Assembly (NCBI RefSeq): GCF_003261055.1
Contig: NZ_CP030073.1
Span: 1,798,001 to 1,862,000 of the forward strand
Reading direction: 5' to 3'
Source: Streptomyces cadmiisoli
GTDB lineage: Bacteria > Actinomycetota > Actinomycetes > Streptomycetales > Streptomycetaceae
Length of the DNA: 64,000 nt
The position numbers and the translations under genes are program-made. Shown piece after piece: positions 1-64,000 of the stretch. Within the stretch, counting starts at the first letter, position 1. Each line of letters starts with the position of its first letter. Below the pieces are notes generated by a model. That model worked only from the letters and a program-made list of their open reading frames with translations, did not search any database and was not told where the DNA came from.

Positions 1-318
1 GAGCTGGCCGAGCAGATCCTCGCCGAACCCGGCTGGTACGCCCTGGCGGCGACCATCGCGGAAGCCGAAGCCGCCGGACACGACGCGGCCGTCCTTCTGT
101 CCGACGTTGCCGGCCGCCGCGAACTCGGCACCGCGGACTCCGTCAGCGACGTGCTCGTGTGGCGGATGCGGCGGACCGCCGATCTGCCCGCCGACGCCTC
201 CCACCTGCCCGAGACCAGCACCGCAGGGCGCCGGTCCGCAACGCGCGGGACGACCACCAGGCCCTCCGCGCCCGGCAGGCAGCGCAGCGGAGAGGACACA
301 TCACGTAAGACCCTGTGA
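1..318 (+). CDS. C-terminal end of a probable relaxase/mobilization-associated protein (partial)
   Basis: The frame is open from the first base to a TGA at 316-318, giving 105 residues of a protein whose start lies outside the window. The visible part begins with a helical segment (LAEQILAEPGWYALAATIAE) and a second segment ending DSVSDVLVWRMRR, followed by a basic, disordered tail rich in Arg, Thr and Pro. From memory this type of ending occurs in large actinobacterial mobilization/relaxase proteins, and the conjugation genes at 30-57 kb fit that. The catalytic part is not visible, so the assignment is an inference from resemblance and context. Confidence 0.55.
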   Translation, partial: ELAEQILAEPGWYALAATIAEAEAAGHDAAVLLSDVAGRRELGTADSVSDVLVWRMRRTADLPADASHLPETSTAGRRSATRGTTTRPSAPGRQRSGEDTSRKTL

Positions 319-713
319 GCCCGCCGGGTGCCTGCACGCGGACTCAGTGCATCACCGAGAGGAGGGACAGCGCCACCGCTTCGCCCGCAATACAGAGCAT
401 GGTCGTGCGCCACATCGAACCTCGGTGGCGACCAGGTCCGATGTGGGGGCTGTCGGCATCCGTGCACCCGCAGGACGGAGGGCATGGCGCAGGTGGGGCG
501 AGTCGAGCCAGTAGGCGTCGCGAAGTTGAGCGGTCGAGGGAGACGATGGCGTGTGATCGGGCACACCCTGGCATGGCCACCCTGGCGCATGGAGACACGC
601 ATCGTGGCCAACTCATCCTCTGGGCAGCCGAGAAGCCGAATACCTCTGCAGACCTGGCCGGAGGTGACTGTGGACTTTGTGAATTGAAACCACCGGGGGC
701 GTGGGGCACGATC
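319..713. other. Gene-poor stretch after the partial relaxase-like gene
   Basis: About 400 bases with no convincing gene. The frame of the next gene stays open back to 315, but this upstream part has non-coding-like composition, no ribosome binding site at the early GTG, and lower GC from about 540 to 700 (for example around 690 'gtgaattgaaacc'). It probably holds the promoter of the 714 gene. No clear operator or hairpin was seen. Confidence 0.4.
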
Positions 714-1202
714 ATGAAACGCGCAGGACGAGGTGCTGAGGTAGAGGAGGACGCCGAGGTGTTTCACCGGATACGCCGCAGGGCCAAGGAGCCGAGCGAA
801 GCTCAGAGACAGTTCGCCGAGCTGTACGTGCAGCTGCAGGGCCAAGTCCCGCCCGGCTTCGGAGTGCCGGCGCCTGAGCCGGAGTCCGCCGAGCCAGCCG
901 CCATCGTGGACGACTTCCTCCCGCCGGAACTGCGCGTGCCGAGCCACGACCAGGTCGACGGCAAGATGATGCCGTGGAAGCAGCCCCTCGTTCTCGAAGG
1001 CGAGATGGCCGCCTGCACCGAGTGCGGCGCATACCGGGACTGGCTCATCCTCTCCACCCGTGGCGAGATCTGGCTGCGCTGCCGGGCAGGCCACCAGCAG
1101 CAGGAGACCCGCATCGACACCGCCTGGTACAACCGGCACTCCGGACCGGCGGACGCGACGCACGCCACGTTCGAGGACTGCCTGCGCCACCTCGGGCACT
1201 GA
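714..1202 (+). CDS. Small zinc-ribbon-like protein of unknown function
   Basis: A 162-residue protein. I chose the ATG at 714 because coding-like composition begins there; the frame is open upstream to a GTG at 315 but that part looks non-coding. The N-terminal half is charged (KRAGRGAEVEEDAEVF) and probably helical. The C-terminal half carries CTECGAYRDW, then about 12 residues later LRCRAGH: CxxC followed by CxxxH is the pattern of a zinc ribbon. After it come aromatic residues (TAWYNRHSGP). Similar CxxC/CxxxH proteins are common in Streptomyces mobile elements. No enzymatic motif is visible; nucleic-acid or protein binding is possible but not shown. Confidence 0.65.
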   Translation: MKRAGRGAEVEEDAEVFHRIRRRAKEPSEAQRQFAELYVQLQGQVPPGFGVPAPEPESAEPAAIVDDFLPPELRVPSHDQVDGKMMPWKQPLVLEGEMAACTECGAYRDWLILSTRGEIWLRCRAGHQQQETRIDTAWYNRHSGPADATHATFEDCLRHLGH

Positions 1203-1281
1203 CCACCACTCCTACGACCCCACCGGGCCTGCAGGCCCGCACTGACCACCCGTCGCCTAGCACCAAGGGGTCAGTTCCGTC

Positions 1282-1974
1282 ATGCGCGTTCGCGTCGCCA
1301 CCACCGCACTCGGCATCACCGCCACCCTCCTCGCGCTGCCCGCCTGCGCCACCGACACCACCGGGGCCAAGCACCAGACCCCCTCCTTCCGTACGGGAAA
1401 GCCGGCCGACGCCGTCCAGAAGCCGACCGCGCTCTCCTCGGCCGCACTCGAGTCCCGCCTGCTCGACCCGCGCGACCTCGGCAACGGCTACCTTCCCAAG
1501 CCGGAGCGTCCGGCCCAGCACGACGACGTCAGCGTCATCGGCTGCCCGGCCCTGAGCGAGCTGGGGGGCGACGCGGCGACTGGCGGCACGCTCGCCTTCC
1601 CGCACAAGGCGAAGGCGGACTTCACCTATGGCGGCAGCTCCTCGGAGATCGCCGAGGAGCTGTACAGCGACAGCGTGAAGAAGCTCTCCGACGGCATCGA
1701 CCGGATCTTCGACGCCATGACCGGCTGCCCGACCTATCAAGTCGTCGCGGGCGGCACCCCAGTCGACGTGACCTCGCAGAAGTTGCCCGCACCCCGCGTC
1801 GGCGGTGACGAGCAGTGGAGCCAGCTCCTGACGTTCATCGCCGGGGGACGGAGCACTGTGGTCAAGCAGACCGCGATCCGCGACGGCAACCTGCTGCTGG
1901 TCGTCTCCGGCTCCCCGGCCCTGGTCGACCGCCACCTCGACAAGGCTCTCGCCAAGGCCACGGCAACGAGCTGA
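1282..1974 (+). CDS. Secreted lipoprotein with a PknH-like sensor domain
   Basis: A 230-residue protein. Residues 1-22 form a lipoprotein signal peptide: basic start MRVRV, hydrophobic stretch ITATLLALPA, then the lipobox LPAC with Cys about residue 22 as the lipidation site. The mature part is about 200 residues and contains two Cys (SVIGCPAL and MTGCPTYQ) that could form a disulfide. Its pattern (DLGNGYLP, then an extracellular alpha/beta body ending DGNLLLVVSGSPALVDRHLDKAL) resembles PknH-like extracellular sensor domains of actinobacterial lipoproteins. It probably sits on the outer face of the membrane. A strong hairpin lies just downstream. The ligand is unknown. Confidence 0.7.
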   Translation: MRVRVATTALGITATLLALPACATDTTGAKHQTPSFRTGKPADAVQKPTALSSAALESRLLDPRDLGNGYLPKPERPAQHDDVSVIGCPALSELGGDAATGGTLAFPHKAKADFTYGGSSSEIAEELYSDSVKKLSDGIDRIFDAMTGCPTYQVVAGGTPVDVTSQKLPAPRVGGDEQWSQLLTFIAGGRSTVVKQTAIRDGNLLLVVSGSPALVDRHLDKALAKATATS

Positions 1975-1987
1975 CCTGCGTGCTCGT

Positions 1988-2030
1988 CACGCTGCTGCCT
2001 CCGACCACCGCAGGTCGGGGGCAGCAGTGC
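1988..2030 (+). terminator. Hairpin terminator after the lipoprotein gene
   Basis: The stem GCTGCTGCCTCCGACC (1991-2006) pairs with GGTCGGGGGCAGCAG (2013-2027) with one G-T wobble and a 6-nt loop. It starts 14 bases after the stop of the lipoprotein gene. There is no long T run, which is usual for actinobacterial terminators. It also lies at the end of the leftward small reading frame, so it may serve both strands. Confidence 0.7.
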
Positions 2031-2031
2031 G

Positions 2032-2280
2032 TTACTGGCTGACGCGTTGAGCGGCGCGAGCGGCTTGACCTGGTACCCAGGCTCGGACCTGGCCGGGCTG
2101 GACGTAGAGCACGTTCGGGTTATGACTGTGCGGCCCATAGCCGCTGGAGGCGTTCACGAGCAGGTACGCGCCTGCGGGAACGTGCCAGTTCCAGAACCAG
2201 GCGTCCTGCTGCCGCCCGGTGTCGCACCAGGTCACGACAGCTTTGGAGCCAGGGCGGCCGTGCTGGTAGACCCGCGTCAC
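2032..2280 (-). CDS. Small hypothetical protein, aromatic-rich
   Basis: An 82-residue frame starting at a GTG (2280). Residues such as TWCDTG, AWFWNWHVPAGAYLLVNASS and the ending VLYVQPGQVRAWVPGQAAR look like a beta-rich fold, with good codon-position bias. The frame continues upstream of the GTG without an alternative start before a stop, so it may be a 5'-truncated remnant. There is no signal peptide. I do not recognise the family. Confidence 0.45.
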   Translation of the reverse strand: MTRVYQHGRPGSKAVVTWCDTGRQQDAWFWNWHVPAGAYLLVNASSGYGPHSHNPNVLYVQPGQVRAWVPGQAARAAQRVSQ

Positions 2281-2525
2281 CTGGAGGAGTTGCCCCTGCC
2301 CGGAGCTTCGGTGCTGCTGAAATGCCTACCACTGCGCCGCGATGGCAGCCGTGCGGTTGCGGCGTGAACGGACCGTCAACGCGATCGTCACGGCGACGAT
2401 GAGAGCGATGACCATTAGGGCGCCGGGGCTGGGGTGCATTGCCGCATCCTGCTTCGTTCCATCAACAGGCGGCAATTCTTCCTGGCATCGAAGACCGAAC
2501 GGCCACTTCACCCGCGAAGTAAGAA

Positions 2526-2559
2526 AGTCCGGCACCCCCAACTGGGAGGGTGCCGGACT
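2526..2559 (-). terminator. Hairpin terminator downstream of the DUF317 gene
   Basis: AGTCCGGCACCC (2526-2537) pairs perfectly with GGGTGCCGGACT (2548-2559) across a 10-nt loop. It lies about 30 bases beyond the stop of the leftward gene at 2588 and should end that transcript. The surrounding sequence is A-rich on the plus strand (aagtaagaaag), giving a T-rich tail on the minus strand. Confidence 0.75.
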
Positions 2560-2587
2560 GCGATCGTCGAGAGTTGTGCGCGGGACG

Positions 2588-3409
2588 TTAGATGGCCGGC
2601 GCGCGCAGGAGGCGCTCCTGGGTGGCCTCGGGCAGTACCCGCCGCAGGACCGGTGCGGTCGAGCTGAGGGAGGCGGCGAAGGCGGCGACGAGATCGTGCG
2701 GGACGCTGGCGGCGAACGATGCCGCCCACAGACACGGTGCGCCGAGCGCGGGCTCGGCCCACGCCTGCCATCCGGCCGGTCCCGTCTCGTCGTCCTCGGC
2801 GGACAGGGCCTGCGGGTCGGCGTCCTGGATGAGGGGCGGGACGTCGCCGAGGCTGATGTGCGAGGTGAACGTCGGGTCCGTCGCCGCCGCCTGGGGTTGG
2901 TCGATGTCGCGGAACCATCCGTGGGTGGCGACTGCGTCAAGGACCAGCTCGGATCCGGCGAGCGGCACGGCAGGCTGGTCGCTTGCGTCGAGCGCGACGA
3001 GGAAGTCGACCACCGCCTCGCCGGGGACGTCACGGGTGAAGTAGGCCGACCACTGGGCGAGCGGGCTGCTCGCCTCGGCTCGGGCGGAGATCTGCCAGGC
3101 GATCGGTAGCTCGCCCAGGTGGAACGGCTCGTCCGCCAGGCCCCACTGGGCCCAGCGCAAGGCGTCGGGACTGACGTGCAGGACGGTGCTGCGCAGGACC
3201 TGGCGGTCCTCCGGTGCCTCGTCCGGCTCGTGCCGTCCGCGGACGATCGTCAGGCTCGTCCAACCCAGGCCGGCGAGCGCGTCGGCGACGACGTCGTAGA
3301 GGCATCCATCGTCACCGGCCAGGTGCCGGGGGCCGACCCAGAACGCGGGCTGGCCGCTGTGCGGGGTGGACGAGTCGGGCGGGAAGTCGGGGTACAGGGG
3401 CGCCTCCAA
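2588..3409 (-). CDS. DUF317 domain protein (two domains)
   Basis: A 273-residue protein starting at 3409. It shows the features of DUF317, a domain common in Streptomyces conjugative elements: FWVGPRHLAGDDG near residue 25 (the 'PRHLAGGGD' signature), then twice the closing pattern of an aromatic strand followed by a helix: WSAYFTRDVPGEAVVDFLVA near residue 125 and LWAASFAASVPHDLVAAFAA near residue 245. There are no membrane segments. DUF317 has no established biochemical role. It heads a leftward trio with 3425 and 3824, in the order 3824, 3425, 2588 of transcription, and shares its family with several proteins in the 50-59 kb region. Confidence 0.75.
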   Translation of the reverse strand: MEAPLYPDFPPDSSTPHSGQPAFWVGPRHLAGDDGCLYDVVADALAGLGWTSLTIVRGRHEPDEAPEDRQVLRSTVLHVSPDALRWAQWGLADEPFHLGELPIAWQISARAEASSPLAQWSAYFTRDVPGEAVVDFLVALDASDQPAVPLAGSELVLDAVATHGWFRDIDQPQAAATDPTFTSHISLGDVPPLIQDADPQALSAEDDETGPAGWQAWAEPALGAPCLWAASFAASVPHDLVAAFAASLSSTAPVLRRVLPEATQERLLRAPAI

Positions 3410-3424
3410 GGGCTCGGTGCGGGT

Positions 3425-3715
3425 CTAGTTGCCGCCGGCGCGGCGACGGGGGCGGCGCGGGGGCGCCTGGACGGGGCCCTGCCAGGTCAGCTCGATGGCG
3501 ACCTCCGGCGGAAGGTGGCCGAGCTGTGCGTCCTCGTCACGCCCTTCGGCGAGGTAGACGACGGTCCGGCCGGTCTCGTCGACCGACTGCAGGACCTGCG
3601 CCAAGCGGTGCGCCATCGGGAAGAACGGGTTCATGGCCTGGCGGACCGGAGCACTCCGGTCGCAGCCGGACAACAGGTCAATGAGATCGCCGACGGTCAT
3701 CTCCGGGGACGTCAC
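3425..3715 (-). CDS. Hypothetical protein, probable operon partner of the DUF317 genes
   Basis: A 96-residue soluble protein. The N-terminus (SPEMTVGDLIDLLSGCDRSA) resembles the start of small proteins in which a 'DLI..L..cdp...V' helix precedes a beta strand, and the core TVVYLAEGRDEDAQLG ends a short alpha/beta fold. The tail is basic (PPRRPRRRAGGN). It lies 16 bases upstream of the 2588 gene on the same strand and about 110 bases downstream of 3824, so the three are likely cotranscribed. The family is not recognised with certainty. Confidence 0.6.
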   Translation of the reverse strand: MTSPEMTVGDLIDLLSGCDRSAPVRQAMNPFFPMAHRLAQVLQSVDETGRTVVYLAEGRDEDAQLGHLPPEVAIELTWQGPVQAPPRRPRRRAGGN

Positions 3716-3823
3716 GAACAGCCTCCTGGGGTGCGGGGAAAACAGGGCAGTGGAACGGGACGGGCCGGCCTTCGGTACGGCCAGCGCTCACAGGGCGGGC
3801 ACTACGTGTCGGTGTCCGCGCTG

Positions 3824-4183
3824 TCAGAGGCGGCGTGAGGTCTCCAGCACACTCGCTACGGTGGCGGCGACGATGTCGGCCGGCGTCTCGGTATCGAACG
3901 ACAGGTGGTAGCCGCGGACCTGGGCGGTTCCGGTGACAGCGATCTTCCATCCCTCGCCATCCGTGCCGGGGCGGCCGAGCGGAAACCAGCCGAGGTAGAA
4001 CCGGCCGTCCTTGGAGCTGACGTGCACGTCCGCGCGATCATCGACGATCAGGTGAAAGTCCTCGGCGGAGAACTGCTCCATGACCAGGGTCGGCTGACCG
4101 GGGCCCAGCTGCCACTCCCGCGGTCGCAGGGCTTCGACGGTGGTAGAGAAACCGGGGCCCGCAGGGGCTACGGTCACGGGCAA
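3824..4183 (-). CDS. Short DUF317-like protein
   Basis: A 119-residue protein corresponding to a single DUF317-like unit. The motif DDRADVHVSSKDGRFYLGWF is the usual 'aD.r..vy.sspd....lgylP' strand pair, followed by WKIAVTGT and the closing amphipathic stretch YHLSFDTETPADIVAATVAS, which matches the 'w...F....P.eiv.afv..l' ending. It lacks the PRHLAGGGD start seen in longer members. It is the first gene of a leftward group with 3425 and 2588. Its function is unknown. Confidence 0.65.
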   Translation of the reverse strand: MPVTVAPAGPGFSTTVEALRPREWQLGPGQPTLVMEQFSAEDFHLIVDDRADVHVSSKDGRFYLGWFPLGRPGTDGEGWKIAVTGTAQVRGYHLSFDTETPADIVAATVASVLETSRRL

Positions 4184-4506
4184 TCACCTCTCTGACCTGG
4201 GGTTTCTTGCAAGGTCGTCTACGTTGACATGCCCTCGCGCCCGTTGGCCAGTCTTTCCGCGATCTTTCCTGTCTGCCCCCGGCGAACTTGTCTTTTGTCA
4301 TCCAATCAAGGCGTTTGACAGCGAACTCAGTTGTTTCGGCTTCTCTGACAGTGAATCCAGTCGTGAGGAGTGAGCACGCTCTACGCGGTCCGTACGTCGG
4401 CCGCGTCCACCGAACCGGGCGAGCACCTGCGCCCGTTGTCAGTGCACCATGCGGCCCTCAGCCTCACCCTCGCGCAGCCGGCGCGCCTGTTGAGATGGAG
4501 GACGAC
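4184..4506. other. Divergent intergenic region
   Basis: About 320 bases between the leftward DUF317 group and the rightward small genes. It has lower GC around 4285-4365, including 'TTTGACAG' at 4312 and a second TGACAG at 4347, which could be -35 elements or half-operators of divergent promoters. No convincing -10 could be placed and no gene was seen. Confidence 0.35.
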
Positions 4507-4835
4507 GTGAGTGACGGCACACGGACCGCCGCACCTTCCCCGGAGGACGCGCTGCGTTCTGCCCGGCTGCTTGTCCGTGCCGAGGCGGCCGTCATGGCGA
4601 TCTTCGCCACGCGGGCCTACGAACTGGGCTGGACGGTACGGGCAAGCTGAGCGGCATCTTGGATCACGTGACGCTGTCCTGCGACGCGGGCCTCTCCACT
4701 CTCCAGTCCGCCGCCGCGATCCCCGCTGGCCTGGCCGTCGCCAAGGGTGCCGTCGGCACCCTTCTCGGCCGTACCGGGACCGCCTCCTGGCTCCCGGCGA
4801 GAACCGACCCCGCATCCACGTCCACGCCCAACTGA
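4507..4835 (+). pseudogene. Small hypothetical gene, probably frameshifted
   Basis: A GTG at 4507 has a strong ribosome binding site GGAGG (4497-4501). It opens a 47-residue frame (SDGTRTAAPSPEDALRSARL, then AVMAIFATRAYELGW) that ends at 4650. Immediately after, a different frame continues with protein-like sequence (GILDHVTLSCDAGLSTLQSA, then AIPAGLAVAKGAVGTLLG) to a stop at 4833-4835, just before the ribosome binding site of the next gene. The two parts read best as one gene of about 105 residues with a single frameshift near 4640. Two separate tiny genes are the alternative. Confidence 0.35.
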
Positions 4836-4851
4836 CCGTAGGAGCCGCGCC

Positions 4852-5097
4852 ATGCCCGACGGAGAGGTCGCCCTTGAACTGGCTGTGCTCCGCCGCGCCC
4901 TCGAAGTCGGGCCGGCGCGCATCGACAGCCAACTCGCCCTGATCGCACAGCGATCCGACCAGATCGACAAGGCCGTCGAGGAACTCGGCGACAGGGTCAC
5001 TGCCCTCGAACGCACCCGCTGGCCCCTGCCGACCGTCGGAGTACTGACCAGCCTCGCAGCTCTCGGACTCGCCGCATGGTCGGCGCTCGGCCACTGA
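4852..5097 (+). CDS. Small coiled-coil protein with a C-terminal membrane anchor
   Basis: An 81-residue protein with ribosome binding site AGGAG ahead of the ATG at 4852. Residues 5-55 are helical with heptad-like leucines and alanines (LELAVLRRALEVGPARIDSQ, then LALIAQRSDQIDKAVEELGD), predicted coiled coil. Residues 62-80 form one hydrophobic segment (VGVLTSLAALGLAAWSAL) ending GH, a tail-anchor layout. Such small coiled-coil/anchor proteins are common near phage or conjugation genes; no specific function can be given. Confidence 0.6.
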   Translation: MPDGEVALELAVLRRALEVGPARIDSQLALIAQRSDQIDKAVEELGDRVTALERTRWPLPTVGVLTSLAALGLAAWSALGH

Positions 5098-5340
5098 TCG
5101 CACCGGACCACAGAGACACGCGCCCTGGGTACGTGGCCTTCGTGGTCACCTGGTCGGCGTTCGCAGTGTGGTTCCTGGGACATATCGTGACGTAGCGTCG
5201 AGTGTCCGCGAGTTGGCCGCCTTCCGACTCGTCAACTCGTCGATGTGGAGAAGGTCGTGACCGTACGGTAGGTGCGCAGGGTCAGTACAGCGCCGAGCGA
5301 GCGTCCAGAGATCAAGGCGGAGCCGCAACAGGGAGATTCA

Positions 5341-6351
5341 TTGACGTCGCCGCCACTTCCCCCCATTCCTCCACCACCGGGATCCCGCACAGGTTCCGTG
5401 AAGCACATCCACCACGTGATCGAGAACTTGATGGCTGGGCGGCCGGAGGCGTGCCACCTGGCGAAGGCCCTGGCCAAACAGGCTCGTGCCACGCACCGCC
5501 GCATGGCGAGAGCACGTGCCGTTGGGTTCGAGGCTTACGAGACGACCCTCACCGACCTGCTTCTAACGGAGCTTGCGCATGTGGACCCGCGATTCTGGCG
5601 GGTGGTTAGGTTCAAGCCGCACGAGGAGCGAGGGAACGGCGCCGACTGGGAGTGGTGGATCCAGCGGAGCGACTTGTCGTGGGTGCGTCTCTGGATTCAG
5701 GCCAAGCGCCTCTACCACCCCGGCGAACGCTACGAGGAACTCAAGCGCAAGGTCCGGAGAGGATCAGACGGCAGGATTTGGCAGAGTCGGTTGCTGGTTG
5801 AGGCCGCGCGACGGGAAGGCCGGAACGGTAGCGTCCTGCCGGTCCCGCTGTACGCCTTCTACAACTGCCTGCAGGGTAAACGGGCTGAGCCATGGCCGTG
5901 TAAGAGACTTGAGCCGTGTCAGCAGCAGCCCCTGCTCGGCATCACGATCGCCCCTGCCCAGCAGATCGACGAGCTGATTGTGAAGGGTAAGAACGGCTAC
6001 CGCGACGTACTGGCCGAAAGTAAGCCGCTGTCGTGCCTGGTGCACTGCCCGACAGTGTGGTCGGGGCATCCTCAGGACTCGTACGCCTCGACGCTGCTGA
6101 TGGGCATGGAGTGGCTGCACACCAACGACGTCCTCCCTTCGGCTCCGTCTCTGCCTGGCCGCATCGAAGAAGCGCTTGAGACGGACGACGAGGTGGTCGC
6201 CGAGGAGTCGGACCCTCGGATCGCTCTCATCACGGGTCACGCGGCGCTCCCCGGTGCCCGCATGGATGAAGTGCCACCAGGGTTGGCCGACCTGCGGGAG
6301 CGGTTCGACCTGCGGGCACTGGAGCAGCAGGGGTGGCGGGAAACGACGTGA
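5341..6351 (+). CDS. DUF6615-like putative nuclease
   Basis: A 336-residue protein. I chose the TTG at 5341, which follows GGGAG with 6-9 nt spacing; a GTG at 5401 is possible and an upstream start at 5272 less likely. After a Pro-rich N-terminus comes a helix with ETTLTDLLL (about residue 67), then GADWEWWI (about 100-107) and WIQAKRLY (about 118-125). The order Glu, GxD, QAK matches the PD-(D/E)XK nuclease fold variant with Q-x-K, as in DUF6615-type proteins. The later part (VPLYAFYNC, SCLVHCPTVWSG) probably completes the fold. The gene stands alone and is followed by a terminator. A defence role is an inference from the fold and neighbours; restriction of foreign DNA is not shown. Confidence 0.6.
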   Translation: MTSPPLPPIPPPPGSRTGSVKHIHHVIENLMAGRPEACHLAKALAKQARATHRRMARARAVGFEAYETTLTDLLLTELAHVDPRFWRVVRFKPHEERGNGADWEWWIQRSDLSWVRLWIQAKRLYHPGERYEELKRKVRRGSDGRIWQSRLLVEAARREGRNGSVLPVPLYAFYNCLQGKRAEPWPCKRLEPCQQQPLLGITIAPAQQIDELIVKGKNGYRDVLAESKPLSCLVHCPTVWSGHPQDSYASTLLMGMEWLHTNDVLPSAPSLPGRIEEALETDDEVVAEESDPRIALITGHAALPGARMDEVPPGLADLRERFDLRALEQQGWRETT

Positions 6352-6352
6352 C

Positions 6353-6394
6353 AGCGCCCCGGGCAGAGTGCGAGTCAGATCCCGGGGCGCTTTT
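6353..6394 (+). terminator. Rho-independent terminator after the DUF6615-like gene
   Basis: AGCGCCCCGGG (6353-6363) pairs with CCCGGGGCGCT (6381-6391), and the hairpin ends in TTTT (6391-6394). This is a textbook intrinsic terminator directly after the stop at 6351. It also separates this gene from the convergent leftward genes at 6432. Confidence 0.85.
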
Positions 6395-6431
6395 CCACAT
6401 TGGCAAGAGGCGGAGAGCCTATGACCCGCGC

Positions 6432-6764
6432 TCAACTTGAGCAAGCACGAGGCATGTCCCACCGGGTATGGGTTCCGTGTTGCCATAGGCCCGTATTACG
6501 TAGCAGCACTGTCACCACCGTTCGGGTCGCCGTGTCGATGACGCAGGCGCAATCTCGACGCTGGTGGACGCGCCGGGCACCTGGGTATTTCGGGTCGCCT
6601 CCGTAGGTTTGCTCGGGAGATATGACGCACCGCAGCACTTCACTCTCATCGAAACCGAGCTCCTTCGCCCGGGACAGGGCGTGCCGGCTCAGCGTGACGC
6701 CTGCATGCGTGCGAAGTCGGGTCAGCGTGCGCTCTCGACGAGCATCACGTCGGGCGTTGCTCAT
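6432..6764 (-). CDS. DUF4258-like small protein, possible toxin
   Basis: A 110-residue basic protein. The core LSRHALSRAKELGFDESEVL followed by VISPEQTYGG and CACVIDTATRTVVTVLLRN matches the layout of DUF4258: a 'hA..R...RgIs..eV...v..Pe' helix followed by a beta hairpin. DUF4258 is related to the BrnT/RelE-type toxin fold. The ATG at 6764 overlaps the stop of the upstream gene (6761) by ATGA, so the two are translationally coupled. No antitoxin-like partner is obvious, so a toxin role is only a possibility. Confidence 0.6.
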   Translation of the reverse strand: MSNARRDARRERTLTRLRTHAGVTLSRHALSRAKELGFDESEVLRCVISPEQTYGGDPKYPGARRVHQRRDCACVIDTATRTVVTVLLRNTGLWQHGTHTRWDMPRACSS

Positions 6765-8011
6765 GAGGCGACATCACCGGACACTAGATCCATGACAGCG
6801 CTTCTGCCCCAGTCGCCGCTGCGCTTCCGCGTGGGAATCGCTTCCAGCCTGAGGTGACGAGCGATCTCCTCATACGAGTACCCCGCCTGGCTCCGCAGGC
6901 GCTTCGCGACGGCCCTCGCGTGATCGATGGACCGGGTGGTCTCGATCACGGTGTGGCTGTCGTGCATCCGAAGGGCAGCGAACGTCTTGATCACCTCCCG
7001 CAGAACTCGCTCTTGTCCGGAACCTTCAACGGTCGACTTCACCGACTTGCCCGCCTCCAGAACCTGGACGCCGAAGTGCTCGACCCACCTGTACGCGACC
7101 AGCCGGTCCAATTCGCTGGGAAAGAGGGAAGAGTCGGCTACGTAGAGGGTGCGGACAGGCGCGGGTGTGGTCACGAGGTGGAGAAGGTCTGTGAGCCCGA
7201 AGTCCGGAGTGCTCGGGGTGAAGGAGAAGGCGAAGAGGTGGTCGTGCGCCGTCGCGATGTTCTGGACGTCCCTCGATCGCGTGAGGTGATCTCGTTCGTC
7301 GTCTGGTCCGTAGACGGCCATCACCTCGAACTCCTGGAGAACTTGATGTGACCTCCCGCTGGTACGGATCCGCTCGCCATCGACCGTCCGGGGGGCATCG
7401 TCGTCCCAGCACGCGTCTTGGAGGAGCCGGTGAACGACCTGCTTGTTGAAGTCCTGCTCACCCTGCACGCCATCCCACATGTAGCCCGCTTGGTTGAGGA
7501 GGTCCGCAGTCTGCGCCAGCGTCAGTTGAAACCCGACGTGCAACTTGTGTGCGAGCCGCACCACTTCGTTCTTGCTCAGGCCGCGGCCGATGTCCAACTG
7601 GCCCTGCTTGCCTCGTTGGCGAGGAAGAAGAGCCCGAAGTGCAGCGCAGGTAGCCTGAACCTGGTTGCGAACACCTTGCTCGGTGTTCCGCAGCGGGTGA
7701 TCAGGTTCGATGACATCACCGGCCACGGTCAGTGTCGCTCGGTGATCCCGGATCTCGTCGCGGACCATCTCCCGGGTGATCGGATCGCCCAGGTCATCCC
7801 ACCTGGACACGCGGATGCTATCCACGAGATCGGCACGCAGGCAGAACAGAACCTCCTGGAGCGCTGGACGATCGCCCGCCGCTACCCTGCTGCGTGACTC
7901 CGCTTCGGTACGCCATAGCGTCCCGTCCTTCGGCGCCTTGTCTCCATGACGCACCACGCGATACCCGATTTCGGACGCCGACATGCTTCCCTCCAAGGCT
8001 CTGGCCAGCAA
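6761..8011 (-). CDS. Large protein with a serine-recombinase-like C-terminal half
   Basis: A 416-residue protein; the start could also be the ATG at 7984. The C-terminal 45 residues (SQAGYSYEEIARHLRLEAIP followed by TRKRSGDWGRSAV) look like the DNA-binding helix-turn-helix region of large serine recombinases. An earlier stretch (TLYVADSSLFPSELDRLVAY, then GVQVLEAG and KTFAALRMHD) faintly recalls the resolvase catalytic core. However, no catalytic Ser with its Arg partners can be identified, so it may be a degenerate or repurposed recombinase. It is followed by the coupled DUF4258-like gene. Its N-terminus overlaps another possible frame (7818-8207), so the true start is uncertain. Confidence 0.5.
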   Translation of the reverse strand: MLARALEGSMSASEIGYRVVRHGDKAPKDGTLWRTEAESRSRVAAGDRPALQEVLFCLRADLVDSIRVSRWDDLGDPITREMVRDEIRDHRATLTVAGDVIEPDHPLRNTEQGVRNQVQATCAALRALLPRQRGKQGQLDIGRGLSKNEVVRLAHKLHVGFQLTLAQTADLLNQAGYMWDGVQGEQDFNKQVVHRLLQDACWDDDAPRTVDGERIRTSGRSHQVLQEFEVMAVYGPDDERDHLTRSRDVQNIATAHDHLFAFSFTPSTPDFGLTDLLHLVTTPAPVRTLYVADSSLFPSELDRLVAYRWVEHFGVQVLEAGKSVKSTVEGSGQERVLREVIKTFAALRMHDSHTVIETTRSIDHARAVAKRLRSQAGYSYEEIARHLRLEAIPTRKRSGDWGRSAVMDLVSGDVAS

Positions 8012-8207
8012 CGGAGCGCCACTCTGTCAGCTCCCTGGGTCCCTGCAAGCGAGCAATTAGTCCGGCGATTTCGACGATGCGGACGTTCAGAACGTCGAGG
8101 TCCCGGTCGCTGATCTGGGAGCGCAGCATTCGCGCGGACTCCGTGGCCCACTCCAGATACGTCCACAGCCCCTCGAAGGCAGTGAGATACGGCCGCTGTA
8201 GGTTCAT
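7818..8207 (-). CDS. Small helical hypothetical protein overlapping the recombinase-like gene
   Basis: A frame starting at the ATG at 8207. Its first 75 residues look protein-like (LQRPYLTAFEGLWTYLEWAT, then ESARMLRSQISDRDLDVLNV and IAGLIARLQGPRELTEW), strongly helical with aromatic residues. Downstream of about 8000 the frame overlaps the start of the 6761-8011 gene and turns into basic, low-complexity sequence. Either this is a short gene that really ends in the overlap, or the two are one gene with a frameshift near 8000-7985. Confidence 0.4.
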   Translation of the reverse strand: MNLQRPYLTAFEGLWTYLEWATESARMLRSQISDRDLDVLNVRIVEIAGLIARLQGPRELTEWRSVAGQSLGGKHVGVRNRVSRGASWRQGAEGRDAMAYRSGVTQQGSGGRSSSAPGGSVLPACRSRG

Positions 8208-8419
8208 CGCGGTGGTGTGGACGACGCTGAGACCTGCCGGATGTTCTTCCGTTCTGCGCCGGGGCGAGGAGTGATAAGCATGTGCCGATCCTGTCAGCGC
8301 GGCCCCCAGGTGCGCCTTGGGTTTCCATAAGGGGTGACATAGGGCTTCGACCGGCACCCGGCCCCTCCGGCTCGAAGAGCCTCCTGCCCTAGGTCGACCA
8401 AGGAAGTTTCTTGCCAACC

Positions 8420-8461
8420 AAGTTAGTCCGCCCAGGTCACAGACCGACAGCAGACTAACTT
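8420..8461. promoter_or_regulatory. Inverted repeat, possible operator
   Basis: AAGTTAGTC (8420-8428) is the exact reverse complement of GACTAACTT (8453-8461), with 24 bases between. The region is AT-richer than the neighbouring genes, lies upstream of the leftward genes at 6.4-8.2 kb, and adjoins a second palindrome. It probably binds a regulator acting on the divergent transcripts. Confidence 0.5.
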
Positions 8462-8463
8462 CG

Positions 8464-8496
8464 CTGTCAACGGACAGAACTGTTGTCCGGTGACAG
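8464..8496. promoter_or_regulatory. 33-bp near-perfect palindrome, likely operator
   Basis: The arms CTGTCA-A-CGGACA (8464-8476) and TGTCCG-G-TGACAG (8484-8496) are reverse complements except at one inner position, around a 7-nt centre. A palindrome of this size in the divergent region is typical of a dimeric or tetrameric transcriptional repressor site. It lies directly next to the nested palindrome copy starting at 8503. Confidence 0.55.
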
Positions 8497-8502
8497 TTGT
8501 AG

Positions 8503-8558
8503 GGTCTCAGATTTCGTGGCCAAATCTCACGGTCGATGGCCAAGCGATGGCAGATCTG
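8503..8558 (+). repeat. Nested palindromic repeat, copy A
   Basis: This copy shares the order of elements with a second copy at 9172-9228. An outer TCTCAGAT (8506-8513) faces AGATCTGA (8551-8558). The inner GTGGCCA (8516-8522) faces TGGCCA (8537-8542), and the start-to-start distance of 21 is the same as in copy B. The first 40 bases match copy B at about 32 positions. The arms are less perfect than in copy B. In addition GTTGTAGGGTCTC at 8496-8508 recurs in inverted orientation at 9151-9163. The two copies bracket the small gene at 8731. Confidence 0.6.
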
Positions 8559-8730
8559 ACACGAGTTTGAGATTGGCAGGTCAGGCCCTTTACTCATATG
8601 GGTGAGCGGGGTCTGATGCCGCCCCGCTACGGAATCTGCGCCGACGACTGGCCGGACCCGGGGAGGCGTTCAAGGCTCACCGGCGGCTCCGCGCGGTCAA
8701 CGGCGGCAGCGACGACGAACAGGAGGCGTG

Positions 8731-8943
8731 ATGCAGAGCAGTGCGGAGAACATCGATGTTGTGCTCAGGATCGTGGACACCATGGTCGCCTACCGGAAGG
8801 CGCACGGCGGCCTACCTGCCGACACGGACGGCCTTGAGAACATGGCCGTGGCGATCGTCGAGGCCCTGGAGCGCGACGACTTCCGCATCGTGGACGTCTT
8901 GAGCGGCAGCCGGACCGAGACGCCCACACCCGAACCGGCCTGA
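8731..8943 (+). CDS. Small acidic helical protein between two palindromic repeats
   Basis: A 70-residue acidic protein. The ATG at 8731 follows AGGAGG (8721-8726). The sequence (ENIDVVLRIVDTMVAYRKAH, GLENMAVAIVEALERDDFRI) is predicted mostly helical, with a short Thr/Pro/Glu tail. It is directly followed by a strong terminator. Just upstream, a frame ending at the same TGA region (EAFKAHRRLRAVNGGSDDEQ) has no start codon and may be the remnant of another gene. Size and charge fit an antitoxin or DNA-mimic protein, but no family is recognised. Confidence 0.55.
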   Translation: MQSSAENIDVVLRIVDTMVAYRKAHGGLPADTDGLENMAVAIVEALERDDFRIVDVLSGSRTETPTPEPA

Positions 8944-8952
8944 CGGCACGGC

Positions 8953-8987
8953 AGCGGGGCGCCAGCCACTCCGGCCGGCGCCCCGCT
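8953..8987 (+). terminator. Strong GC-rich hairpin terminator
   Basis: AGCGGGGCGCC (8953-8963) pairs perfectly with GGCGCCCCGCT (8977-8987) around a 13-nt loop, starting 9 bases after the stop of the small gene at 8943. The following bases are TTGCG, with no long T tract. Confidence 0.8.
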
Positions 8988-9171
8988 TGCGTTCTGCACT
9001 CCGTCAGCTGGCGGTTAGCCAGCGAGCTGACGGGCCAGCAAGCCAGCCTCCCCGAGGATTCGGACACGATCGTGAGACTGGACGGCTGGCTAAGCCGTGA
9101 GACACGACGACAACTACCAGGTCACGGCACCGCCGCTGGCCATAGGCGGCGAGACCCTACAACAGTGATGT

Positions 9172-9228
9172 GGGATCTCAGATGGTGTGGCCAAATTTCA
9201 CGGCCATTGGCCACGGATCTGAGATCCC
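9172..9228 (+). repeat. Nested palindromic repeat, copy B
   Basis: The outer arms GGGATCTCAGAT (9172-9183) and ATCTGAGATCCC (9217-9228) are exact reverse complements. Inside them GTGGCCA (9187-9193) and TGGCCAC (9208-9214) also pair exactly. The whole can fold into one long stem of about 19 pairs with small internal mismatches. Copy A at 8503 has the same order and inner spacing. The site lies about 500 bases upstream of the 1764-residue ATPase gene, with GAGACCCTACAAC (9151-9163) next to it matching copy A's flank in reverse. A regulator binding site or a short mobile palindromic unit are both possible. Confidence 0.65.
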
Positions 9229-9724
9229 CGAACCACCTTGCTCGCACTTTTGGGTGCAGCGGCCCCCGCCCGGCCGCGCTGTCCGACCTGCGGGCTACGG
9301 TCGGGCCATGAGCACACGCGCGTACGAAGGAACGTCCTGGCCGGAGCGCTCCGGGTCTTACGGCGCAGTCCTGCGGAGAGGAACACGAGCCCTCGCGCCC
9401 CCCGTAGCCGCCCCGTCGTCCCCGCTCGATGCGAGTGCTCGTCGTACCGGCCATCCTGCTCGTGGCCCTCCTACGGACCCTCGCGAGCGCATCCACCGCG
9501 CGGCCCTCGTCCGCCACGCCCCCTGCCGTCCCTGACTGGTCGACCTGCCCCAGCAGCCGCCCGCCGCCGAACTGGCCTGGACCCGCGCTGGCCCCGTACC
9601 GAGGACACCCGGCAGACACCCGGCTCCGCACCCCGCCACCAGGTGGCTCCGCCGTCTTGGTGGCGGCGGTCGCCACCGCCGTACCTCTCACGGCGCTCGC
9701 ACGCGTCTGAAGGGAAACACCACC
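9229..9724. other. Leader region of the large ATPase gene
   Basis: About 500 bases with open frames in several directions but none convincing; a frame from 9429 begins like a hydrophobic signal sequence (RVLVVPAILLVALLRTLA) but has no ribosome binding site and turns into low-complexity Pro-rich sequence. The region probably carries the promoter and leader for the gene at 9725. No clear -10/-35 pair was identified. Confidence 0.35.
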
Positions 9725-12700
9725 ATGCCGGACCTCCGCGCCGAAGTGCGTGCGAAGACACTCGACCGCATTACTTCGTACCAGGGGGCCAAAGACCGCT
9801 GGAACCTGTTCCGCAGCCTCAAGAACCTCATCGAACAGGCCATCCGCGACTACGAGCACCGCGCCCTGGTGGAGCTCCTGCAGAACGCCCACGACGCTCA
9901 TGACACGGGCGACTTGGGAGGCCGGGTCCTGATCAGGCTCGACCACGACGAGGGGCCGCACGGCGCGGTGTACGTGGCGAACACCGGGCGGCCCGTCAGC
10001 CGCAGCAACTTCGACGCGATCACCGACATCGCCCAGTCGGACAAGCGCCCGGAGGAGGGCATCGGTAACAAGGGGATCGGCTTCAAGAGCGTTCTCCAGC
10101 TGACCGGAGCACCTCAGGTCTACTCCGTCTCCGAGGAAGGCGGCCGGGTCTTCGACGGCTACCGCTTCAGCTTCGCCGACGAGACCTCGCTCAAGGACCT
10201 CCTGGACGGCGACGCCACTCTCGCGGCGGAGGTGGCCGCCGACGTCTTCCACCTCTGCCTGCCCGTGCCCCTGGACAGCGTTCCCGACACCGTGAACGCT
10301 TTCGCAGCTGACGGATACGTGACCGTGCTGCGCCTGCCGCTGAAGAGCGAGGAGGCCCGGGCCGAGGCGGCCGAACAGCTGACCATGCTGTCCGCCGGCC
10401 CGCCGGTGCTGCTCTTCCTGCGCCGGATCGGCTCGCTCACTGTCGAGGAGCGGCAGGACGGCATGGTCGACCGGCGCACCCTGGCCCGGACCGAGCGGGC
10501 GGACGCCGAACTCGACCGGCTCACGGTCAGTACGGTGACCGTCGGCGACGGCGGGGCCTTCGTCCTGCTCGACCGGCAGGTGGCGGCTGAGGCTTTCGGC
10601 GACGCGGTCGAACGCAGCGTGCTCGGCGACCACATCAGCGAGGGATGGCGCGACTGGCAGGGAGACGCCCGGGTCACGCTCGCGATTCCCGTCGAGGAAG
10701 GGTTGGCCAAAGGACGCCTCTACACTCACCTGCCTATGGGCGAGCAGGCCGTTGCCCCCCTTCCGGCCCATGTGAACGCGCCCTTCTTCGCGAAGCTAGC
10801 CCGCGTGGACCTCGAGAAGACGGTCCCACTCAACGACTTCCTCCTGGACGAGCTGGCTCTCCTCGGGGCCGAGACGCTCCTCGCCTGCTCCGCCGGGACC
10901 CTGGAGCTCCCACCGACCCTCTGTGCGGACCTGCTGAGCTGGGACGCATCTATGTCCGACCGGCTGTCCCGGGCCTTCAAGCGCCTCGGACACGAGGTCG
11001 GCACCGCCCCGATCATCCCCCTGGCCTCGGGCGCGCGGCCGTGGGCCTCCCTCACGGAGGCCCGGCTCTGGGACGACAAGGACCGGACCCTGTTCACGAC
11101 CGACCGGCTGAGCCGGGACGCGGACGCCGTACTCGTACACCCGTCCGTCACCGGGCAGCGTGCGGCCCGGCTCGAGAAGGCCGTCGCCACGCTCGTCGGC
11201 CGCTCACCCCGGCCGTCGGATGAACTACTGGCGAGGTGGGCCGAGAGCCTGGCGCGCAGCCTCGCCGACGCGCCCTTTCAGCCGGAGTTGTGGGCCCGCT
11301 TCTACGACGAGCTCGCCGGCTGCGTCGAGCGGCCCCGCGCACTCCAGGGCCGCCGCATCCTCATGGACGACGACGGAAAGCTCCGGCTGTGCAACGCGGC
11401 CGACGGCAGGGTCAGGCGTGCCACGGCCTTCTTCTCGCCCAGAGCGGACGGCGAGGAACAGGCAGGATCCACGGAGCAAGGCCCCCGCCTTCCACGGTCG
11501 CTGCGCCACCGGGTCTTCTTCGTGTCGCGGGACATCCCGTGGAAGAACCGGCTCGGCAGCATCACGATCAAGCAGCGGGGCCGCCGGATGCTCGAAGACG
11601 GCGGTCTGGTCAACGAGTACCGCGCCGACGAACTGCTGGCACTGGTCGCCCGCTCCCTTCAGGACAAGCCCACGCCGGAGCTCGCGGCGGAGGTCCTCGC
11701 CTGGGCCTTCCGGCTCTCCAGGAGCGACACGGCACCGTGGCGGGACATCCAGGCCATGGGGCTGCTCGTCCCCGGCGCCGACGGTGTGTGGATACCCGCC
11801 TCGAAGGCCCTGCTCTGTGCCGAGTGGGGCGGAGAACGAGCGAAGCTGCTCGGAGAGCTCATCGACCGCGCGCAGGATGTCTCGGAGGAACTCGCGGTGC
11901 TCCGGGGCCGCTTGACCGCACCCCCGGAGCACCAGGCATTCCGGGGCGCGGACCGGGCGGAGTGGCGTGCCTTCCTCGGGCGTCTGGGGGTCGGCGCGGG
12001 GCTCTGCCCCGAGCCTGTGCCCCGCTCCACCCTGCGGGCGGACGGCCGTCACTTCACGGACGGCAGGCCCCCGACGATGTCCCTGCCGCAGGCCACCGCG
12101 GAAGTCTGGCTGCGCCATGTGGAGAGGGAACCTCCCACGGATCGGCGGCCGTACACCGAGTACGTGGGCCAGACTCCTCTGTATCGGCTGCCCGGCCAGG
12201 ACGACCACCACCATCTGTCCGACGCCGCGAAGCGGGTGTACGCCCGGCTCGTGGCCGCCGGTTGCTCCGAGTGGGCCGCCGATGCCCTACACGTCACCGT
12301 GCGGCGCTACAACGACCGGTGGGACTCCTTCAGCCTTCCCACGCCGGTGACCGCCTTCCTCGCCGAGGCCGAGTGGATGCCCGTCGCGTCCCCACGCGAG
12401 CGCGCCGACTGGCGCTTCGTACGGCCTGAGGCCGCCTGGACGCACGGGGACGAGGCCGCCCCGTCGTTCGTCCCCCTGCTGCCCTCGGCGCTGCGCCGTG
12501 CGTTCCAGGCGAACGACCGTGCGGTCCGTCGCGCAAGAGGCTGGGGACTTGAGCGGTGGGACTCCCCGGAGACCGCCGCGCGTCGGGTCCGCGAGCTCAC
12601 CGAGCTCTTCCGCGACGGCGCCGTCCCCGAGACGATGACGGCCGCATTCCGCCGGGCGTACGAGGACGCCTGGGCGGAGTGCGCCCAGACGCGCCAGGAC

Positions 12701-15019
12701 CCCTACCCCCAGGGCTCGGAGGCGGCGGTGGTCGTCAGCCGGGGCGGTCGGCTCGAAGCTGTCACACTCGCCGACGACACGGACTCCCCGAACACCGTGG
12801 ATCACCTGTACGTGGAGGACACCGACGCACGCCAGCTCGTCCAGCTCCTCGAACAGCGCGGTGCCCCGTTGCTCCGCATGCGCAACATGCACGGGGGCGC
12901 GGTGGCCGCGCTCGTCGAACAGTGCTTCGGCTCGCGCGTCCGGAGGATCTCCCGAGCACGAGTCGAAGTCCGGGTGGACGGAGAGGCGTTCCACGCCGGG
13001 GCCGCGGGCGACCCGCTGATCACGTCCGAGCGCGACTGGCTCCTCACCCTCGTCGCGGCCGTGATCGACCTGCGCGCCAGCCGCTTCCGCCGCCCTACCG
13101 CGGAGTCCGTGCGCCGCGGTTGCGCGATCGCCAAGCGCATCCAGATCGTCCACGCCGGGGTCCTGACCTCCGTCGTGGACGAGATCGCCGAGCGGCCCGG
13201 CCACGGCGGCAGACGGTGGCTGGCCGTCCCACACCAGGACACCCCGACTCTCCTGCTTGAGGGGCCCAGCCAGGGCGAGGAGGACCTGCTCCAGCGGTCC
13301 GCCGCGGGGATCATGGAACTCCTCCACCACCCCGAACTCGCCGACACCCTCCGCATGGCCCTCCTCGACCTGAACACGGCCGGCTGGGGCCCGGGTCAGA
13401 GCCCGGACGCCGACGCGATCGCCGACGTCCTGGGCGAGGACCGGGCCCGGGTGCGCGAGATCACCGCAACCCTGCGACAGCCCCTGGACGCCCTCCTGGA
13501 CATCCTCGTGCCACTGCTCGCGACACTCGACCTCGAAGCGGCCCACGCCCTTCTGTCCAACGACGAGGCCCTCGCCTCAGAGACCGAACTGGACCGCTGG
13601 CTCGCCGCCCGGCTGACGCCGACGGACCACCGGACGCTGCGGGCGGCGGCCCGCCACCCCGACCTGGACACCGCCCGTAGGGCCATGTCGCTGTCGCTGC
13701 GCGAGCTCAACGCCGTTATCGCCGCCCTCGGTTCGACCTACCGGCCGCTGCGCAACGCCGAGGGCATCGAGCAGGAGTTCCGGCACTTCGTCGCCGGCCG
13801 GCGACGAAGCATCCTGGACGCGCTGCGGGTCGGCTTCCTGGACGCGTTCCGGTCCGGAGCCCCCCTGACCTCGTACGCCGAGAACCGGAATTTGACCGGA
13901 CTCGTGCCGGACACCGCCTGGGCGGACGAACACCTCCATCTGGAGACCGCCCTAATGCAGGCGCACGTCGACCGCTGGCTCACCGGACTCGGGGCCCCGC
14001 CGCTCGGTACGGACGCGGGGCTGACGCCCGTGGACGAACTCCGGCTGACCAACCGGCCCCTCCTCCTGGAACGGCTGAAGCGCGCACGGACCCTGATCCA
14101 CGCGTGGGAGGCCGCGCACGGCGAGTCCGCCTCCGGCCTCCCGGGGGACCCGGAGAACCTCACGACCGAGGCCACCGCCGCCGGGCTGCTCGACTTTTTC
14201 CCGCTCGACGACGCCACGACGCTGCGCTGGCTCCGAACCGGAGACCGCTGGCCCGCCGCCGTCCCGCTTACCCTGACACCCGAAGACCTCGGCCTGACGA
14301 CTCGTCAGCTGGACGACGCCGAACGGCAGGAGAAGAGGGAGCGGCGGCTGCGGCAGGAGGAGCGGCGGCATATCGTGGTGGACCGCACGAGGATGTCGGC
14401 GGAGGAGGACAACTACCACGCGATCGTGGAGGCCGTACGGGGCGGCCTCACCCCCGAGTTCCTCGGCTCCGCGGGCGACGCCCCGCTCGTCGCACTGGGC
14501 CGGCAGGCACAGCGGCTCCCCGGCGCCGGGCGCCCCGGATTCTCCGCTGGCCGACGGGGCAAGCTCTCCGACACACAGGCGCTCGCGGTCGGACTCGCGG
14601 GGGAGGTCGCCGCCCTCGCCTGGCTCATGAACCGGCACGACGCCGTGGACGAGAGCGCGTGGGTGTCGGGCTACCGCAACAAGGTCCTGGGTGACGGCAT
14701 GGGCGACGACACGCTCGGATACGACCTCATCGTCGAGAGGAAACGGTCGAGCCTGCTCTTCGAGGTGAAGTCCTCGGCCGGAGGCGAGGGGGAGTTCGTC
14801 CTCTCGCCCACCGAGATTGCCCGGGCGCGCTCCCTGAAGAAGCGAGAGACGTACCACATCCTGTACGTCTCCCACGCCCTCGACGCCGACCTGCGGAAGA
14901 TCCACCTCCTACCCAACCCGCTCCACCCCCGGTCGGCCCACTTCTTCCGCTCCGTCGGCGAGGGCCTGCGCTACAGGTTCCAGCTGTCGCGGACGGGGGA
15001 GCGCCGGACGGGGACCTGA
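9725..15019 (+). CDS. Giant sacsin/Hsp90-type ATPase with C-terminal DUF3883-type domain
   Basis: A 1764-residue protein with GAAGGGA ahead of the ATG at 9725. Residues about 45-130 form a GHKL-type ATP-binding domain of the sacsin kind: ELLQNAHDAHD (50-60) is the Glu/Asn helix that binds Mg-ATP, VYVANTGRP (about 83-91) is the 'D.GxG'-equivalent strand, and IGNKGIGFKSVL (113-124) is the ATP-lid glycine loop. A very long middle part has no recognisable enzyme motif. Residues about 1640-1745 (YDLIVERK, LLFEVKSSAG, FVLSPTEIARA, YHILYVSH) match DUF3883, a domain with a PD-(D/E)XK-like E-x-K core (EVKSS). Large proteins joining a sacsin-type ATPase to DUF3883 are found in bacterial defence-like islands. 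The neighbours (nuclease-like gene, broken EAKGG gene) fit, but activity is not demonstrated. Confidence 0.75.
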   Translation: MPDLRAEVRAKTLDRITSYQGAKDRWNLFRSLKNLIEQAIRDYEHRALVELLQNAHDAHDTGDLGGRVLIRLDHDEGPHGAVYVANTGRPVSRSNFDAITDIAQSDKRPEEGIGNKGIGFKSVLQLTGAPQVYSVSEEGGRVFDGYRFSFADETSLKDLLDGDATLAAEVAADVFHLCLPVPLDSVPDTVNAFAADGYVTVLRLPLKSEEARAEAAEQLTMLSAGPPVLLFLRRIGSLTVEERQDGMVDRRTLARTERADAELDRLTVSTVTVGDGGAFVLLDRQVAAEAFGDAVERSVLGDHISEGWRDWQGDARVTLAIPVEEGLAKGRLYTHLPMGEQAVAPLPAHVNAPFFAKLARVDLEKTVPLNDFLLDELALLGAETLLACSAGTLELPPTLCADLLSWDASMSDRLSRAFKRLGHEVGTAPIIPLASGARPWASLTEARLWDDKDRTLFTTDRLSRDADAVLVHPSVTGQRAARLEKAVATLVGRSPRPSDELLARWAESLARSLADAPFQPELWARFYDELAGCVERPRALQGRRILMDDDGKLRLCNAADGRVRRATAFFSPRADGEEQAGSTEQGPRLPRSLRHRVFFVSRDIPWKNRLGSITIKQRGRRMLEDGGLVNEYRADELLALVARSLQDKPTPELAAEVLAWAFRLSRSDTAPWRDIQAMGLLVPGADGVWIPASKALLCAEWGGERAKLLGELIDRAQDVSEELAVLRGRLTAPPEHQAFRGADRAEWRAFLGRLGVGAGLCPEPVPRSTLRADGRHFTDGRPPTMSLPQATAEVWLRHVEREPPTDRRPYTEYVGQTPLYRLPGQDDHHHLSDAAKRVYARLVAAGCSEWAADALHVTVRRYNDRWDSFSLPTPVTAFLAEAEWMPVASPRERADWRFVRPEAAWTHGDEAAPSFVPLLPSALRRAFQANDRAVRRARGWGLERWDSPETAARRVRELTELFRDGAVPETMTAAFRRAYEDAWAECAQTRQDPYPQGSEAAVVVSRGGRLEAVTLADDTDSPNTVDHLYVEDTDARQLVQLLEQRGAPLLRMRNMHGGAVAALVEQCFGSRVRRISRARVEVRVDGEAFHAGAAGDPLITSERDWLLTLVAAVIDLRASRFRRPTAESVRRGCAIAKRIQIVHAGVLTSVVDEIAERPGHGGRRWLAVPHQDTPTLLLEGPSQGEEDLLQRSAAGIMELLHHPELADTLRMALLDLNTAGWGPGQSPDADAIADVLGEDRARVREITATLRQPLDALLDILVPLLATLDLEAAHALLSNDEALASETELDRWLAARLTPTDHRTLRAAARHPDLDTARRAMSLSLRELNAVIAALGSTYRPLRNAEGIEQEFRHFVAGRRRSILDALRVGFLDAFRSGAPLTSYAENRNLTGLVPDTAWADEHLHLETALMQAHVDRWLTGLGAPPLGTDAGLTPVDELRLTNRPLLLERLKRARTLIHAWEAAHGESASGLPGDPENLTTEATAAGLLDFFPLDDATTLRWLRTGDRWPAAVPLTLTPEDLGLTTRQLDDAERQEKRERRLRQEERRHIVVDRTRMSAEEDNYHAIVEAVRGGLTPEFLGSAGDAPLVALGRQAQRLPGAGRPGFSAGRRGKLSDTQALAVGLAGEVAALAWLMNRHDAVDESAWVSGYRNKVLGDGMGDDTLGYDLIVERKRSSLLFEVKSSAGGEGEFVLSPTEIARARSLKKRETYHILYVSHALDADLRKIHLLPNPLHPRSAHFFRSVGEGLRYRFQLSRTGERRTGT

Positions 15020-15071
15020 GCGAAATAAATGCTTGTCAACCCAATCCAGTCGGGCCAAGTGATTTGCATGA

Positions 15072-16580
15072 TCCCCGCACACGTCCCCCGACGAGCCGCC
15101 GCTGACCTACGCCGACAGCTTCGACATACCGGTCCTGTTCCGTAGCGCGCCCGCGAAGAAGCCACGGCGGCAGTGGCGGACGGCCAAGCACAAGGCATGG
15201 ACCGGATCGGACGGAATCCCGGCCGCCGACGGCTGGTACGCGCCAACCACCACGTGGCGGGAGATCATCAAGGCCGCCACCGAAGTCGGCCGCGACGTCA
15301 CCCCGCACCTGCAGAACCAGCCGCGCTACGCCCACGGGGAACTCGTCGCCCGCGTCTCCCCGCTGTACGCCTAACTCGGCGCACACCCCGTGACGCCCCG
15401 GCATCCCGTGCCGGGGGCCAAGGGCCGGCGCCTGACCTGGAATCCGGTGTACGCGCACGGCACCGAGCGCAGCGCGAAGAATGCCGCTGGCTACCGCTGG
15501 GCATGACGATGACCGAGTGGGCCTGCCGCTCGCTGCTGGGCCTCGGCCAGACCGAGCACCTCGAACTCGGCGGACCCGTCCCTGCTCTGTATGACACGTT
15601 CAAGGATCCGAAGAAGAAGCTGCCCGCTCCACGAGACGGAGGAGCTTTACTGGCTGATCGAGGCCAAGGGCGGCGACGTGGGACTCAGGAGACTCCGCGA
15701 GGGGTGGGCGCAGCTGGCGTCCGGCAGCAAGGCCCTCGGCGCGTACGGGCACCGCACCATCCTGGTCGGGGCGTCCGTACGGCCTGACGATGACCTCTTC
15801 CTCACGATCGACCACGACCTGCACCCCGGCCAGGCGCCGCTCGCCCCTGCCGGATCCGATACCGACGACGAGGCAGCGGGCCTAGGCAACCTAGAGGATC
15901 GCCTCGGCGACAGCGACGACGCGCTCATCGGTGCCGCCCGCGCCCAGATGCTGGCCTATCTGGCACTGAGTTCGGCTCCCGTCTCGCAACTGCGCACCGT
16001 ACCCGTTGCCGCCGACCGCGCTTCCCGCCGCCGGCGCTCCGGGCTGACCACGCCCCTGGAAGACGACAGCCTTACTCTCGCCCTGCGGGCCGACGCCCGC
16101 GGAGCAGCGACCGGCACAGAACAGCACGCCTTGCGCGTCGGAATCCGTTCCATGGGCCTTGACGATTTCCTGAGCTGCCGCATCCCCGGAACTGAGGTCC
16201 ACCTCGGCATGTCCCGGAAGTTGTTCGCCGCCTGCGAGCGTCTCCACGAGGAGGACCTTGCCATCGCCCGGCGTACCCCAGGACTGCGCGCCGAGGACCA
16301 GCCGCCCGCCGACCTGGAACTCAGCGACGAAGCCCAGGAAGAACAGCGACTCACCCAGCGGCGCATCTTCCGCGAACAGCAAGAGGAAGCCCGCCCACGG
16401 CTGCGTCCCCTGCTCCGCGACGCCTACGAGCGAGGTGCAGCGAGCGACTGGAGCGACCTTCTCCGTCGTCCCCAGGAGCCGGAACTCGACCTGGAGGGCG
16501 ACGAGAGCCTCCACGAAGCAGCGACGCCGGAAACCTACGTGGCCGTCAGCCGCTACGACCTGCCCCCCGCACGCGCCTAG
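15072..16580 (+). pseudogene. Broken gene with an EAKGG nuclease-like motif
   Basis: Three pieces in different frames read as one former gene, or a gene plus the remnant before it. Piece 1 (15072-15374) has no start and includes YADSFDIPVLFRSAPAKK and TTTWREIIKAATEVGRDV. Piece 2 (to about 15620) includes RLTWNPVYAHGTERSAKNAA then, after a frameshift near 15505, MTMTEWACRSLLGLGQ and LYDTFKDPKKKLP. Piece 3 (15591-16580) starts in the middle with ELYWLIEAKGGDVGLRRLRE and runs to the end as an intact 329-codon frame. EAKGG preceded by a hydrophobic strand resembles the core of PD-(D/E)XK nucleases. The C-terminus is acidic and helical. At least two frameshifts are needed, so the gene is inactive or the sequence has errors here. 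Confidence 0.5.
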
Positions 16581-16701
16581 CTTTCCGCGCGCGACGACCG
16601 TCGCGAGTCGGCCTTGTCCGTCAGCCGGCGGCTGCTGAGGTCGGTGATGCCTGGCGAGCAGGCGATGGAGCGGCAGCCGGCCATAGGCCGGGGGGATCGC
16701 C

Positions 16702-16938
16702 TCACACGCGAGTACGGCCGCCAGGCCGTGTCCGCGCCATGGGGGGATCCAGCGTCACTCGATCCATGACGAGCAGCGCTGAGCCGACGTACTCCAGTCC
16801 TTCACTGACTTCGTCGGTGAAGGAGCCCGTCTCGAGGTCGAGAAGGACCCGGGCGGTCTCGTAGAGTTCTTCGGACTCCTCCTCCATGGCCCAGGAGGCG
16901 TTGCGGCCTCGGTCGAGGTGCACCCGGAAGAACGTCAT
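16702..16938 (-). CDS. Small acidic hypothetical protein
   Basis: A 78-residue protein starting with a good strand (TFFRVHLDRGRNASWAMEEE), followed by an acidic helical part (SEELYETARVLLDLETGSFT) and a strand VGSALLVMDRVTLD. It could be a small alpha/beta protein. It lies downstream of the surface-protein gene on the same strand but is separated from it by a strong terminator, so it is probably transcribed on its own. I do not recognise the family. Confidence 0.55.
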   Translation of the reverse strand: MTFFRVHLDRGRNASWAMEEESEELYETARVLLDLETGSFTDEVSEGLEYVGSALLVMDRVTLDPPMARTRPGGRTRV

Positions 16939-17041
16939 GGACCCGACGGGACGTCCTCGACCGCGCGGGGGCGGGCCGTCGGGGCCGCGTACCCGCTTGG
17001 GCCGACCAGTTCGTAACGAGGCCGCGCGCGTTCGTGGACGA

Positions 17042-17082
17042 CAGAGCCCCCGGATTCCAGGCTGTGGAATCCGGGGGCTCTG
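17042..17082. terminator. 18-bp perfect stem terminator
   Basis: CAGAGCCCCCGGATTCCA (17042-17059) is the exact reverse complement of TGGAATCCGGGGGCTCTG (17065-17082), with a 5-nt loop. It lies 23 bases past the stop of the leftward gene at 17105 and ends that transcript. The symmetric stem can stop transcription from either side. Confidence 0.85.
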
Positions 17083-17104
17083 AGTCGTGGACGGGGAGTG
17101 CGGG

Positions 17105-18124
17105 TCAGCTCTCGGGGGAGTCGTCGGTGAGGCTGTCCGTGCGGCTGCGGCGTGCCAGGAGGAGAGCGCCTCCGCCTGCTGCGATCAGCACGGCCGCGCC
17201 ACCGACCAGCCACGGTGTGGCGTCGGCTCCGGTGTGGGCGAGGGAGCCCGTCGGCGTTTTCTGCGTGGAGTCCTTGACCGAGGTCGCGGCGACGGGTGAG
17301 GAGTCGGGCTCCGGTGTGTCGCTGCCCGAGGCGGAGGGGGTGGCACCTGCGGTACCGCTGTTCGGCTTGCCCGGACTGGACGGGGAGTCGGTGGGCCTGT
17401 GCGTCGGCTTGCTGGAGGGGTCAGGCTTCGGGTCGGTGGCCGTCTTGGCGTTGGTGACGGCCACCGTCACCGGGGCGCCGGGACCTGCGGTAAACGTCTT
17501 CGTCGGCTTGTAGAGGTCGTAGCCGGCAGGAGCCTTGATCTCCTTGACCCAGAACTGCGTCCTGCGGCTCGACACGGGCAGTTCTCCGGAGGCGGCGCCC
17601 TTGGTGCCGGTAGTCAGGGTGAGCAGCGTGGAGGTGCCGGTGCCGATGTTCACGGTCGCGCCGGGCAGGAGGCTTCCGGTCTTGTCGTCCTTGGCCTGCA
17701 GGAGGACCTTGGCAGCCTTGAACGGGTCGGTGATCGTCAGCCGTGTGGTCGCGCTCGGGGTAACGATGACGTCCTGATCGCTGACAATTTCGTGGAGCGG
17801 GCTGCCGGAAGCCATCTGCTTGAGCCGGTAGACGCCCGGCGCGAGGTCGGGGAAGGTCAGACTCCCCTGGGCGTCGCTCTGTCCGCGTGCGGCTTCCTGG
17901 CCGGCGGAGTCCAGCAGCAGGAACGCGGCGCCGGGCAAGGCGTCTCCGGCCGTGTCCTTCGTAGTGATCTCGACGCTGCCCGCGTCCGAAGCCGGTTTCG
18001 CGGCGGGAGCGGCGGAGGCCGAGGGGGTCGGTTCGGAGGGCTCGGCACTCGCGGCCGGCGCCCAGCTCAGGGTGCCGGCCGCGACAGCGAGGGCAGCAGC
18101 GGATCGGACGAGACATGCGTGCAC
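17105..18124 (-). CDS. Sortase-anchored surface protein with SpaA-like repeat domains
   Basis: A 339-residue protein; the GTG at 18124 is preceded by AGGAG. Residues 1-30 are a signal peptide ending PAASAE. Two beta-sandwich units follow, of the SpaA/collagen-binding B type: 'SVEITTKDTAGDALPGAAFL...' near residue 55 and 'VLLQAKDDKTGSLLPGATVN' near 150. Both show the 'G..LpGA.f.l' pattern that in this family is often stabilised by isopeptide bonds. Then comes a Pro/Ser/Thr stalk (SSKPTHRPTDSPSSPGK), the sorting motif LAHTG (an LAxTG class-E sortase signal), a transmembrane segment and a short tail with RRSRTDS. It should be covalently attached to the cell wall. Its place inside a mobile element suggests a role in cell contact or mating aggregation, which is an inference. 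Confidence 0.8.
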   Translation of the reverse strand: MHACLVRSAAALAVAAGTLSWAPAASAEPSEPTPSASAAPAAKPASDAGSVEITTKDTAGDALPGAAFLLLDSAGQEAARGQSDAQGSLTFPDLAPGVYRLKQMASGSPLHEIVSDQDVIVTPSATTRLTITDPFKAAKVLLQAKDDKTGSLLPGATVNIGTGTSTLLTLTTGTKGAASGELPVSSRRTQFWVKEIKAPAGYDLYKPTKTFTAGPGAPVTVAVTNAKTATDPKPDPSSKPTHRPTDSPSSPGKPNSGTAGATPSASGSDTPEPDSSPVAATSVKDSTQKTPTGSLAHTGADATPWLVGGAAVLIAAGGGALLLARRSRTDSLTDDSPES

Positions 18125-18156
18125 GGGGAAGAGGACTCCTTGATCGGTCGGGGAGG

Positions 18157-18645
18157 TCAGCGGGTGCGGCCGACGACTGGGGTAGCCGGCTGGGTGGGAG
18201 TGCTGCGCGGGGTGCGGCCAACCGCGAGCCTGGGCCTGGACGCGGCCCAGGCGCCGGGGAACCAGACGGCGGTGTACTGCTCGATGGCGTCGCGCAGCCC
18301 GGTGGTGACGGCCCCGTCCCACGGCGGGCGGCCGGGGCGGTGATAGGTGTCGAAGGTGCCGTACTGCTTGGTGTTCGGCCGGGTATTGGTGGCTTCATCG
18401 CGGCGGTGGAAGGTCCCGTGGTCCACGAAGCTGAGCGCCACCGCGTCGATCTCGCCGCGTTCCGGATGAACGACGGTGACACGCAGCCCTCCGTAGGTGT
18501 CCGCGTGGATGGTGACGGTGAAGTCGATCCGCATCCGCAGCGGTGCATCGGGGATCGGGACAGCGAAGTAGGTGTTGCCAACAACGGTGTGGTCGTGGAA
18601 GGGAAGGCACAGCTCGGCGAAGAACTCGGCGGCTTGCAGGGACAA
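18157..18645 (-). CDS. Conserved Streptomyces element protein of unknown function
   Basis: About 162 residues if translation starts at the TTG at 18645 (GGAGC upstream). The sequence AAEFFAELCLPFHDHTVVGN, YFAVPIPDAPLRMRIDFTVT, then TYGGLRVTVVHPERGEIDAV is a well-formed alpha/beta domain, and the C-terminus (GAVTTGLRDAIEQYTAVWFP) is an amphipathic helix. The tail is Pro/Arg rich. It lies 29 bases downstream of the DUF317 gene on the same strand, in the operon with the ATP-grasp ligase. I know proteins of this kind from Streptomyces plasmids but no function. Confidence 0.6.
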   Translation of the reverse strand: MSLQAAEFFAELCLPFHDHTVVGNTYFAVPIPDAPLRMRIDFTVTIHADTYGGLRVTVVHPERGEIDAVALSFVDHGTFHRRDEATNTRPNTKQYGTFDTYHRPGRPPWDGAVTTGLRDAIEQYTAVWFPGAWAASRPRLAVGRTPRSTPTQPATPVVGRTR

Positions 18646-18674
18646 GAGAGGCTCCGGTCGAGGTCTGGCTGGTC

Positions 18675-19547
18675 CTACCGGCGCGGGCCGGGCAGGGCCG
18701 GTGGGCTGGTGGTGCTCCAGCGCGGGACGCTGGCCGCGGGCAGCGCAACCGGACGGCGGGAGGAGACGGCCCGCTGCACGTCGAGCGGAGTGGGAGCCGA
18801 CGGGCCCGGCGGGAGGATCGGGGTCAGCTGGGCCATCCCCTTGATGTAGCTGAAGGTCACCTCGCGCCACCGGGGCAGGGGAGCCGGATCGGCGACGCAC
18901 TCGGTGACGGCGGTGAGCAGGGCGACCGGGGTGTCGGTGCTGGCCGTGGCGTACCAGACGGGCCGGTCGATAGACTTGCCCGCCCACAGCTGCCAGCGCG
19001 CGTCGCGCGTGGTCAGTTCGGCTTCCGGATCGAGGTCGCCGGTGGTGAACTCCATGCCGGCGAGCCCGTCCGGGGCCTGGACCGCGAAGACGCCCCAGCG
19101 CGGACGGTCGATCTCCCAGCCCTGCTTCAGAAGCGGCACGACCGCCAGGAAGGGATCGTGCTCGTCGATGCCGGAGATCGGCCGGGCAAGGTAAGCATCC
19201 GGCCCCTGCTCGTACGCCGTGGCCAGCATGGTGGTGAACGCCTGGACAAACTCGGTGGGGACGCGGTCGTTAAAGCAGACGCCCCACGCCGGCGGTCCGA
19301 AGGAGTCCTTGTAGGCGTTGATGCGCCAGAGCCCGTCGTCCTCGCCTTCGGGCAGGTAGCCCAGGCGCACGCGCCGGTCGGGAGCGCTCACGTACACGTT
19401 GGAGTCCTCGTCGTACCGCAGGTCCCAGCTAAGGTCGAGCAACGGGGCGAGGGCGGGGTCGCCGGTTCCGGTGGTGGAGGCGAGGTGGCGCGGGGAGACG
19501 TAGACGTCGCCGTCGATCTCGTGGTGCGAATCGGGCTGTGGGATCAT
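18675..19547 (-). CDS. DUF317 domain protein in the ATP-grasp operon
   Basis: A 290-residue protein. The ATG at 19547 overlaps the stop of the ATP-grasp gene by ATGA, giving translational coupling. It has two DUF317-type units. The first has DVYVSPRHLASTTGTGDPAL then VYVSAPDRRVRLGYLPEGED, closing with WGVCFNDRVPTEFVQAFTTM. The second closes with WYATASTDTPVALLTAVTEC. The C-terminal 70 residues (SYIKGMAQLTPILPPGPSAP) are Pro-rich. It is soluble, with no catalytic motif. Confidence 0.75.
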   Translation of the reverse strand: MIPQPDSHHEIDGDVYVSPRHLASTTGTGDPALAPLLDLSWDLRYDEDSNVYVSAPDRRVRLGYLPEGEDDGLWRINAYKDSFGPPAWGVCFNDRVPTEFVQAFTTMLATAYEQGPDAYLARPISGIDEHDPFLAVVPLLKQGWEIDRPRWGVFAVQAPDGLAGMEFTTGDLDPEAELTTRDARWQLWAGKSIDRPVWYATASTDTPVALLTAVTECVADPAPLPRWREVTFSYIKGMAQLTPILPPGPSAPTPLDVQRAVSSRRPVALPAASVPRWSTTSPPALPGPRR

Positions 19548-20836
19548 CGGTCTGCCCTCGTGGTGACGGTGATCTCGTCGGCGGCGGTGTCGAGGCGTTC
19601 GGTGACCTCGGCGGTGGTGCGGCCGGTGACGATGTAGAACCCGGCCCTGGCGGTGAACAGGTCGCCGTCGGGCGACAGGACGAGCTCGTCGCCGATCTCG
19701 CGGATCCAGTGCACTTGGCGCAGCCAGGGGGTGTGGGCGGCGAAGGGCTGGTTGATGTGCCGGGCGGTCAGGGTGCCGGAGGTATCCGGGTAGAGCATGC
19801 GGATGCCCGCGGCCCCGCTGCGGGTCGGGGTGAGGTCCGGCGCTCGGCCGCAGGCGAGGTCGGCGGCGGCCCGGGGCAGGTCTATGCCGGTGGCCAGACG
19901 GACAAGGTGGCCGATCATGTCGCCGCCGATCCTGGCATTGACCTCGATCAACCGCGGCCGACCGTCCACCAGGCGCAGCTCGACGTGCTGCACACCGTCG
20001 GTGATCCCCAGGGCCTTGACCGCGGCAGCGGCGGCCGGGGCGACCTGGGCCAGGAGTGGGTCGGCGGCATCGACGGTGTGCCCGGCCTCGTCGAAGTACG
20101 GCGCGGGGCCCAGGTGCTTGCGGGTCACGGCGACCGCCGTGGTCGCTCCGCGGTGGGTGACGCATTCGACCGAGAATTCCGGCCCGTCGAGGTACTCCTC
20201 GACCAGGACGCCGGTGTCCTCGCGGCTGCGGCTCGCTCCGGCCGAGGCGAACGCGAACGCGGCGGGCAGTTCTTCGGGCCGGTCGACGCGGATCACGCCG
20301 ATGCTGCCCGCGAAGGCCGCGGGCTTGATGACCGCCGGCAGGCCGAGGGTCATCGTCGCCAGGCCGGCCTCCAGTAGAGTCCGCGCCCTTATCGAGGCGG
20401 CCGAGGGCACGCCATGGCGGGCGAACAGAGCCCGGGCGGTGGCCTTGTTGCGACAGGCCCGCATCACCTCGACGGACGTCGAGGACAGACCGAGCGCGCG
20501 GGCGAGACGGGCGGTGGGGACGAGGTGCCACTCGTCCCAGGTGACCACGCCGGCAAGGTCATGGTGCTCGGCCAGCGCCCGGCCGCCGGCGAGCAGCGCT
20601 GCAGGGTCGCTCAGATCGACCACGGTGTGGTCGACGATGAACGGCTTCTCCCACGACGGCTCGGTGCCGGTGAGCAGGACGACGTCGTACGCGGCGGCCA
20701 CCTGCTCCAGGCAGTAGCCGCGGTAGGTCTCGTCGCCAGGAGAAACGACGAGCACGAGAGGACGAGCGGACAAGAAGGGGTTCTCCGTATCGATGGACGG
20801 CGGGACGAGGGAAGAGAGGGGCGTCTCAGGCGGCAC
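19544..20836 (-). CDS. ATP-grasp carboxylate-amine ligase
   Basis: A 430-residue protein. The N-terminal third is a Rossmann-like pre-ATP-grasp part (LVLVVSPGDETYRGYCLEQV, GVVTWDEWHLVPTARLARAL). The ATP-grasp core follows: RNKATARALFARHGVPSA (about residue 145), the strand PAVIKPAAFAGSIGV (about 170-184) with the ATP-binding Lys, VLVEEYLDGPEFSVEC (about 215), and the metal-binding strand RLIEVNARIGGDMIGHL (about 290). The C-terminal part resembles the D-ala-ligase/biotin-carboxylase-like group that makes peptide or amide bonds using ATP. Partners in the operon (MFS exporter, HxlR regulators, DUF317 protein) suggest making and exporting a small amide or dipeptide. The substrate cannot be read from the sequence. 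Confidence 0.8.
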   Translation of the reverse strand: MPPETPLSSLVPPSIDTENPFLSARPLVLVVSPGDETYRGYCLEQVAAAYDVVLLTGTEPSWEKPFIVDHTVVDLSDPAALLAGGRALAEHHDLAGVVTWDEWHLVPTARLARALGLSSTSVEVMRACRNKATARALFARHGVPSAASIRARTLLEAGLATMTLGLPAVIKPAAFAGSIGVIRVDRPEELPAAFAFASAGASRSREDTGVLVEEYLDGPEFSVECVTHRGATTAVAVTRKHLGPAPYFDEAGHTVDAADPLLAQVAPAAAAAVKALGITDGVQHVELRLVDGRPRLIEVNARIGGDMIGHLVRLATGIDLPRAAADLACGRAPDLTPTRSGAAGIRMLYPDTSGTLTARHINQPFAAHTPWLRQVHWIREIGDELVLSPDGDLFTARAGFYIVTGRTTAEVTERLDTAADEITVTTRADR

Positions 20837-21128
20837 GGCGGCGGCGCAGTTCGAACGCCGCAGCCCAGTGAGGGTGTTCGCTGATCAGGCGGCGGGCGTA
20901 GAGGGCGGTGTAGTTGTTGTTCAGCCCGGCGACCCCATGAGGGAGCTGGCAGCGCAGGTCCTCGAACAGGTCCTTCAAGCTGACTCGGGTTGCGCCGGCG
21001 GCCAGGCGGCGAGCGGCCATGCGTTCCAGGGCCCGGTAGACGTGCGGGTTGTGGGCGTCGAAGGCGTGGAACTGCTCGGTGATGGTGCGACCAGCCGTGC
21101 GGTGCGATCCAAGGGCGGCAATGGACAT
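20826..21128 (-). CDS. Conserved phage/element protein (FDAHNPHVYRAL family)
   Basis: A 100-residue protein from the ATG at 21128. The pattern EQFHAFDAHNPHVYRALERM, then ATRVSLKDLFEDLRCQ and LNNNYTALYARRLISEHPHW is highly typical of a small helical protein found in phages and mobile elements, where a winged-helix-like fold is suspected. Its stop overlaps the start region of the ATP-grasp gene by 11 bases, so it is part of the same leftward operon. The biochemical role is unknown. Confidence 0.7.
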   Translation of the reverse strand: MSIAALGSHRTAGRTITEQFHAFDAHNPHVYRALERMAARRLAAGATRVSLKDLFEDLRCQLPHGVAGLNNNYTALYARRLISEHPHWAAAFELRRRRAA

Positions 21129-21160
21129 GAAGTTCTCCACAGGCTGGGGACGCAACAAGG

Positions 21161-22396
21161 TCAGGTGCGCAGGGCGGGATCGGTTCGCAGGCGGGCGAAG
21201 GCGCAGAACAGACCGAGGGCCTGCAGCGCGGCGCAGACGGTGATGACGTGGCCCAGCGCGTCGGGCGGAGTGAGCGCGGTGAGCACGCCGGCGACGGGGA
21301 AGGGCAGCAGGAGGATGAGGATGGTCGCCGACAGGGTGCTGCCGAACTTCTCCGGAGGGATCAGGCGGGAGCGCAGGGTGCGCAGGACGACCGTCATGCC
21401 GCCTTCGCCCGCCATGAGGACCGCGACCAGGACCAGGTAGGACCGGTAGTCGGGAGCCTGGGCAGCGGCGAGACAGCCGAGCGAGGCGAGGGCGGCGCAG
21501 GCGGCGCCGACCGGCCACAGGCCGAGGCGGTCGAGCGCGAACCGGCAGAGCGCGACGCTGAGGAGCGTCGCTGCGGCAGCGGCGGACCAGACGAGGCCGA
21601 CTGCGGTGGTGGACTGCCCGAAGTGCTTGACGACGATCACGGGACCGGCCGCTTGAAGAAGGCCGGTCGCCAGGTTGGACAAGGTCAGCCCGGTCACGAG
21701 CCAGCCGAGCGCGGACAGCGAGCGGATGGTGCGCCACCCGGTGAGCAGTCCGCCGCCGGACTGCCCCTTCGGCACACGGGCCGGTACCACGGGCGAGGGC
21801 GGGGTGCGCAGGGCGAGCAGCGCGGCAAGCAGCGAGAGCATGGTGATCACCGCGAGCATCGACGGCGGCCCGGCAAGCAAGAGCACTCCGGCGAGCGCCG
21901 GACCGGCCAGGGTCGCCGTCTGGTCGATGCCGAATAGGACAGCCTGGACACGGTGGGCCCGCCGTCCTGCTCGGCGTCCGGCGGCGGCACCCGCGGTCTC
22001 GGCCGCGATATAGCTGAACTCGGTGAGCACGCCGGTCGTCGCCGCCAGCACCATCACGGTCGCGCTCGCCACGGTGCCGGACGGGTGGAGATGGAGCAGG
22101 ACCGCGCCGGCGGCGAGAGCCAGCGCCCTCCCCAGGGAGGCCAGGTGGAAGACCACCGCGGCACCGCGCCGGTCAACGACCGATCCGGCCCACCCAAACG
22201 CAGCAAGCCGCGGGATCCACTCCAGGGCGAAGGCGGCGCCCGTCAGCGCGGCGGATCGCGTCGTGGCCAGGACGAGCAGCGGGATGCCGTAGGTGGACAT
22301 CGCGAACGCCAACGCGTCCGCCGTGCGCGGCAGGTAGATGCTGCGCATCAGCCCGCCCGTGTGGCGTGCGTGTCGGGGTGTGACTGCTGCGTTCAC
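21161..22396 (-). CDS. MFS transporter
   Basis: A 411-residue membrane protein starting at a GTG (22396) that overlaps the stop of the regulator gene by GTGA. It has about 12 hydrophobic segments with the major-facilitator layout: LALAAGAVLLHLHPSGTV and LEWIPRLAAFGWAGSVVDRR (the 'G.l.DR.' loop 2-3 motif) in the first half, and a cytoplasmic loop rich in Pro/Val/Arg (TPPSPVVPARVPKGQSGG) at the centre. It resembles the Bcr/TetV-type drug-export subgroup. With the ATP-grasp enzyme it may export that enzyme's product. Direction of transport and substrate are inferences. Confidence 0.8.
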   Translation of the reverse strand: MNAAVTPRHARHTGGLMRSIYLPRTADALAFAMSTYGIPLLVLATTRSAALTGAAFALEWIPRLAAFGWAGSVVDRRGAAVVFHLASLGRALALAAGAVLLHLHPSGTVASATVMVLAATTGVLTEFSYIAAETAGAAAGRRAGRRAHRVQAVLFGIDQTATLAGPALAGVLLLAGPPSMLAVITMLSLLAALLALRTPPSPVVPARVPKGQSGGGLLTGWRTIRSLSALGWLVTGLTLSNLATGLLQAAGPVIVVKHFGQSTTAVGLVWSAAAAATLLSVALCRFALDRLGLWPVGAACAALASLGCLAAAQAPDYRSYLVLVAVLMAGEGGMTVVLRTLRSRLIPPEKFGSTLSATILILLLPFPVAGVLTALTPPDALGHVITVCAALQALGLFCAFARLRTDPALRT

Positions 22397-22896
22397 GCGA
22401 CCGGCTCAGGCTCAGACACCGTGGCCACCTGGGGGTTGTCGGCCAGCCACTGGATCAGGAGCGTGCGGGGACGAGCCAGCCCCGCCTCGGCTCCGTCGCC
22501 GATCAGCGGGGAGGGAGCATCGGCTCGCTCGGCGGTGAGCGATGGTGCCAACAGGTCGAGGACGTGCCGGATACGGCTGCTGAACTCGCAGATGGGGTCC
22601 GGGACGGCGTGACGCCGGGCCCAGCGGGCCATCGCGTCGTACAAATCTGCCAACTCCATCCCATCGTCGGTCAGTTGCAGACCGCCGCCGGGCGCGACCC
22701 GGACGAGACCGTAGGCGCGGGCCGTGTCGGAAGCACTCCGCAGTTGGTGCGTGGAGAGGTCGGGCAGGATGCCGGCCAGCCGTCGCGGCGGTATGGCGCC
22801 GTTGTCGTCGATCTCGGTGACCAGGCGGACCAGGGGGCGCGAGGCGAGGAGTTCGACAGCGCGGTGCACTTCGGCAGAGCTGTAGAGGGTGCTCAT
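22393..22896 (-). CDS. Winged-helix DNA-binding regulator
   Basis: A 167-residue protein. Residues 5-85 form a winged helix: AVELLASRPLVRLVTEIDDN, IPPRRLAGILPDLSTHQLRS, then GLVRVAPGGGLQLTDDGMEL, which is the helix-turn-helix followed by the beta wing and the 'LT..G.eL' motif of HxlR/MarR-like regulators. The C-terminal half is helical. The ATG at 22896 overlaps the stop of the next HxlR-type gene (22893) by ATGA and its stop overlaps the MFS start, so all three are coupled. It probably regulates the exporter operon. Confidence 0.7.
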   Translation of the reverse strand: MSTLYSSAEVHRAVELLASRPLVRLVTEIDDNGAIPPRRLAGILPDLSTHQLRSASDTARAYGLVRVAPGGGLQLTDDGMELADLYDAMARWARRHAVPDPICEFSSRIRHVLDLLAPSLTAERADAPSPLIGDGAEAGLARPRTLLIQWLADNPQVATVSEPEPVA

Positions 22897-23735
22897 CGGC
22901 GCGGGCCTCCCGCCGGGATGGCTGTCTTCGGGCGGGCGGTCGTGGCGTGCGAGAAGAGATCGCGGTTGTGCCACGCCGGAGAGGACTGGGGCATCCGAGC
23001 GGGTGGGAGCGCCGCGGGGGCCGGCCGTGACTGGCTGCTGACCCACGGCCTTTGCGCGGGCTTCGCCTGCGGGTTCCCCCAGACCGGGTGTTGGGACGCC
23101 TGGTCGAGGGGCTGCCCGGCGGACCAGGCGGACAGGGTGCCGAGAACGGGGCTCAGGCCGTCGCCTGCTGCGGAGAGCCGGTAGGGCCGGCCGGTGCCCT
23201 TGGTGTCGACGAGACCGTCGGCGACCAGCTGCCGCAGCGGCGGGTAGATGTTGGTCCAGTCGCTGCTGGGCATCACGATCCGGGCCAGGGCCCGCCCGCT
23301 GACCTCCTGGCGGGACTTGAGCACCCACAAGATGGCGGCGGCGTGACGCCGGGTGAGCAGGGTGAGGCTGTCCTCGATCTGCTCGATCGCGGGCAGCGAG
23401 CGGTCCGCCTTCTCCAGGTGTTCCTCGGCCCAGGTGACGATCACCGGCAGGACCGGCAGTAGGGCAACACCACGGTTGGTGTGGCCGTAGGTCACGTGCC
23501 GTGAGGTGTGTTCGGTGCGTACGACGAGTCCGGCGTCGCACAGCGCCTTGAGCTTGGGGTGGAGCTGGCCGCTCTGCAGCCAGGACACCTTGGCCGCCAG
23601 CTCGCTGTAGCGCAGCGGCGGGCCGGAGAGGGCCAGGAGGATCCTCACGTTCCAGCGCGGGGTGATCATGGCCAGGGCCTCAGTGACCCGGGCGATGTCG
23701 GCGTCGGTGTCAGGGGGCAGAGCGGTGATGGCCAA
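22893..23735 (-). CDS. HxlR-type regulator with two winged-helix domains
   Basis: A 280-residue protein, more than twice the usual HxlR length of about 110. Residues 18-105 are a classical HxlR winged helix: ITPRWNVRILLALSGPPLRY, then FSEL-like YSELAAKVSWLQSGQLHPKL and GLVVRTEHTSRHVTYGHTNRG. Residues about 125-200 repeat a second winged helix (LTLLTRRHAAAILWVLKSRQ, GRALARIVMPSSDWTNIYPP, GLVDTKGTGRPYRLSAAGDG). The rest is Pro-rich. No sensory Cys is obvious. Two linked domains suggest binding an extended operator. It is the first gene of the exporter/ligase operon and probably controls it. Confidence 0.75.
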   Translation of the reverse strand: MAITALPPDTDADIARVTEALAMITPRWNVRILLALSGPPLRYSELAAKVSWLQSGQLHPKLKALCDAGLVVRTEHTSRHVTYGHTNRGVALLPVLPVIVTWAEEHLEKADRSLPAIEQIEDSLTLLTRRHAAAILWVLKSRQEVSGRALARIVMPSSDWTNIYPPLRQLVADGLVDTKGTGRPYRLSAAGDGLSPVLGTLSAWSAGQPLDQASQHPVWGNPQAKPAQRPWVSSQSRPAPAALPPARMPQSSPAWHNRDLFSHATTARPKTAIPAGGPRR

Positions 23736-23777
23736 GGGAGGAACTCCTGGGTGAATGAAAGGGGGTTGGCCTGCGGG

Positions 23778-24221
23778 TCAGCGGCTGTGCGCCGGGCTCT
23801 GCGCCGCAAGAGGCGGAGCTGGAGCAGGCGGCGAGGGAGTCGACGGGGCCGGGATGCGGGCCAGGCTTTGCAGGACGGCGGCGACCGATTTGGCCTGGAC
23901 CTCGCGGACGGCGACGGCTTCGGCGAGGCGGCGTGCACCGTCGAGGAGGTGGGAGACCTCGCGCGGGCCGATCTGCCGCTCGGGGTGGATGAGCCGGGCG
24001 AGGTGGTCGCGGTGGAAGTCGATGCTGCGCTCGACGAGGGCGAGATCGTCGTGCATGCCGAGCAGGGCGGAGAGCATGCCGGGCGGCTGGTCCTGGGCGT
24101 GGGCTTCGAGGTCGGCGAGCGGTGCGCCGTACAGGTCCTCGATCCGTCCGGCTATGTCGGTGGACGTGGGATGGGGCAATCGGGGGCTTTCACGGTCGGC
24201 GGCCCCGGGCCGCCCCGGCAC
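23778..24221 (-). CDS. Helical hypothetical protein
   Basis: About 147 residues from 24221; later TTG starts near 24180 are possible because the first 20 residues overlap the preceding gene. The body (RIEDLYGAPLADLEAHAQDQ, then VERSIDFHRDHLARLIHPER and EVSHLLDGARRLAEAVAVRE) is strongly helical, with a Pro/Ala tail. Several His and Asp residues are present but no recognised catalytic arrangement. It lies between the regulator operon and two other helical genes and may belong to the same transcript. Confidence 0.55.
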   Translation of the reverse strand: MPGRPGAADRESPRLPHPTSTDIAGRIEDLYGAPLADLEAHAQDQPPGMLSALLGMHDDLALVERSIDFHRDHLARLIHPERQIGPREVSHLLDGARRLAEAVAVREVQAKSVAAVLQSLARIPAPSTPSPPAPAPPLAAQSPAHSR

Positions 24222-24609
24222 GCGGGGGTGCCGGGGCGGTGGACGGGGGCAGGGTTGCGGTGACCCTGAGCGGTGCCGTGCGGACGGGCCGGGCCTGCTG
24301 CGCAGGCGGCGGCATGGTGCGCAGCAGCTCGCCGAGGGCGGCGCGGTAGCCGTCGCGGGCCTCTAGTGCCGCGTCCAGCCACTGCGCGTCGAAGCGGAGC
24401 CTGTCGGCCGACAGTTCGCTCATGTCGCGGTCGGGATCCATGTCGGCGTGTACGCGGTCGCGGACGCGGGCGACCTGCTCCTCGGTGAGCGCCAGGAAGG
24501 ACCGCAGCTCCAGGGCACGGGCGAACGCGGGCGAGGCATCGTGGCCGGCAGCCGCCTCGTACAGCTCGGGTACCGGCTTCCCGAAGACCTTCTGCAGGTC
24601 GCCGTCCAT
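24190..24609 (-). CDS. Helical hypothetical protein
   Basis: About 139 residues; the ATG at 24609 was chosen because the upstream part of the open frame overlaps the previous gene and is arginine/proline-rich noise. The protein starts DGDLQKVFGKPVPELYEAAA, continues with FARALELRSFLALTEEQVAR (a 'L.L.eeQ...' helix) and MSELSADRLRFDAQWLDAAL, then a Pro-rich tail. It is probably a small helical bundle. No function is recognised. Confidence 0.55.
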   Translation of the reverse strand: MDGDLQKVFGKPVPELYEAAAGHDASPAFARALELRSFLALTEEQVARVRDRVHADMDPDRDMSELSADRLRFDAQWLDAALEARDGYRAALGELLRTMPPPAQQARPVRTAPLRVTATLPPSTAPAPPRAGAARGRRP

Positions 24610-24629
24610 GGTGCTGGCCTTGTCCCGGC

Positions 24630-25112
24630 TTATCGGGCGGCCCTCGTCGACCGCCACGCCGTCGCCGGTGCGGCTGTACTCGCAGGCCGGTTGGGGGCGC
24701 TGGTCTGCACCGCCGGCCCGGTGCGGGGCCGAAGACGGGCGAGGCGCTCTGCGGCGAGGTCCTTCTTCCCTGGGGCGTCCGGGTCGAGGAGCCATCGCAC
24801 GACCAGGGCCCGACCGTCGCGGGCGGTGACGGCCGCGTTCACCCGGTGAGCGAGGCCCATCGTCGGGTCGTCGACCTCGCTGGGCTGGGTATGCAGTGCA
24901 GCAAGGAGGTCGTCCTCCGCGCGCTCCAGCACGGACTGGGCCTCAACGAGAAGGCCGTGCCACTTGACGACGTCGGTGGCGTCAGGGTTCGCGGTCGGCG
25001 CGGCGGTGACCGCGGCCTTCAACTGGTCCATGCCCATGTCGAAGCGTGCTTCGATCCGTTCGGTGAGGACGCCCACGACATCCGCAGAATTCTCGGATAT
25101 GCCGTCGGACAA
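24630..25112 (-). CDS. Helical hypothetical protein
   Basis: A 160-residue acidic protein: SADVVGVLTERIEARFDMGM, then VVKWHGLLVEAQSVLERAED and LAHRVNAAVTARDGRALVVR, all likely helices. The last 50 residues are basic and Pro/Thr-rich. It starts the leftward group with 24190 and 23778; its stop is 21 bases from the next start. No family is recognised; the size pattern resembles small accessory proteins of Streptomyces elements. Confidence 0.55.
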   Translation of the reverse strand: MSDGISENSADVVGVLTERIEARFDMGMDQLKAAVTAAPTANPDATDVVKWHGLLVEAQSVLERAEDDLLAALHTQPSEVDDPTMGLAHRVNAAVTARDGRALVVRWLLDPDAPGKKDLAAERLARLRPRTGPAVQTSAPNRPASTAAPATAWRSTRAAR

Positions 25113-25206
25113 AAGGATCTCCTGTTCTGGATAGGCCGATGCGTAGGGAATGTGAGGGGCCCCGTACTGGGCGATCAGCCGCTTGCCGGGACGTGCTGAA
25201 GTCCGG

Positions 25207-25554
25207 TTAGTCCAGGCACATACGGACGTCGCGGTAGACGTACGTGCTGGAGACCCAGCCCTTGACGCCGGTCGTCTTGTCCGTGATGTAGACCCAGTTG
25301 CCGCTCTTCTTGGAGACGGTGAACTTGTGGCTCTTGTAGAGCACCCCGAGCGCCGTGGACTTCGAGCTGGCCTTGGACCGGATGGTCACGGCCTTGGCGT
25401 GCACTGCGTACGGCAGCGGCGGGAGGGACGAGCAGCTGCTCGCAGGGAGAGCGGAGGCGGCGGTCGGTGCCGCGTTGGCGGTGGTGGCGGACAGCACCGG
25501 CAGAGCGAGTGCGCCGAGCATCGCGGCGGATATAGCGATTCGGGTGGAGCGCAT
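25207..25554 (-). CDS. Secreted SH3-like domain protein
   Basis: A 115-residue protein; the ATG at 25554 follows GGAGG at a suitable distance. Residues 1-28 are a signal peptide (RSTRIAISAAMLGALALPVL, cleavage after TTANAAPTA). The mature part is one bacterial SH3 domain: AVTIRSKASSKSTALGVLYK, then FTVSKKSGNWVYITDKTTGV and KGWVSSTYVYRD, the 'vn.Rs.pss.s..ig.l..g..v' and 'W..v.....G..GWv...Yv' pattern. Such domains bind peptidoglycan or wall polymers. It is the only gene under the palindromic promoter-like element at 25619-25687. Confidence 0.75.
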   Translation of the reverse strand: MRSTRIAISAAMLGALALPVLSATTANAAPTAASALPASSCSSLPPLPYAVHAKAVTIRSKASSKSTALGVLYKSHKFTVSKKSGNWVYITDKTTGVKGWVSSTYVYRDVRMCLD

Positions 25555-25618
25555 GCGGAAGGAACCTCCGTGAAGGCGTGGGGAAGGTAGGGAAGGGCGC
25601 CGCGGGGTTGTCCTGGCG

Positions 25619-25687
25619 GCTGTATAAGAGTCCGGAGAATCGCCGGTTTGGCTAACCGGCGATCGTCGGCTATGTTGCGCCGCCCGT
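25619..25687 (-). promoter_or_regulatory. Palindromic promoter/operator element, copy 1
   Basis: Read leftward, this carries the arms CGCCGGTT and AACCGGCG (25641-25661 in plus coordinates) around AGCCA. GCAACATAG begins 17-18 bases before the palindrome and CTCCGGACT follows it, then TATACA as a possible -10. Two further copies (45641-45698 and 59181-59240) have the same parts at the same spacing. The palindrome overlaps the expected -35 region, so a bound protein would block or activate transcription. The 25554 gene starts about 90 bases downstream. Confidence 0.7.
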
Positions 25688-25700
25688 GTCGGCTGAGCGC

Positions 25701-26444
25701 TCAGCGCGAACGGCCGGGTGGGCGCGGAGCAGGGGCCTTCGCCACACCGGCCGGACGGCTGGCGGCGGCTGCCGGGCGGATCGGCGGGAGAGGGCCGGCC
25801 TCGCCAGTGAGCCGGTCGTCGCACCACTGCAGGGCCTCGCCCACCGTGTCGAAGCCGCCCTCGCGCAGGGTGTGCGTCCACGTCTCGGTGTCGACCTCTT
25901 CGACCACGACGCGGAACGGCAACGGGGCGCGTTCGTCCAGGGCGCGCAGGGCCACGAGCACGACCATGTCGTCGGGGTCGTCGCTGGTGTAGGAGTAGCC
26001 CATGGCGTAGTGGTTGCCGTCGCCGGCGAGGCGTCGCTCCAGCGCTCGCGTGGCCTCGTCCGCCGGCGGCGGGCCCAGTTCGGGGTCGAGGCCGATGGCG
26101 TCGTGAGGGCAGCCGCGGTGGATGAGCCAGGACTGCGCCATCGCGGGCAGCGGCAGCGGGGCCTGCTCGAAGCTGAACGTCTGCTTCTCGTAGTCCCGTT
26201 GCAGATGCACGGCGAGCACCTGGGGCATGCCGGGGTGTCCCCAGGTCGCGGTGCGGTCGAACAGGACGTAGTAGCTGTGCGGACCGTCGTGATGTTCGGC
26301 GAGGGGGACGAGCATGTCCTCGTGGACGCCGACCTTGCGGTAGAAGTCGAGGTACCTCTCCTCGTCGGCGTCGAGGTCGTCCAGATCGAAGTCGACTTGA
26401 GGGATGGACTTCCGGACCGGCGCCGGTTCGGTGGGAGACAACAA
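25701..26444 (-). CDS. Hypothetical protein of the leftward operon
   Basis: A 247-residue acidic protein with no signal peptide. The middle part contains paired strands (DGPHSYYVLFDRTATWGHPG, VLAVHLQRDYEKQTFSFEQA, MAQSWLIHRGCPHDAIGLDP) and a later module YTSDDPDDMVVLVALRALDE, RVVVEEVDTETWTHTLREGG. The C-terminus is Pro/Ala-rich. No catalytic motif stands out and I do not recognise the family. Its stop precedes the palindromic element at 25687 by 14 bases. Confidence 0.6.
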   Translation of the reverse strand: MLSPTEPAPVRKSIPQVDFDLDDLDADEERYLDFYRKVGVHEDMLVPLAEHHDGPHSYYVLFDRTATWGHPGMPQVLAVHLQRDYEKQTFSFEQAPLPLPAMAQSWLIHRGCPHDAIGLDPELGPPPADEATRALERRLAGDGNHYAMGYSYTSDDPDDMVVLVALRALDERAPLPFRVVVEEVDTETWTHTLREGGFDTVGEALQWCDDRLTGEAGPLPPIRPAAAASRPAGVAKAPAPRPPGRSR

Positions 26445-26462
26445 GGGGCCTTTCGGTGGAGT

Positions 26463-27159
26463 TCAGCGCCGCTGCGCCGGAGTGGACGGCGATGTGCCGG
26501 GGCGAGCTGGGACCTTCGGCGTCTGCGTCGTGGGGGCCCGGCGGGCGGCGAACATCGCGGCTCTTCCGGCGTCGGTGAGCGCGACCGGCTGGCCGGCGTG
26601 TACGGGGTGGCCGGTGTCCTGGGCGACCAGGTTGGCGTCCTCCAGCCGCCGTAGCTTGGTGTGGGGGATGCGGGTGCCGGAGGCGGCTGTGACGGACATC
26701 CGGCCGGTCAGCAGGTGTTCGTAGAGCTTGGCGCCGCCGGCGATGGCGAGCAGCGCCGCCTGGTCGTCAGTCGAGAGCTGCTGCGCGTCGGGCGCGACGA
26801 AACCTGCTGCGGCTTCGATGGGCTCCAGGGCGGCGAGCACATCCCGGGCAGCGGCGTCCCGCGCGTCGGCAGCCTCTTCCAACTGGTCCACGGTGGGTCG
26901 ATACGCGTGAACAGAGCGCCGTCGACGTCGAACTCGCCGCTGGACAGGCGGTTGAGGAGGCGCAGGTGGAAGATGGCGCCAGTCTGGGCATTGGCCAGCT
27001 TCCGGTGCCGGTCGACCAGTTGGGCGTGCTGCTCGTCGAGGACGCCGCGGTCGCGGTAGGCCCACAGGGTGTCGATGTCGTGCCCGTGGCGGCTTCGAGG
27101 CGCTGGTCGAGCGGGGAGACCGCACGCCGGGAGGGTGTCAGCGCGGGTTCAGGGGGCAT
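26463..27159 (-). pseudogene. Frameshifted helical gene
   Basis: Reading leftward from the ATG at 27159, coding sense moves through three frames: PEPALTPSRRAVSPLDQRLE in the first, HDIDTLWAYRDRGVLDEQHA and LANAQTGAIFHLRLLNRLSS in the second, and VDQLEEAADARDAAARDVLA through FVAPDAQQLSTDDQAALLAI to the stop in the third. The joints lie near 27080 and 26900. The last part ends with a winged-helix-like stretch (TKLRRLEDANLVAQDTGHPV followed by LTDAGRAAMF), which suggests DNA binding. The whole fits one gene of about 230 residues with two single-base losses, or sequence errors. Confidence 0.5.
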
Positions 27160-27177
27160 AGGCGATGCTCCGTGGGT

Positions 27178-27663
27178 TCAGCGGGTGGGATGGTGCGCGG
27201 GGTTCGGTGCGGGACGGGGCAGACCCGGTGGCGCAGTGGGCGGCGGACCGGGCCGGGGCACGGGCGCGCGGGCGGCCAGTTGCGGGGAACGGGAGCGTGC
27301 CGCGTGGGTGCGGGCGCTCAGCGGCCGGCGAGTCATGCCCAGGCGGCGGCCGACCTCGTCGTAGACGTCGTTGCCCGCGCGCGGCCGGATCGCGACGACG
27401 TGGATCTCCTTGTGGTGGGCGGACTCCGCGGGCGCCGGCCGGACGGCGTAGACGACGCGCCAGTCCTTGCGGGAGTCCACGAACAGCTTTCGACAGCCTT
27501 CCAGGTCACCGTCGAGGCGCAGCCCGAAGCGCTGCGCGTTCACGACTTCCTGCAGGTAGGCAAGGGTGAGGTCGCGTATGTCGCTGGGGGCCTGGAGAAG
27601 ATCGGTCAGCGCGCGCGGATCGAAGCTCAGTCCGAAGGCGGGCTGTCCCTGTCCCGCGGTCAT
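27178..27663 (-). CDS. RelE/ParE-like toxin-family protein
   Basis: A 161-residue protein; the RelE-like fold is about residues 15-110. LEGCRKLFVDSRKDWRVVYA (the 'r.l..g...R.ri.y' strand pair), then EIHVVAIRPRAGNDVYDEVG is the typical 'i.i..i..R..vY..a..rl' ending. The C-terminal 50 residues are Pro/Arg-rich and disordered, unusual for the family. RelE/ParE toxins act on mRNA at the ribosome or on gyrase; which applies is not visible. No classical antitoxin lies next to it. The start overlaps the stop of the DUF4913 gene by ATGA, so that gene could be the partner. Confidence 0.65.
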   Translation of the reverse strand: MTAGQGQPAFGLSFDPRALTDLLQAPSDIRDLTLAYLQEVVNAQRFGLRLDGDLEGCRKLFVDSRKDWRVVYAVRPAPAESAHHKEIHVVAIRPRAGNDVYDEVGRRLGMTRRPLSARTHAARSRSPQLAARAPVPRPGPPPTAPPGLPRPAPNPAHHPTR

Positions 27664-28301
27664 GACGCCGGCTCGTCCTGGTCAGCGGCTTCCGCCGTGG
27701 CCACCGTCTCCGCCCGTACGGACGGCGGCGGACCGGGCAGGAGACGGTGTGCGGGCCGGTCGGGAGAGGTCATGCAGGCCGACAGCGGGCCGCCTGGTGC
27801 GCGGATCGCGGCGACGGCGTGGGTGAGGAAGTCTCGGTGCCACACGAACAGGCCGGAGAGCCCGGCTTCGGGGTCCTTGTGCTGCTGGTAGGCGAGCCAC
27901 AAGGCATGGAGCCAGGCCACGACGTCGTCGTGCTCCTGCCATTGCAGGCACCAGGGCGCCGCGGTGGTGACCTCCGCCCCGTAGACCGGGAGGAAGAAGT
28001 CGTCGACCCAGTCGGACAGGGCGTCGAGTTCGTCCTCGCGTTCCTCTCCGTCCAGTTCCAGGATCGGGCGGGGCTCCGGTGGAGCGGCGGCCGGCGGGCC
28101 GCCGATTCCCGGCATGCCGAACGCGGCGAACGGTGATCCACTCGGCGACGGGGCGGACGCCAAGTGGTCGAGCTGCTGAGCCTGTTGCGCCGACTGCTCC
28201 ATGAGCCGCCGCACGCTCGCCTCGATTCCCTCCAGCTGTGGATCCGGAATGCGAATCGGCTCCAACTCTCCATCATTGGCAGGCTTTGCGAATTCGGGCA
28301 T
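27660..28301 (-). CDS. DUF4913 domain protein
   Basis: A 213-residue acidic protein. Residues 20-50 form a coiled coil (IEASVRRLMEQSAQQAQQLD). Residues about 88-170 match DUF4913: ELDALSDWVDDFFLPVYGAE, then PWCLQWQEHDDVVAWLHALW and LFVWHRDFLTHAVAAI, the Trp-rich pattern of this Streptomyces element family. The function is unknown; proteins of this type sit in conjugative elements. It is the upstream partner of the RelE-like gene and is coupled to it. Confidence 0.75.
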   Translation of the reverse strand: MPEFAKPANDGELEPIRIPDPQLEGIEASVRRLMEQSAQQAQQLDHLASAPSPSGSPFAAFGMPGIGGPPAAAPPEPRPILELDGEEREDELDALSDWVDDFFLPVYGAEVTTAAPWCLQWQEHDDVVAWLHALWLAYQQHKDPEAGLSGLFVWHRDFLTHAVAAIRAPGGPLSACMTSPDRPAHRLLPGPPPSVRAETVATAEAADQDEPAS

Positions 28302-28452
28302 TGAGAAGTTCGGCCTCCTACGAGACGCGGAATGAGGGAGGTGCGGGGGCGCCCTCGCGCGGTGCCGCCGACGGATTGCACGTTCCTCCGGCGGTATTTC
28401 GCCAACGGCTGCGGTGGGAGCTGGTCGCCTTGGCGACGGGCAAGGACGCGGC

Positions 28453-29208
28453 TCAGGCGGTGAGAACCACGTCGTCCTGCGTGAGGGTTGCGCGGATCGT
28501 CTCGGTGAGCCGGTCGGCCGCGATCGACGCGTAGTGCTCGGTCTTCTCCACGCCGATGAAGTCCCGGCCTTCCAACAGGGCGGCCACGCCCGTGGAGCCG
28601 GAGCCGGCGCAGAAGTCGAGGACCGTGCCGCCCTCGGGGCTGATCTTGACCAGCTCGCGCATCACCTCGACCGGCTTCTGCGTGATGTGCTGGCGCTTCG
28701 CGCCAGAGGGCTGCGAAGCCGAGTACATGCCAGGCAGATAGACGGGGTTGCGGGAGCCGTCGATCGGCCCCTTGCTGGCCCAGACGATGAACTCGCAGTT
28801 CTGGGTGAACCGGCCCTTCTGGGGCCTGGCCTGCGGCTTGTGCCAGGCCAGGACACCGCGCCACAGCCATCCGGCCGCCTGGATTGCGTCCGTCGTCGTC
28901 GGGAGCTGGCGCCAGTCGGTGAACAGCAGGGCCGTCCCGCCGGTCTTGGTGAGGCGGTGAGCCTCGGTCATGATCTGCGTCAGCCAGAACGAGTAGGACC
29001 TCTGGTCCATATTCTCGCCGGTGAAGTCGGCGAGGTCGTTCTTGGCGTCGGCGGAGGTGTACTTCTGCTTCGCGGAGCGCGTGGTGCGCTCCTTCGCGGT
29101 CCGCCCTCCGCTGTTGTACGGCGGGTCGGTGATGACGGAGTCGACGCAGCCATCCGGAAGGCCGGAGAGAACGGCCAGAGCGTCGCCCTGGTGAAGGGAA
29201 AAAGGCAA
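28453..29208 (-). CDS. DNA methyltransferase (N4/N6 type, DPPY motif)
   Basis: About 251 residues if started at the TTG at 29208; the open frame reaches 29400 but its extra N-terminus is not protein-like. FSLHQGDALAVLSGLPDG begins the fold, followed by the catalytic motif IV DPPYNSGG, the target-recognition region, then TGGTALLFTDWRQLP, and near the C-terminus motif I: GGTVLDFCAGSGSTGVAALL. This order, with motif IV before motif I, is the beta class of amino methyltransferases (N4-cytosine or N6-adenine, S-adenosylmethionine donor). No restriction endonuclease is adjacent, so it may act as an orphan methylase protecting the element in new hosts. Confidence 0.8.
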   Translation of the reverse strand: MPFSLHQGDALAVLSGLPDGCVDSVITDPPYNSGGRTAKERTTRSAKQKYTSADAKNDLADFTGENMDQRSYSFWLTQIMTEAHRLTKTGGTALLFTDWRQLPTTTDAIQAAGWLWRGVLAWHKPQARPQKGRFTQNCEFIVWASKGPIDGSRNPVYLPGMYSASQPSGAKRQHITQKPVEVMRELVKISPEGGTVLDFCAGSGSTGVAALLEGRDFIGVEKTEHYASIAADRLTETIRATLTQDDVVLTA

Positions 29209-29662
29209 AGAAAAACCCCGATTCGGGTGCGGAAACGCGGAGGGAAATAGTCGCCTCGCGCAGGAGTCCTCGCGGGCCGGAAGTGGGCATGCAGAAGCCC
29301 AGGGCCACAGACCGAGGAGGGCGAGGGGGAGTCCAAAAACTGTAGAGGCGAAACCGCCGACGACCAAGAAGTGCCCTGTCGAGGTATCGGTTTCCGGCAC
29401 CTCACGCCGACTTTTTGGTCAACCGCCGATCCGCGCCTACTGTTTTTGAACCGCCCGGCGCACACCGCCGATGGCCACTCCCCTGCCACACCTCTCGGAG
29501 GTACCCCTTGCCCCGGCACACCTAGCTCACGGCCCGGCCACGCGGAGCGAGCGGCATCTCGCCCCGCACCGGCCCGTCCCGATCGCCCACCCCGGCTACC
29601 GCGCCCTTCCGAGACGCCTCGCGCACGCGGTACGCCGGACACCGCACCCCCAAGGACACGCT
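29209..29662. other. Divergence region between the leftward and conjugation operons
   Basis: About 450 bases where the leftward block and the rightward conjugation operon diverge. Its AT content is raised (for example 'aagaaaaaccccg' and 'ctactgtttttgaa'). At 29405-29430 a sequence GCCGACTTTTTGGTCAACCGCCGA faintly resembles the palindromic element found elsewhere, followed by a possible -10 TACTGT; the likeness is weak. Promoters for both directions must lie here. Confidence 0.4.
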
Positions 29663-29722
29663 CATGACGTCTCGCTACCCACCCATGCCCGAACCCGCTG
29701 CCCGGCGAGCGGTCCGCTCGGA

Positions 29723-30847
29723 TTGAAGGGGCTCGCCGCCGGCATCGGCGTCGTCTTCCTGTCCCCGATCCTGATCGCCGGCACCGGCATGATGCTGGCC
29801 TCCTCGGCCGACGCCGTGCAGAGCAGCGGCTCCTTCAGCAGCTGCCTGAGCGACATCGACAGCGACAAGGTCGCCGAACAGGTCACCAAGATCCTTGACG
29901 GCGCCTCCGGCAAGGACGTGCACGTCGAGGGCCTGGACCTGCCCGCCGAGCAAGTCCCCAACGCCCAGACGATCGTGGCCGCCGGCCTCTCCCTCGACGT
30001 CCCCAAGAAGGGACAGATCATCGCGCTCGCCACGGCGATGCAGGAGAGCCGACTGCGCAACCTCGCCCACGGCGACCGCGACTCCCTCGGCCTCTTCCAG
30101 CAGCGCCCTTCCCAGGGCTGGGGCAGCGCCGAGCAGATCCGCGACCCCACCTACGCGAGCGAGCAGTTCTACAAGCACTTGCTCAAAGTGAGCGGGTGGC
30201 AGCAGATGACCGTCACCCAGGCCGCCCAAGCCGTGCAGAAGTCCGGCCTGCCAGACGCGTACGCGCAGTGGGAAGAGCTCGCCACCGCGCTGCAGGCCGC
30301 CATCGCCAAGACCTTCCCCGGCGGCGGTGACGCGGACGGCAAGGAATCGGACCAGGACAAGCAGCCGGCCACGACCGGCTGCGCGCCGGGCCAGGACGGT
30401 TCCGGGTTCGGCCGCATCCCCGAGGGGAGCGTCCCGAAGGGTTACTCGATCCCCAAGGACGCCGATCCGAAGGCGCGCAAGGCCATCACCTGGGCGATGC
30501 AGCAGCTCGGAACGCTCTACCAGTGGGGCGGATCCTGCACGAACTCGCATGGTCCTGACCCCATGGGCCGCTGCGACTGCAGCTCGCTGATGCAGCAGGC
30601 GTACGCCCACGCCGGAATCACGCTCACCCGCACGACGTACACGCAGGTCAACGAAGGCAAGGCGATCTCGCCCGCTCATCTCAAGCCCGGTGACCTGATC
30701 TTCAGCCGCGGCACCGCCGCCCGGCCCGAGCACGTCGGCATGTACATGGGCGAGGGCCTCGTGATCGAGGCGCCGCGCACCACTAAGCCGGTCCGGATCA
30801 CCCCGATCAAGGACTGGACGATTCTCGCCACCCGCCGCGTCCTCTGA
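29723..30847 (+). CDS. NlpC/P60 cell-wall hydrolase of the conjugation apparatus
   Basis: The readable part is 374 residues from a TTG at 29723. An upstream ATG at 29664 (TSRYPPMPEPAARRAVRS) stops at 29724 in another frame, and the hydrophobic segment that follows (GLAAGIGVVFLSPILIAG) would fit it well, so a one-base frameshift near 29715 is likely. After one N-terminal membrane segment comes a lysozyme-like segment with ALATAMQESRLRNLAHGDRD (catalytic-type Glu in 'qESr') and SLGLFQQRPSQGWGS. The C-terminal NlpC/P60 domain has GRCDCSSLMQQAYAHAGI with the catalytic Cys, then PEHVGMYMGEGLVIEAP with the catalytic His. It should open the wall for the mating channel, like VirB1-type proteins. Confidence 0.8.
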   Translation: MKGLAAGIGVVFLSPILIAGTGMMLASSADAVQSSGSFSSCLSDIDSDKVAEQVTKILDGASGKDVHVEGLDLPAEQVPNAQTIVAAGLSLDVPKKGQIIALATAMQESRLRNLAHGDRDSLGLFQQRPSQGWGSAEQIRDPTYASEQFYKHLLKVSGWQQMTVTQAAQAVQKSGLPDAYAQWEELATALQAAIAKTFPGGGDADGKESDQDKQPATTGCAPGQDGSGFGRIPEGSVPKGYSIPKDADPKARKAITWAMQQLGTLYQWGGSCTNSHGPDPMGRCDCSSLMQQAYAHAGITLTRTTYTQVNEGKAISPAHLKPGDLIFSRGTAARPEHVGMYMGEGLVIEAPRTTKPVRITPIKDWTILATRRVL

Positions 30848-30985
30848 CGCCGCACCCGCCCGGCTTCGCCCCGGGCGGTCCGGCCTTGCGGCCACTTCCA
30901 CGCCCTTCCCGCACCTCCCCCTCCGCTTTCGCCTTCCCCGCCGGCCCTCGCTGGGCCCGCGTATGCAAGGAGCCCCACCACCCCT

Positions 30986-31300
30986 ATGTCCGTCCCCCTC
31001 GCAGACCGTGTCATCCAGCTCGCTTACGACCCAGGAATTGCGCCCAAGGGCGGTGGCCTGCCCGGCCTGAGCGTGCTGAAGAACGTCGTCAACTCGATCA
31101 ACATGTTCGGCATCATCGCCGTCGTTGGCGCCCTCGCCGTCTCGCTCGGCGTCTGGGCCTGGGGCCACCACACCGGTGGCCACCAGGCCGAGGCCAACGG
31201 GAAGAAGGGCGCCGTGGTCGCCGCTGGCGCCGCCCTCGGTCTGGGCGCCGCGAACGGCATCGTGGCCTTCTTCTCCGGCCTGGGCTCGCAGGTCCACTGA
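30986..31300 (+). CDS. DUF6112-like small membrane protein (VirB2-like)
   Basis: A 104-residue protein with two membrane segments: INMFGIIAVVGALAVSLGVW and VVAAGAALGLGAANGIVAFF, joined by a short positively charged loop GHHTGGHQAEANGKKG. A polar N-terminus (VIQLAYDPGIAPKGGGLPGL) precedes them. This is the layout of DUF6112 proteins and of VirB2-type pilin subunits, which have two hydrophobic helices around a small loop. It lies directly between the wall hydrolase and a VirB8-like gene, the place where a pilin gene is expected. No pilus is shown. Confidence 0.7.
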   Translation: MSVPLADRVIQLAYDPGIAPKGGGLPGLSVLKNVVNSINMFGIIAVVGALAVSLGVWAWGHHTGGHQAEANGKKGAVVAAGAALGLGAANGIVAFFSGLGSQVH

Positions 31301-31992
31301 TGCGGAAACGATCCCCGTCCCTCTCACTGTCCTCGTACGGCTCGGGGTGGTCGGCCAACCGGCGCATCGCGATCGTCGCCGCCGCCGTCGCCGTCCTGCT
31401 CGCCATCGCCGGGGTCGTCGCCCTGTTGACCGGAGGCGGGAATAGCCACCAGGCTCCGGGCACCGCGGCGCCTGCCCCAACTGGCAGCCCGTCCTCCTCC
31501 GAGGCCGCCCCGAAGCCTTCCTCCGGATCCGGGTCGGTGCCCAAGCCGCCGCAGATCTCCGAGCCGGTCGCCTACGCCAAGGCAGCAGCCCAGATGCTGT
31601 GGTCCTACGACACCCATGACACCAGCCGCGACCAACAGCTCGCCGGCATGCGCGCCTGGATGACCGCCGAGACCAAGTACGCCGACTGGGCCTCGGTCTC
31701 AGGCCAGGTGCCCGATCCGGTGCTGTGGTCACGGATGGCCGACCAGGACCAGCACGCCACCGCCCACGTCACCGAGGGCCACTACCCCGGCGCGTTCAAG
31801 CAGGCCCTGGCCGAGGACCCGTCCGCGATCACCGAGGCGTACATCTACGTCGTCACCGTCAACGGCAAGCAGACGCTCAGTTGGAAGAAGGGCGGCGGAG
31901 GGGCCGAGGAACGGGCCGTGACCCTCGCCGTCCAGTGCCGCCCGAACCACGACTGCACCCTGGCCGCCATCGCTCCGAGCGTCACGCAGTGA
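31300..31992 (+). CDS. VirB8/TcpC-like conjugation protein
   Basis: A 230-residue protein whose ATG at 31300 overlaps the TGA of the previous gene. Residues 20-45 form one membrane segment (RRIAIVAAAVAVLLAIAGVV), followed by a Pro/Ser linker and an extracytoplasmic domain: EPVAYAKAAAQMLWSYDTHD, then RAWMTAETKYADWASVS and VTEGHYPGAFKQALAEDPSA. One short cytoplasmic tail, one helix and an NTF2-like outer domain is the VirB8/TcpC/TraC-type plan in Gram-positive type IV systems. It would bridge the channel core. I infer this from layout and neighbours; direct sequence similarity is weak. Confidence 0.65.
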   Translation: MRKRSPSLSLSSYGSGWSANRRIAIVAAAVAVLLAIAGVVALLTGGGNSHQAPGTAAPAPTGSPSSSEAAPKPSSGSGSVPKPPQISEPVAYAKAAAQMLWSYDTHDTSRDQQLAGMRAWMTAETKYADWASVSGQVPDPVLWSRMADQDQHATAHVTEGHYPGAFKQALAEDPSAITEAYIYVVTVNGKQTLSWKKGGGGAEERAVTLAVQCRPNHDCTLAAIAPSVTQ

Positions 31993-32028
31993 CCCGCGCC
32001 TGACACACGAAAGGAGGAGCAACTCCCC

Positions 32029-33399
32029 GTGGGCTTCTGTGATTACCCCCTGGCCGACAAGTTGTGCACGGTCGGCGACGCGGTGGATTTCGCCTCGGAC
32101 CCCGGCAAGGCCATCGGTGACTGGATGGCGAAGTCCGCCGGTGAACTGGCCGCCGCCGCGGCCAACCTGGCCGCCGAGGCGGTCGACACCACCACGAAGG
32201 TGGATCTGAACGCCGGATGGTTCCGTGACAACTACGAGATGCTGCTGCCACTGGGCCTGGTCCTGCTGGTCGCCACGTTCTGCGCACAGCTGGTCCGGGC
32301 CGCCATCCGGCGCGACGGGCAAGCTCTGACACAAGCGTTCACCGGCACCATGAGCGGCGTCCTGTTCGCCTTCTGCGCCATCGCCCTGACCACGGTGGCC
32401 GTCGAAGTCGTCGACGCCGTCAGCGACGGCCTGTTCAAGACCGCGAACCTGGACATCGAGGCGGCCGTGCGCCGCATCGTGAAGGTCAGTCAGATTGCGT
32501 CGCTGGCCGGGCTAGGCTGGCTCGTCCCGGTCGTCGCCGGCCTCGGCGCAGCCATCGGCGCCTTCCTCTACTGGTGCGTGATGATGGTCCGCAAGGTCGG
32601 CATCCTCGTCATGGTCACGCTGGCCGTCTTCGCCTCCGCCGGCGGCGGCTGGGAGGTCGCCCGGCGCTGGCGCAAGGGCTGGATCGAAGCCACCGCCACC
32701 CTCGTGGTCTCCAAACTGCTGATGACCGTGATCTTCGTGATCGGCATCGCCGCCATGGGCAAAACCGAGACCAAGGACGGCATCGCCGCTCTGGCCGACG
32801 TCATGTCCGGCATCGTGATCATGATCTTGGTGCTGCTGTGTCCGTACGCGGTCTTCAAGTTCGTGCACTGGGCGGCCGACGGGACCGACGGGGAGTCCAT
32901 CCACCGTGCCGGCGGCGCCGGTGCGCAGATCGCGAAGGCGCACGCCGAGAAGGCCGCCCGCAAGGCCGCCGCTACTGCGGCCACCGCCGGAACCGGGGGC
33001 GCTGCCGCCGGCGCGGGTGCCGCACCGCAGGGCCCCGACGGCGGTGGGTTCCCCGGCGACGTCGCTGCCAACCCGACCGGCGGAGGCGGCGAGGGCAAGG
33101 AGGGATCGCAGAGCGGCGGAACGGAGGCCTCGCCCGGCGGCGACGCGGTCAAGTCCGGCCTGGAGAAGCCCGTCCAGCCCGCGCCGACGAGCGTGTCCGA
33201 CGACACCAGCGGCCAGGTGGGCGGCAGCCCGGGGCCTGGCGGATCCGGCGCGAGCGCCGCGTCTGGGCAAAGCGGCGGATGGCAGTCCACTCCGCCGACC
33301 ACAACCCCGCCGCCGCAGGGCGCACCCCCGTCCTCCGGCGCGCAGAATGCCCCGTCCAGCGGGGCCAGCGGACCCCCGCCGCCTCCGACCGGCCTCTGA
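32029..33399 (+). CDS. VirB6/TrbL-like polytopic membrane protein
   Basis: A 456-residue protein from a GTG at 32029 with AAAGGAGG upstream. The N-terminal 60 residues are soluble (CDYPLADKLCTVGDAVDFAS). Then come about six membrane segments, for example MLLPLGLVLLVATFCAQLV, VLFAFCAIALTTVAVEVV, WLVPVVAGLGAAIGAFLYWC, MMVRKVGILVMVTLAVFASA and LMTVIFVIGIAAMG. The C-terminal 160 residues are low complexity, rich in Gly, Ala, Pro and Ser. This is the plan of TrbL/VirB6 channel proteins of conjugative elements. It is followed by the SCO6880-like gene, as in other Streptomyces type IV-like clusters. Confidence 0.75.
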   Translation: MGFCDYPLADKLCTVGDAVDFASDPGKAIGDWMAKSAGELAAAAANLAAEAVDTTTKVDLNAGWFRDNYEMLLPLGLVLLVATFCAQLVRAAIRRDGQALTQAFTGTMSGVLFAFCAIALTTVAVEVVDAVSDGLFKTANLDIEAAVRRIVKVSQIASLAGLGWLVPVVAGLGAAIGAFLYWCVMMVRKVGILVMVTLAVFASAGGGWEVARRWRKGWIEATATLVVSKLLMTVIFVIGIAAMGKTETKDGIAALADVMSGIVIMILVLLCPYAVFKFVHWAADGTDGESIHRAGGAGAQIAKAHAEKAARKAAATAATAGTGGAAAGAGAAPQGPDGGGFPGDVAANPTGGGGEGKEGSQSGGTEASPGGDAVKSGLEKPVQPAPTSVSDDTSGQVGGSPGPGGSGASAASGQSGGWQSTPPTTTPPPQGAPPSSGAQNAPSSGASGPPPPPTGL

Positions 33400-33480
33400 T
33401 TCCCAGACCGACCCCCGGGGGCGGGATGTGCACGCGCCCTCCCGCCCTCGGGTTCCACCCGCGCCTCCAGGACCCGCCCC

Positions 33481-34953
33481 TTGACTGATCTCTCCGTCGC
33501 CCCGGTCACGGTGAAGTTCCCGCACCGGAGCCGCCGCGGCATCCTCCTCGGCCTCTCCCTGCCCCAACTTGTACTCGTCTCCTGCATGCTGGCCCTGCTG
33601 CTGATGACGGTGATCTCCACCGGACTGCTCGGCGCCGTCGCCCTGGCACCGCTGTGGGCGGCATCCGGGGCACTCGTAGCGATCCGCCGGCACGGCCGCT
33701 CCCTGATCGACTGGGCGCCGATCGTCACCCGGTATGCGCACCGTCGCCGCACCGGCCAGACCCTCTGGCTCGCTCGGCCCGTCACTCGGCCCCGGCAGGA
33801 CGGCGTCCTCCATCTGCCCGGCACCGCCGCCTCCCTCAAGGTGGTCACCCCCGGCGACTCCGCCAACGGTGCCGCAGCCGTCCACGACCCGCACCAGCAG
33901 ACCCTGACCGCCATCGCCCGCGTCACCAGCCGCGCCTTCGCCCTCCTCGACCCCGCCACCCAGAACCACAACGTGAACAGCTGGGGACGCGCACTCGCGG
34001 GCATCGCCCGCACCGGGCACATCGCCACCGTGCAGGTGCTGGAACGCACCGTCCCCGACTCGGGCGACACCCTCACCCGCCACTGGACCCACAACGGGCA
34101 GTCCCAAACCCCCGTCGCCGGACAGATCTACTCCGAGCTGGTCTCCTCTGCCGGCCCCGCCGCCGCCCCGCACGAGACCTACCTCGCCATCTCTCTCGAC
34201 CTCAAGGCCGCCCGGCGCCTGATCAACCAGGCCGGCGGAGGGCTGCCCGGGGCGTTCACCGTCATGGAGCAGACCACCGCGTCCATCGCGCAGGCCGCCC
34301 GCAACGCAGGTCTCCAGGTCACCGGCTGGCTGAGCGCACGGGAAATCGCCGCCGTCATTCGCACCGCCTACGACCCCAAGGCCCTCGCCGCGCTCCAGCA
34401 ATGGTCCGAGACCGGCCGCGCCGAAGCCGACCCCGCAGCCGCCGGTCCCGTCGTCCAGTTCGAGGAGTACGACCGCCTCGCCACCGACAGCGCACGGCAC
34501 GCGACGTACTGGGTGGAGAACTGGCCGAGGACCGAGATGGGGGCCGGGTTCTTGCACGGGCTGATGTTCACGGCCGGCGTGCGCCGCAGCCTCTCCCTTA
34601 TATACGTGCCGCAGGGGCTCGAGTCGGCACTGCGGGACGTCCAGCGCAAGAAGGCCGCGATCATCGCCGACGCCAACGAACGTGCCCGCCGCGGGCAGGT
34701 CGATTCCGAAGAGGACTCCGTCGAGTACGCCGATGTCAAAACCCGCGAACGCCAGCTCATCGCCGGACACGCGGACGTCGCACTGACCGGCCTGGTCACC
34801 GTCACGGCCGAGACCGACGCCCTCCTGGACGCCGCCTGCGCACAGATCGAGACCCACGCCGTCACCTCCGGCGTCGACCTCCGACGGCTCAACTACCAGC
34901 AGCCCGACGCCTTCGCCCTCACCGCGCTCCCGCTCGCCCGCACCGCCCTGTGA
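33481..34953 (+). CDS. SCO6880-family conjugation protein with PrgI/VirB3-like N-terminus
   Basis: A 490-residue protein from a TTG at 33481. Residues 10-35 (VTVKFPHRSRRGILLGLSLP) and two hydrophobic segments (LVLVSCMLALLLMTVISTGL and LGAVALAPLWAASGALVAIR) form the PrgI/VirB3-like start of SCO6880-family proteins. The rest is a large cytoplasmic domain: WAPIVTRYAHRRRTGQTLWL, DGVLHLPGTAASLKVVTPGD, then FALLDPATQNHNVNSWGRAL, which is the VirB4-N-like part without an ATPase. The true ATPase is encoded separately at 35544. In this family the two together behave as a split VirB3-VirB4. Confidence 0.85.
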   Translation: MTDLSVAPVTVKFPHRSRRGILLGLSLPQLVLVSCMLALLLMTVISTGLLGAVALAPLWAASGALVAIRRHGRSLIDWAPIVTRYAHRRRTGQTLWLARPVTRPRQDGVLHLPGTAASLKVVTPGDSANGAAAVHDPHQQTLTAIARVTSRAFALLDPATQNHNVNSWGRALAGIARTGHIATVQVLERTVPDSGDTLTRHWTHNGQSQTPVAGQIYSELVSSAGPAAAPHETYLAISLDLKAARRLINQAGGGLPGAFTVMEQTTASIAQAARNAGLQVTGWLSAREIAAVIRTAYDPKALAALQQWSETGRAEADPAAAGPVVQFEEYDRLATDSARHATYWVENWPRTEMGAGFLHGLMFTAGVRRSLSLIYVPQGLESALRDVQRKKAAIIADANERARRGQVDSEEDSVEYADVKTRERQLIAGHADVALTGLVTVTAETDALLDAACAQIETHAVTSGVDLRRLNYQQPDAFALTALPLARTAL

Positions 34954-35053
34954 ACCAACGGCGCCCGCGCGCACCCCGACCCACCGCACTCCGGATCACC
35001 CGCGACGGGGCGCCCCTCACCACCCTGCCTACCGGCAGGAAGGACCACCACCT

Positions 35054-35515
35054 TTGACCTCTCCTACGCGCCCCGACGACGCGCACCCCTACCTCCGCGC
35101 CGCGAGCGCCGGCATCCGCCACCACGCACGGACCCTAGCGCCGTCGGACGCGGACCCGCCCAAGCCCGGAGATCGTCTGCACCTTGACGTGCTGCACGCC
35201 CACCTCACCGCTCTGCTCCAGCTTCTGGACCGGCTCGCCGACAACACCCGGCACCCTCACCCGGCCGCCGGACGTCACCTGGCCACTGCCCACACCAGGC
35301 TCTGGCAGGCCACGAGCGAAGTCCACGCCGCCTTCCACCTGCTGCCCGGCATACTCCAGGCCGACGCCGAGACAAGCGCCTGCCATCCAGAACGGCTCCC
35401 CGAGGGCCCGCCCGTGCTGACGATCTGCCAACGCCACCTCACCGCCGGACACATAGTCCGCCGCAAAACCACCCCCACCGACCTCCGCCCGCACAGCACG
35501 GCCTGCGTGCGATGA
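35054..35515 (+). CDS. Small soluble protein of the conjugation operon (DUF6238-like)
   Basis: A 153-residue protein from a TTG at 35054, about 100 bases after the SCO6880-like stop. DDAHPYLRAASAGIRHHART is followed by long helices (LLQLLDRLADNTRHPHPAAG, TRLWQATSEVHAAFHLLPGI). The C-terminal part carries Cys and His (TSACHPERLPEGPPVLTICQ, RHLTAGHIVRRK) that might bind a metal. I associate it with DUF6238 from memory. It is a regular accessory gene between the SCO6880-like and VirB4 genes in Streptomyces elements; its role is unknown. Confidence 0.6.
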   Translation: MTSPTRPDDAHPYLRAASAGIRHHARTLAPSDADPPKPGDRLHLDVLHAHLTALLQLLDRLADNTRHPHPAAGRHLATAHTRLWQATSEVHAAFHLLPGILQADAETSACHPERLPEGPPVLTICQRHLTAGHIVRRKTTPTDLRPHSTACVR

Positions 35516-35543
35516 GCACCACCCGCAGAATCGAGGGCCCCCG

Positions 35544-37058
35544 ATGAGCCACCGGCCGGGCCGTCGCGCCCGCCGCGCGTCCGCCAGCCCGCTGTTCACC
35601 CCCCACGGCACCGACCGCGCCAGCCGCAAGGCCGCCCGCCGCCAGCTCGCCGAGGCCACCGCCAAAGCCCGCGCCGAAGCAGGCGCCCACCAAAACGACA
35701 GCCCGCCCGCCGAGCACCAGATGCCCGCCGCGCTCTACCCAGCGGGCGGACGCCCCGGGCCCGCCTCCGCGCGCGGGAACCAGCTGCGGCTGCCCGCCCA
35801 CCGCATGACCACCGCGGTCGCGGCCGGCGCCTATCCCTTCCTCGCCGAAGGCGGCCTGGGCGCCGAGGGCATCTACATCGGCCGCGACGTCCACGCAGAA
35901 GCGTCGTTCGTCTTCGACCCGTTCGCTCTGTACGGCAAGGTCGAGGGATTCACCAACCCGAACCTGCTGCTCGCCGGCGTGATCGGCCAGGGCAAGAGCG
36001 CCCTCGCGAAGTCCTTCGCGCTACGGTCAGTCGCCTTCGGATACCGCGTCTACGTACCGTGCGACCCGAAGGGCGAGTGGACGCCGGTCGCCGAGGCCCT
36101 CGGCGGCCGGTCCGTCGCCCTCGGTCCCGGACTGCCCGGACGCCTGAACCCCCTGGACGCGGCCCCGCGCCCGGAGAGCGTGGCCGAGGCTGACTGGGTC
36201 GGCGAGATCCGCAAGCGGCGCCTGCTCCTGCTCAGCTCCCTCGCCCGCACCATCCTGGGCCGGGACCTGATGCCCATGGAGCACACCGCCCTGGACGTCG
36301 CCCTCGACGCCGTCGTCACCCGCGCCGCCGACACGCACCGCACCCCGCTCCTCGGCGACGTCGCCGCCGCCCTCAACAACCCCCACGAGCTCGACGAGGC
36401 CGCCGGGATGAAGTCGGGCCAACTCGGCGACGCAGCGCGAGACCTGGCCCACGCCATGCGGCGCCTGGTCCACGGCGACCTGGCCGGCATGTTCGACGCC
36501 CCCTCCACCGTCGCATTCGATCCGAACGCGCCGATGCTCACCATCGACCTGTCCCGCCTGGGCGGCTCCGGGGACGACACCGCCCTCGTCCTGGCGATGA
36601 CCTGCGCGAGCGCCTGGATGGAATCCGCCCTCTCCGATCCCAGCGGCGGCCGGCGCTGGATCGTGTACGACGAGGCATGGCGCCTGATGCGGCACGTCGG
36701 CCTGCTCCAGCGCATGCAGGCCCAGTGGAAGCTCAGCCGCGGCCTCGGCATCGCCAACCTCATGGTCATCCACCGGCTGTCCGACCTGCTCACCGCTGGC
36801 GACGCCGGATCACAAGGCCGGGCCCTGGCCGAGGGACTCCTCGCCGACTGCAGCACCCGGATCATCTACCGCCAGGAGACCGACCAGCTCCACGCCGCGG
36901 CATCCCTGCTCGGTCTGACCTCCGTCGAGATGGACGCCATCGCGCACCTCAACCGAGGGCGTGGCCTGTGGAAAGTCGCAGGTCGGAGCTTCATCGTTCA
37001 GCACCTCCTGCACAGCCATGAACTGGCGCTCTTCGACACCGACGCCCGTATGCACTGA
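35544..37058 (+). CDS. VirB4-type conjugation ATPase
   Basis: A 504-residue protein. The N-terminal 100 residues are basic and Ala-rich. The ATPase core has IGRDVHAEASFVFDPFALYG, then Walker A AGVIGQGKSALAKS (about 144-157), the strand VYVPCDPKGEWTPVAEAL, the hydrophobic RWIVYDEAWRLMRH as Walker B (about 372-385), and a coupling motif FLM-like NLMVIHRLSDLLT with LLADCSTRIIYRQETDQ. This matches VirB4/TraE-type ATPases that drive pilus and channel assembly. It is shorter than fused VirB4 proteins because the N-terminal part is encoded by the SCO6880-like gene. Confidence 0.85.
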   Translation: MSHRPGRRARRASASPLFTPHGTDRASRKAARRQLAEATAKARAEAGAHQNDSPPAEHQMPAALYPAGGRPGPASARGNQLRLPAHRMTTAVAAGAYPFLAEGGLGAEGIYIGRDVHAEASFVFDPFALYGKVEGFTNPNLLLAGVIGQGKSALAKSFALRSVAFGYRVYVPCDPKGEWTPVAEALGGRSVALGPGLPGRLNPLDAAPRPESVAEADWVGEIRKRRLLLLSSLARTILGRDLMPMEHTALDVALDAVVTRAADTHRTPLLGDVAAALNNPHELDEAAGMKSGQLGDAARDLAHAMRRLVHGDLAGMFDAPSTVAFDPNAPMLTIDLSRLGGSGDDTALVLAMTCASAWMESALSDPSGGRRWIVYDEAWRLMRHVGLLQRMQAQWKLSRGLGIANLMVIHRLSDLLTAGDAGSQGRALAEGLLADCSTRIIYRQETDQLHAAASLLGLTSVEMDAIAHLNRGRGLWKVAGRSFIVQHLLHSHELALFDTDARMH

Positions 37059-37072
37059 GGACCAAGAGGCCC

Positions 37073-37645
37073 GTGAAGCCCGACTTCCAACGCGACTTGA
37101 TACCGAGCGACGAGGTGTTCCAGCTTATCGGCGCGCTCAATGCGATGAAGGACGAACTGCTCAACGCTGCCCAGCAGTGGGAGCTGCTGGACGAGAACGG
37201 ACACGCACCGGCCACGCCTTCCTACACCGCGCTGCTCCAGCACGCCACCGACGCACAGGACCTCTCCCGCGATGTCCTCCGGCTCACTGCTAACTTCGCC
37301 CGGAGCCCACACCACACCACCCGCGCCGGCGGCACCGTTCTGAAGCATCTCGGCACGGCGGCGACCATGTCGAGCCACGCAGCCCCGCACTTCACCGAGT
37401 CTGCGGAGTGTGCCCTTGCCCTGCCCCGGTCTGTCAACCCGACCGACCGGCACTACCTCGCGAATCGCATGGTCATCGACCACGCCTCAGCCCGCGCCTT
37501 CCTGCGGCGCACCTCGGAATCCCTTCGTGACGCGGCCAAGGAACTCGACGACCACCTCGGCTTCCAACGCTTCCTCGCGACGCTCACCCGTCAGGAAGGC
37601 CCGCCGGCGCCTCCGCCAACTAGGCCGGGCGGTCGCCACCGCTGA
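37073..37645 (+). CDS. Helical hypothetical protein after VirB4
   Basis: A 190-residue protein from a GTG at 37073, 14 bases after VirB4. It is helical nearly throughout: VFQLIGALNAMKDELLNAAQ, YTALLQHATDAQDLSRDVLR, ANRMVIDHASARAFLRRTSE, LRDAAKELDDHLGFQRFLAT. The tail is Pro-rich and basic. There is no membrane segment and no known motif. It belongs to the group of small accessory proteins that follows VirB4 in this operon. Confidence 0.6.
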   Translation: MKPDFQRDLIPSDEVFQLIGALNAMKDELLNAAQQWELLDENGHAPATPSYTALLQHATDAQDLSRDVLRLTANFARSPHHTTRAGGTVLKHLGTAATMSSHAAPHFTESAECALALPRSVNPTDRHYLANRMVIDHASARAFLRRTSESLRDAAKELDDHLGFQRFLATLTRQEGPPAPPPTRPGGRHR

Positions 37646-37691
37646 CCGCGCCTGCCCCGAAGCCCGATCCACCCACATCCCAAGGAATGCT

Positions 37692-37934
37692 CTGAACCGC
37701 CCCGCTCATTTCAGCGACGCCGACTGGGCTGAATACCAGCAGTGCCAGGCCGAGCACGACGACCTCATGGCGCAAGTCGCCGATCGTGCAGCCCAGCTGG
37801 AACACGACCTGATCGCCGCCTACGACGAGTACGAACTCGACTCCAGGCCGGTCCCGAAGCCAGAAGCCGACCTCGCTCGCCGAACGCCTCCGTCACACCG
37901 ACGGGCGTCCCGCAGGGGAATCCGTGGCCGCTGA
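37692..37934 (+). CDS. Small coiled-coil protein with a probable CTG start
   Basis: About 80 residues. No ATG, GTG or TTG lies close to the start of the coding-like part, but AAGGA (37682-37686) sits 5 bases before CTG at 37692, so a CTG start is likely. The core FSDADWAEYQQCQAEHDDLM and ADRAAQLEHDLIAAYDEYEL is a single long helix or coiled coil with an acidic face. The end is basic (RRTPPSHRRASRRGIRGR) and overlaps the next gene by 11 bases. The family is unknown. Confidence 0.5.
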   Translation: MNRPAHFSDADWAEYQQCQAEHDDLMAQVADRAAQLEHDLIAAYDEYELDSRPVPKPEADLARRTPPSHRRASRRGIRGR

Positions 37935-38847
37935 CGAGGCGAACGCTACGGCCGCCCGCGCGACTCCGCTCGCGCCACTTCCCGACCACCGCGACGTGAA
38001 CATACCGTGGTGGCAGGAGCTGTGGCGTCGCCACGCGCACATCACCACGCCGCTGCGAGCGCGCGGACTGCCCTGCGACATCGAGTTCGGCCTCAGCGCC
38101 TACATCGTGCGCGTCTCGCTCCCTGACAACAGCTACCTGATCATCAGTCCGCCGCAGGAACCGTCCTCCGACCACCCGCCCGGAGACCCCGAGGGCTGGA
38201 TCGCGACCCGCGAGCACCCCGACGACCAGACGCTGTTCGAAGTCCTCTACGACTCCGCCCCCTCCGACAACCCCGGCGCTCGCCAGCACCCCGAAGCCCG
38301 CCACGGCGGCAGCGCCCAACCCCTGATCGACGCGATCGACCACCGCCTCGCCCAGCTCGGACTGCTACCGCACCCCGTTCTGCCCCACGAAAGCCCCCAC
38401 GTGCACCCGCCCCAACTGACGCCACCGCCCCCGTCCCAGGACGCCCCCGGCACACCAGACCGTCGCCCCGCCTACGTCTACGGCGACGCGCTGCGCGAGC
38501 TGACCGACCGGCTCAACGGAGCCGAGTCGCACGCGGATGCCGCTGCCCTTTTGCATCAGATCCTGGAACCCACCGACGGCCTGCTGGCACAGCTCGGCGA
38601 GTTCTTTGAAGCAGCCGGCGAGAAAGCCAAGGAAGCCAAGGAGGACGACGGCTTCGACCTGTCCTACGACCTCGCCGACGCCGCTGCCGAGATCCGCAGC
38701 CTCGGAGAGGTCCTGCACGTGGCCGAGGACCGGATGCGGGCCCTCACCCCGCTCGCGCCCGCACCGCGGCTGCCCTCCACCCCGGCTCGTGCACCGTCCC
38801 TTCCGCCGCGAGCCCTCCCGTCAGCTCCGCCGCGGCACACGCGCTGA
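37924..38847 (+). CDS. Hypothetical protein with an N-terminal alpha/beta part and helical module
   Basis: A 307-residue protein from a GTG at 37924. The first 130 residues (WWQELWRRHAHITTPLRARG, then YIVRVSLPDNSYLIISPPQE) form an alpha/beta unit with 'EGWIATREHPDDQTLFEVLY', resembling a DUF317-like strand pair without its signature. A Pro-rich linker follows. Residues about 185-265 are the helical module seen in several neighbours: ALRELTDRLNGAESHADAAA, LHQILEPTDGLLAQLGEFFE. The C-terminus is disordered. It is part of the conjugation operon; the role is unknown. Confidence 0.6.
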   Translation: MAADEANATAARATPLAPLPDHRDVNIPWWQELWRRHAHITTPLRARGLPCDIEFGLSAYIVRVSLPDNSYLIISPPQEPSSDHPPGDPEGWIATREHPDDQTLFEVLYDSAPSDNPGARQHPEARHGGSAQPLIDAIDHRLAQLGLLPHPVLPHESPHVHPPQLTPPPPSQDAPGTPDRRPAYVYGDALRELTDRLNGAESHADAAALLHQILEPTDGLLAQLGEFFEAAGEKAKEAKEDDGFDLSYDLADAAAEIRSLGEVLHVAEDRMRALTPLAPAPRLPSTPARAPSLPPRALPSAPPRHTR

Positions 38848-38877
38848 CGGCGCACCGCCGCCTCCCTCCAGGGACAC

Positions 38878-39066
38878 ATGACCTCGCCCCGCACCGATCT
38901 GTCCGCCTTCGCCACCGGCCTCGCTGACCGCCTGCCGGGCATCTGGGCCAGCGATTATCAGCGCCACGCGCAGTACGCGGACCAGTTTCCCCGTACCGAG
39001 CAGCTCTGGGACGCCGGTCACGTCGACTACCGAACCGTCATCTGTCCAGCTCACCGACGCGCGTAA
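38878..39066 (+). pseudogene. 5' part of a split gene (LPGxW module)
   Basis: The 62-codon frame starts with a good domain: DLSAFATGLADRLPGIWASD, then YADQFPRTEQLWDAGHVDY. This is the N-terminus of a Streptomyces family in which the sequence continues 'VDYIVSQYVL...'. Here it changes to unrelated residues after VDY and stops. The matching continuation (QSYVLHKEGVEVISLL) is found at 39995-40231. About 0.95 kb with three other genes lies between, so an insertion has split the gene. Confidence 0.55.
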
Positions 39067-39092
39067 CCCTCCCAATCGCCCTACCGTGAGGC

Positions 39093-39449
39093 ATGAGCAC
39101 TGATCGCCCCCGCCCGAAGCGCGCGACCCAGATCGCCATCGAATTCCTCACGCTCTGGGCAGAACGCGACCGGTCATTCGCGGCAGCCCACATCAGTACC
39201 ACCCTCGGGCTCGCCGACGTTCCCGAGCCCGCACGGTCCGAAATCACCTCCGCCATCGCCGGCCTTCTCAACCTCAGCATGATGGCCGTCATGGAAGTCG
39301 GACAGCGCAGAGCCTTCGAAGCCGCCGAAGCGTCCGGTCGGCACAGGGATGACGTGTCGGTGGAAGAGCGCCTCGCTGCCACATCCGCGTACATCCAGGA
39401 GATGTCACTCGGGATGCCTGAAGACCCCGACGCAGTCGACCGCTCCTAG
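39093..39449 (+). CDS. Hypothetical helical protein within the inserted segment
   Basis: A 118-residue protein. RATQIAIEFLTLWAERDRSF, then AHISTTLGLADVPEPARSEI and GLLNLSMMAVMEVGQRRAFE are helices, with an acidic C-terminal part (SAYIQEMSLGMPEDPDAVDR). It may be a small DNA- or protein-binding helical bundle. It lies inside the segment that separates the two halves of the broken gene. The family is unknown. Confidence 0.55.
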   Translation: MSTDRPRPKRATQIAIEFLTLWAERDRSFAAAHISTTLGLADVPEPARSEITSAIAGLLNLSMMAVMEVGQRRAFEAAEASGRHRDDVSVEERLAATSAYIQEMSLGMPEDPDAVDRS

Positions 39450-39459
39450 CGGCTACGAC

Positions 39460-39753
39460 CTACAAGGGCTTCTGATAGACCTCAGGCATCGGGTGCCCCG
39501 TACCTTTGCTCCACTTGCGCCACTGGTGCCGCTGGGCGTTGTACTCCGTGTCAGCCTTGATGTCGCCGCCACGAGACTGGGCGCCGCACTCGCAACGCCA
39601 GTGCCAATTCATCTCGTTCTGGGACCAGTCGTACCCGGAGTCTGAGGCAGTCTCTGACTGCGCCGCAGCATCCTGGAGCGCACGCCGAATGATCAACGCC
39701 CCGGCCACGACCACTGCGGCCGCCGCGCGACCGGCCCACCTTGGAATCTCCAT
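39460..39753 (-). CDS. Small membrane-anchored protein with a Cys pair
   Basis: A 97-residue protein on the opposite strand to the operon. Residues 5-25 are a membrane anchor (WAGRAAAAVVVAGALIIRRA). The C-terminal part has WRCECGAQSRGGDIKADTEY followed by RHQWRKW: a CxC with a following His, as in a small zinc-binding unit, with many Trp. It lies inside the inserted segment. It is not a recognised family. Confidence 0.5.
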   Translation of the reverse strand: MEIPRWAGRAAAAVVVAGALIIRRALQDAAAQSETASDSGYDWSQNEMNWHWRCECGAQSRGGDIKADTEYNAQRHQWRKWSKGTGHPMPEVYQKPL

Positions 39754-39825
39754 GCGCCGAACCGTAACGCCTCGCTGCTCTCTGCACGCAGAAGGCCCCG
39801 GAACTGGTCCGAGGCCTCCGCCTAA

Positions 39826-39990
39826 TCACTCTTCGCCTGGCTGCCGGCGTGCGATGCGAGCCCGCCGCCTGCGGTCAACCTCGTCCAGCAAGTCGTAATA
39901 GGCCGCCGCCACTTTCCTGCACTCCCGCAACACGATCGGGACTTTCCTCAGCACCAGGACGAGCGCGCCCAGCCCGCAGCCGATCAGCAC
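39826..39990 (-). CDS. Short basic membrane peptide
   Basis: About 54 residues if started at the GTG at 39990; the frame is open further upstream but that part lies antisense to the 3' half of the split gene. LIGCGLGALVLVLRKVPIVL is one membrane segment, followed by a basic helix (RECRKVAAAYYDLLDEVDRR, then RRARIARRQPGEE). It lies at the right end of the inserted segment. It may be a truncated gene. Confidence 0.4.
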   Translation of the reverse strand: MLIGCGLGALVLVLRKVPIVLRECRKVAAAYYDLLDEVDRRRRARIARRQPGEE

Positions 39991-39994
39991 TGCC

Positions 39995-40231
39995 CAGTCG
40001 TACGTCCTGCACAAGGAGGGCGTCGAGGTGATCAGCCTCCTGCACGAGGACATCGGCCCGATCGTGAGCTGGTCCATCGACCCGCGCACCGCCTTCAACG
40101 ACCACCCGGCGGCCTGGTCCTCCCTCGACTCCCCGCCCGCCATCCGGGCATCGCGCGGCAGGCAGCCCCAGAGCGCTCCTGCCGCAGCCCTGGCGAAGGC
40201 CGGCACCCAGCGCCCCGCCGCCCGACGCTAG
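39995..40231 (+). pseudogene. 3' part of the split gene
   Basis: A frame without a proper start that reads QSYVLHKEGVEVISLLHEDI, then GPIVSWSIDPRTAFNDHPAA, ending with an Ala/Arg tail. Its beginning fits directly after the 'GHVDY' end of the 38878-39066 frame, which in related proteins continues with 'IVSQYVL'. The two halves together make a protein of about 130 residues. A start at the internal ATG 40028 cannot be excluded. Confidence 0.5.
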
Positions 40232-40258
40232 TTCCCCCTCGTCTTCCCGGAGCCTTCT

Positions 40259-41023
40259 CTGCCCCCGTACAACACGCCCCTGATCAGCGTCGTCATCGCA
40301 AGCCGCCTGCGCGAAGACCGGCTGGACTACCTGACCGCCATGCACGCCAGCCTCACCCGGCAGTCCGTGCCGTGGGAGGCCGTGATCGCGCTCGACGGTG
40401 CTTCGCCCGACCGTCTGCCGACCCCGCTCGCGCAGGACCCGCGCGTTCGCACGCTGGCGGTGCCCCGTCCAGTCGGCGCCGCCTGCGCCAGGAACCTGGC
40501 CCTCGCTCACGTACGCACCCCGTACACCAACTGGGCCGACGACGATGACCTGTTCACAGACGATGCGATGGCCGTACGGCTGAACACCCTGGAGTCGACG
40601 AGAGTCGGCTGGTGCGCCGGCTGGAGCGAGGACCAGCACCCGGACGGTTCGACCACTCTGTGGCGCTGCCCCACGCCGCCCGGCCGGCACGAGGCCGGTG
40701 ACGTGTGGACGTACTGGAAGTCGCCGACGGACACCATCCCCATCGGGCCGACCACCATCCTCGCCCGCACCGACCTCGTGCGCGCCGCGCCGATGGGCGG
40801 CCTCGTCCAGGGCGAGGACTACTGCGCGGCCCTCGGCGTCACCGCTCTCGCCCCCGGGATCCTGCTGCCCGTCCCCGTATACAGGTACCGCAAGTGGAAC
40901 GGCCAGATGACGGCCCAGGTCGGATACGACCAGCTGGAGGCGGCGGCCCGCGAGCACGCCTGGGCGTACGGCCGCAGTCTGCGCGCCGTCCTGCGCGGTG
41001 GCGAGGACCTGGTCCATGGCTGA
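40259..41023 (+). CDS. Family 2-type glycosyltransferase
   Basis: About 254 residues. The first coding-like codons follow CCGGAG (40246-40251) and CTG at 40259 is the likely start; ATG at 40340 would remove the first strand. The GT-A fold shows PLISVVIASRLREDRLDYLT (first strand and nucleotide-binding Arg), SVPWEAVIALDGASPDRLPT, then VGAACARNLALAHVRTPYTN and the metal-binding WADDDDLFTD (DxD). IPIGPTTILARTDLVRAAPM and VQGEDYCAALGVTALAP provide the acceptor part with a catalytic-type ED. Nucleotide sugar and acceptor are unknown. It is unusual in a transfer operon and could modify a surface or pilus protein. Confidence 0.75.
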   Translation: MPPYNTPLISVVIASRLREDRLDYLTAMHASLTRQSVPWEAVIALDGASPDRLPTPLAQDPRVRTLAVPRPVGAACARNLALAHVRTPYTNWADDDDLFTDDAMAVRLNTLESTRVGWCAGWSEDQHPDGSTTLWRCPTPPGRHEAGDVWTYWKSPTDTIPIGPTTILARTDLVRAAPMGGLVQGEDYCAALGVTALAPGILLPVPVYRYRKWNGQMTAQVGYDQLEAAAREHAWAYGRSLRAVLRGGEDLVHG

Positions 41024-42122
41024 AGCGCAGATCATCCTGTCGCACAGCCGGGAGTCCGGGATCGTCGCCATCGCCTCGGGCGAGCAGTATCCGTGGGCGC
41101 ACACCGCCCTCGCGGAGAGCGGCTTCCAGCGGGACGACGACGGCGTCTGGCACCTGCCCGCGGACGGCACCCAGACCACCGTGGTCGACCTGGTCACGTG
41201 CGCGAAGCGGCACCGCACCAGCGTGCACACGAGCAGCCGCCGGTTCATCGGCGACGCCGCCCGCGACCTCGCGCGCCTCCTGCCAGGCCAGTGGCACGCC
41301 TCGATCGAGATCTACTCGCACCCCGCCTGGCAGGAAGACCTGGTCCCCTGGATCTGGGACAGCGGCGAACTCGGCCGCGCCGTCCAGAGCGAGCGGATCC
41401 CCTACGCCGCGCTCCTCACCGACATGGTGCAGGGCACCACGCTGCTGTTCATCGAGCGTCCCGGCCGTCAACTCGACTACCTGGTGGGGGCCTTCTCACC
41501 CGAGGGGCTCGAAGGGGGTTACGGCGATCCCCACGCCCCGCGCAGCATCGTCCTGCCGTCTTTCCCCGGACGGGCTGCCCAGGCCCTCACCGACCGGTAC
41601 CTCCCCGCCTATGAGCAGGCCGTCCACGCCCGCCAGACGGCGGCCATCGCCGCCGTGCTCGGGGACATCCGCTCCGAGCACGACACCTGGCAGGCCATGA
41701 ACGCCTCCGGCCGCTACAGCGACGCCACCCCGCTGAGCGCCGCCGCCCTGGGCGCCGCGACGGAGTTGTCCCTCGACCACGCCTGGCGCCGTTTCCTGAC
41801 CGTCGTCGACCACGCCCCGGCGCTGCTCGACCGGTGCCAACCCGCGAACAGCCCGTGGCCCGACGATGCCGCAGCCCTCTCCCGTCTGGCCGACGCCGTG
41901 ATCGATGCCGAAGCCCTGCTCGACGAGATCGTCCACGGCGGTTCCGTGCCGGAGCAGGAGCGCCGAGCACGCGCCTGGCCGGCCATCGAGACGTGGCTCA
42001 CCGACGGCCAACCGTTCTTGCGTCAGGCCCGCATCAGCGCACCCCACCGTCGCCCGGCCCTGCCCGTCACCGCGCCAGCCCGCCCCCTCGCCGCGGCCCG
42101 GCCCGCGCACCGCGGGCCCTGA
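41016..42122 (+). CDS. Two-module accessory protein (GF and LPGxW modules)
   Basis: A 368-residue protein whose ATG at 41016 overlaps the stop of the glycosyltransferase. Residues 5-75 contain the short module HTALAESGFQRDDDGVWHLP shared with neighbours. Residues 80-190 carry the second module (ARDLARLLPGQWHASIEIYS, then VPWIWDSGELGRAVQSERIP, LLFIERPGRQLDYLVGAFSP), the same kind as in the split gene. The C-terminal part is helical (VHARQTAAIAAVLGDIRSEH, WRRFLTVVDHAPALLDRCQP) with a Pro/Ala tail. The function is unknown; the joined modules suggest it was built from the operon's small families. Confidence 0.6.
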   Translation: MAEAQIILSHSRESGIVAIASGEQYPWAHTALAESGFQRDDDGVWHLPADGTQTTVVDLVTCAKRHRTSVHTSSRRFIGDAARDLARLLPGQWHASIEIYSHPAWQEDLVPWIWDSGELGRAVQSERIPYAALLTDMVQGTTLLFIERPGRQLDYLVGAFSPEGLEGGYGDPHAPRSIVLPSFPGRAAQALTDRYLPAYEQAVHARQTAAIAAVLGDIRSEHDTWQAMNASGRYSDATPLSAAALGAATELSLDHAWRRFLTVVDHAPALLDRCQPANSPWPDDAAALSRLADAVIDAEALLDEIVHGGSVPEQERRARAWPAIETWLTDGQPFLRQARISAPHRRPALPVTAPARPLAAARPAHRGP

Positions 42123-42159
42123 CCCTTCCGCCCCACGCCCCGAGGAGAACCCCGCCACC

Positions 42160-42618
42160 TTGCAACCCGGCACCCACTTCGCCTTCGGCGACCACGAGGA
42201 ACACGGCTTCGTGGCCTCCTTCACCGCCAACCTGACCGCACACCTCGCCCACTGGTACCTGGAGCGCGAGCAGTTCGAGCCCGTTCCCGGAGAACCCGGC
42301 CTGTACCGGCTCAGCGAGCCCGAGCGCGACGGAGTCCGCCGCACCCGCCAAGCCGTCCACGACCTTCGCCGCCACGGCTACACCGTGCAGGCCGACATCC
42401 GCCTCGACCCGTCCCTCTCGGCCGGCCCGCCGCGCCCCGTCCGGCCCAACGGACTCCAGGAGCGCCGCAGCCGTCTCGCCCGGGCCGCCGCCGGCCGGAC
42501 GACGCAGCGCTCCGCACCGCCCACCACCTCCCCGCCGGCGGCCCGGCCGATCCCGCCGAAGCCCTCGTACGCTCCGACCGTCCATTTGACAGCCGCGACC
42601 GGCGGGCGGTCTCGATGA
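42160..42618 (+). CDS. Small single-module accessory protein
   Basis: A 152-residue protein from a TTG at 42160 with CGAGGAG upstream. HEEHGFVASFTANLTAHLAH and WYLEREQFEPVPGEPGLYRL, then RQAVHDLRRHGYTVQADIRL form the short 'f..vp..pGlYrL...v..LR..GY.V..D' module found in several neighbours. The rest is a basic, Pro-rich tail. The role is unknown. Confidence 0.6.
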   Translation: MQPGTHFAFGDHEEHGFVASFTANLTAHLAHWYLEREQFEPVPGEPGLYRLSEPERDGVRRTRQAVHDLRRHGYTVQADIRLDPSLSAGPPRPVRPNGLQERRSRLARAAAGRTTQRSAPPTTSPPAARPIPPKPSYAPTVHLTAATGGRSR

Positions 42619-43121
42619 CACCCGCGAGCAGCCCGGCCCCCGACGGCCCCTTGCCGAGAGGTTCCGAACTGGCCAACGGGGCACGCGACTTCCGCTTGCG
42701 GATGGCGGTCATCGACAGCGAGACCGAGGCGACGCTCGACATGACACGCGACCGCTACGGCCGTACCGTCCACGCGGGCGCCGCGGCAGCCGCACGAGCC
42801 CACCGCGACAAGGCGGCGGTGGAGGCGTACGCCACTCACCTCGCCCCGCACGCCGAGGCTCTCCTCGATGCCGCCCGCCTCGTGCTCGACGAGCTGCCAC
42901 CCGCCCGGCACCTGGCCGGGTGGCGGGCCGTCCTGGACGGCCTGGCTGCCTCCGCCGCCGAGATCCACCGGGCCTCGGCCGGCCGGCCGCCCCTGGCTCC
43001 CAGGCCGAACGCACTCAGCACGCGGCCTTGTGGCCGCACCTCACCGCTTGGGCGGACCACAGCTCTGTCGCCAGCAACCTCGCCGACCAGCGCGACGGCC
43101 AGCACCACAAGGCTTCGCTGA
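42615..43121 (+). CDS. Helical accessory protein, probably first part of a frameshifted gene
   Basis: A 168-codon frame starting at an ATG (42615) that overlaps the previous stop. The first 130 residues are helical and coding-like (FRLRMAVIDSETEATLDMTR, KAAVEAYATHLAPHAEALLD, HLAGWRAVLDGLAASAAEIH). After about 43005 the frame becomes Thr/Arg/Ser-rich noise, while the frame of the next feature becomes coding-like. One gene of about 395 residues with a frameshift near 43010 is the simplest reading. Confidence 0.5.
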   Translation: MTPASSPAPDGPLPRGSELANGARDFRLRMAVIDSETEATLDMTRDRYGRTVHAGAAAAARAHRDKAAVEAYATHLAPHAEALLDAARLVLDELPPARHLAGWRAVLDGLAASAAEIHRASAGRPPLAPRPNALSTRPCGRTSPLGRTTALSPATSPTSATASTTRLR

Positions 43122-43804
43122 CCGACGAGGAGCAGCAGATGTGGACCGAGAGGGCCCAGGCCGCGCAGCGGCGCGGCGAGCTGGAGCTGACCGAGTCGTG
43201 GTATGCCGCCGACGGGCAGTCGATCACCCTCGCTTACCTGGTCGAGGGCAACGACTCGACGGTGGTCGCGCTGCGCGGCGATCCGGGGGTACCGGGCTGG
43301 CAGGTGATCGGGCACTACGCCCACGAGTACGAGGCGGGCAAGGCCCTGCCCGCTCCGGTCCCGCCCGGCATCCTGCGCGCGGACGTCTCCCGGTTCAACC
43401 GGCCGGCACCGGCCCCGGAGGTGTCCCTGCAGGAACTCATCCGCGACGTCGTCGAAGGCCACACCGCCGGTGACGCATCGAACGCTCTCCTCGGAGCCGT
43501 CCAACGCGGCTACGTCGCCGGCCCGATGGCCCGCCTGCAGGAACTCCTGGAGACGAGCAGCCAGTTCGCCAGCGCCCTGGAGACCGTGCAGGGCCGCCAG
43601 ATCGCCGCCCGCCTCGCAGCGCTGAGCCGGCAGATCGAGTTCCTCACCCGCGAAGTAGAAGAGGCGGCCGAAGACCTCGGCGCGACCGTCGCCGTCCTGC
43701 CCCCGCACCGCACCCCCGTGCTGCGCGCCCGCCCGCGCCCAGCCGTGGACACCACCCCGCCCACGCCACCACCCCGTGCCAGCACGACCGCCCGCCACCG
43801 CTAG
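43028..43804 (+). CDS. Helical accessory protein, probably second part of the same gene
   Basis: The coding-like frame runs upstream of the TTG at 43028 to about 43005 (AERTQHAALWPHLTAWADHS), where it meets the end of the coding-like part of the previous frame. It contains an alpha/beta part (RGELELTESWYAADGQSITL, STVVALRGDPGVPGWQVIGH) with the look of a DUF317-type strand unit. Then comes the helical module (LQELIRDVVEGHTAGDASNA, MARLQELLETSSQFASALET) and a long helix (RLAALSRQIEFLTREVEEAA). If it is a separate gene the TTG at 43028 is the start. The function is unknown. Confidence 0.5.
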   Translation: MWPHLTAWADHSSVASNLADQRDGQHHKASLTDEEQQMWTERAQAAQRRGELELTESWYAADGQSITLAYLVEGNDSTVVALRGDPGVPGWQVIGHYAHEYEAGKALPAPVPPGILRADVSRFNRPAPAPEVSLQELIRDVVEGHTAGDASNALLGAVQRGYVAGPMARLQELLETSSQFASALETVQGRQIAARLAALSRQIEFLTREVEEAAEDLGATVAVLPPHRTPVLRARPRPAVDTTPPTPPPRASTTARHR

Positions 43805-43822
43805 ACCCCGAGAAAGCACCCG

Positions 43823-45090
43823 TTGTCCGCGACCGCACCCCCGGCCCCGGCACCGCGCATCACCTACGGCGCGGTACTGGGAAGCCCGTACGTCGCCCGC
43901 CTCCTCGGCGGCACTCTCACCGGCCGACTCCCCAACGGCATGGCGCCCGTCGCCATCCTCCTGTGGGCCACCACGAGCGGCAGCAGCATCGCCTTCGGCG
44001 GACTGCTCAGCGCCCTGTACGGGCTGTCCTCCTCGGTGGTGCAGCCCGTCAAGGGACGCCTCATGGACCGCCACGGCCAGACGGCAGTGCATCTTCCGGC
44101 CGGCGTGCTCAACTCGGCTCTCCTGGTGGCCCTTCCGCTGACGGGACCGTACGGCGGACCGGGCCTCGCCACGGCCATCGTCGTCGCCGCCGGCCTGACC
44201 ACCCCGTCCCTGGAGGCCGGGCTGCGGGCCCTGTGGCCCAGCGTGCTGCCCGAAGCCCGCCTGCGGCACGCCGCGCCCGCCCTCGACACCGGCACTCAGG
44301 GCCTGCTGTACATCGTCGGCCCCCTGCTCGTCGCCGCCCTCGCCTCCGCGCACCACCCCACCGTCGCGCTCACCGTCACCGCCGTCCTCGGCCTGGCCGG
44401 CACCACCGTGGTCGTACTCGCTCCGCCATCGCGGCGCTGGCGACCGACGCCGTCAGCCGACACCCGGCACGGTGCCGCTCGCCGGCTGAACAGCCCCGGC
44501 CTGGCGCTCCTGTTCGTCTCGCTCACCGGCATCGGGTTCGCGATCGGGGCCATGAACGTGTGGTCGATCGCCATGGCCGAGCACCACGAACACGACATGC
44601 TCTCGGGCATCATCCCCGCCGCGTTCTCCACCGGCAGCTTCCTGGGCGGCCTCGTCTACGGGAGCCGCACCTGGAGTCGGACCACCGCCGACCGACAGAT
44701 CATCGCCAGCGCCGCGTTCCTCGCCGGATGGCTCCGCTGGCAACCCAGCCCGCGCCGTTCGCGGCCACCGCCGCCATCGCAGTGCCCGGAGCGTTCCTGA
44801 CCGTCGTGGTCGCCCGCGCCTGCGTGACCACCGATGCCCTCGCACCGTCGGGCCGGACCAGCGAGGCGTATGCGTGGCTGATCCTCTCGATCGGCGTCGG
44901 GCAGTCCGCCGGTACCGCCCTGGCCGGACGCCTCGCCGAGCAGACGCTCGCCAGCGCGGCGCTCCCCGCCGCCGGCGCGGCCTTCGCCCTCGCCGTCCTT
45001 CTCGCCGCGCGCCGACAGCTCCGCCCCGCCGGACACCGGCCGCGCGGCCGACACCGCCGCCCACTCCGAGGCCGGCACAAGACGCCCTGA
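43823..45090 (+). pseudogene. MFS transporter gene with a frameshift
   Basis: From a TTG at 43823 the frame encodes membrane segments of a major-facilitator protein: PYVARLLGGTLTGRLPNGMA, AFGGLLSALYGLSSSVVQPV with GRLMDRHGQ (the loop 2-3 motif), LATAIVVAAGLTTPSLEAGL, then LLYIVGPLLVAALASA. Near 44740 the frame shifts: after SAAFLAGWLR the protein continues in another frame as FAATAAIAVPGAFLTVVVAR and LILSIGVGQSAGTALAGRLA to 45090. With the joint the protein has about 420 residues and twelve segments. Export of small molecules is likely by family. Inactivation or a sequence error cannot be told apart here. Confidence 0.6.
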
Positions 45091-45136
45091 TCTGGGCGCA
45101 CCCCCACCTTCCAACCCCTTTTGAGGAGAACGAATT

Positions 45137-45634
45137 ATGGCCGTGCGTACGCACTGGACCGTGGAGCACGCCTGCTCCCACAGCGTGGATCATGACCTGT
45201 CCAATCGCCCTGCCGACAAGCGGGCAGGCTTTGCCCGTTGGCTCGCGTCGAAGGACTGCACCAACTGCTGGAAGGCGGCGCGCGACGCCGACTCCGAGTC
45301 CAAGGACGAGTGGCTCGCGACCAAGCGTGCCGAGGAGCAGGAGGCAGCCGTCGCGTGGGCCAAGCAGTTCGACATGCCGCAGCTGGAGGGCCCGGAGAAG
45401 GCCCTGGACTGGGGCGAGCGCTCCCGCCACCAACTGATGACGGCCGCGCACACCGCGCTCGTCGTCGAGGGCACTTGGGACGAGGCGGACTGGGCGGAGC
45501 TGGAAGAGAAGGCCCGCTCCATCACCCGTGCCGGATGGTGGATCGACCAGCGCGACGCCGACGGCACTGACCTGCAAGAACTCCTCGACGCGGCCAGTGA
45601 GGCGGACCGCGGGACGGAGAACCCCTTCCGCTGA
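45137..45634 (+). CDS. Cys/His-containing hypothetical protein
   Basis: A 165-residue acidic protein with TGAGGAG ahead of the ATG at 45137. The N-terminus has HWTVEHACSHSVDHDLSNRP, then ARWLASKDCTNCWKAARDAD: C..H..H..CxxC could bind one zinc. Acidic helices follow (EEQEAAVAWAKQFDMPQLEG, WAELEEKARSITRAGWWIDQ). It is a type I have seen in Streptomyces plasmids. The function is unknown. It is directly followed by the palindromic element at 45641. Confidence 0.65.
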   Translation: MAVRTHWTVEHACSHSVDHDLSNRPADKRAGFARWLASKDCTNCWKAARDADSESKDEWLATKRAEEQEAAVAWAKQFDMPQLEGPEKALDWGERSRHQLMTAAHTALVVEGTWDEADWAELEEKARSITRAGWWIDQRDADGTDLQELLDAASEADRGTENPFR

Positions 45635-45640
45635 CGGCGG

Positions 45641-45698
45641 GGCAACATAGCCGGGAAACGCCGGTTAGCCAAACCGGCGTTCCTCCGGACTATTGATG
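45641..45698 (+). promoter_or_regulatory. Palindromic promoter/operator element, copy 2
   Basis: GGCAACATAG (45641-45650) is followed, 18 bases from its start, by the palindrome (arms CGCCGGTT 45659-45666 and AACCGGCG 45672-45679 around AGCCA). Then come CTCCGGACT and a possible -10 TATTGAT (45691-45697). The next gene starts at 45734, about 35 bases further. The same parts with identical spacing occur at 25619-25687 (opposite strand) and 59181-59240. It is also the start of a new transcription unit inside the conjugation operon. Confidence 0.75.
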
Positions 45699-45733
45699 CT
45701 CCCACCCCGCCATCAATCGCGTGGAAGGAACTC

Positions 45734-46159
45734 ATGTCCCAGCCCCCTCCCACCTCGGCGTTCGCGCCGACGACCGACCCGCTCACCCCCGACCGGGACA
45801 TCACCCACGCCCACTTCCAGGCCGGTGACACCGTCGTCGTCCTGAAGGGGGTGGCCGGCGGAGAACTGTGGGGCGACGCGATGCGCGTCGTGGCCCCTTC
45901 CTGGCACACCCCGACCGACGAGGACGGGTGGCGGCTGCGTGATGCGACCGGCGGCGCCCAGTCCTACGTCACCGCCCACCCCCGCTACCTCGTGCACCTC
46001 TCACGCCGCTGCCCTGACTGCCTGATCTATCTGCGGGCCATGGAGGACACCCTCCTCACACGGTTCGCCGACCGCGACGAACTGATCGACTGCGGCTGGT
46101 ACACCACCACCGCCCTAGGCCAGCTCGTGCACATCGCCGACATCCGGAACGGCCGGTGA
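45734..46159 (+). CDS. Hypothetical protein under the palindromic element
   Basis: A 141-residue protein with ribosome binding site GAAGGAA before the ATG at 45734. AHFQAGDTVVVLKGVAGGEL, then WGDAMRVVAPSWHTPTDEDG and GGAQSYVTAHPRYLVHLSRR suggest a small beta-barrel (SH3- or KOW-like). CPDCLIYLRAMEDTLLTRFA gives a CxxC, and WYTTTALGQLVHIADIRN ends the fold. It is the first gene after the copy 2 element and is coupled (GTGA) to the relaxase-like gene that follows. The function is unknown; nucleic-acid binding is possible. Confidence 0.6.
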   Translation: MSQPPPTSAFAPTTDPLTPDRDITHAHFQAGDTVVVLKGVAGGELWGDAMRVVAPSWHTPTDEDGWRLRDATGGAQSYVTAHPRYLVHLSRRCPDCLIYLRAMEDTLLTRFADRDELIDCGWYTTTALGQLVHIADIRNGR

Positions 46160-47001
46160 TCCCCCGCCTGCACGAGCGGACCCACCGGCCCCACGACCCC
46201 CTCGAAGAGGCGCTGGGGCGGCCGGTCTCACCGAACGAGGGCCCAACGGAGCACACGATCGTCGCCCACTGGCCCGGCCTGGATTACTTCACCCTGGACG
46301 ACGAGCAGAGGATCTGGACGTCCGTCCAGTGGGCCGAGCACCTCGAAGACCCCTACCTGGAGCATCCGTTCGCCGCCAGCCCCGACGACGACCGGCGGGC
46401 GATCCTCCACCTAGACATCCGCCTTCACCCGGACGACCGGGAACTGACCGGACCGGAGTGGGCCGAGGTCGCTCAACGGCTGGCACGAGCCGCCGGCATC
46501 GAGATCCCCGGCAAGGAACATGGCTGCCGATGGATCGCTGTCCAGGCCCAGCCAGGGCGCCTCGATCTGATCGCCAACCTAATCCACCTCGACGGCGCGT
46601 GGCACGCTCCCCCCGCGGACAAACTGCGACGCCTGGCACAGGAGGCGCGTCGCATCGAACAGGACCTCCACCTGATCCCTGTCCGATCCGACCCCCCTTC
46701 GCGGCCTGCCGTCCGCGCGGCGCTCACGGCGTCGGCCCAGCTCGCGACCATCCTCAGGCAGCTCGCCGACGAACAGGCCGGCCCTCTGGCCGCGGTACGC
46801 GGACTCGTCGAGCACGCCTCGCACCGGATCGCCCGCCAGCCGGGAGCAGCCGGCACCGATACGGCACACCGCCTGGAGCTGATCGCCCGCCGCCTCTACG
46901 CCATCCAGCAGGACCTGGACACCACCGCAAACCGCCTGGTCCAGCCCCGCGCCGTCCCGGCACCGGACGCCGTCCGGCACAACGCCCACCGATCGCCGTA
47001 G
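46156..47001 (+). CDS. Relaxase-like protein lacking the catalytic His motif
   Basis: A 281-residue protein from a GTG at 46156. Residues about 60-165 have the layout of actinobacterial relaxase domains: RAILHLDIRLHPDDRELTGP, WAEVAQRLARAAGIEIPGKE, HGCRWIAVQAQPGRLDLIAN, then LRRLAQEARRIEQDLHLIPV. In active relaxases the position reading QPGRLDLIAN here is normally D-H-x-H-I, the metal-binding His cluster; here the His residues are gone. So it may bind DNA or a relaxase without nicking. The C-terminal third is the helical module seen in neighbours (TASAQLATILRQLADEQAGP). The family link is by eye. Confidence 0.6.
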   Translation: MIPRLHERTHRPHDPLEEALGRPVSPNEGPTEHTIVAHWPGLDYFTLDDEQRIWTSVQWAEHLEDPYLEHPFAASPDDDRRAILHLDIRLHPDDRELTGPEWAEVAQRLARAAGIEIPGKEHGCRWIAVQAQPGRLDLIANLIHLDGAWHAPPADKLRRLAQEARRIEQDLHLIPVRSDPPSRPAVRAALTASAQLATILRQLADEQAGPLAAVRGLVEHASHRIARQPGAAGTDTAHRLELIARRLYAIQQDLDTTANRLVQPRAVPAPDAVRHNAHRSP

Positions 47002-47014
47002 GAGAAACGTCTCC

Positions 47015-47710
47015 TTGCCCCGCACCGACCGCTTCCTGGACATCCGCCGCGACCCGCACTCCGACGAACTCCTTGCCCGCGGCGGCGACTCCGAGGCACA
47101 CAGCATCCTCCAGCGCGCGGGCTTCGTCGCCGTCGTCCGAGTCCATGAGACGTACCACCGCGCCCCGACCGGCCTAGCGGAGGACGACGAGTCCCGTCTC
47201 GCCACCGACGCCGTGGCCCGCCTGCGGGCGACCGGATACCACGTCGACTGCGACGCGGACTTCGACACCGACTCGCGTCCGGCCAGCTACCTGCCGCTGG
47301 GGCCCTCCGTTGCCCACGTCGCCGAGCGCCTTCGCGAGGCCGCCACTACGGACGAGGCGGCCGATGCACTGACTGAGCTGACCGCCGCCCACGACGGCGT
47401 CCTCTCCGCGCTCGAGGAAGTCCTCACCGCCACCGCCGACTTCCACGACGGGCTCGGCCAGGCGGCCGACCCCTACATCGCGCGGCGGCTGCGCTACCTC
47501 GCCGACGAGCACCTTCGCGTCATCCGTACCGACCTCTCCGAGACCCGCAACCAGCTCGCCGACCGGCATGCCCCGCACCCCGGCCGCAGCACCTGCACCG
47601 GGGAAGTCCCGTCAACCGAGCAAGAGCGCTCTGCCGTGTGCGCCTGCCCGCCACCGCCGCGCACCCTCCCGGCCCCGCCGCCCCCGATGGCCACCGGGCT
47701 GCGCCGCTGA
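47015..47710 (+). CDS. Accessory protein with GF and helical modules
   Basis: A 231-residue protein from a TTG at 47015 (AGGAG upstream). Residues 10-80 form the short module: ARGGDSEAHSILQRAGFVAV, TYHRAPTGLAEDDESRLATD, VARLRATGYHVDCDADFDTD. Residues 95-165 form the helical module: VAERLREAATTDEAADALTE, LTAAHDGVLSALEEVLTATA. The tail is Pro/Cys-rich and disordered. It is a clear paralogue of 48489 (same order of modules). No catalytic motif. Confidence 0.65.
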   Translation: MPRTDRFLDIRRDPHSDELLARGGDSEAHSILQRAGFVAVVRVHETYHRAPTGLAEDDESRLATDAVARLRATGYHVDCDADFDTDSRPASYLPLGPSVAHVAERLREAATTDEAADALTELTAAHDGVLSALEEVLTATADFHDGLGQAADPYIARRLRYLADEHLRVIRTDLSETRNQLADRHAPHPGRSTCTGEVPSTEQERSAVCACPPPPRTLPAPPPPMATGLRR

Positions 47711-47733
47711 CCCCCACCTCGCCCAAGGACACC

Positions 47734-48492
47734 ATGCACGACCACGACACCTCCGAGCGCCTCGCCTCGTACGCCGACGTTCTCGCCGGCGAACTCCCCG
47801 ACAGTTGGACCAGCTCCCACCTGCCGGCCGACGCCAAGGACGACCTCGCCGAACTCGCCAACCGCATCTGGGACCTGGACCTGGTCGCCGCCTCTCTCGC
47901 CGAGCACCCCCTGCAGCAGGCCGCCGTCCTGAGCCGACAGGACGGTGCGCAGCTCGTCCTTCTGGACCGGCACGACGAGCGCGACGGCTTCCTCATCGCC
48001 GCCGTCGCCCCGCACGCCCTGCCCGACGAGGCGTTCCGCGCCGTTCCCGAGCCCAACGGCATCGCCCTGGCCGATGACCCGTTCCTGAGCGCCGAGCAGG
48101 TCGCCGACGACCTGCTCGCCCGATACGACAGCGCCCTCGCCCAGGTCCGCCGCAACGCCCTGTGCGGCATCCAGCCCTCCCAGCCGGACCGGGTCGTCCT
48201 GACCTGGCAGCCGGACGGCAGCATCGCTACTGCCCCCGCCAACGACCGCGCCAGCGCTGTCCTCATGGCCCACGGCTTCGTCCAGGACCCGCAGAGTGGC
48301 ATCTACCTCCTGAGTTGTGACGACACCCAGACCCAGGCCCGCGCCCTGCGCGAGATCGGCCCGCGCCTCGACGCTCTCGGCATCGGCACCGCTCTGCGGC
48401 ATTCCGCAGGCCGGACCGCGCCCACCGCCGCCATCGCTTCCGTACCGCCCGTCCCGGCCGGTCCTCGCACGCCGGCCACCCGGTCTCGGTGA
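47734..48492 (+). CDS. Accessory protein with a C-terminal GF module
   Basis: A 252-residue acidic protein. The N-terminus (SYADVLAGELPDSWTSSHLP, then LAELANRIWDLDLVAASLAE) resembles the LPGxW module. A strand-rich middle (GAQLVLLDRHDERDGFLIAA, EAFRAVPEPNGIALADDPFL) and a helix lead to the C-terminal short module: RVVLTWQPDGSIATAPANDR, SAVLMAHGFVQDPQSGIYLL, LREIGPRLDALGIGTALRHS. The whole order resembles full-length members of the family of which the gene at 38878/39995 is a shorter, split member. The function is unknown. Confidence 0.65.
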   Translation: MHDHDTSERLASYADVLAGELPDSWTSSHLPADAKDDLAELANRIWDLDLVAASLAEHPLQQAAVLSRQDGAQLVLLDRHDERDGFLIAAVAPHALPDEAFRAVPEPNGIALADDPFLSAEQVADDLLARYDSALAQVRRNALCGIQPSQPDRVVLTWQPDGSIATAPANDRASAVLMAHGFVQDPQSGIYLLSCDDTQTQARALREIGPRLDALGIGTALRHSAGRTAPTAAIASVPPVPAGPRTPATRSR

Positions 48493-49139
48493 AACAGACG
48501 GAGCCCGACTTCTGGGTGCTCGAGTACGTCACCATCACTAAGGACCCCCGAACTGACCTGGTCGTAGCCATCGGCGGCACCGACAAGGCCGCGGACATCC
48601 TCCAGCGAACCGGCGGCTTCCTCTCCGCTCCCGGACCGCGCGGGGACTATCACCGGCTTCCGCACGGCCTGCCCGTCGAGCAGCAGCGCCTGAAGGCGAC
48701 TGCAGCCTCGCATGCCCTGCTCGGCGCCGGGCACAGCGTCCACCTCGACCCCACGCTGAACATGCTGGTCGCACCAGACGGTGAACGTGAGGCCGCCCTG
48801 CGCTACCTGGCGGGGCTCGCTGAGCAAGCCGCAGCCGCCACAACCAGCAGCGAGGTGGCCGAGGTCCTGACCGAAGTCGCTGCCCCCGTCCACGGGCTGC
48901 TGCCCCTCGCCAGAGAGGTCGTCGTCCGCGCCTGGATCGCCGCCCGCGACTTCCCAGGGGCCGCGCCCGCCGGGGAACCCGATCCCATCGCACGGCTCGG
49001 AAGCACCGCCACCTCCATGAGCGAGGCCGCGCGCGCCATCCTCCACGCCCGCAACCACGCCGCACGCCCTGCGCAGCGGCCGGCCACTACCTCACCACCG
49101 CCGAGCCGCGCGCAACCCGTGGAATCCCGCCGCCGCTGA
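48489..49139 (+). CDS. Accessory protein with GF and helical modules, paralogue of 47015
   Basis: A 216-residue protein from a GTG at 48489 coupled to the previous stop. FWVLEYVTITKDPRTDLVVA, then IGGTDKAADILQRTGGFLSA, DYHRLPHGLPVEQQRLKATA and LLGAGHSVHLDPTLNMLVAP are the short module. YLAGLAEQAAAATTSSEVAE with VLTEVAAPVHGLLPLAREVV is the helical module. It has the same arrangement as 47015, so one arose by duplication of the other. The role is unknown. Confidence 0.65.
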   Translation: MKQTEPDFWVLEYVTITKDPRTDLVVAIGGTDKAADILQRTGGFLSAPGPRGDYHRLPHGLPVEQQRLKATAASHALLGAGHSVHLDPTLNMLVAPDGEREAALRYLAGLAEQAAAATTSSEVAEVLTEVAAPVHGLLPLAREVVVRAWIAARDFPGAAPAGEPDPIARLGSTATSMSEAARAILHARNHAARPAQRPATTSPPPSRAQPVESRRR

Positions 49140-49153
49140 CCCCGGAGAACCAC

Positions 49154-49518
49154 ATGGCCAACCTGGCCGACGAGTACGGCACGGACGTCTGGATCTACAT
49201 CAAGGCCCTGACGACCACCACCTGCTGGAACACCTCGGCCTGGAGCGCCACGCCCTCCCCACGGACGCGCCGCTCTACATCAGGCACACCGTGCCCGAAC
49301 ACCTCGACGCCGACGAACAGAACTGGCTGGCAACCCGCGCCATCCCCGCCCGGCTCCTGGCCGGGTACGAGGTCAACTGCACGCCCGACGTCTTCGACGA
49401 ATCCGCCTACCGGCAGGCCGTACACGACCTGCGCTCCCGAGCGGGCCACCCTGCCGCACGGCAGCAGGCACCGGCCGGCTCCCCCTCGCCTGCAACCCCG
49501 GCCCGCCGCACCCCGTGA
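49154..49518 (+). pseudogene. Small frameshifted member of the GF-module family
   Basis: The ATG at 49154 starts ANLADEYGTDVWIYIKAL; near 49210 the sense moves to another frame, DDHHLLEHLGLERHALPTDA, then PLYIRHTVPEHLDADEQNWL, PARLLAGYEVNCTPDVFDES to a stop at 49516-49518. Together they give about 120 residues with the same pattern as the short module of 47015 and 48489. One base has been gained or lost at a GACGACCACCACC stretch. Up to 49793 the following 270 bases show no convincing gene apart from a start-less frame ending at 49771. Confidence 0.5.
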
Positions 49519-49793
49519 GGCGCCTGGGCGGTCCCGGCACCGCGCCGGGACCGTCCACCTCACTACCCGAGACCCGGAGAAACCCGTAGCAACCCACACA
49601 CCCCCACCGATCAGCAACCGGCTCAAGCCCCGACTCGCCACGGCCCTCTTCCGCCGCTATCTGCGCGCCTGCATTCCGACCGGCCCCGACCACACCTCCC
49701 CGGTGGCTGGCGCCCGCCCGGAGGCCGCCCTCGCCGAGACACAGCGCGTCGGGCACCGCCACCACCACTGACCGTCCGCCGCCCCGGAGGAGC

Positions 49794-50177
49794 ATGTCCC
49801 ACCCCACCCCCTACCCGGTGAGACTGGCCGACGAGATCACCCGCCAGCTCGGCCAGCTCGCCGACCACCTCTCTCAGCTTCCCCCGCCCCAGGCCGCTCA
49901 GGTCATCGCCCGCGTGCTCGACCCGGATACCGGAGTCCTCGGCGGCGTCACCCACCTCGTCGCCACCGGCAGCGTGTTCGCTAAGGACCAGGCAGAGCGA
50001 GGCGCGCTCCCCGCAGAGGTGTGGCTCGCCCTGGGCCGTGCCTCGAACGAACTCGGCGACATCACCCTCGCCCTGGACGAACACAAAGACACCCTCCAGC
50101 GCGTCGGCGCCCAGCCCGCCACTACGGCGGCGAAGCCCCCGGCACCCGCACCGCTCGTCGTCCGGCGCCGCCGATGA
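49794..50177 (+). CDS. Helical accessory protein
   Basis: A 127-residue protein with CCGGAGGAG before the ATG at 49794. It consists of the helical module (LADEITRQLGQLADHLSQLP, AAQVIARVLDPDTGVLGGVT, LALGRASNELGDITLALDEH), then a Pro/Ala tail ending in RRRR. It is translationally coupled to the DUF317 gene at 50174. The role is unknown. Confidence 0.6.
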   Translation: MSHPTPYPVRLADEITRQLGQLADHLSQLPPPQAAQVIARVLDPDTGVLGGVTHLVATGSVFAKDQAERGALPAEVWLALGRASNELGDITLALDEHKDTLQRVGAQPATTAAKPPAPAPLVVRRRR

Positions 50178-50977
50178 AGAAGAAGCAGTGGCAGGGCTGG
50201 GGACCCGACGAGCAGGCCGAACAGCACTACCTCATCCAGCCCCGCGCCCTGGCCGGCGGCGGCGACGTCCGGCACGTCTCTGAGTTCCTGCGCGCCTCCG
50301 GCTGGCGGGACAAGTCCAAGACGGGCGGCCCCCTGCACATGGAGAGCCCGGATCGCACCGTCCGCATCGCCTACGACCCCTACGTCCTCCCCGGCGGGTG
50401 GACCATCCACGGCAGAGCCGACGGAGCGAACGGCGAGTGGTCCGCCCACCTGGGCCAGCAAACGCCAGTGGAGATCGTCGCCGGCCTGACCGATGCCCTC
50501 ACCCGCCCCCGTTCCGCCCATGCCCCTAACGTCTGGGCCCCTCTGCAGGAGCAGAGATGGCACACGCGCTTCGAGGGCCAGGACTACATGGCGACGAGCC
50601 CCGACTGCACCGCGTGGGTGCAGTACCGGCAAAGCCCCGACGGGGCGGCGATGTGGTGGACCGGAGCGCAGGACAAGCAGGGCAACGGCTGGACGGCCAA
50701 CTTCACGCCGAACACCCCGATGCACCTGGTGCAAGCCTTCTCCACGGAACTCGCCAGCCCAGACCCCGTGATGCGCCCACGCGGACGCGTGCCGATGAGC
50801 ACGCAGATCCGTACCTGGTCGGTGTCCGTGAAGCCCTCCCAGCTCAGTGCGTGGCAGCAGGCCCGCATCACGGCCGCCCGCGCCGCCACCTGGGCCCGCA
50901 ACAGCGCCCGCAGCACCAGGCCGCGCACCAGCGCCCGCCCCTACACCCCGGCCGGCGGCACACGCACCCGCCGCTGA
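50174..50977 (+). CDS. DUF317 protein (two domains)
   Basis: A 267-residue protein. YLIQPRALAGGGDVRHVSEF (about residues 18-37) is a full DUF317 signature. The first unit continues PDRTVRIAYDPYVLPGGWTI and closes WSAHLGQQTPVEIVAGLTDA. The second unit has WHTRFEGQDYMATSPDCTAW, then MWWTGAQDKQGNGWTANFTP, closing NTPMHLVQAFSTELASPDPV. A basic C-terminal tail follows (RAATWARNSARSTRPRTSAR). It is one of at least six DUF317 members in this window. No enzymatic motif. Confidence 0.8.
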   Translation: MKKKQWQGWGPDEQAEQHYLIQPRALAGGGDVRHVSEFLRASGWRDKSKTGGPLHMESPDRTVRIAYDPYVLPGGWTIHGRADGANGEWSAHLGQQTPVEIVAGLTDALTRPRSAHAPNVWAPLQEQRWHTRFEGQDYMATSPDCTAWVQYRQSPDGAAMWWTGAQDKQGNGWTANFTPNTPMHLVQAFSTELASPDPVMRPRGRVPMSTQIRTWSVSVKPSQLSAWQQARITAARAATWARNSARSTRPRTSARPYTPAGGTRTRR

Positions 50978-51004
50978 CCGCAATAGCCCGCCCCGAGGAG
51001 CCCG

Positions 51005-51361
51005 ATGCCCGCACTCACCCCGGACACCATCCGCACCCTGACCGAAACGCTCGCGGACCTCACCGACTACCTGCGCGAGAACCCCGACCCCGCAGAAGCC
51101 CTCGCCCTCGTCGAGCCCCTCCTCGACGAGTACACGGGCCTACCCGTCCAGTTCGCCGACACGCTGCGCGCCCTCGCCCGCGCCGTTCAGGAGAGCCCTA
51201 ACGCGCCGCGCACGGCGCAGGGCGACCTGCTGATCGCCGAGCTGCGCACGGCCGCGTGGGAACTGGCCGACCAGCACACCCTCCACTACGTGCTGGACGA
51301 TCTCCGTGACCTGTACGGCAGTTCGCCGACGAGCGAGCAGGGGTGCTGCTGGTGCCGCTGA
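51005..51361 (+). CDS. Helical accessory protein before a DUF317 gene
   Basis: A 118-residue acidic protein after CGAGGAG: TIRTLTETLADLTDYLRENP, EALALVEPLLDEYTGLPVQF, LRALARAVQESPNAPRTAQG, AAWELADQHTLHYVLDDLRD. It is another copy of the helical module, arranged exactly as 49794 is to 50174: helical gene followed by an overlapping DUF317 gene. The overlap here is 19 bases. The repeated pairing suggests that the two proteins work together. Confidence 0.6.
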   Translation: MPALTPDTIRTLTETLADLTDYLRENPDPAEALALVEPLLDEYTGLPVQFADTLRALARAVQESPNAPRTAQGDLLIAELRTAAWELADQHTLHYVLDDLRDLYGSSPTSEQGCCWCR

Positions 51362-52170
51362 GCGAACGGCAGCTCGCCGCCTTCGCCGACAAGCACGCCG
51401 TGCAGATCCCTTACGACACCAGCCCCCGCCACCTCGCCGGCCCCGGAGACGCCCGCCACGTCACCCACGGCCTGGCCGCCGCCGGATGGAACGCCGTCTC
51501 CGACCCCCTGAGCGCCGAAATCATCCTGGCAAGCCCTGACCTTCGCCACCGGCTCCAGTTCGACCCGCAGTCCCGCACCTCGGCGTGGTGGCGGCTACGG
51601 GCGGAGCCCGTCGGCACCGAGCCCGGCTGGTACGCCGAGTTCGGCGAACTCGTGCCCGCCGAGGTCCTCGCCGCCTTCACCGACGCCGTCACCGCCCCGC
51701 CGCCACAGCAGCCGGACCCGTGGCAGCAGGTGACCTCGGCAGGATGGCACCACGAGCCAGACGGCGCGCGCTCGCCGGACTCCATGTGCCACATCGAACT
51801 GCGGCCGTTGAGCGAATTCCACGACCGGTCGTCCTGGCACATCGAGGCCCGCGAGCCCGGCCACGGGGAGTTTTCCGGCCCGCGCATCTGGCACGCCTAC
51901 CTCGACGAGCACACCCCCGCTCACCTGGTCAGCGCGTTCCTCACCGCGCTGACCGACCGCAGCCCGCTCCAGCGCGGCATGTTCGAACGCACCGGCCACT
52001 ACAGCGCCGTACAGGAGCCCAGCCCGCTGCGCCCGCAGCAGGTGGTCGACGCCCACGCCACGCGCATCAAGCATCTGCGCGCCCAGGCACGCTCAGCCCG
52101 CCGCCAGCAGACGAAACCCGCGACGATCCCGGCGCACGCCAGTACCGCGCAGCCGACCGCTCGCCGCTGA
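51343..52170 (+). CDS. DUF317 protein (two domains)
   Basis: A 275-residue protein from a GTG at 51343. IPYDTSPRHLAGPGDARHVT is the signature, followed by LAAAGWNAVSDPLSAEIILA, RLQFDPQSRTSAWWRLRAEP and the closing GWYAEFGELVPAEVLAAFTD. The second unit includes QVTSAGWHHEPDGARSPDSM, HIELRPLSEFHDRSSWHIEA and the closing WHAYLDEHTPAHLVSAFLTA. The basic C-terminus (RIKHLRAQARSARRQQTKPA) could contact nucleic acid. It is a paralogue of 50174. Confidence 0.8.
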   Translation: MLLVPLSERQLAAFADKHAVQIPYDTSPRHLAGPGDARHVTHGLAAAGWNAVSDPLSAEIILASPDLRHRLQFDPQSRTSAWWRLRAEPVGTEPGWYAEFGELVPAEVLAAFTDAVTAPPPQQPDPWQQVTSAGWHHEPDGARSPDSMCHIELRPLSEFHDRSSWHIEAREPGHGEFSGPRIWHAYLDEHTPAHLVSAFLTALTDRSPLQRGMFERTGHYSAVQEPSPLRPQQVVDAHATRIKHLRAQARSARRQQTKPATIPAHASTAQPTARR

Positions 52171-52243
52171 CCTGACAGGACCCCTCCCCATCTCCCGAGA
52201 CCACCACGCACACCGCGACTTCCTGCGCCACCTTGACCACTAC

Positions 52244-52756
52244 GTGCGGGACAGCCAGAAGATCCTCGACGCCTGGGACGCCTACTCCGACGAGCACACC
52301 GGCCTCGACGGCTGGCCCTACGACGACCACGCCTACGGCATGCGCAAGAGCCAGCGCGATGCCGACACCGCCGAGGCGTTCGAGCCGCTCCGCTACGGCG
52401 CCCGGCACCTGCTGGCGAGCGCCGACACACAGCTGGCCCAACTGCCGGAGAACACGGTGATGAGCCGCTGGGTATACCAGCTGGGCGTCCTGCACACGGC
52501 CCTCGACCGTCTTGACGAACTGCACGAGCAATGGCTGCTCACCCGCGACGCCCTGCCCGCCACCGCCAAGCCCGGCACCGCCGAATTCGACGACGCCCTC
52601 GCCGAACATCACGCCGAATCCTGGAGCTACCTCGACGACTGGGCCACCCACGGCAAAGCGCTCCGGGAGATCAACACCGCAGCCCGCAAGGCCCCCTCAT
52701 CCCTGGTTCCCATGCCTGCCCTCGCACCCGTGCGACGAACCGCGGCACGGAAGTGA
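52244..52756 (+). CDS. Helical hypothetical protein
   Basis: A 170-residue protein from a GTG at 52244; coding-like sequence continues upstream to about 52190 (RDHHAHRDFLRHLDHYV), where only an ATC could serve as start with AGGA ahead of it. The body DSQKILDAWDAYSDEHTGLD, then FEPLRYGARHLLASADTQLA, RWVYQLGVLHTALDRLDELH, EFDDALAEHHAESWSYLDDW is a helical bundle rich in Asp, His and Trp. The family is not recognised. Its stop overlaps the start of the broken DUF317 gene. Confidence 0.55.
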   Translation: MRDSQKILDAWDAYSDEHTGLDGWPYDDHAYGMRKSQRDADTAEAFEPLRYGARHLLASADTQLAQLPENTVMSRWVYQLGVLHTALDRLDELHEQWLLTRDALPATAKPGTAEFDDALAEHHAESWSYLDDWATHGKALREINTAARKAPSSLVPMPALAPVRRTAARK

Positions 52757-53552
52757 CTAGGGCCCCGACTCCCGAGACCGTCGAGGTCGACTTCATCACG
52801 CCGCGCCGCCTCGCCGGCGGTGGTGACCCCGCCTGGATCACTGTTCCCTCCACCGTGCCTGCGGATGGAGCCACGGCAACGACCCCCTGATGCCACGCGT
52901 CCTGCTCTCCAGCCCCGACCAGAAGGCCCTCCTGCGCCTGGAGCCCGACCCCGACGACCAGTGGTGACCCTGCACCACGTCGCCGAGCCGGACCGGCCCG
53001 CCTGGTACGCCAGCTTCGGCGCCCGCACGGCCGTCAAACTGATCGCCGCCTTCACCGACGCCCTCACCGACCCGGCCCCAGCCGCTGACGCGCCTTGCGA
53101 CCACCCGTACGGAGCGCTCCGGGCAGGCCGGCTGGTCACCGTACGGTGACAACGGCCTTGCTTCCCCCGACAAGACGGCGTACGTCGAGCGGCTGCGAAC
53201 ACCGGCTGATCCGGAAGCCTGGTTCGTCACGGTCACCCTCGGCATGCACCAGACGGTCTGGCAGGCCCGCTTCGGTGCGCACACTCCGCCACACCTTGTC
53301 GCCGCGCTCGGCGATCCGAAGCCCGTGCACCGCACCGACAGCGGGCGCAGTCTGCCGACCCTCGACCCGAACGTCGTCATCCGCCGGACGACCGACGTGC
53401 TCGCCGTGTACGTCGCCGGCGCGCTGGAAGACCGCGTTCACTCGCTCCCGCCCGACACACCACCACGCCGACGGCCTCGATCCCCTCACGGCCAGCGCCG
53501 CCCAGGCACGGCCGCAGCCGCTACCCCTCCCTCCCCGCCCGGAAGCACATAG
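52753..53552 (+). pseudogene. Broken DUF317 gene
   Basis: From a GTG at 52753 the sense VEVDFITPRRLAGGGDPAWI breaks after about 30 codons, resumes near 52890 in another frame (PRVLLSSPDQKALLRLEPDP), changes again near 52965 (TLHHVAEPDRPAWYASFGAR, TAVKLIAAFTDALTDPAPAA), and once more near 53140 (YVERLRTPADPEAWFVTVTL, HQTVWQARFGAHTPPHLVAA). Each part fits the expected place in a two-unit DUF317 protein, so this was a gene of about 265 residues with at least three frameshifts. It is probably not functional. Confidence 0.6.
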
Positions 53553-53555
53553 CCC

Positions 53556-55346
53556 TTGCCCCCTTCCTCCTCCAGCAGCAACACCGACGGATACGACCTC
53601 TTCCTGCGCCTCCTCCTTGGGGTGCTCGCCGTCGTCGTCCCCCTGTCCCACCTGGCCTGGCTGTCCGGCAACATCACCGCCTACCTCACCGGCACCAGCT
53701 GGGCCCCCTACCAGCCGACCAACGCCCTGCTCCGCCCCGAGCAGGTCTGGTCCGACGCAGGAGAAACGTCCCTGCTGATCGGTGCCCGCATCGTCCCCGT
53801 TCTCCTGCTCCTCGCTCTCGGGGCAGGGGCTGGCGTCCTGTGGGCCCGGCACAACAACCGAAGCGGCAGCCGGAAGAAGATCACCGACATGGCCAAGGCC
53901 CGGGACATCGAGCCGCTGATGGCCAAGGCGATCACCGACAAAGCCCGCTCCCTGCGCCCCAGCCTGAAGGACAGCAAGCACATCGACGCGAAGGACACCG
54001 GCATCCTTCTCGGCAACCTGCAGGGCAGCCGCCACGAGGTACGGATGGGGTTCGAGGACGTCGCCGTCGCGATCATGGCGCCCCGGTCCGGCAAGACCAC
54101 CTCGCTCGCCATCCCGTCCATGCTCGGCGCACCCGGCCCGGTCCTGCTGACGTCGAACAAGGCTGCCGGCGACGCCTTCACCACCGCCTACGAGGCAAGG
54201 GCCCGGGTGGGGGCGGTGTGGACCATGGATCCACAGCAGATCGCGCATGCCGCCCGCGAGATGTGGTGGAACCCTCTCGCCAGCGCGACCACCTTGGACG
54301 GGGCGAACCGTCTGGCCGGACACTTCCTCGCGGCCTCGGTGGACGCCTCCCAGCAGGGCGACTTCTGGTCGAAGGCCGGCAGCAACATCTTGTCCCAGCT
54401 GCTCTTGGCCGCGGCACTCGACGAGCGGCCCATCACCGACATCATGCAGTGGCTCGCCTTCCCCGCCGACCGCACTCCGCTGGACATCCTGCGCGACCAC
54501 GACTTCGCCGCCGTCGCCGCTCAGCTCAAGGGCACCATCGAAGGCCCCCCGGAAACGAGGGACGGTATCTACGAGACAGCCCGGCAATACGCCTCCGCGC
54601 TCCTGAACGCGGAAATCGCTGGGTGGGTGACGCCGCAGAAGGACGTCCCGGAATTCCGGCCGGAGCAGTTCGTCACGTCCACCGACACGCTGTTCCTACT
54701 CAGCAAGGACGGTGGCGGCGGAGCCTCGGCGCTGATCGCCGCGTGCGCGGACTCGGTGATGCGGGCCGCGACCGCGCAGGCCGAACGTGCCGGCGGACGC
54801 CTGGATCCGCCCATGCTGGCGATCCTCGACGAGGCCGCCAACGTGTGCAAGATCAGCGACTTGCCAGACCTGTACTCCCACCTCGGCAGCCGCGGGATCA
54901 TCCCGATCACGATCCTGCAGTCCTACCGCCAGGGCCAGAAGGTCTGGGGAGACGCGGGCATGGACGCCATGTGGTCCGCCTCGACTGTCAAGGTGATCGG
55001 CAGCGGTATTGACGACCCGGACTTCGCGGACAAGCTCAGCCGCCTGATCGGTGACCACGACGTGGAGACCACGTCCACCTCGCACTCAGAGTCCGGAAAG
55101 AGCACGTCGGTGTCGATGCGGCAGGAGCGGATCTTGCCCGCCGACGCGATCCGAGCCCTGCCCAAGGGAACCGCGCTCTGCTTCGCCACCGGCATGCGCG
55201 CCGCCATGCTCGACCTTCGGCCGTGGTACCGGGAGCCCGGCGCGGAGGAGCTGTCCGCGGCGTCCGCCCGCGCCTCGCAGGCGATCACCGCCCGCGCCGT
55301 GGCGAAGCACGCGCCGACACAGTCCGACTTGGGGCTGGCCACGTGA
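53556..55346 (+). CDS. VirD4/TraG-like conjugation coupling ATPase
   Basis: A 596-residue protein from a TTG at 53556. Two membrane segments near the N-terminus (RLLLGVLAVVVPLSHLAWLS and RIVPVLLLLALGAGAGVLWA) surround an outer loop. The motor domain has Walker A IMAPRSGKTTSLAIPS (about 172-187), the strand GAVWTMDPQQIAHAAREMWW, and Walker B PMLAILDEAANVCKISDLPD (about 418-437), with TILQSYRQGQKVWGD as the sensor region. This is the TraG/TraD-type coupling protein that hands the relaxase-DNA complex to the channel. It is the last core transfer gene and is coupled to the cytosine methylase. Confidence 0.85.
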   Translation: MPPSSSSSNTDGYDLFLRLLLGVLAVVVPLSHLAWLSGNITAYLTGTSWAPYQPTNALLRPEQVWSDAGETSLLIGARIVPVLLLLALGAGAGVLWARHNNRSGSRKKITDMAKARDIEPLMAKAITDKARSLRPSLKDSKHIDAKDTGILLGNLQGSRHEVRMGFEDVAVAIMAPRSGKTTSLAIPSMLGAPGPVLLTSNKAAGDAFTTAYEARARVGAVWTMDPQQIAHAAREMWWNPLASATTLDGANRLAGHFLAASVDASQQGDFWSKAGSNILSQLLLAAALDERPITDIMQWLAFPADRTPLDILRDHDFAAVAAQLKGTIEGPPETRDGIYETARQYASALLNAEIAGWVTPQKDVPEFRPEQFVTSTDTLFLLSKDGGGGASALIAACADSVMRAATAQAERAGGRLDPPMLAILDEAANVCKISDLPDLYSHLGSRGIIPITILQSYRQGQKVWGDAGMDAMWSASTVKVIGSGIDDPDFADKLSRLIGDHDVETTSTSHSESGKSTSVSMRQERILPADAIRALPKGTALCFATGMRAAMLDLRPWYREPGAEELSAASARASQAITARAVAKHAPTQSDLGLAT

Positions 55347-56614
55347 TACTCGACCTCTTCGCGGGGCCGGGCGGCTGGAGCAGGGCACTGCACGTCCTCG
55401 GCGTGCGCGACATCGGGCTGGAATGGGACGAGTGGGCGTGCAAGACCCGGGCTGCGGCTGGGCAGTTGACGATCCGCACCGACGTGGCAATGTATCCGAC
55501 CTGGCCCTTCATCGGCCGCACCCGCGGAATGATCGCTTCCCCTCCGTGCCAGGCGTGGAGCATGGCCGGCAAACGCCTCGGCCTGCTCGACCAGCCGCTG
55601 GTGCACGCGGCGGTCGAGGACCTGGCCGCCGGACGCGACTCCCGCGAACGCCTCCTCGCCGCATGCCGTGACGAGCGCTCCCTGCTCGCAGCCGAGCCGA
55701 TGCGCTATCTGTACGCCCTGAACACGGTCGGCGAGCCCGACTGGGTCGCCATGGAGGAAGTGCCGCACGTCCTGCCCTTGTGGAAGCAGTACGCGGCCGT
55801 CCTGCGCGGGTGGGGGTTCTCCGTCTGGTACGGGATCCTCAACGCGGCCGACTTCGGCGTCCCGCAGACCAGGAAGCGGGCGATACTCCTGGCCTCCCGC
55901 GTCCGTACGGCGCAGCCTCCTACCCCCACGCACTCCCAATTCGCCGAACCGGAGTCGCTGTTCGGTCCGGGCCGCGCCCGCTGGGTCAGCATGGCCGAGG
56001 CCCTGGGATGGGGCGCAACCGACCGGCCCGTCCCCACCGTCTGCGCGGGCGGTGGACCCGGCGGCGGACCCGAACCGTTCCCCTCGGGCTCCCGCAAGAC
56101 GCTGTCCGACGCCCGTGAGCGCGGCACCTGGATGCCCCGGCCGGACGGAGTGGTCCTGCAGTCCCGTCGTGAAGGCGCCGGATGGGCGGCCCGGCACGGC
56201 ACCCGCGAGAACCGGGCCGCCGACGCTCCGACGCCGACGTTCACCGCTGAGGCCCACCGCTGGTCCTGGTCCCTGCGCAGCAACAACCAGGCAAACGCCA
56301 CCGTCCGTCCACTGTCCGAGCCGGCCGGCACGCTGTTCTTCGGGCACCGCGCGAACGAGTGCACTTGGATCGCCGAGCCCGCCTCACCGCCGGCCATGGA
56401 TGTCGACGCGCCAGCGGTTCCCGAGCCGATCCGGATCACCGCCCGCGAGGCAGGCATCCTGCAGACCTTCCCCGCCGACTATCCCTGGGCCGGCAACAAG
56501 GGCCAGCAGTTCTCCCAGATCGGCAACGCCGTGCCCCCGCTGCTCGCCGGCCACCTCCTCGCCCCACACCTCGGCGTCACCCTCCACCCCGACGACTTCA
56601 CCCTCGCCGTCTGA
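55343..56614 (+). CDS. C5-cytosine DNA methyltransferase
   Basis: A 423-residue protein from a GTG at 55343 overlapping the coupling-ATPase stop. LDLFAGPGGWSRALHVLGVR is motif I (S-adenosylmethionine site). ASPPCQAWSMAGKR (about 65-78) is motif IV with the catalytic Cys. WVAMEEVPHVLPLWKQY is motif VI in a changed form (EEV for ENV). FGVPQTRKRAILLASR is motif VIII. The C-terminal GNKGQQFSQIGNAVPPLLAG is motif X. It is a complete C5 methylase; the target sequence is unknown. There is no restriction enzyme beside it. It probably protects the incoming DNA of the element. Confidence 0.85.
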   Translation: MILDLFAGPGGWSRALHVLGVRDIGLEWDEWACKTRAAAGQLTIRTDVAMYPTWPFIGRTRGMIASPPCQAWSMAGKRLGLLDQPLVHAAVEDLAAGRDSRERLLAACRDERSLLAAEPMRYLYALNTVGEPDWVAMEEVPHVLPLWKQYAAVLRGWGFSVWYGILNAADFGVPQTRKRAILLASRVRTAQPPTPTHSQFAEPESLFGPGRARWVSMAEALGWGATDRPVPTVCAGGGPGGGPEPFPSGSRKTLSDARERGTWMPRPDGVVLQSRREGAGWAARHGTRENRAADAPTPTFTAEAHRWSWSLRSNNQANATVRPLSEPAGTLFFGHRANECTWIAEPASPPAMDVDAPAVPEPIRITAREAGILQTFPADYPWAGNKGQQFSQIGNAVPPLLAGHLLAPHLGVTLHPDDFTLAV

Positions 56615-57732
56615 TGCCCCACGCCCCCGAACCCGACGAAGACGACCTCGACGCCATCGCACCGCCCCAGCCGGTGTTCCACGTGGAGCAGGCCCTGCTC
56701 GGGGCCCTCCTCCTCGATCCGCACCGTCTCAGCAACGTGACCGGCATCGCCGCCGACTCGTTCTCCACCGCCGCGCACGCCACCTTGTACGCCGCGATCA
56801 CCTCCCTGCCGCCGCCCGACCCCGCCGAGCACGCGAAGAACACCAAGTGGCTCGACCGCGTGCTCGCCACAGGCCGGGAGCAGGCGCGCGGACTCACCGC
56901 CTCCTACCTGCACACCCTCGTCCAGGTCTGCCCCTGGCCCAGCCACGCCCCCGCCTACGCCCGGATGGTCGAGGCCGAGCACGCCCGCCGCCGCCTGCTG
57001 ACGGCCGCCGAACGCCTCGTCCACACCGTCCACGACGTCTCCCTCCCGCACCCCGTCCAGACGGTTCTCGCCGAGGCCGATGCGCTCGCCGCGGTAGTGG
57101 ACGACATCGCCAACCGCTTCCCGCCACGCGCAGGCGTACTGCCCCGCACCACGGCACCGCCGCCGCCCGCCGCCCCCGACCCCGCAGAGGCCGTCGAGGA
57201 GGAGCAGATACTGCTCGCCACCGCCACGGCCTACCCCTCCGACATCGAAGCCATCCGGTGGCTGCTCCCCGACGACCTCACCCTGCCACTGCACGCCGGC
57301 CTGTGGCAGTGCCTGACCGCCCTGGCCCGCCGCCGCGAGCCCGTCGACCCCGTCACGGTTCTGTGGGAAGCCCAGCAGCGCGGCCTGCTGGACGACGGCA
57401 GTGAACCAGGCGAGATCCTCCGCCTGCTGGCCGAACCGGCCGGTTCCGTCGAGCACTGGGGCGAGCGCGCCCTGCAGCGCTCTCTCCTAGCCACGGCTGA
57501 GCGCACTGGTCGGCTGATCGAGGCGTACGCAGGTGACCCGGCGAACACCCCGTTCCAGCTCGTCGTCGGCGCCCGCCGTGCCCTCGCCGACATCGCCGCC
57601 GTCCGCACCCGCTGGCAGCACGCCACCGGAGCCACCCCGACACAGCGGCGGCGACCGGCGCCCACCACCCGCGCCGGCCCGCCGACCACCACGGTCGCGC
57701 ACGTCACCCGGTCCACACGAGCAACCCGATAG
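56614..57732 (+). CDS. Protein with two DnaB N-terminal-type domains
   Basis: A 372-residue protein whose ATG at 56614 overlaps the previous TGA. Residues about 20-130 (VEQALLGALLLDPHRLSNVT, GIAADSFSTAAHATLYAAIT, ASYLHTLVQVCPWPSHAPAY, ARMVEAEHARRRLLTAAERL) have the fold pattern of the N-terminal domain of replicative helicase DnaB. A second copy follows at about 190-310 (AVEEEQILLATATAYPSDIE, LWQCLTALARRREPVDPVTV, EWHGERAL-like HWGERALQRSLLATAERTGR). The ATPase motor is missing and no Walker motif exists. It may bind primase or host helicase. It is known as an accessory of Streptomyces elements. Confidence 0.7.
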   Translation: MPHAPEPDEDDLDAIAPPQPVFHVEQALLGALLLDPHRLSNVTGIAADSFSTAAHATLYAAITSLPPPDPAEHAKNTKWLDRVLATGREQARGLTASYLHTLVQVCPWPSHAPAYARMVEAEHARRRLLTAAERLVHTVHDVSLPHPVQTVLAEADALAAVVDDIANRFPPRAGVLPRTTAPPPPAAPDPAEAVEEEQILLATATAYPSDIEAIRWLLPDDLTLPLHAGLWQCLTALARRREPVDPVTVLWEAQQRGLLDDGSEPGEILRLLAEPAGSVEHWGERALQRSLLATAERTGRLIEAYAGDPANTPFQLVVGARRALADIAAVRTRWQHATGATPTQRRRPAPTTRAGPPTTTVAHVTRSTRATR

Positions 57733-57798
57733 CCCCCCGCGTACACCGGTGGCCGGACCCCAAGGCCCGGGCACCGGCAGAAGAGACGAGACCCCCAC

Positions 57799-59159
57799 AT
57801 GACTCCCGCCATCGACGCCCACGTCCGCCTCGACACCCACCCCACTCACCCGAGCGCCGTGCAGGCCGTCCTAACCGGCAGCCAGGCCCACGTCGCTCTC
57901 ATGGCTCTGGAGGCTGCCGACTGGAGCGCCGCCGCCGACAACATCCTGGTCCTGGCCCGCATCGATCACGAGGAGCCCTACTGGGCCGCTGACGCCGCCA
58001 AGCACCTGATCGCCGAAGGCATCACCGTCGAGATCACCCCTCGGCTCCAGGAGGCCATCGACGAGGAATGGACCTGGGCGAACTACCCGATGCCCTGGTG
58101 CACCCGGAGCGAAATCCGCGAGGTCTCCAACCAGGCGCAGAAGATCCACGACGACATCCGCCACGGCCAGCTCCTCATCCACGCCCACGCCCACGACGGC
58201 CACACCACCGTCGCGGTCGGCACATACCTCCACCCAGGCGGCAAGTGCGTTTACCTGCACGGCGAGGACCACCTGCGCCAGGTCGCCGACACCTTCGACT
58301 CACCCGCCCAGGCCCTCCTCGCCTTCGAGAAGGCCCACGCAGCCGAGATGCGCCCCGGCCCAGCACCCCTGACCGACACCGAACGCGCCGCCATCGAAGC
58401 CCGTTCCGTCTTCGACGTCACCACAACCAAGCCCGAACCCTCACGTCCGGAGCCGGAGACCGTCCCCGTCTACCTGGCCGATGCCGGCGACCACGACGCC
58501 CTCCTCGACACCTTCCTCGACACACACGGCGAGTTCGGGAAGTGGCGGACCTGGTCGGATGACACGACGCACGCCATCCACGAGTCGCAGACCCTGCGTA
58601 TCGAGCGCGTCCACGAAACCCCCGCCCACGAGACCGCATGGACCGTAGCCGCCTACGAGACACCCGTCTCCGACCGCATGTGGGTCCTCACCGCGACCGG
58701 CGCCACCCCCGCCCCGGTGCTGCAGGATCTGCTGATCCACCTCGCCAACGGCGACGGCTGGGACACGGTCATCGGCGCCCCGGTGGACGAGAAGATGGTC
58801 ACCTCGGCCACCCAGCCGCTCTCCGACGCCGGATGGAAGCACACCGTGGACAGGCGATGGATCCGCTGGACGGCCCCCGACGGGGACGCGGGCGTCCAGT
58901 TCGACGCCTTCGCCGCACAACACGCGAGTCGGCCACCTGGACCATCTGGGCCGGCCCTGGTCCGGACCGGCCCACCTGGGCCATCAGCGCGTCCCCGTAC
59001 ACCCCGAGTTCACTGCTGGCGGGTCTCTCTGGGTCCCTCGCCCATGAGACCGGCACGCGCCAGGCCCAGCTGGGCCCCGAGCACAGGACCCGCCTCGCCG
59101 CCAGTGCGCCGGCGGCTCCGGCGGTCACGGCCGGCCGATCCGCCAGCCGTTCACGCTGA
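57799..59159 (+). pseudogene. DUF317 gene with a C-terminal frameshift
   Basis: The intact frame runs from 57799 through AVLTGSQAHVALMALEAADW, KIHDDIRHGQLLIHAHAHDG, CVYLHGEDHLRQVADTFDSP to a second half with LLDTFLDTHGEFGKWRTWSD, TPAHETAWTVAAYETPVSDR and the final unit WIRWTAPDGDAGVQFDAFAA near 58915. There the sense passes to another frame: ATWTIWAGPGPDRPTWAISA, then SPYTPSSLLAGLSGSLAHET, the typical DUF317 closing, ending at 59157-59159. The unshifted frame runs on as Pro/Arg noise to 59235. About 450 residues when joined. It is the last gene before the third palindromic element. Confidence 0.65.
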
Positions 59160-59180
59160 TCATCGGCCCACACGAGGCGG

Positions 59181-59240
59181 GGCAACATTGCGCGGGATCG
59201 CCGGTTGGCCAAACCGGCGATCCCGCGCACCATAGATAGT
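59181..59240 (+). promoter_or_regulatory. Palindromic promoter/operator element, copy 3 (orphan)
   Basis: GGCAACAT (59181-59188), then 18 bases from its start the palindrome (CGCCGGTT 59199-59206, GGCCA centre, AACCGGCG 59212-59219), followed by GATCCCGCGCAC and a possible -10 CATAGATAG (59231-59239). The spacing is identical to copies 1 and 2. Reading rightward it meets no gene: the next one, at 59339, is on the other strand. This copy therefore appears to have lost its gene, perhaps at a junction. Confidence 0.7.
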
Positions 59241-59338
59241 CCACCGCCACTCCCTGCCCGGACGTCGAAAGGCCCTCGCCCACGACCGCAGACACGACAC
59301 GAAGCGCAGCCCGCCAGGAAGCAGGCGGTGGCCTCCGA

Positions 59339-60235
59339 TCATGCCGCCGCGTAGCTTGCCCGGAACAGATCCTGCGCCCGCTCCACGTCCCTCGGCGTAC
59401 GGAGCTGCACCTCCAGATCACCCGTCCCGTGGTGACCGAGACCGGACACGTCCCGGGTGAAGCCCGGAACAAGGTCGACCTCCTTCGGGTCGACCTTCAG
59501 GTAGACCAGCAGCTTGCTGCGCTGCGGCGGGCACAGGCAGGCGAAGTTCCGCAGCCGCTGATACGCCCGGTAGGTCTTGCGCTCAACCCGGTTCACGCCG
59601 TCCCCGAGCCCGAGCAGGACCTCGTCGACTGCGCCCGCCAACTCCACCATCGCCGCGCCCTGGACATCGGCCGCCGCCCGAGCAACCGCCCCGCGCTGTG
59701 CCCGGCGGGCCACCTCCCCGCTGCCGCTCACGGAGGCCACGGTCTCAAGCCCGAGCAGGTCCCTGCCGAAGAGTCGGTAGCGGACCAGGTCGATCGACCT
59801 CCGGTGCTCACGCACGGCATGCGCGTCGTAGCGGGTGAAGTCGCCGGCGATGCAGATCAGGCGCGGGCCGCTCCACAGGACCTGGGACGCGGCCGTCACC
59901 CCGAGCCGGTCGCGGACCAGGTGCTCGAACTCCGCCCGGTGGTCCATCAGCCACGAGAGGTAGAACAACCCCTGGTTGATGACGCCGGCGTCGACACCGC
60001 GCTTGTACTCCACGATGACCGGCGATCCGTTCTCGTCCAGCCCGAGCGAGTCGATCCGGCCCCCGTGCACCGGCCCGGTGCCGTACTCGCTCGCCAGGAA
60101 CCGGACGCCCAGCAGCGTCTCCATGTGCGCCTCGACGAGACCCTGCACATCGGCCTCGATCTCAGCAAGACGCGGCATGACCTCGGTCATGCCGCTATTC
60201 GTCGTGTCCGTGCGGAACAGCTTCAGGCCCGACAC
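59339..60235 (-). CDS. DUF5655/NucS-like putative nuclease
   Basis: A 298-residue protein; the GTG at 60235 has GAGGAGGGGAAG upstream. The N-terminal half is endonuclease-like: EADVQGLVEAHMETLLGVRF, then GGRIDSLGLDENGSPVIVEY and KRGVDAGVINQGLFYLSWLM. G-x-I-D followed by E-x-K (EYK) is the PD-(D/E)XK core. The C-terminal 100 residues (YQRLRNFACLCPPQRSKLLV, YLKVDPKEVDLVPGFTRDVS, DLEVQLRTPRDVERAQDLFR) match DUF5655, often fused to this nuclease type. It points away from the SMC operon and is not coupled to other genes. A role in defence or repair is possible. Confidence 0.7.
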   Translation of the reverse strand: MSGLKLFRTDTTNSGMTEVMPRLAEIEADVQGLVEAHMETLLGVRFLASEYGTGPVHGGRIDSLGLDENGSPVIVEYKRGVDAGVINQGLFYLSWLMDHRAEFEHLVRDRLGVTAASQVLWSGPRLICIAGDFTRYDAHAVREHRRSIDLVRYRLFGRDLLGLETVASVSGSGEVARRAQRGAVARAAADVQGAAMVELAGAVDEVLLGLGDGVNRVERKTYRAYQRLRNFACLCPPQRSKLLVYLKVDPKEVDLVPGFTRDVSGLGHHGTGDLEVQLRTPRDVERAQDLFRASYAAA

Positions 60236-60440
60236 CTTCCCCTCCTCGGCTCGGAGAGCACCAACGCCGATGAGGCGCGCGTTTGTTTCCGCGAGAGGCT
60301 TCGGGGGCGTGAAGATAGCGTGAGACCCTACGTACGGTCCGATCGGGGACCCTCGCGTCCCCCGGTCACCGGGAAGCGTTTCCCCATGCAACCCCCGCGA
60401 CCCGGGAGACAGCGCCCGGAAGCCGGGTTTACGCAGGTCA

Positions 60441-60480
60441 GCCCCCACAGCTCAGCGGATAGAGCACGCACCTTCCAAGG
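60441..60480 (+). tRNA. 5' half of a tRNA (possible integration-site remnant)
   Basis: The bases GCCCCCACAGCTCAGCGGAT then AGAGCACGCACCTTCCAAGG reproduce the acceptor strand, a D arm (GCTC paired with GAGC) and the anticodon loop CTTCCAA, which would read TCC (glycine). After position 60480 the sequence no longer continues as a tRNA: no closing anticodon stem, TPsiC arm or acceptor 3' strand is present. Tyrosine integrases cross over in tRNA genes near the anticodon loop, so this half could mark an old or present element boundary. A chance likeness is possible. Confidence 0.4.
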
Positions 60481-61135
60481 ACTTTCCGGATCTCACACAG
60501 TGCCGCAAATGATCACTGTTGTCGAATTTTGCAAGGGCGACCCATGCGTTCAATAGCTGAGCGCGAGGAGAATCGCGACTTTGTAGCAGATCGACCGGAA
60601 CGTGAATTCGGCAGGCAATCCCCCTTGATCAAATCAAAGCGAGACAAAGCTCTAGGCGCTGCGGTCAGAGCGCGGTGATTAAACGCCCGCCCCGGCCAGG
60701 ACGAAGCAGGCAGCGATTTCATCGCGAAGCTTCCGAACCATCTCGACGCTCGGGTTCTGACCTCCTTTAGGCCGAGTGGTTCTCATGTTCAAGCAAGTCC
60801 GCACTGCGGGGCCGAACGCCACGGTCGCGCCATGCGCCTGGGCGCAAGTCGCATCGTCTGCGAGATGCACTGAGCCAGCCCCTCCTCTGACCTGCGAGGG
60901 ACCTCGCTCGACACTCAGCAGGTGCCGATCCGCTCCTCGTTGACCGGTTCAAGCAAGCGAGGGGCTCAAGGCCGCCAGCCTTACGGGGCGGTGTATCGGT
61001 TTCGGGTCTCCTGATCATGCCGCCAACGGAGACAACAGCCGAAATTAATCGTCCATACGTTCGCCTCCGAAGCATTGTCAGTGCCGTGTCCTAGCGTGAA
61101 TTTCCGGTCGAGCAAATGGTGTTGGGAGGCTCTCA
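60481..61135. other. Gene-poor boundary-like region
   Basis: About 650 bases of lower GC with no convincing complete gene. Short frames on the minus strand near 60680-60870 (KLRDEIAACFVLAGAGV at the end) may be a gene remnant. The region around 61020-61130 is AT-rich (for example 'cgaaattaatcg' and 'attgtcagtgccgtgtcctagcgtgaat') and presumably holds the promoter of the SMC operon; no definite -35/-10 pair was fixed. Confidence 0.4.
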
Positions 61136-62668
61136 GTGTTCTTTGGCGAGTCAGCTGCGGCGTACGAGAGCATCACGTCGCGGATGAAGGCGCTGGCCGT
61201 GGTGCGGCCACTATTGGCGCTCGACGACAGTCCGGCGAAGCGGGAGCGGGGCTGGGAGGGGTACCGGCTGGCCGAACTCGCCCTGGCAACCATTGACTTC
61301 GTGACGTTACGGATAGGGGCGCGGACGGCAGTTCGACAGGAAGCCGTCGTGGAACAGGTAGCTGAGTCTGCGGCGCTCCAAGTTCCGGGGCGGGCGGGTA
61401 CCGAGTATCAGGAAGTCGCGCGCTGGCTGGTGGAGCGGATGATCAACACCGAGAGACACGACCGGTGCTTTCGACACGAGATCGGCAGCGTGACAGGCGA
61501 CGGCTTCGTCGTCAGGGAGTTTCCGTTCCAAATCCTCAAAGACGTGCCGGACGAAGCCGGGCAGGCTGCGCTGACAGTTACTGATGCGGCCATCACCGTG
61601 CTCGTCCATGCGGTCGATGTGGACATCGCGTCCGAGCAGATCGCGGCGGAGGCCAAGTTGGCCGCGTTGCTAAAGCGCGCGCGGATCGGTGAGGCGTGGC
61701 AGGCCGCCCGCACCGCCCATGTGCAGAGCATCCGGTACGCGAAGGAACTACTGGACCGCACGGAGGAGATGAAACGCAACGTACGGGCCATCGACTGGGA
61801 GGCGGATCTCGACGGCCCGTTGAAGGAGGCGCAGGAGCACGTTGAGGAGAGGTCTCGGGCGGAGACTCAGCTGAAGGCGCAGGTGGCACAGCTGCTCGAG
61901 GTCACGGAAGAGGAACACAAGCGGCAGCAGCTGGAGGCTCTGGATGCGCTGATCCAGGATTGTCTGCAGCGGCACTTGATGCTCGTCGACATGCTGCTCA
62001 GAGTGGTTCCTGAGTTCCGGCACCAGCAGGACCGGCAGATCTTCGTACCTCCCGTGGTCCATGTACGGGTACACCTGCGCAGCCAGCTCCTGGAGCCGGC
62101 GCTCGAGCTGAGTATCGAGGACAGCGAGCGGCCCCTGGAGGCGTTCGTGCGCGGGGTGCTGGGTCCGGTCCGTCCGCGGGTGATGTACCTGCCGGACTAC
62201 TTCGAGGTCCTCACACGGATGCCGGATCAGGCCGAGGTTGAGCGGGTCGCGGTGGGCGCACCGGACGACTGGGAAGTCACGTCCGATCCACCGAGGTTCG
62301 ACGACGCGCAGCATGCATGGGTGGACAGGCTGCTTTCGGCTGTCCCCGGGGAGGGCGTGCGACTGTCTCGGTTGCTCGAGCGTGCCCGCGAGTGGGGCGA
62401 GGGCAGAGGGCCTGGTGACGACACCGACCATCTGCTGGCTATGGAGACCGCGCATCGGTTTCGGCATGTCCCGGTCGCCGAGCTGGCGCGAAGTGAGGAA
62501 GCCGTCGTTGTCGTGGACGACGGGACTGAGTTGGACGACCCGGTTTTCGGTGGCAGCGACTTCCTGCTGTTGCCGGCCATGGGCGAACCGACCTCCGAAA
62601 CGCAACCGCCCCTTTCACCAGAGTTTGTTCCCCGCGCCACGAATGACGATCTGGAGCCGAGCGCATGA
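61136..62668 (+). CDS. MukF/JetA-like kleisin subunit of an SMC defence complex
   Basis: A 510-residue protein from a GTG at 61136. The N-terminus (FGESAAAYESITSRMKALAV) and the part TEYQEVARWLVERMINTERH fit a winged-helix domain of MukF-type proteins. A long helical part follows (KLAALLKRARIGEAWQAART, LLDRTEEMKRNVRAIDWEAD, ERSRAETQLKAQVAQLLEVT, EEEHKRQQLEALDALIQDCL), predicted coiled coil. The C-terminal third again looks winged-helix-like, with an acidic end. With the coupled MukE-like and SMC genes this is the order of JetA-JetB-JetC in Wadjet systems, which cut foreign circular plasmids. The assignment rests on layout and the SMC neighbour. Confidence 0.65.
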   Translation: MFFGESAAAYESITSRMKALAVVRPLLALDDSPAKRERGWEGYRLAELALATIDFVTLRIGARTAVRQEAVVEQVAESAALQVPGRAGTEYQEVARWLVERMINTERHDRCFRHEIGSVTGDGFVVREFPFQILKDVPDEAGQAALTVTDAAITVLVHAVDVDIASEQIAAEAKLAALLKRARIGEAWQAARTAHVQSIRYAKELLDRTEEMKRNVRAIDWEADLDGPLKEAQEHVEERSRAETQLKAQVAQLLEVTEEEHKRQQLEALDALIQDCLQRHLMLVDMLLRVVPEFRHQQDRQIFVPPVVHVRVHLRSQLLEPALELSIEDSERPLEAFVRGVLGPVRPRVMYLPDYFEVLTRMPDQAEVERVAVGAPDDWEVTSDPPRFDDAQHAWVDRLLSAVPGEGVRLSRLLERAREWGEGRGPGDDTDHLLAMETAHRFRHVPVAELARSEEAVVVVDDGTELDDPVFGGSDFLLLPAMGEPTSETQPPLSPEFVPRATNDDLEPSA

Positions 62669-63480
62669 CGCAGTACGACGATGTTGCCGCAGCAGCCCGG
62701 ATGGTGGCTCTGGCTATGACACGCGGCAAGTCCCCAGCGCGTTCTGGAGAGAATGCCCGCCTCGTGCGGCGGTTCGATACGGAACCGGACTTCGCCCAGC
62801 TGGTGCGGAAGGTCGCGCAGGGTTTTGACCTCACGGTCCAGGAGGTGCACCCGCAGGCGGGGCTGGTCCTGGCAACCACGACCGAGACGGACTTCGCCGT
62901 CTCGGTCACCGACCTCGTGCCGAATGCAGAGAACCGGCCGCTGTACCTGCTCGCCCACCTGGCCATCGCGTCGCGGGCCTTCCCTCGTCCGGAGGACTTG
63001 GACGACGACGAGCACGTCGCCCGGGTCTCGGTGCAGAAGGTCGACGAAGACGTTAGGGCCTATGCGACCGTCCTTGAGCGCCGTGCCGCAGCCGCCGACG
63101 AGGACACCGACCCGCCGGCCGGCAGCCCCGGACTGGAGGGATTGTGGCGGGCCTACCTGCGCCGCAACCCCACCGGTCGTACGGACAAGGACAGGACTCC
63201 GCGGTCGGCGACCTACGCGCTGGTGAAGAGGGCGTTCACGCATCTCGAGCAGCGCGGATTCGTCCGCGCGACCAGTGACGAAGAGGGCGGCACGTACGCC
63301 ACCAACGTCCTGTACAGGCTGCACATCCGTGCCCAGGCAGCCCGGGAAATGCTCCAGGAACTGGCCGCCCTGGGAGTGGCGGCCTTGCCGCACCACGATG
63401 CGCCACTCCCATCCGAGACTCCGGAGCAGCCTGAGGCTACGGGCCACGGCATGCTCCCGGACTCCGCCCCAGCCACCTGA
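62665..63480 (+). CDS. MukE/JetB-like subunit of the SMC complex
   Basis: A 271-residue protein whose ATG at 62665 overlaps the kleisin stop by ATGA. It contains two winged-helix-like parts: FDTEPDFAQLVRKVAQGFDL with VHPQAGLVLATTTETDFAVS, and later ATYALVKRAFTHLEQRGFVR followed by TSDEEGGTYATNVLYRLHIR. LYLLAHLAIASRAFPRPEDL lies between. The size and the double winged helix fit MukE/MksE/JetB, the KITE-type subunit that binds the kleisin. The tail is Pro/Glu-rich. The SMC gene follows 28 bases later. Confidence 0.65.
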   Translation: MTQYDDVAAAARMVALAMTRGKSPARSGENARLVRRFDTEPDFAQLVRKVAQGFDLTVQEVHPQAGLVLATTTETDFAVSVTDLVPNAENRPLYLLAHLAIASRAFPRPEDLDDDEHVARVSVQKVDEDVRAYATVLERRAAAADEDTDPPAGSPGLEGLWRAYLRRNPTGRTDKDRTPRSATYALVKRAFTHLEQRGFVRATSDEEGGTYATNVLYRLHIRAQAAREMLQELAALGVAALPHHDAPLPSETPEQPEATGHGMLPDSAPAT

Positions 63481-63508
63481 CGCCATCGCGATGTAAGGAC
63501 CCCTCTCC

Positions 63509-64000
63509 ATGTACGAGTTGAACCGCATCCTGATGCGCAACTTCGGGCCGCTCGACGCCCGCTACGAAGACGTGAACCTGGACTTCTCTGGCGTGGGCCC
63601 CCTGGTTGAGACAGCATCCCTGATGCCGACCCCCGGACACGTCACGCAGCGGCCCTCGCCGGCCAGTCTGGTCATGCTCCAGAACGGCGGCGGCAAGGGT
63701 GTGCTGCTGACCGGCATCACCTGCACCACGATCCCGCTGCGTCACCATGACCCGGAGGAGCTGCTGAGCTTCGTCGTTTCTCCGGCTCAGCCCTCCCATA
63801 TCGTCCTGGAGTGGGCTGATGCCCGGACTGGCAGGCTCTTGGTCACCGCGCAGCTCCTCGCGCCCGAGGGCGATGGCAAGCTCAAGCGCCGCTTCTACAG
63901 CTTCCACCCGGGTGCCGCCCTGTCCGCGGACGATCTACCTTTCCACCGCGACGGTCACTGGCTGCCGTTCGACCACTACTACAACGAGCTGTGCGAACTG
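63509..64000 (+). CDS. SMC-like ATPase (MukB/JetC-like), N-terminal part
   Basis: The first 164 residues; the gene runs out of the window. YELNRILMRNFGPLDARYED is the usual SMC/RecF start, in which the first strands lead into the ATP-binding head. LVMLQNGGGKGVLLTGITCT (about residues 54-73) occupies the Walker A place, but the usual K-[S/T] is K-G here. DPEELLSFVVSPAQPSHIVL and EWADARTGRLLVTAQLLAPE continue the head. Order and size fit JetC of a Wadjet-type system. A JetD nuclease gene, needed to confirm the system, would lie beyond position 64000. Confidence 0.7.
   Translation, partial: MYELNRILMRNFGPLDARYEDVNLDFSGVGPLVETASLMPTPGHVTQRPSPASLVMLQNGGGKGVLLTGITCTTIPLRHHDPEELLSFVVSPAQPSHIVLEWADARTGRLLVTAQLLAPEGDGKLKRRFYSFHPGAALSADDLPFHRDGHWLPFDHYYNELCEL

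Follow-up and report, generated by a model that had tools for sequence, protein, structure and literature searches.

The window analysed here, 64,000 nt of contig NZ_CP030073.1 of Streptomyces cadmiisoli (GCF_003261055.1; positions 1,798,001-1,862,000), carries genes of a T4SS-type integrative conjugative element (ICE), among them that of a TraG/VirD4-type coupling protein, and three copies of a palindromic box (Table 1). A conserved plus-strand block of genes is likely, from its predicted products, to specify the transfer apparatus, and methyltransferases and several DUF317 proteins are encoded as well. A relaxase gene (S. cadmiisoli 1796576) and a MobC gene, as read from sequence alone, would lie between the left edge of the window and 5 kb beyond it. 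A gene for a WhiB-like protein with a C-terminal HTH (WhiB+HTH) occupies S. cadmiisoli 1793216-1793857, 4-5 kb to the left. Searches of the window found no Rfam family match and no tRNA.

Table 1. Boxes and neighbouring genes in window coordinates; the last three rows are leader repeats in coordinates of their own loci
Feature	Position	Strand	Remarks
Box C	25619..25687	minus	palindrome 25641-25661; class C context
Box A	45641..45698	plus	palindrome 45659-45679; class A context
Box B	59181..59240	plus	palindrome 59199-59219; points into 3' end of convergent gene
Candidate regulator, 280 aa, two tandem winged-helix domains, the first HxlR	22893..23735	minus	within minus-strand gene run after box C
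SH3_3-domain protein, signal-like N-terminus, first gene after box C	25207..25554	minus	start about 86 bp from palindrome
Conserved gene without Pfam match	25701..26441	minus	ends about 40 bp upstream of box C
Conserved block: NlpC/P60, EccE-like (just under cut-off) and weakly AAA_10-like proteins	29723..37058	plus	
Conserved 165-aa gene	45137..45634	plus	ends 24 bp upstream of box A
First gene after box A, 141 aa, without Pfam match	45734..46159	plus	start 54 bp from palindrome
TraG/VirD4-type coupling protein of the ICE	53556..55346	plus	co-directional with box A and downstream of it
DUF317 (SPDY) gene before box B	57799..59235	plus	frame runs through box B
DUF5655 protein, sub-threshold NucS_C match	59339..60235	minus	convergent to box B
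Class D leader repeat, L027	3540-3604	minus	
Class D leader repeat, L053	529-590		
Class D leader repeat, L077	5432-5495		

The three copies had been picked out in a preliminary description of this DNA, and all are present, each matching the palindrome CGCCGGTT-N5-AACCGGCG exactly. The palindromic core is longer than had been described, and the centre is RGCCA in every copy; a pattern with a four-base centre found no match, as the actual centre has five bases. A block of the form [GC]GCAACAT, read on the box's own strand, starts exactly 18 bases 5' of the palindrome in all three copies, and this spacing agrees with the earlier account. Past the palindrome, a second block (ACTATTG, ACCATAG or ACTCTTA) follows at a fixed distance. 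It had been taken for a -10-like box; its conservation and position hold up, but the -10 identity is unsupported, as no sigma-70-type promoter was found around box A, the one copy scanned. Boxes A and C precede genes, as also described, and box B precedes none.

Repetition by chance was rejected as an explanation. The pattern CGCCGGTTN5AACCGGCG occurs three times in the window against 6.9e-5 expected under a first-order model, and four times in the 10.2 Mb genome against 0.011 expected under the same model. The four genomic palindromes of S. cadmiisoli contig 1 (1729707, 1823641, 1843659 and 1857199) are clustered within a span of at most 128 kb. Nine perfect palindromes with 8-base arms and a 5-base centre occur in the window; they are of seven kinds, and the box palindrome is the only kind that recurs.

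Box A lies 7.9 kb upstream of traG, and the genes between are on the plus strand, but a low-scoring minus-strand call (47174-47578) and gaps intervene. No box stands directly before 29723, where the conserved block starts. At box B, homologues of the DUF317 gene in several other loci end 38-39 bp before the box, and the read-through seen in the window is possibly the result of a frameshift.

A composite box across Streptomyces

With its flanks, the box is a composite of about 54 bp, GSAACATAGCC-N6-CGCCGGTTRGCCAAACCGGCG-N9-ACCATTG. A scan with the 21-mer, one genome per species, matched at least 120 stretches, and 119 of the matches listed come from Streptomyces or Kitasatospora; a Catellatospora match (L108) has no flanking blocks and looks like chance. 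The alignment comprises 125 distinct sites among the matches listed, those of S. cadmiisoli included, and 123 rows were counted once L108 and one site at a contig end had been dropped. Across these 123 rows the composite has a fixed length from G-16 to G37 (54 bp), and positions A-14, A-13, T-10, A-9, G-8, A31, T35, T36 and G37 are 84-99% conserved; the sites were found through the exact palindrome, whose invariance in this set is therefore by construction, while the conservation of the flanks is not. The outer CAA and TTG triplets are mirror-placed, 26 bases from the box centre. Of 150 Streptomyces genomes, 85 gave a match to a sequence-only profile of the box at E<=0.01, and 59 of these still did at E<=1e-10. 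When genomes were drawn from the whole order, the profile hit 25 of the 45 that belong to the same genus and none of the 15 from other families; the profile was built on the common variant V1 and strict filters were applied in large searches, so that other variants are under-counted.

Copies lying mainly inside genes or far from starts, and a spacing lost in relatives, were the findings that the preliminary description had named as speaking against a regulon. By the author's gene caller, 124 of the 125 distinct sites among the matches listed are intergenic, the single exception being box B of the window, through which the upstream frame reads on, and the spacing is kept genus-wide. Boxes recur in four main genetic contexts (classes A to D) and a further one (class G). 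In class A, a 165-aa gene ends about 24 bp before the box and a 141-aa gene starts about 54 bp after it; in class C, a 246-aa gene ends about 40 bp before, and an SH3 protein gene starts mostly 84-92 bp after. The distances to flanking stops and starts are near-constant in both. Class B boxes have no gene of their own; they are convergent to a DUF5655 gene and, in part of the loci, lie downstream of a DUF317 gene. Class D boxes lie upstream of integrase-family genes, often with an HTH_17 gene in between (Pfam, one locus), as expected for an excision switch. Class G boxes (L023, L156, L194, L220 and L229) lie between genes of 411-564 aa and 126-129 aa, the second of which was not called in L194; the class G box of genome G012 has the same variant as that genome's ICE.

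Among 60 sites from chosen matches, 12 fall in class A, 7 in B, 11 in C (one called by its upstream gene alone), 20 before integrases and 3 in G, and 7 have no class (one of them incomplete); four of the 20 integrase rows reach only 24-27% identity (class E). A set of 36 shorter loci, partly the same places, gave 5 A, 2 B, 2 C, 20 integrase, 3 G and 4 without class. In four boxes (L209, L215, L221 and L233) the centre is AACCA or ACCCA and the right half differs; these boxes stand before distant integrase-like proteins (24-27% identity) and perhaps form a sister regulon. Streptomyces scabiei 87.22 (L027, L120) has one D-class and one C-class box more than 1 Mb apart. A class B box with a DUF5655-type gene is found on a 48.7-kb IMG/VR contig filed as viral (L138), which for that reason may be ICE DNA. 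Boxes B and A, together with genes of ICE type, are found on two plasmid records of Streptomyces sp. SNU607 (L139, L140); both records are small and circular and may be fragments of one larger element.

Many class D leaders contain, past the box, an inverted repeat of the type GTTCGCA-CGGCT ... AGCCG-GCGGAC with a conserved loop, CTTGGCGGTGG (examples in Table 1). Nine bases of this loop are complementary to CCACCGCCA of the B leaders and of many A leaders, the A leader of the window not being among them. The stem-loop folds strongly in two of four D sequences (z -3.9 and -2.8) and weakly or not at all in the other two (z -1.7 and 0.0). The repeat may work at the RNA level or serve as a second operator.

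Most of the ICE core is common to the S. cadmiisoli ICE and six others (G107, G057, G092, G047, G013 and G038). In these six the boxes follow the order D-C-A-B in matching orientation, mirrored in G013 and G038, and the D box lies about 50-170 kb from box C in the compared ICEs. The D boxes of G107, G092, G047 and G013 have integrase matches; those of G057 and G038 were called by sequence and position, without an integrase match. An extra box stands shortly before a DUF4913 gene in ICEs with the CCCC variant (G013 7097456, G012 4634327, G038 6575295 and G057 5218375), placed at the gene in G012 and G013, by position in G038 and by sequence type in G057. The DUF4913 gene of the window has no box at that gene.

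The palindrome varies with the element. The form CGCCGGTTRGCCAAACCGGCG, with R allowed in the centre, is found in 4/4 boxes of S. cadmiisoli, 5/5 of G092, 4/4 of the first G057 ICE and 3/4 of G107; G047 has the centre AGGCA in 3/4. Box B is the deviating box in G107 and G047, and it departs from its ICE's variant in several ICEs. All five boxes of G038 (V4) read CCCCGGTCAGCCAAACCGGGG, and in G013 (V3) three of five are exactly CCCCGGTTACCGAAACCGGGG and all five share the inner 17 bases. Two genomes hold two variants: G057 has, besides its V1 set, a second ICE at 5.2 Mb with two V3-type boxes, C being exact and F differing at one outer position; a single box of the common variant V1 accompanies the V3 set of G013. 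The reader of the box is probably encoded by the element, because the boxes of one ICE mostly share a variant, ICEs differ from one another and two variants coexist within a genome. Variants that track the element are predicted by an element-encoded reader and not by a host regulator. Intergenic placement, recurring positions, the integrase class and these element-linked variants together support the original proposal that one regulator controls dispersed operons.

Candidate readers and competing explanations

Four regulator candidates are conserved in the seven ICEs: a 280-aa HxlR-like protein, its 167-aa neighbour, a 232-aa protein and WhiB+HTH. A domain scan of part of the ICE proteins brought up HxlR-, WhiB- and HTH_36-like proteins as DNA-binding candidates. 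The 167-aa and 232-aa proteins are both without a Pfam match, and our assigning them DNA binding is a guess. The HTH_36 protein (S. cadmiisoli 1791443) was rejected as the reader after it was not found in the G038 stretch. The best candidate, which we put forward tentatively, is the 280-aa tandem winged-helix protein. Its HxlR domain scores 57.3 bits against a Pfam cut-off of 20.8, and the AlphaFold2 model contains two successive, confident winged-helix domains and a low-confidence tail. It shares the HxlR winged-helix domain with the HxlR/YodB family, and YodB is the best Foldseek match of the model (E 1.4e-3). It differs from a single-domain HxlR protein of about 110 aa: it has 280 aa, and its predicted model places a second winged-helix domain at about 116-205. 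Its first domain has 16 listed solved relatives, YdzF, YodB, YtcD and HxlR among them, with chain lengths of 107-168 aa.

Across the 150 Streptomyces genomes, box matches, counted anywhere in the genome and not within the ICE alone, occur in 23 of the 24 with the HxlR-like protein versus 62 of the 126 without it (Fisher 6e-6), and at the stricter limit of a best E<=1e-10 in 19/24 versus 40/126 (Fisher 2e-5); these counts rest on fixed limits (box E 0.01 or 1e-10, HxlR 1e-20, WhiB 1e-25, TraG 73% identity, set with the list in view). The HxlR-like protein follows the ICE type, as judged by a TraG at least 73% identical (22 genomes have both, 3 TraG only and 2 HxlR only). The association with the box therefore speaks for the ICE as the unit and for HxlR rather than WhiB, and is also compatible with another gene of the same ICE family as the reader. 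One HxlR-positive genome, G083, lacks any box match, and a search of the C-type region gave no box in three genomes: G083, G014 (divergent) and G124 (with a truncated class C gene).

The same regulon might instead be read by WhiB+HTH, acting through the principal sigma factor, which we regard as unlikely. The protein is present with full coverage in the seven compared ICEs, its WhiB domain is above cut-off and its HTH matches are weak; the model is poor overall (mean pLDDT 61) apart from a confident trihelical C-terminal HTH, and WhiB1/WhiB3 structures head its fold search (E 0.02-0.08). Its recognition helix changes from SHKHARDLLRQ in V1 to DLDWARDLMRN in V3, but the recognition helices of both HxlR and WhiB differ at the deep split between V1/V2 and V3-V5, and the choice between the two by recognition-helix co-variation failed, as both change with the variant group. 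Genome content speaks against WhiB+HTH: the box is present in 8 of 15 genomes that are WhiB-positive and HxlR-negative versus 54 of 111 with neither (p 0.47), and at the stricter limit in 5/15 versus 35/111 (p 0.55). No box was found near its operon in the stitched S. cadmiisoli region. A chromosomal regulator of the host that reads the boxes of every mobile element would account for the boxes in the 62 genomes without the HxlR-like protein, but it is quite improbable in view of the two variants that track their elements within G057 and within G013, and of the empty result in the other families of the order, obtained with the V1-based model and strict filters.

The palindrome could instead act as an RNA hairpin, in the manner of a terminator, an attenuator or an antitermination signal, and boxes A and C do lie between co-directional genes; the extended arms also co-vary modestly (56 double-change cells versus 35.8 in shuffles, score 0.127 versus 0.080), but pairs changed on both sides number 7 against 6.2 in shuffles. 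The hairpin is not followed by a T run in the three window copies or in the genus-wide aligned sites, as an intrinsic terminator would be, and the terminator scan, which covered box A alone, found no such site around it. The pair that closes the loop is broken by variant V4 in all five G038 boxes, the G031 box sits between divergent genes, and no Rfam family matches; these points make an RNA role improbable. A tyrosine recombinase site of att- or dif-like type, with arms of 11 and a centre of 5, would suit both the frequent integrase neighbours and a centre that is mostly constant within an ICE and variable between ICEs. It is nevertheless very improbable, given that box order and orientation agree in the six other ICEs (the fourth S. 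cadmiisoli box being reversed), that distances in classes A and C hardly vary, and that one box is common to integrases down to 24-40% identity.

Islands, helper elements and a proposed mechanism

Twelve genomes contain an island with the box before an integrase-like gene (G003, G006, G031, G077, G080, G085, G087, G105, G108, G109, G112 and G125). Whole-genome searches of these twelve, some of which are fragmented assemblies, detected neither an HxlR-like protein (E<=1e-20) nor a WhiB relative (1e-25) nor a TraG at 73% identity or above; G105 and G108 have distant TraG relatives (52% and 54%). The claim of ICE-free islands rests on these searches and not on the content of the stretches. Around boxes, 19 stretches of 10-80 kb were compared with 14 ICE proteins: 15 contain none of them, one (G109b) has relaxase and MobC homologues alone, and box-B neighbours appear in two stretches from G019 and one from G149. 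Absence from a stretch of 10-20 kb proves little by itself, because D boxes sit about 50-170 kb from box C in the compared ICEs. In one set of these islands the main boxes are of the common variant, except in G105 (centre AGGCA), and a second G080 box deviates. The G080 island encodes DrmA, DrmB, DrmD and DrmMI (DISARM), and the G031 island LmuB-like and HamA/LmuA-like proteins. The same box precedes integrase genes both of ICEs and of islands in genomes without the ICE. This is the pattern of helpers and satellites and suggests common control of the transfer element and hitch-hiking islands by one regulator that the element encodes.

Helper-satellite control by a shared regulator box has also been described for Bacteroides. 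For Gammaproteobacteria it is described in PMC5704250. In the SetCD regulon of SXT/R391 ICEs, as these sources present it (PMC4344509, PMC5704250), the master regulator is encoded by the element and the excision genes of mobilizable islands answer to it, and we propose the like here. SetCD are activators, whereas the Streptomyces ICE has another box and another candidate protein, and its activation is inferred. In the account of AcaCD of IncA/C plasmids (PMC5704250), the SGI1 and MGI islands are quiescent until the helper's activator turns on the RDF gene; that helper is a plasmid, while here a Streptomyces ICE would take its place, and both the box and the candidate regulator differ. The arrangement thus appears to resemble SetCD/AcaCD control with other parts.

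Within Streptomyces, T4SS-type ICEs have been reported previously (PMC9513070), and two regulatory systems invite comparison. SpdA2 of Streptomyces plasmids binds sps, a conserved palindrome on conjugative elements that encode it (PMC4170104); binding is proposed here. As described there, sps has 12 bp, lies in or beside spdA and affects stability, whereas our box is a 54-bp composite with a 21-bp palindrome, intergenic beside several different gene families. Pra/KorSA of pSAM2 and AICEs provide element-encoded positive control of an int-xis operon (PMC3218068), but pSAM2 is an AICE with TraB-type transfer, and its description in that source, as far as it goes, has no island-shared box. The window has a TraG/T4SS-DNA_transf coupling protein in place of the FtsK/TraB double-stranded DNA transfer of pSAM2-type AICEs. 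The palindrome core string was not found in the open-access literature searched, a result that does not prove its absence from print.

From its sequence and setting, the box is predicted, and we think probably, to be the DNA-binding site of an ICE-encoded regulator. A dimer of this regulator would bind the palindrome and perhaps also the mirror-placed outer CAA/TTG triplets; a dimer of the two-domain protein would offer four recognition helices, fitting the inner arms and the outer triplets. It would switch both excision, through class D, and the operons that follow boxes A and C, and, were the HxlR-like protein the reader, the class C operon would include the regulator's own gene. Small integrative islands whose integrase genes follow the same box would be mobilised by the activity of a matching ICE, and so behave as satellites. 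We lean towards an activator over a repressor, because a repressor supplied by the ICE would leave the islands of ICE-free genomes derepressed at all times, and this parallels the islands under SetCD and AcaCD, which stay quiescent until a helper enters (PMC5704250). A fuller picture is speculative: a T4SS-type ICE of Streptomyces would encode a single-chain, double-winged-helix activator reading the 54-bp box; islands, some with defence genes, would carry the box before their excision genes and ride this helper; and box-regulator pairs would be split into specificity groups, each satellite answering its own kind of helper only.

If these proposals are correct, helper-satellite control by a shared regulator box would exist in Actinomycetota too, with different parts. 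The box offers a sequence-level clue to when the large T4SS-type ICEs of Streptomyces could excise, and predicts the chromosomal islands that these ICEs would mobilise, among them islands that carry DISARM- or LmuB-type genes. Because natural variant groups exist, the regulator can be put to the test, as each version should bind its own variant best.

The fourth S. cadmiisoli box (1729707) adjoins panD, 94 kb to the left of box C, and is followed by an HTH_17 gene, a kinase and a DrmD-like helicase, with no integrase; the integrase at 1872345 has no box nearby. Since this box is reversed relative to the D boxes of the six other ICEs, it may belong to a separate island. Beside panD, a gene identified by sequence reading, S. 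cadmiisoli 1729873-1749195 (L009, L010) comprises the HTH_17 gene, the Ser/Thr kinase, the DrmD-like helicase and genes for very large proteins, and is a candidate defence module; a kinase resembling this one is encoded in the G105 island.
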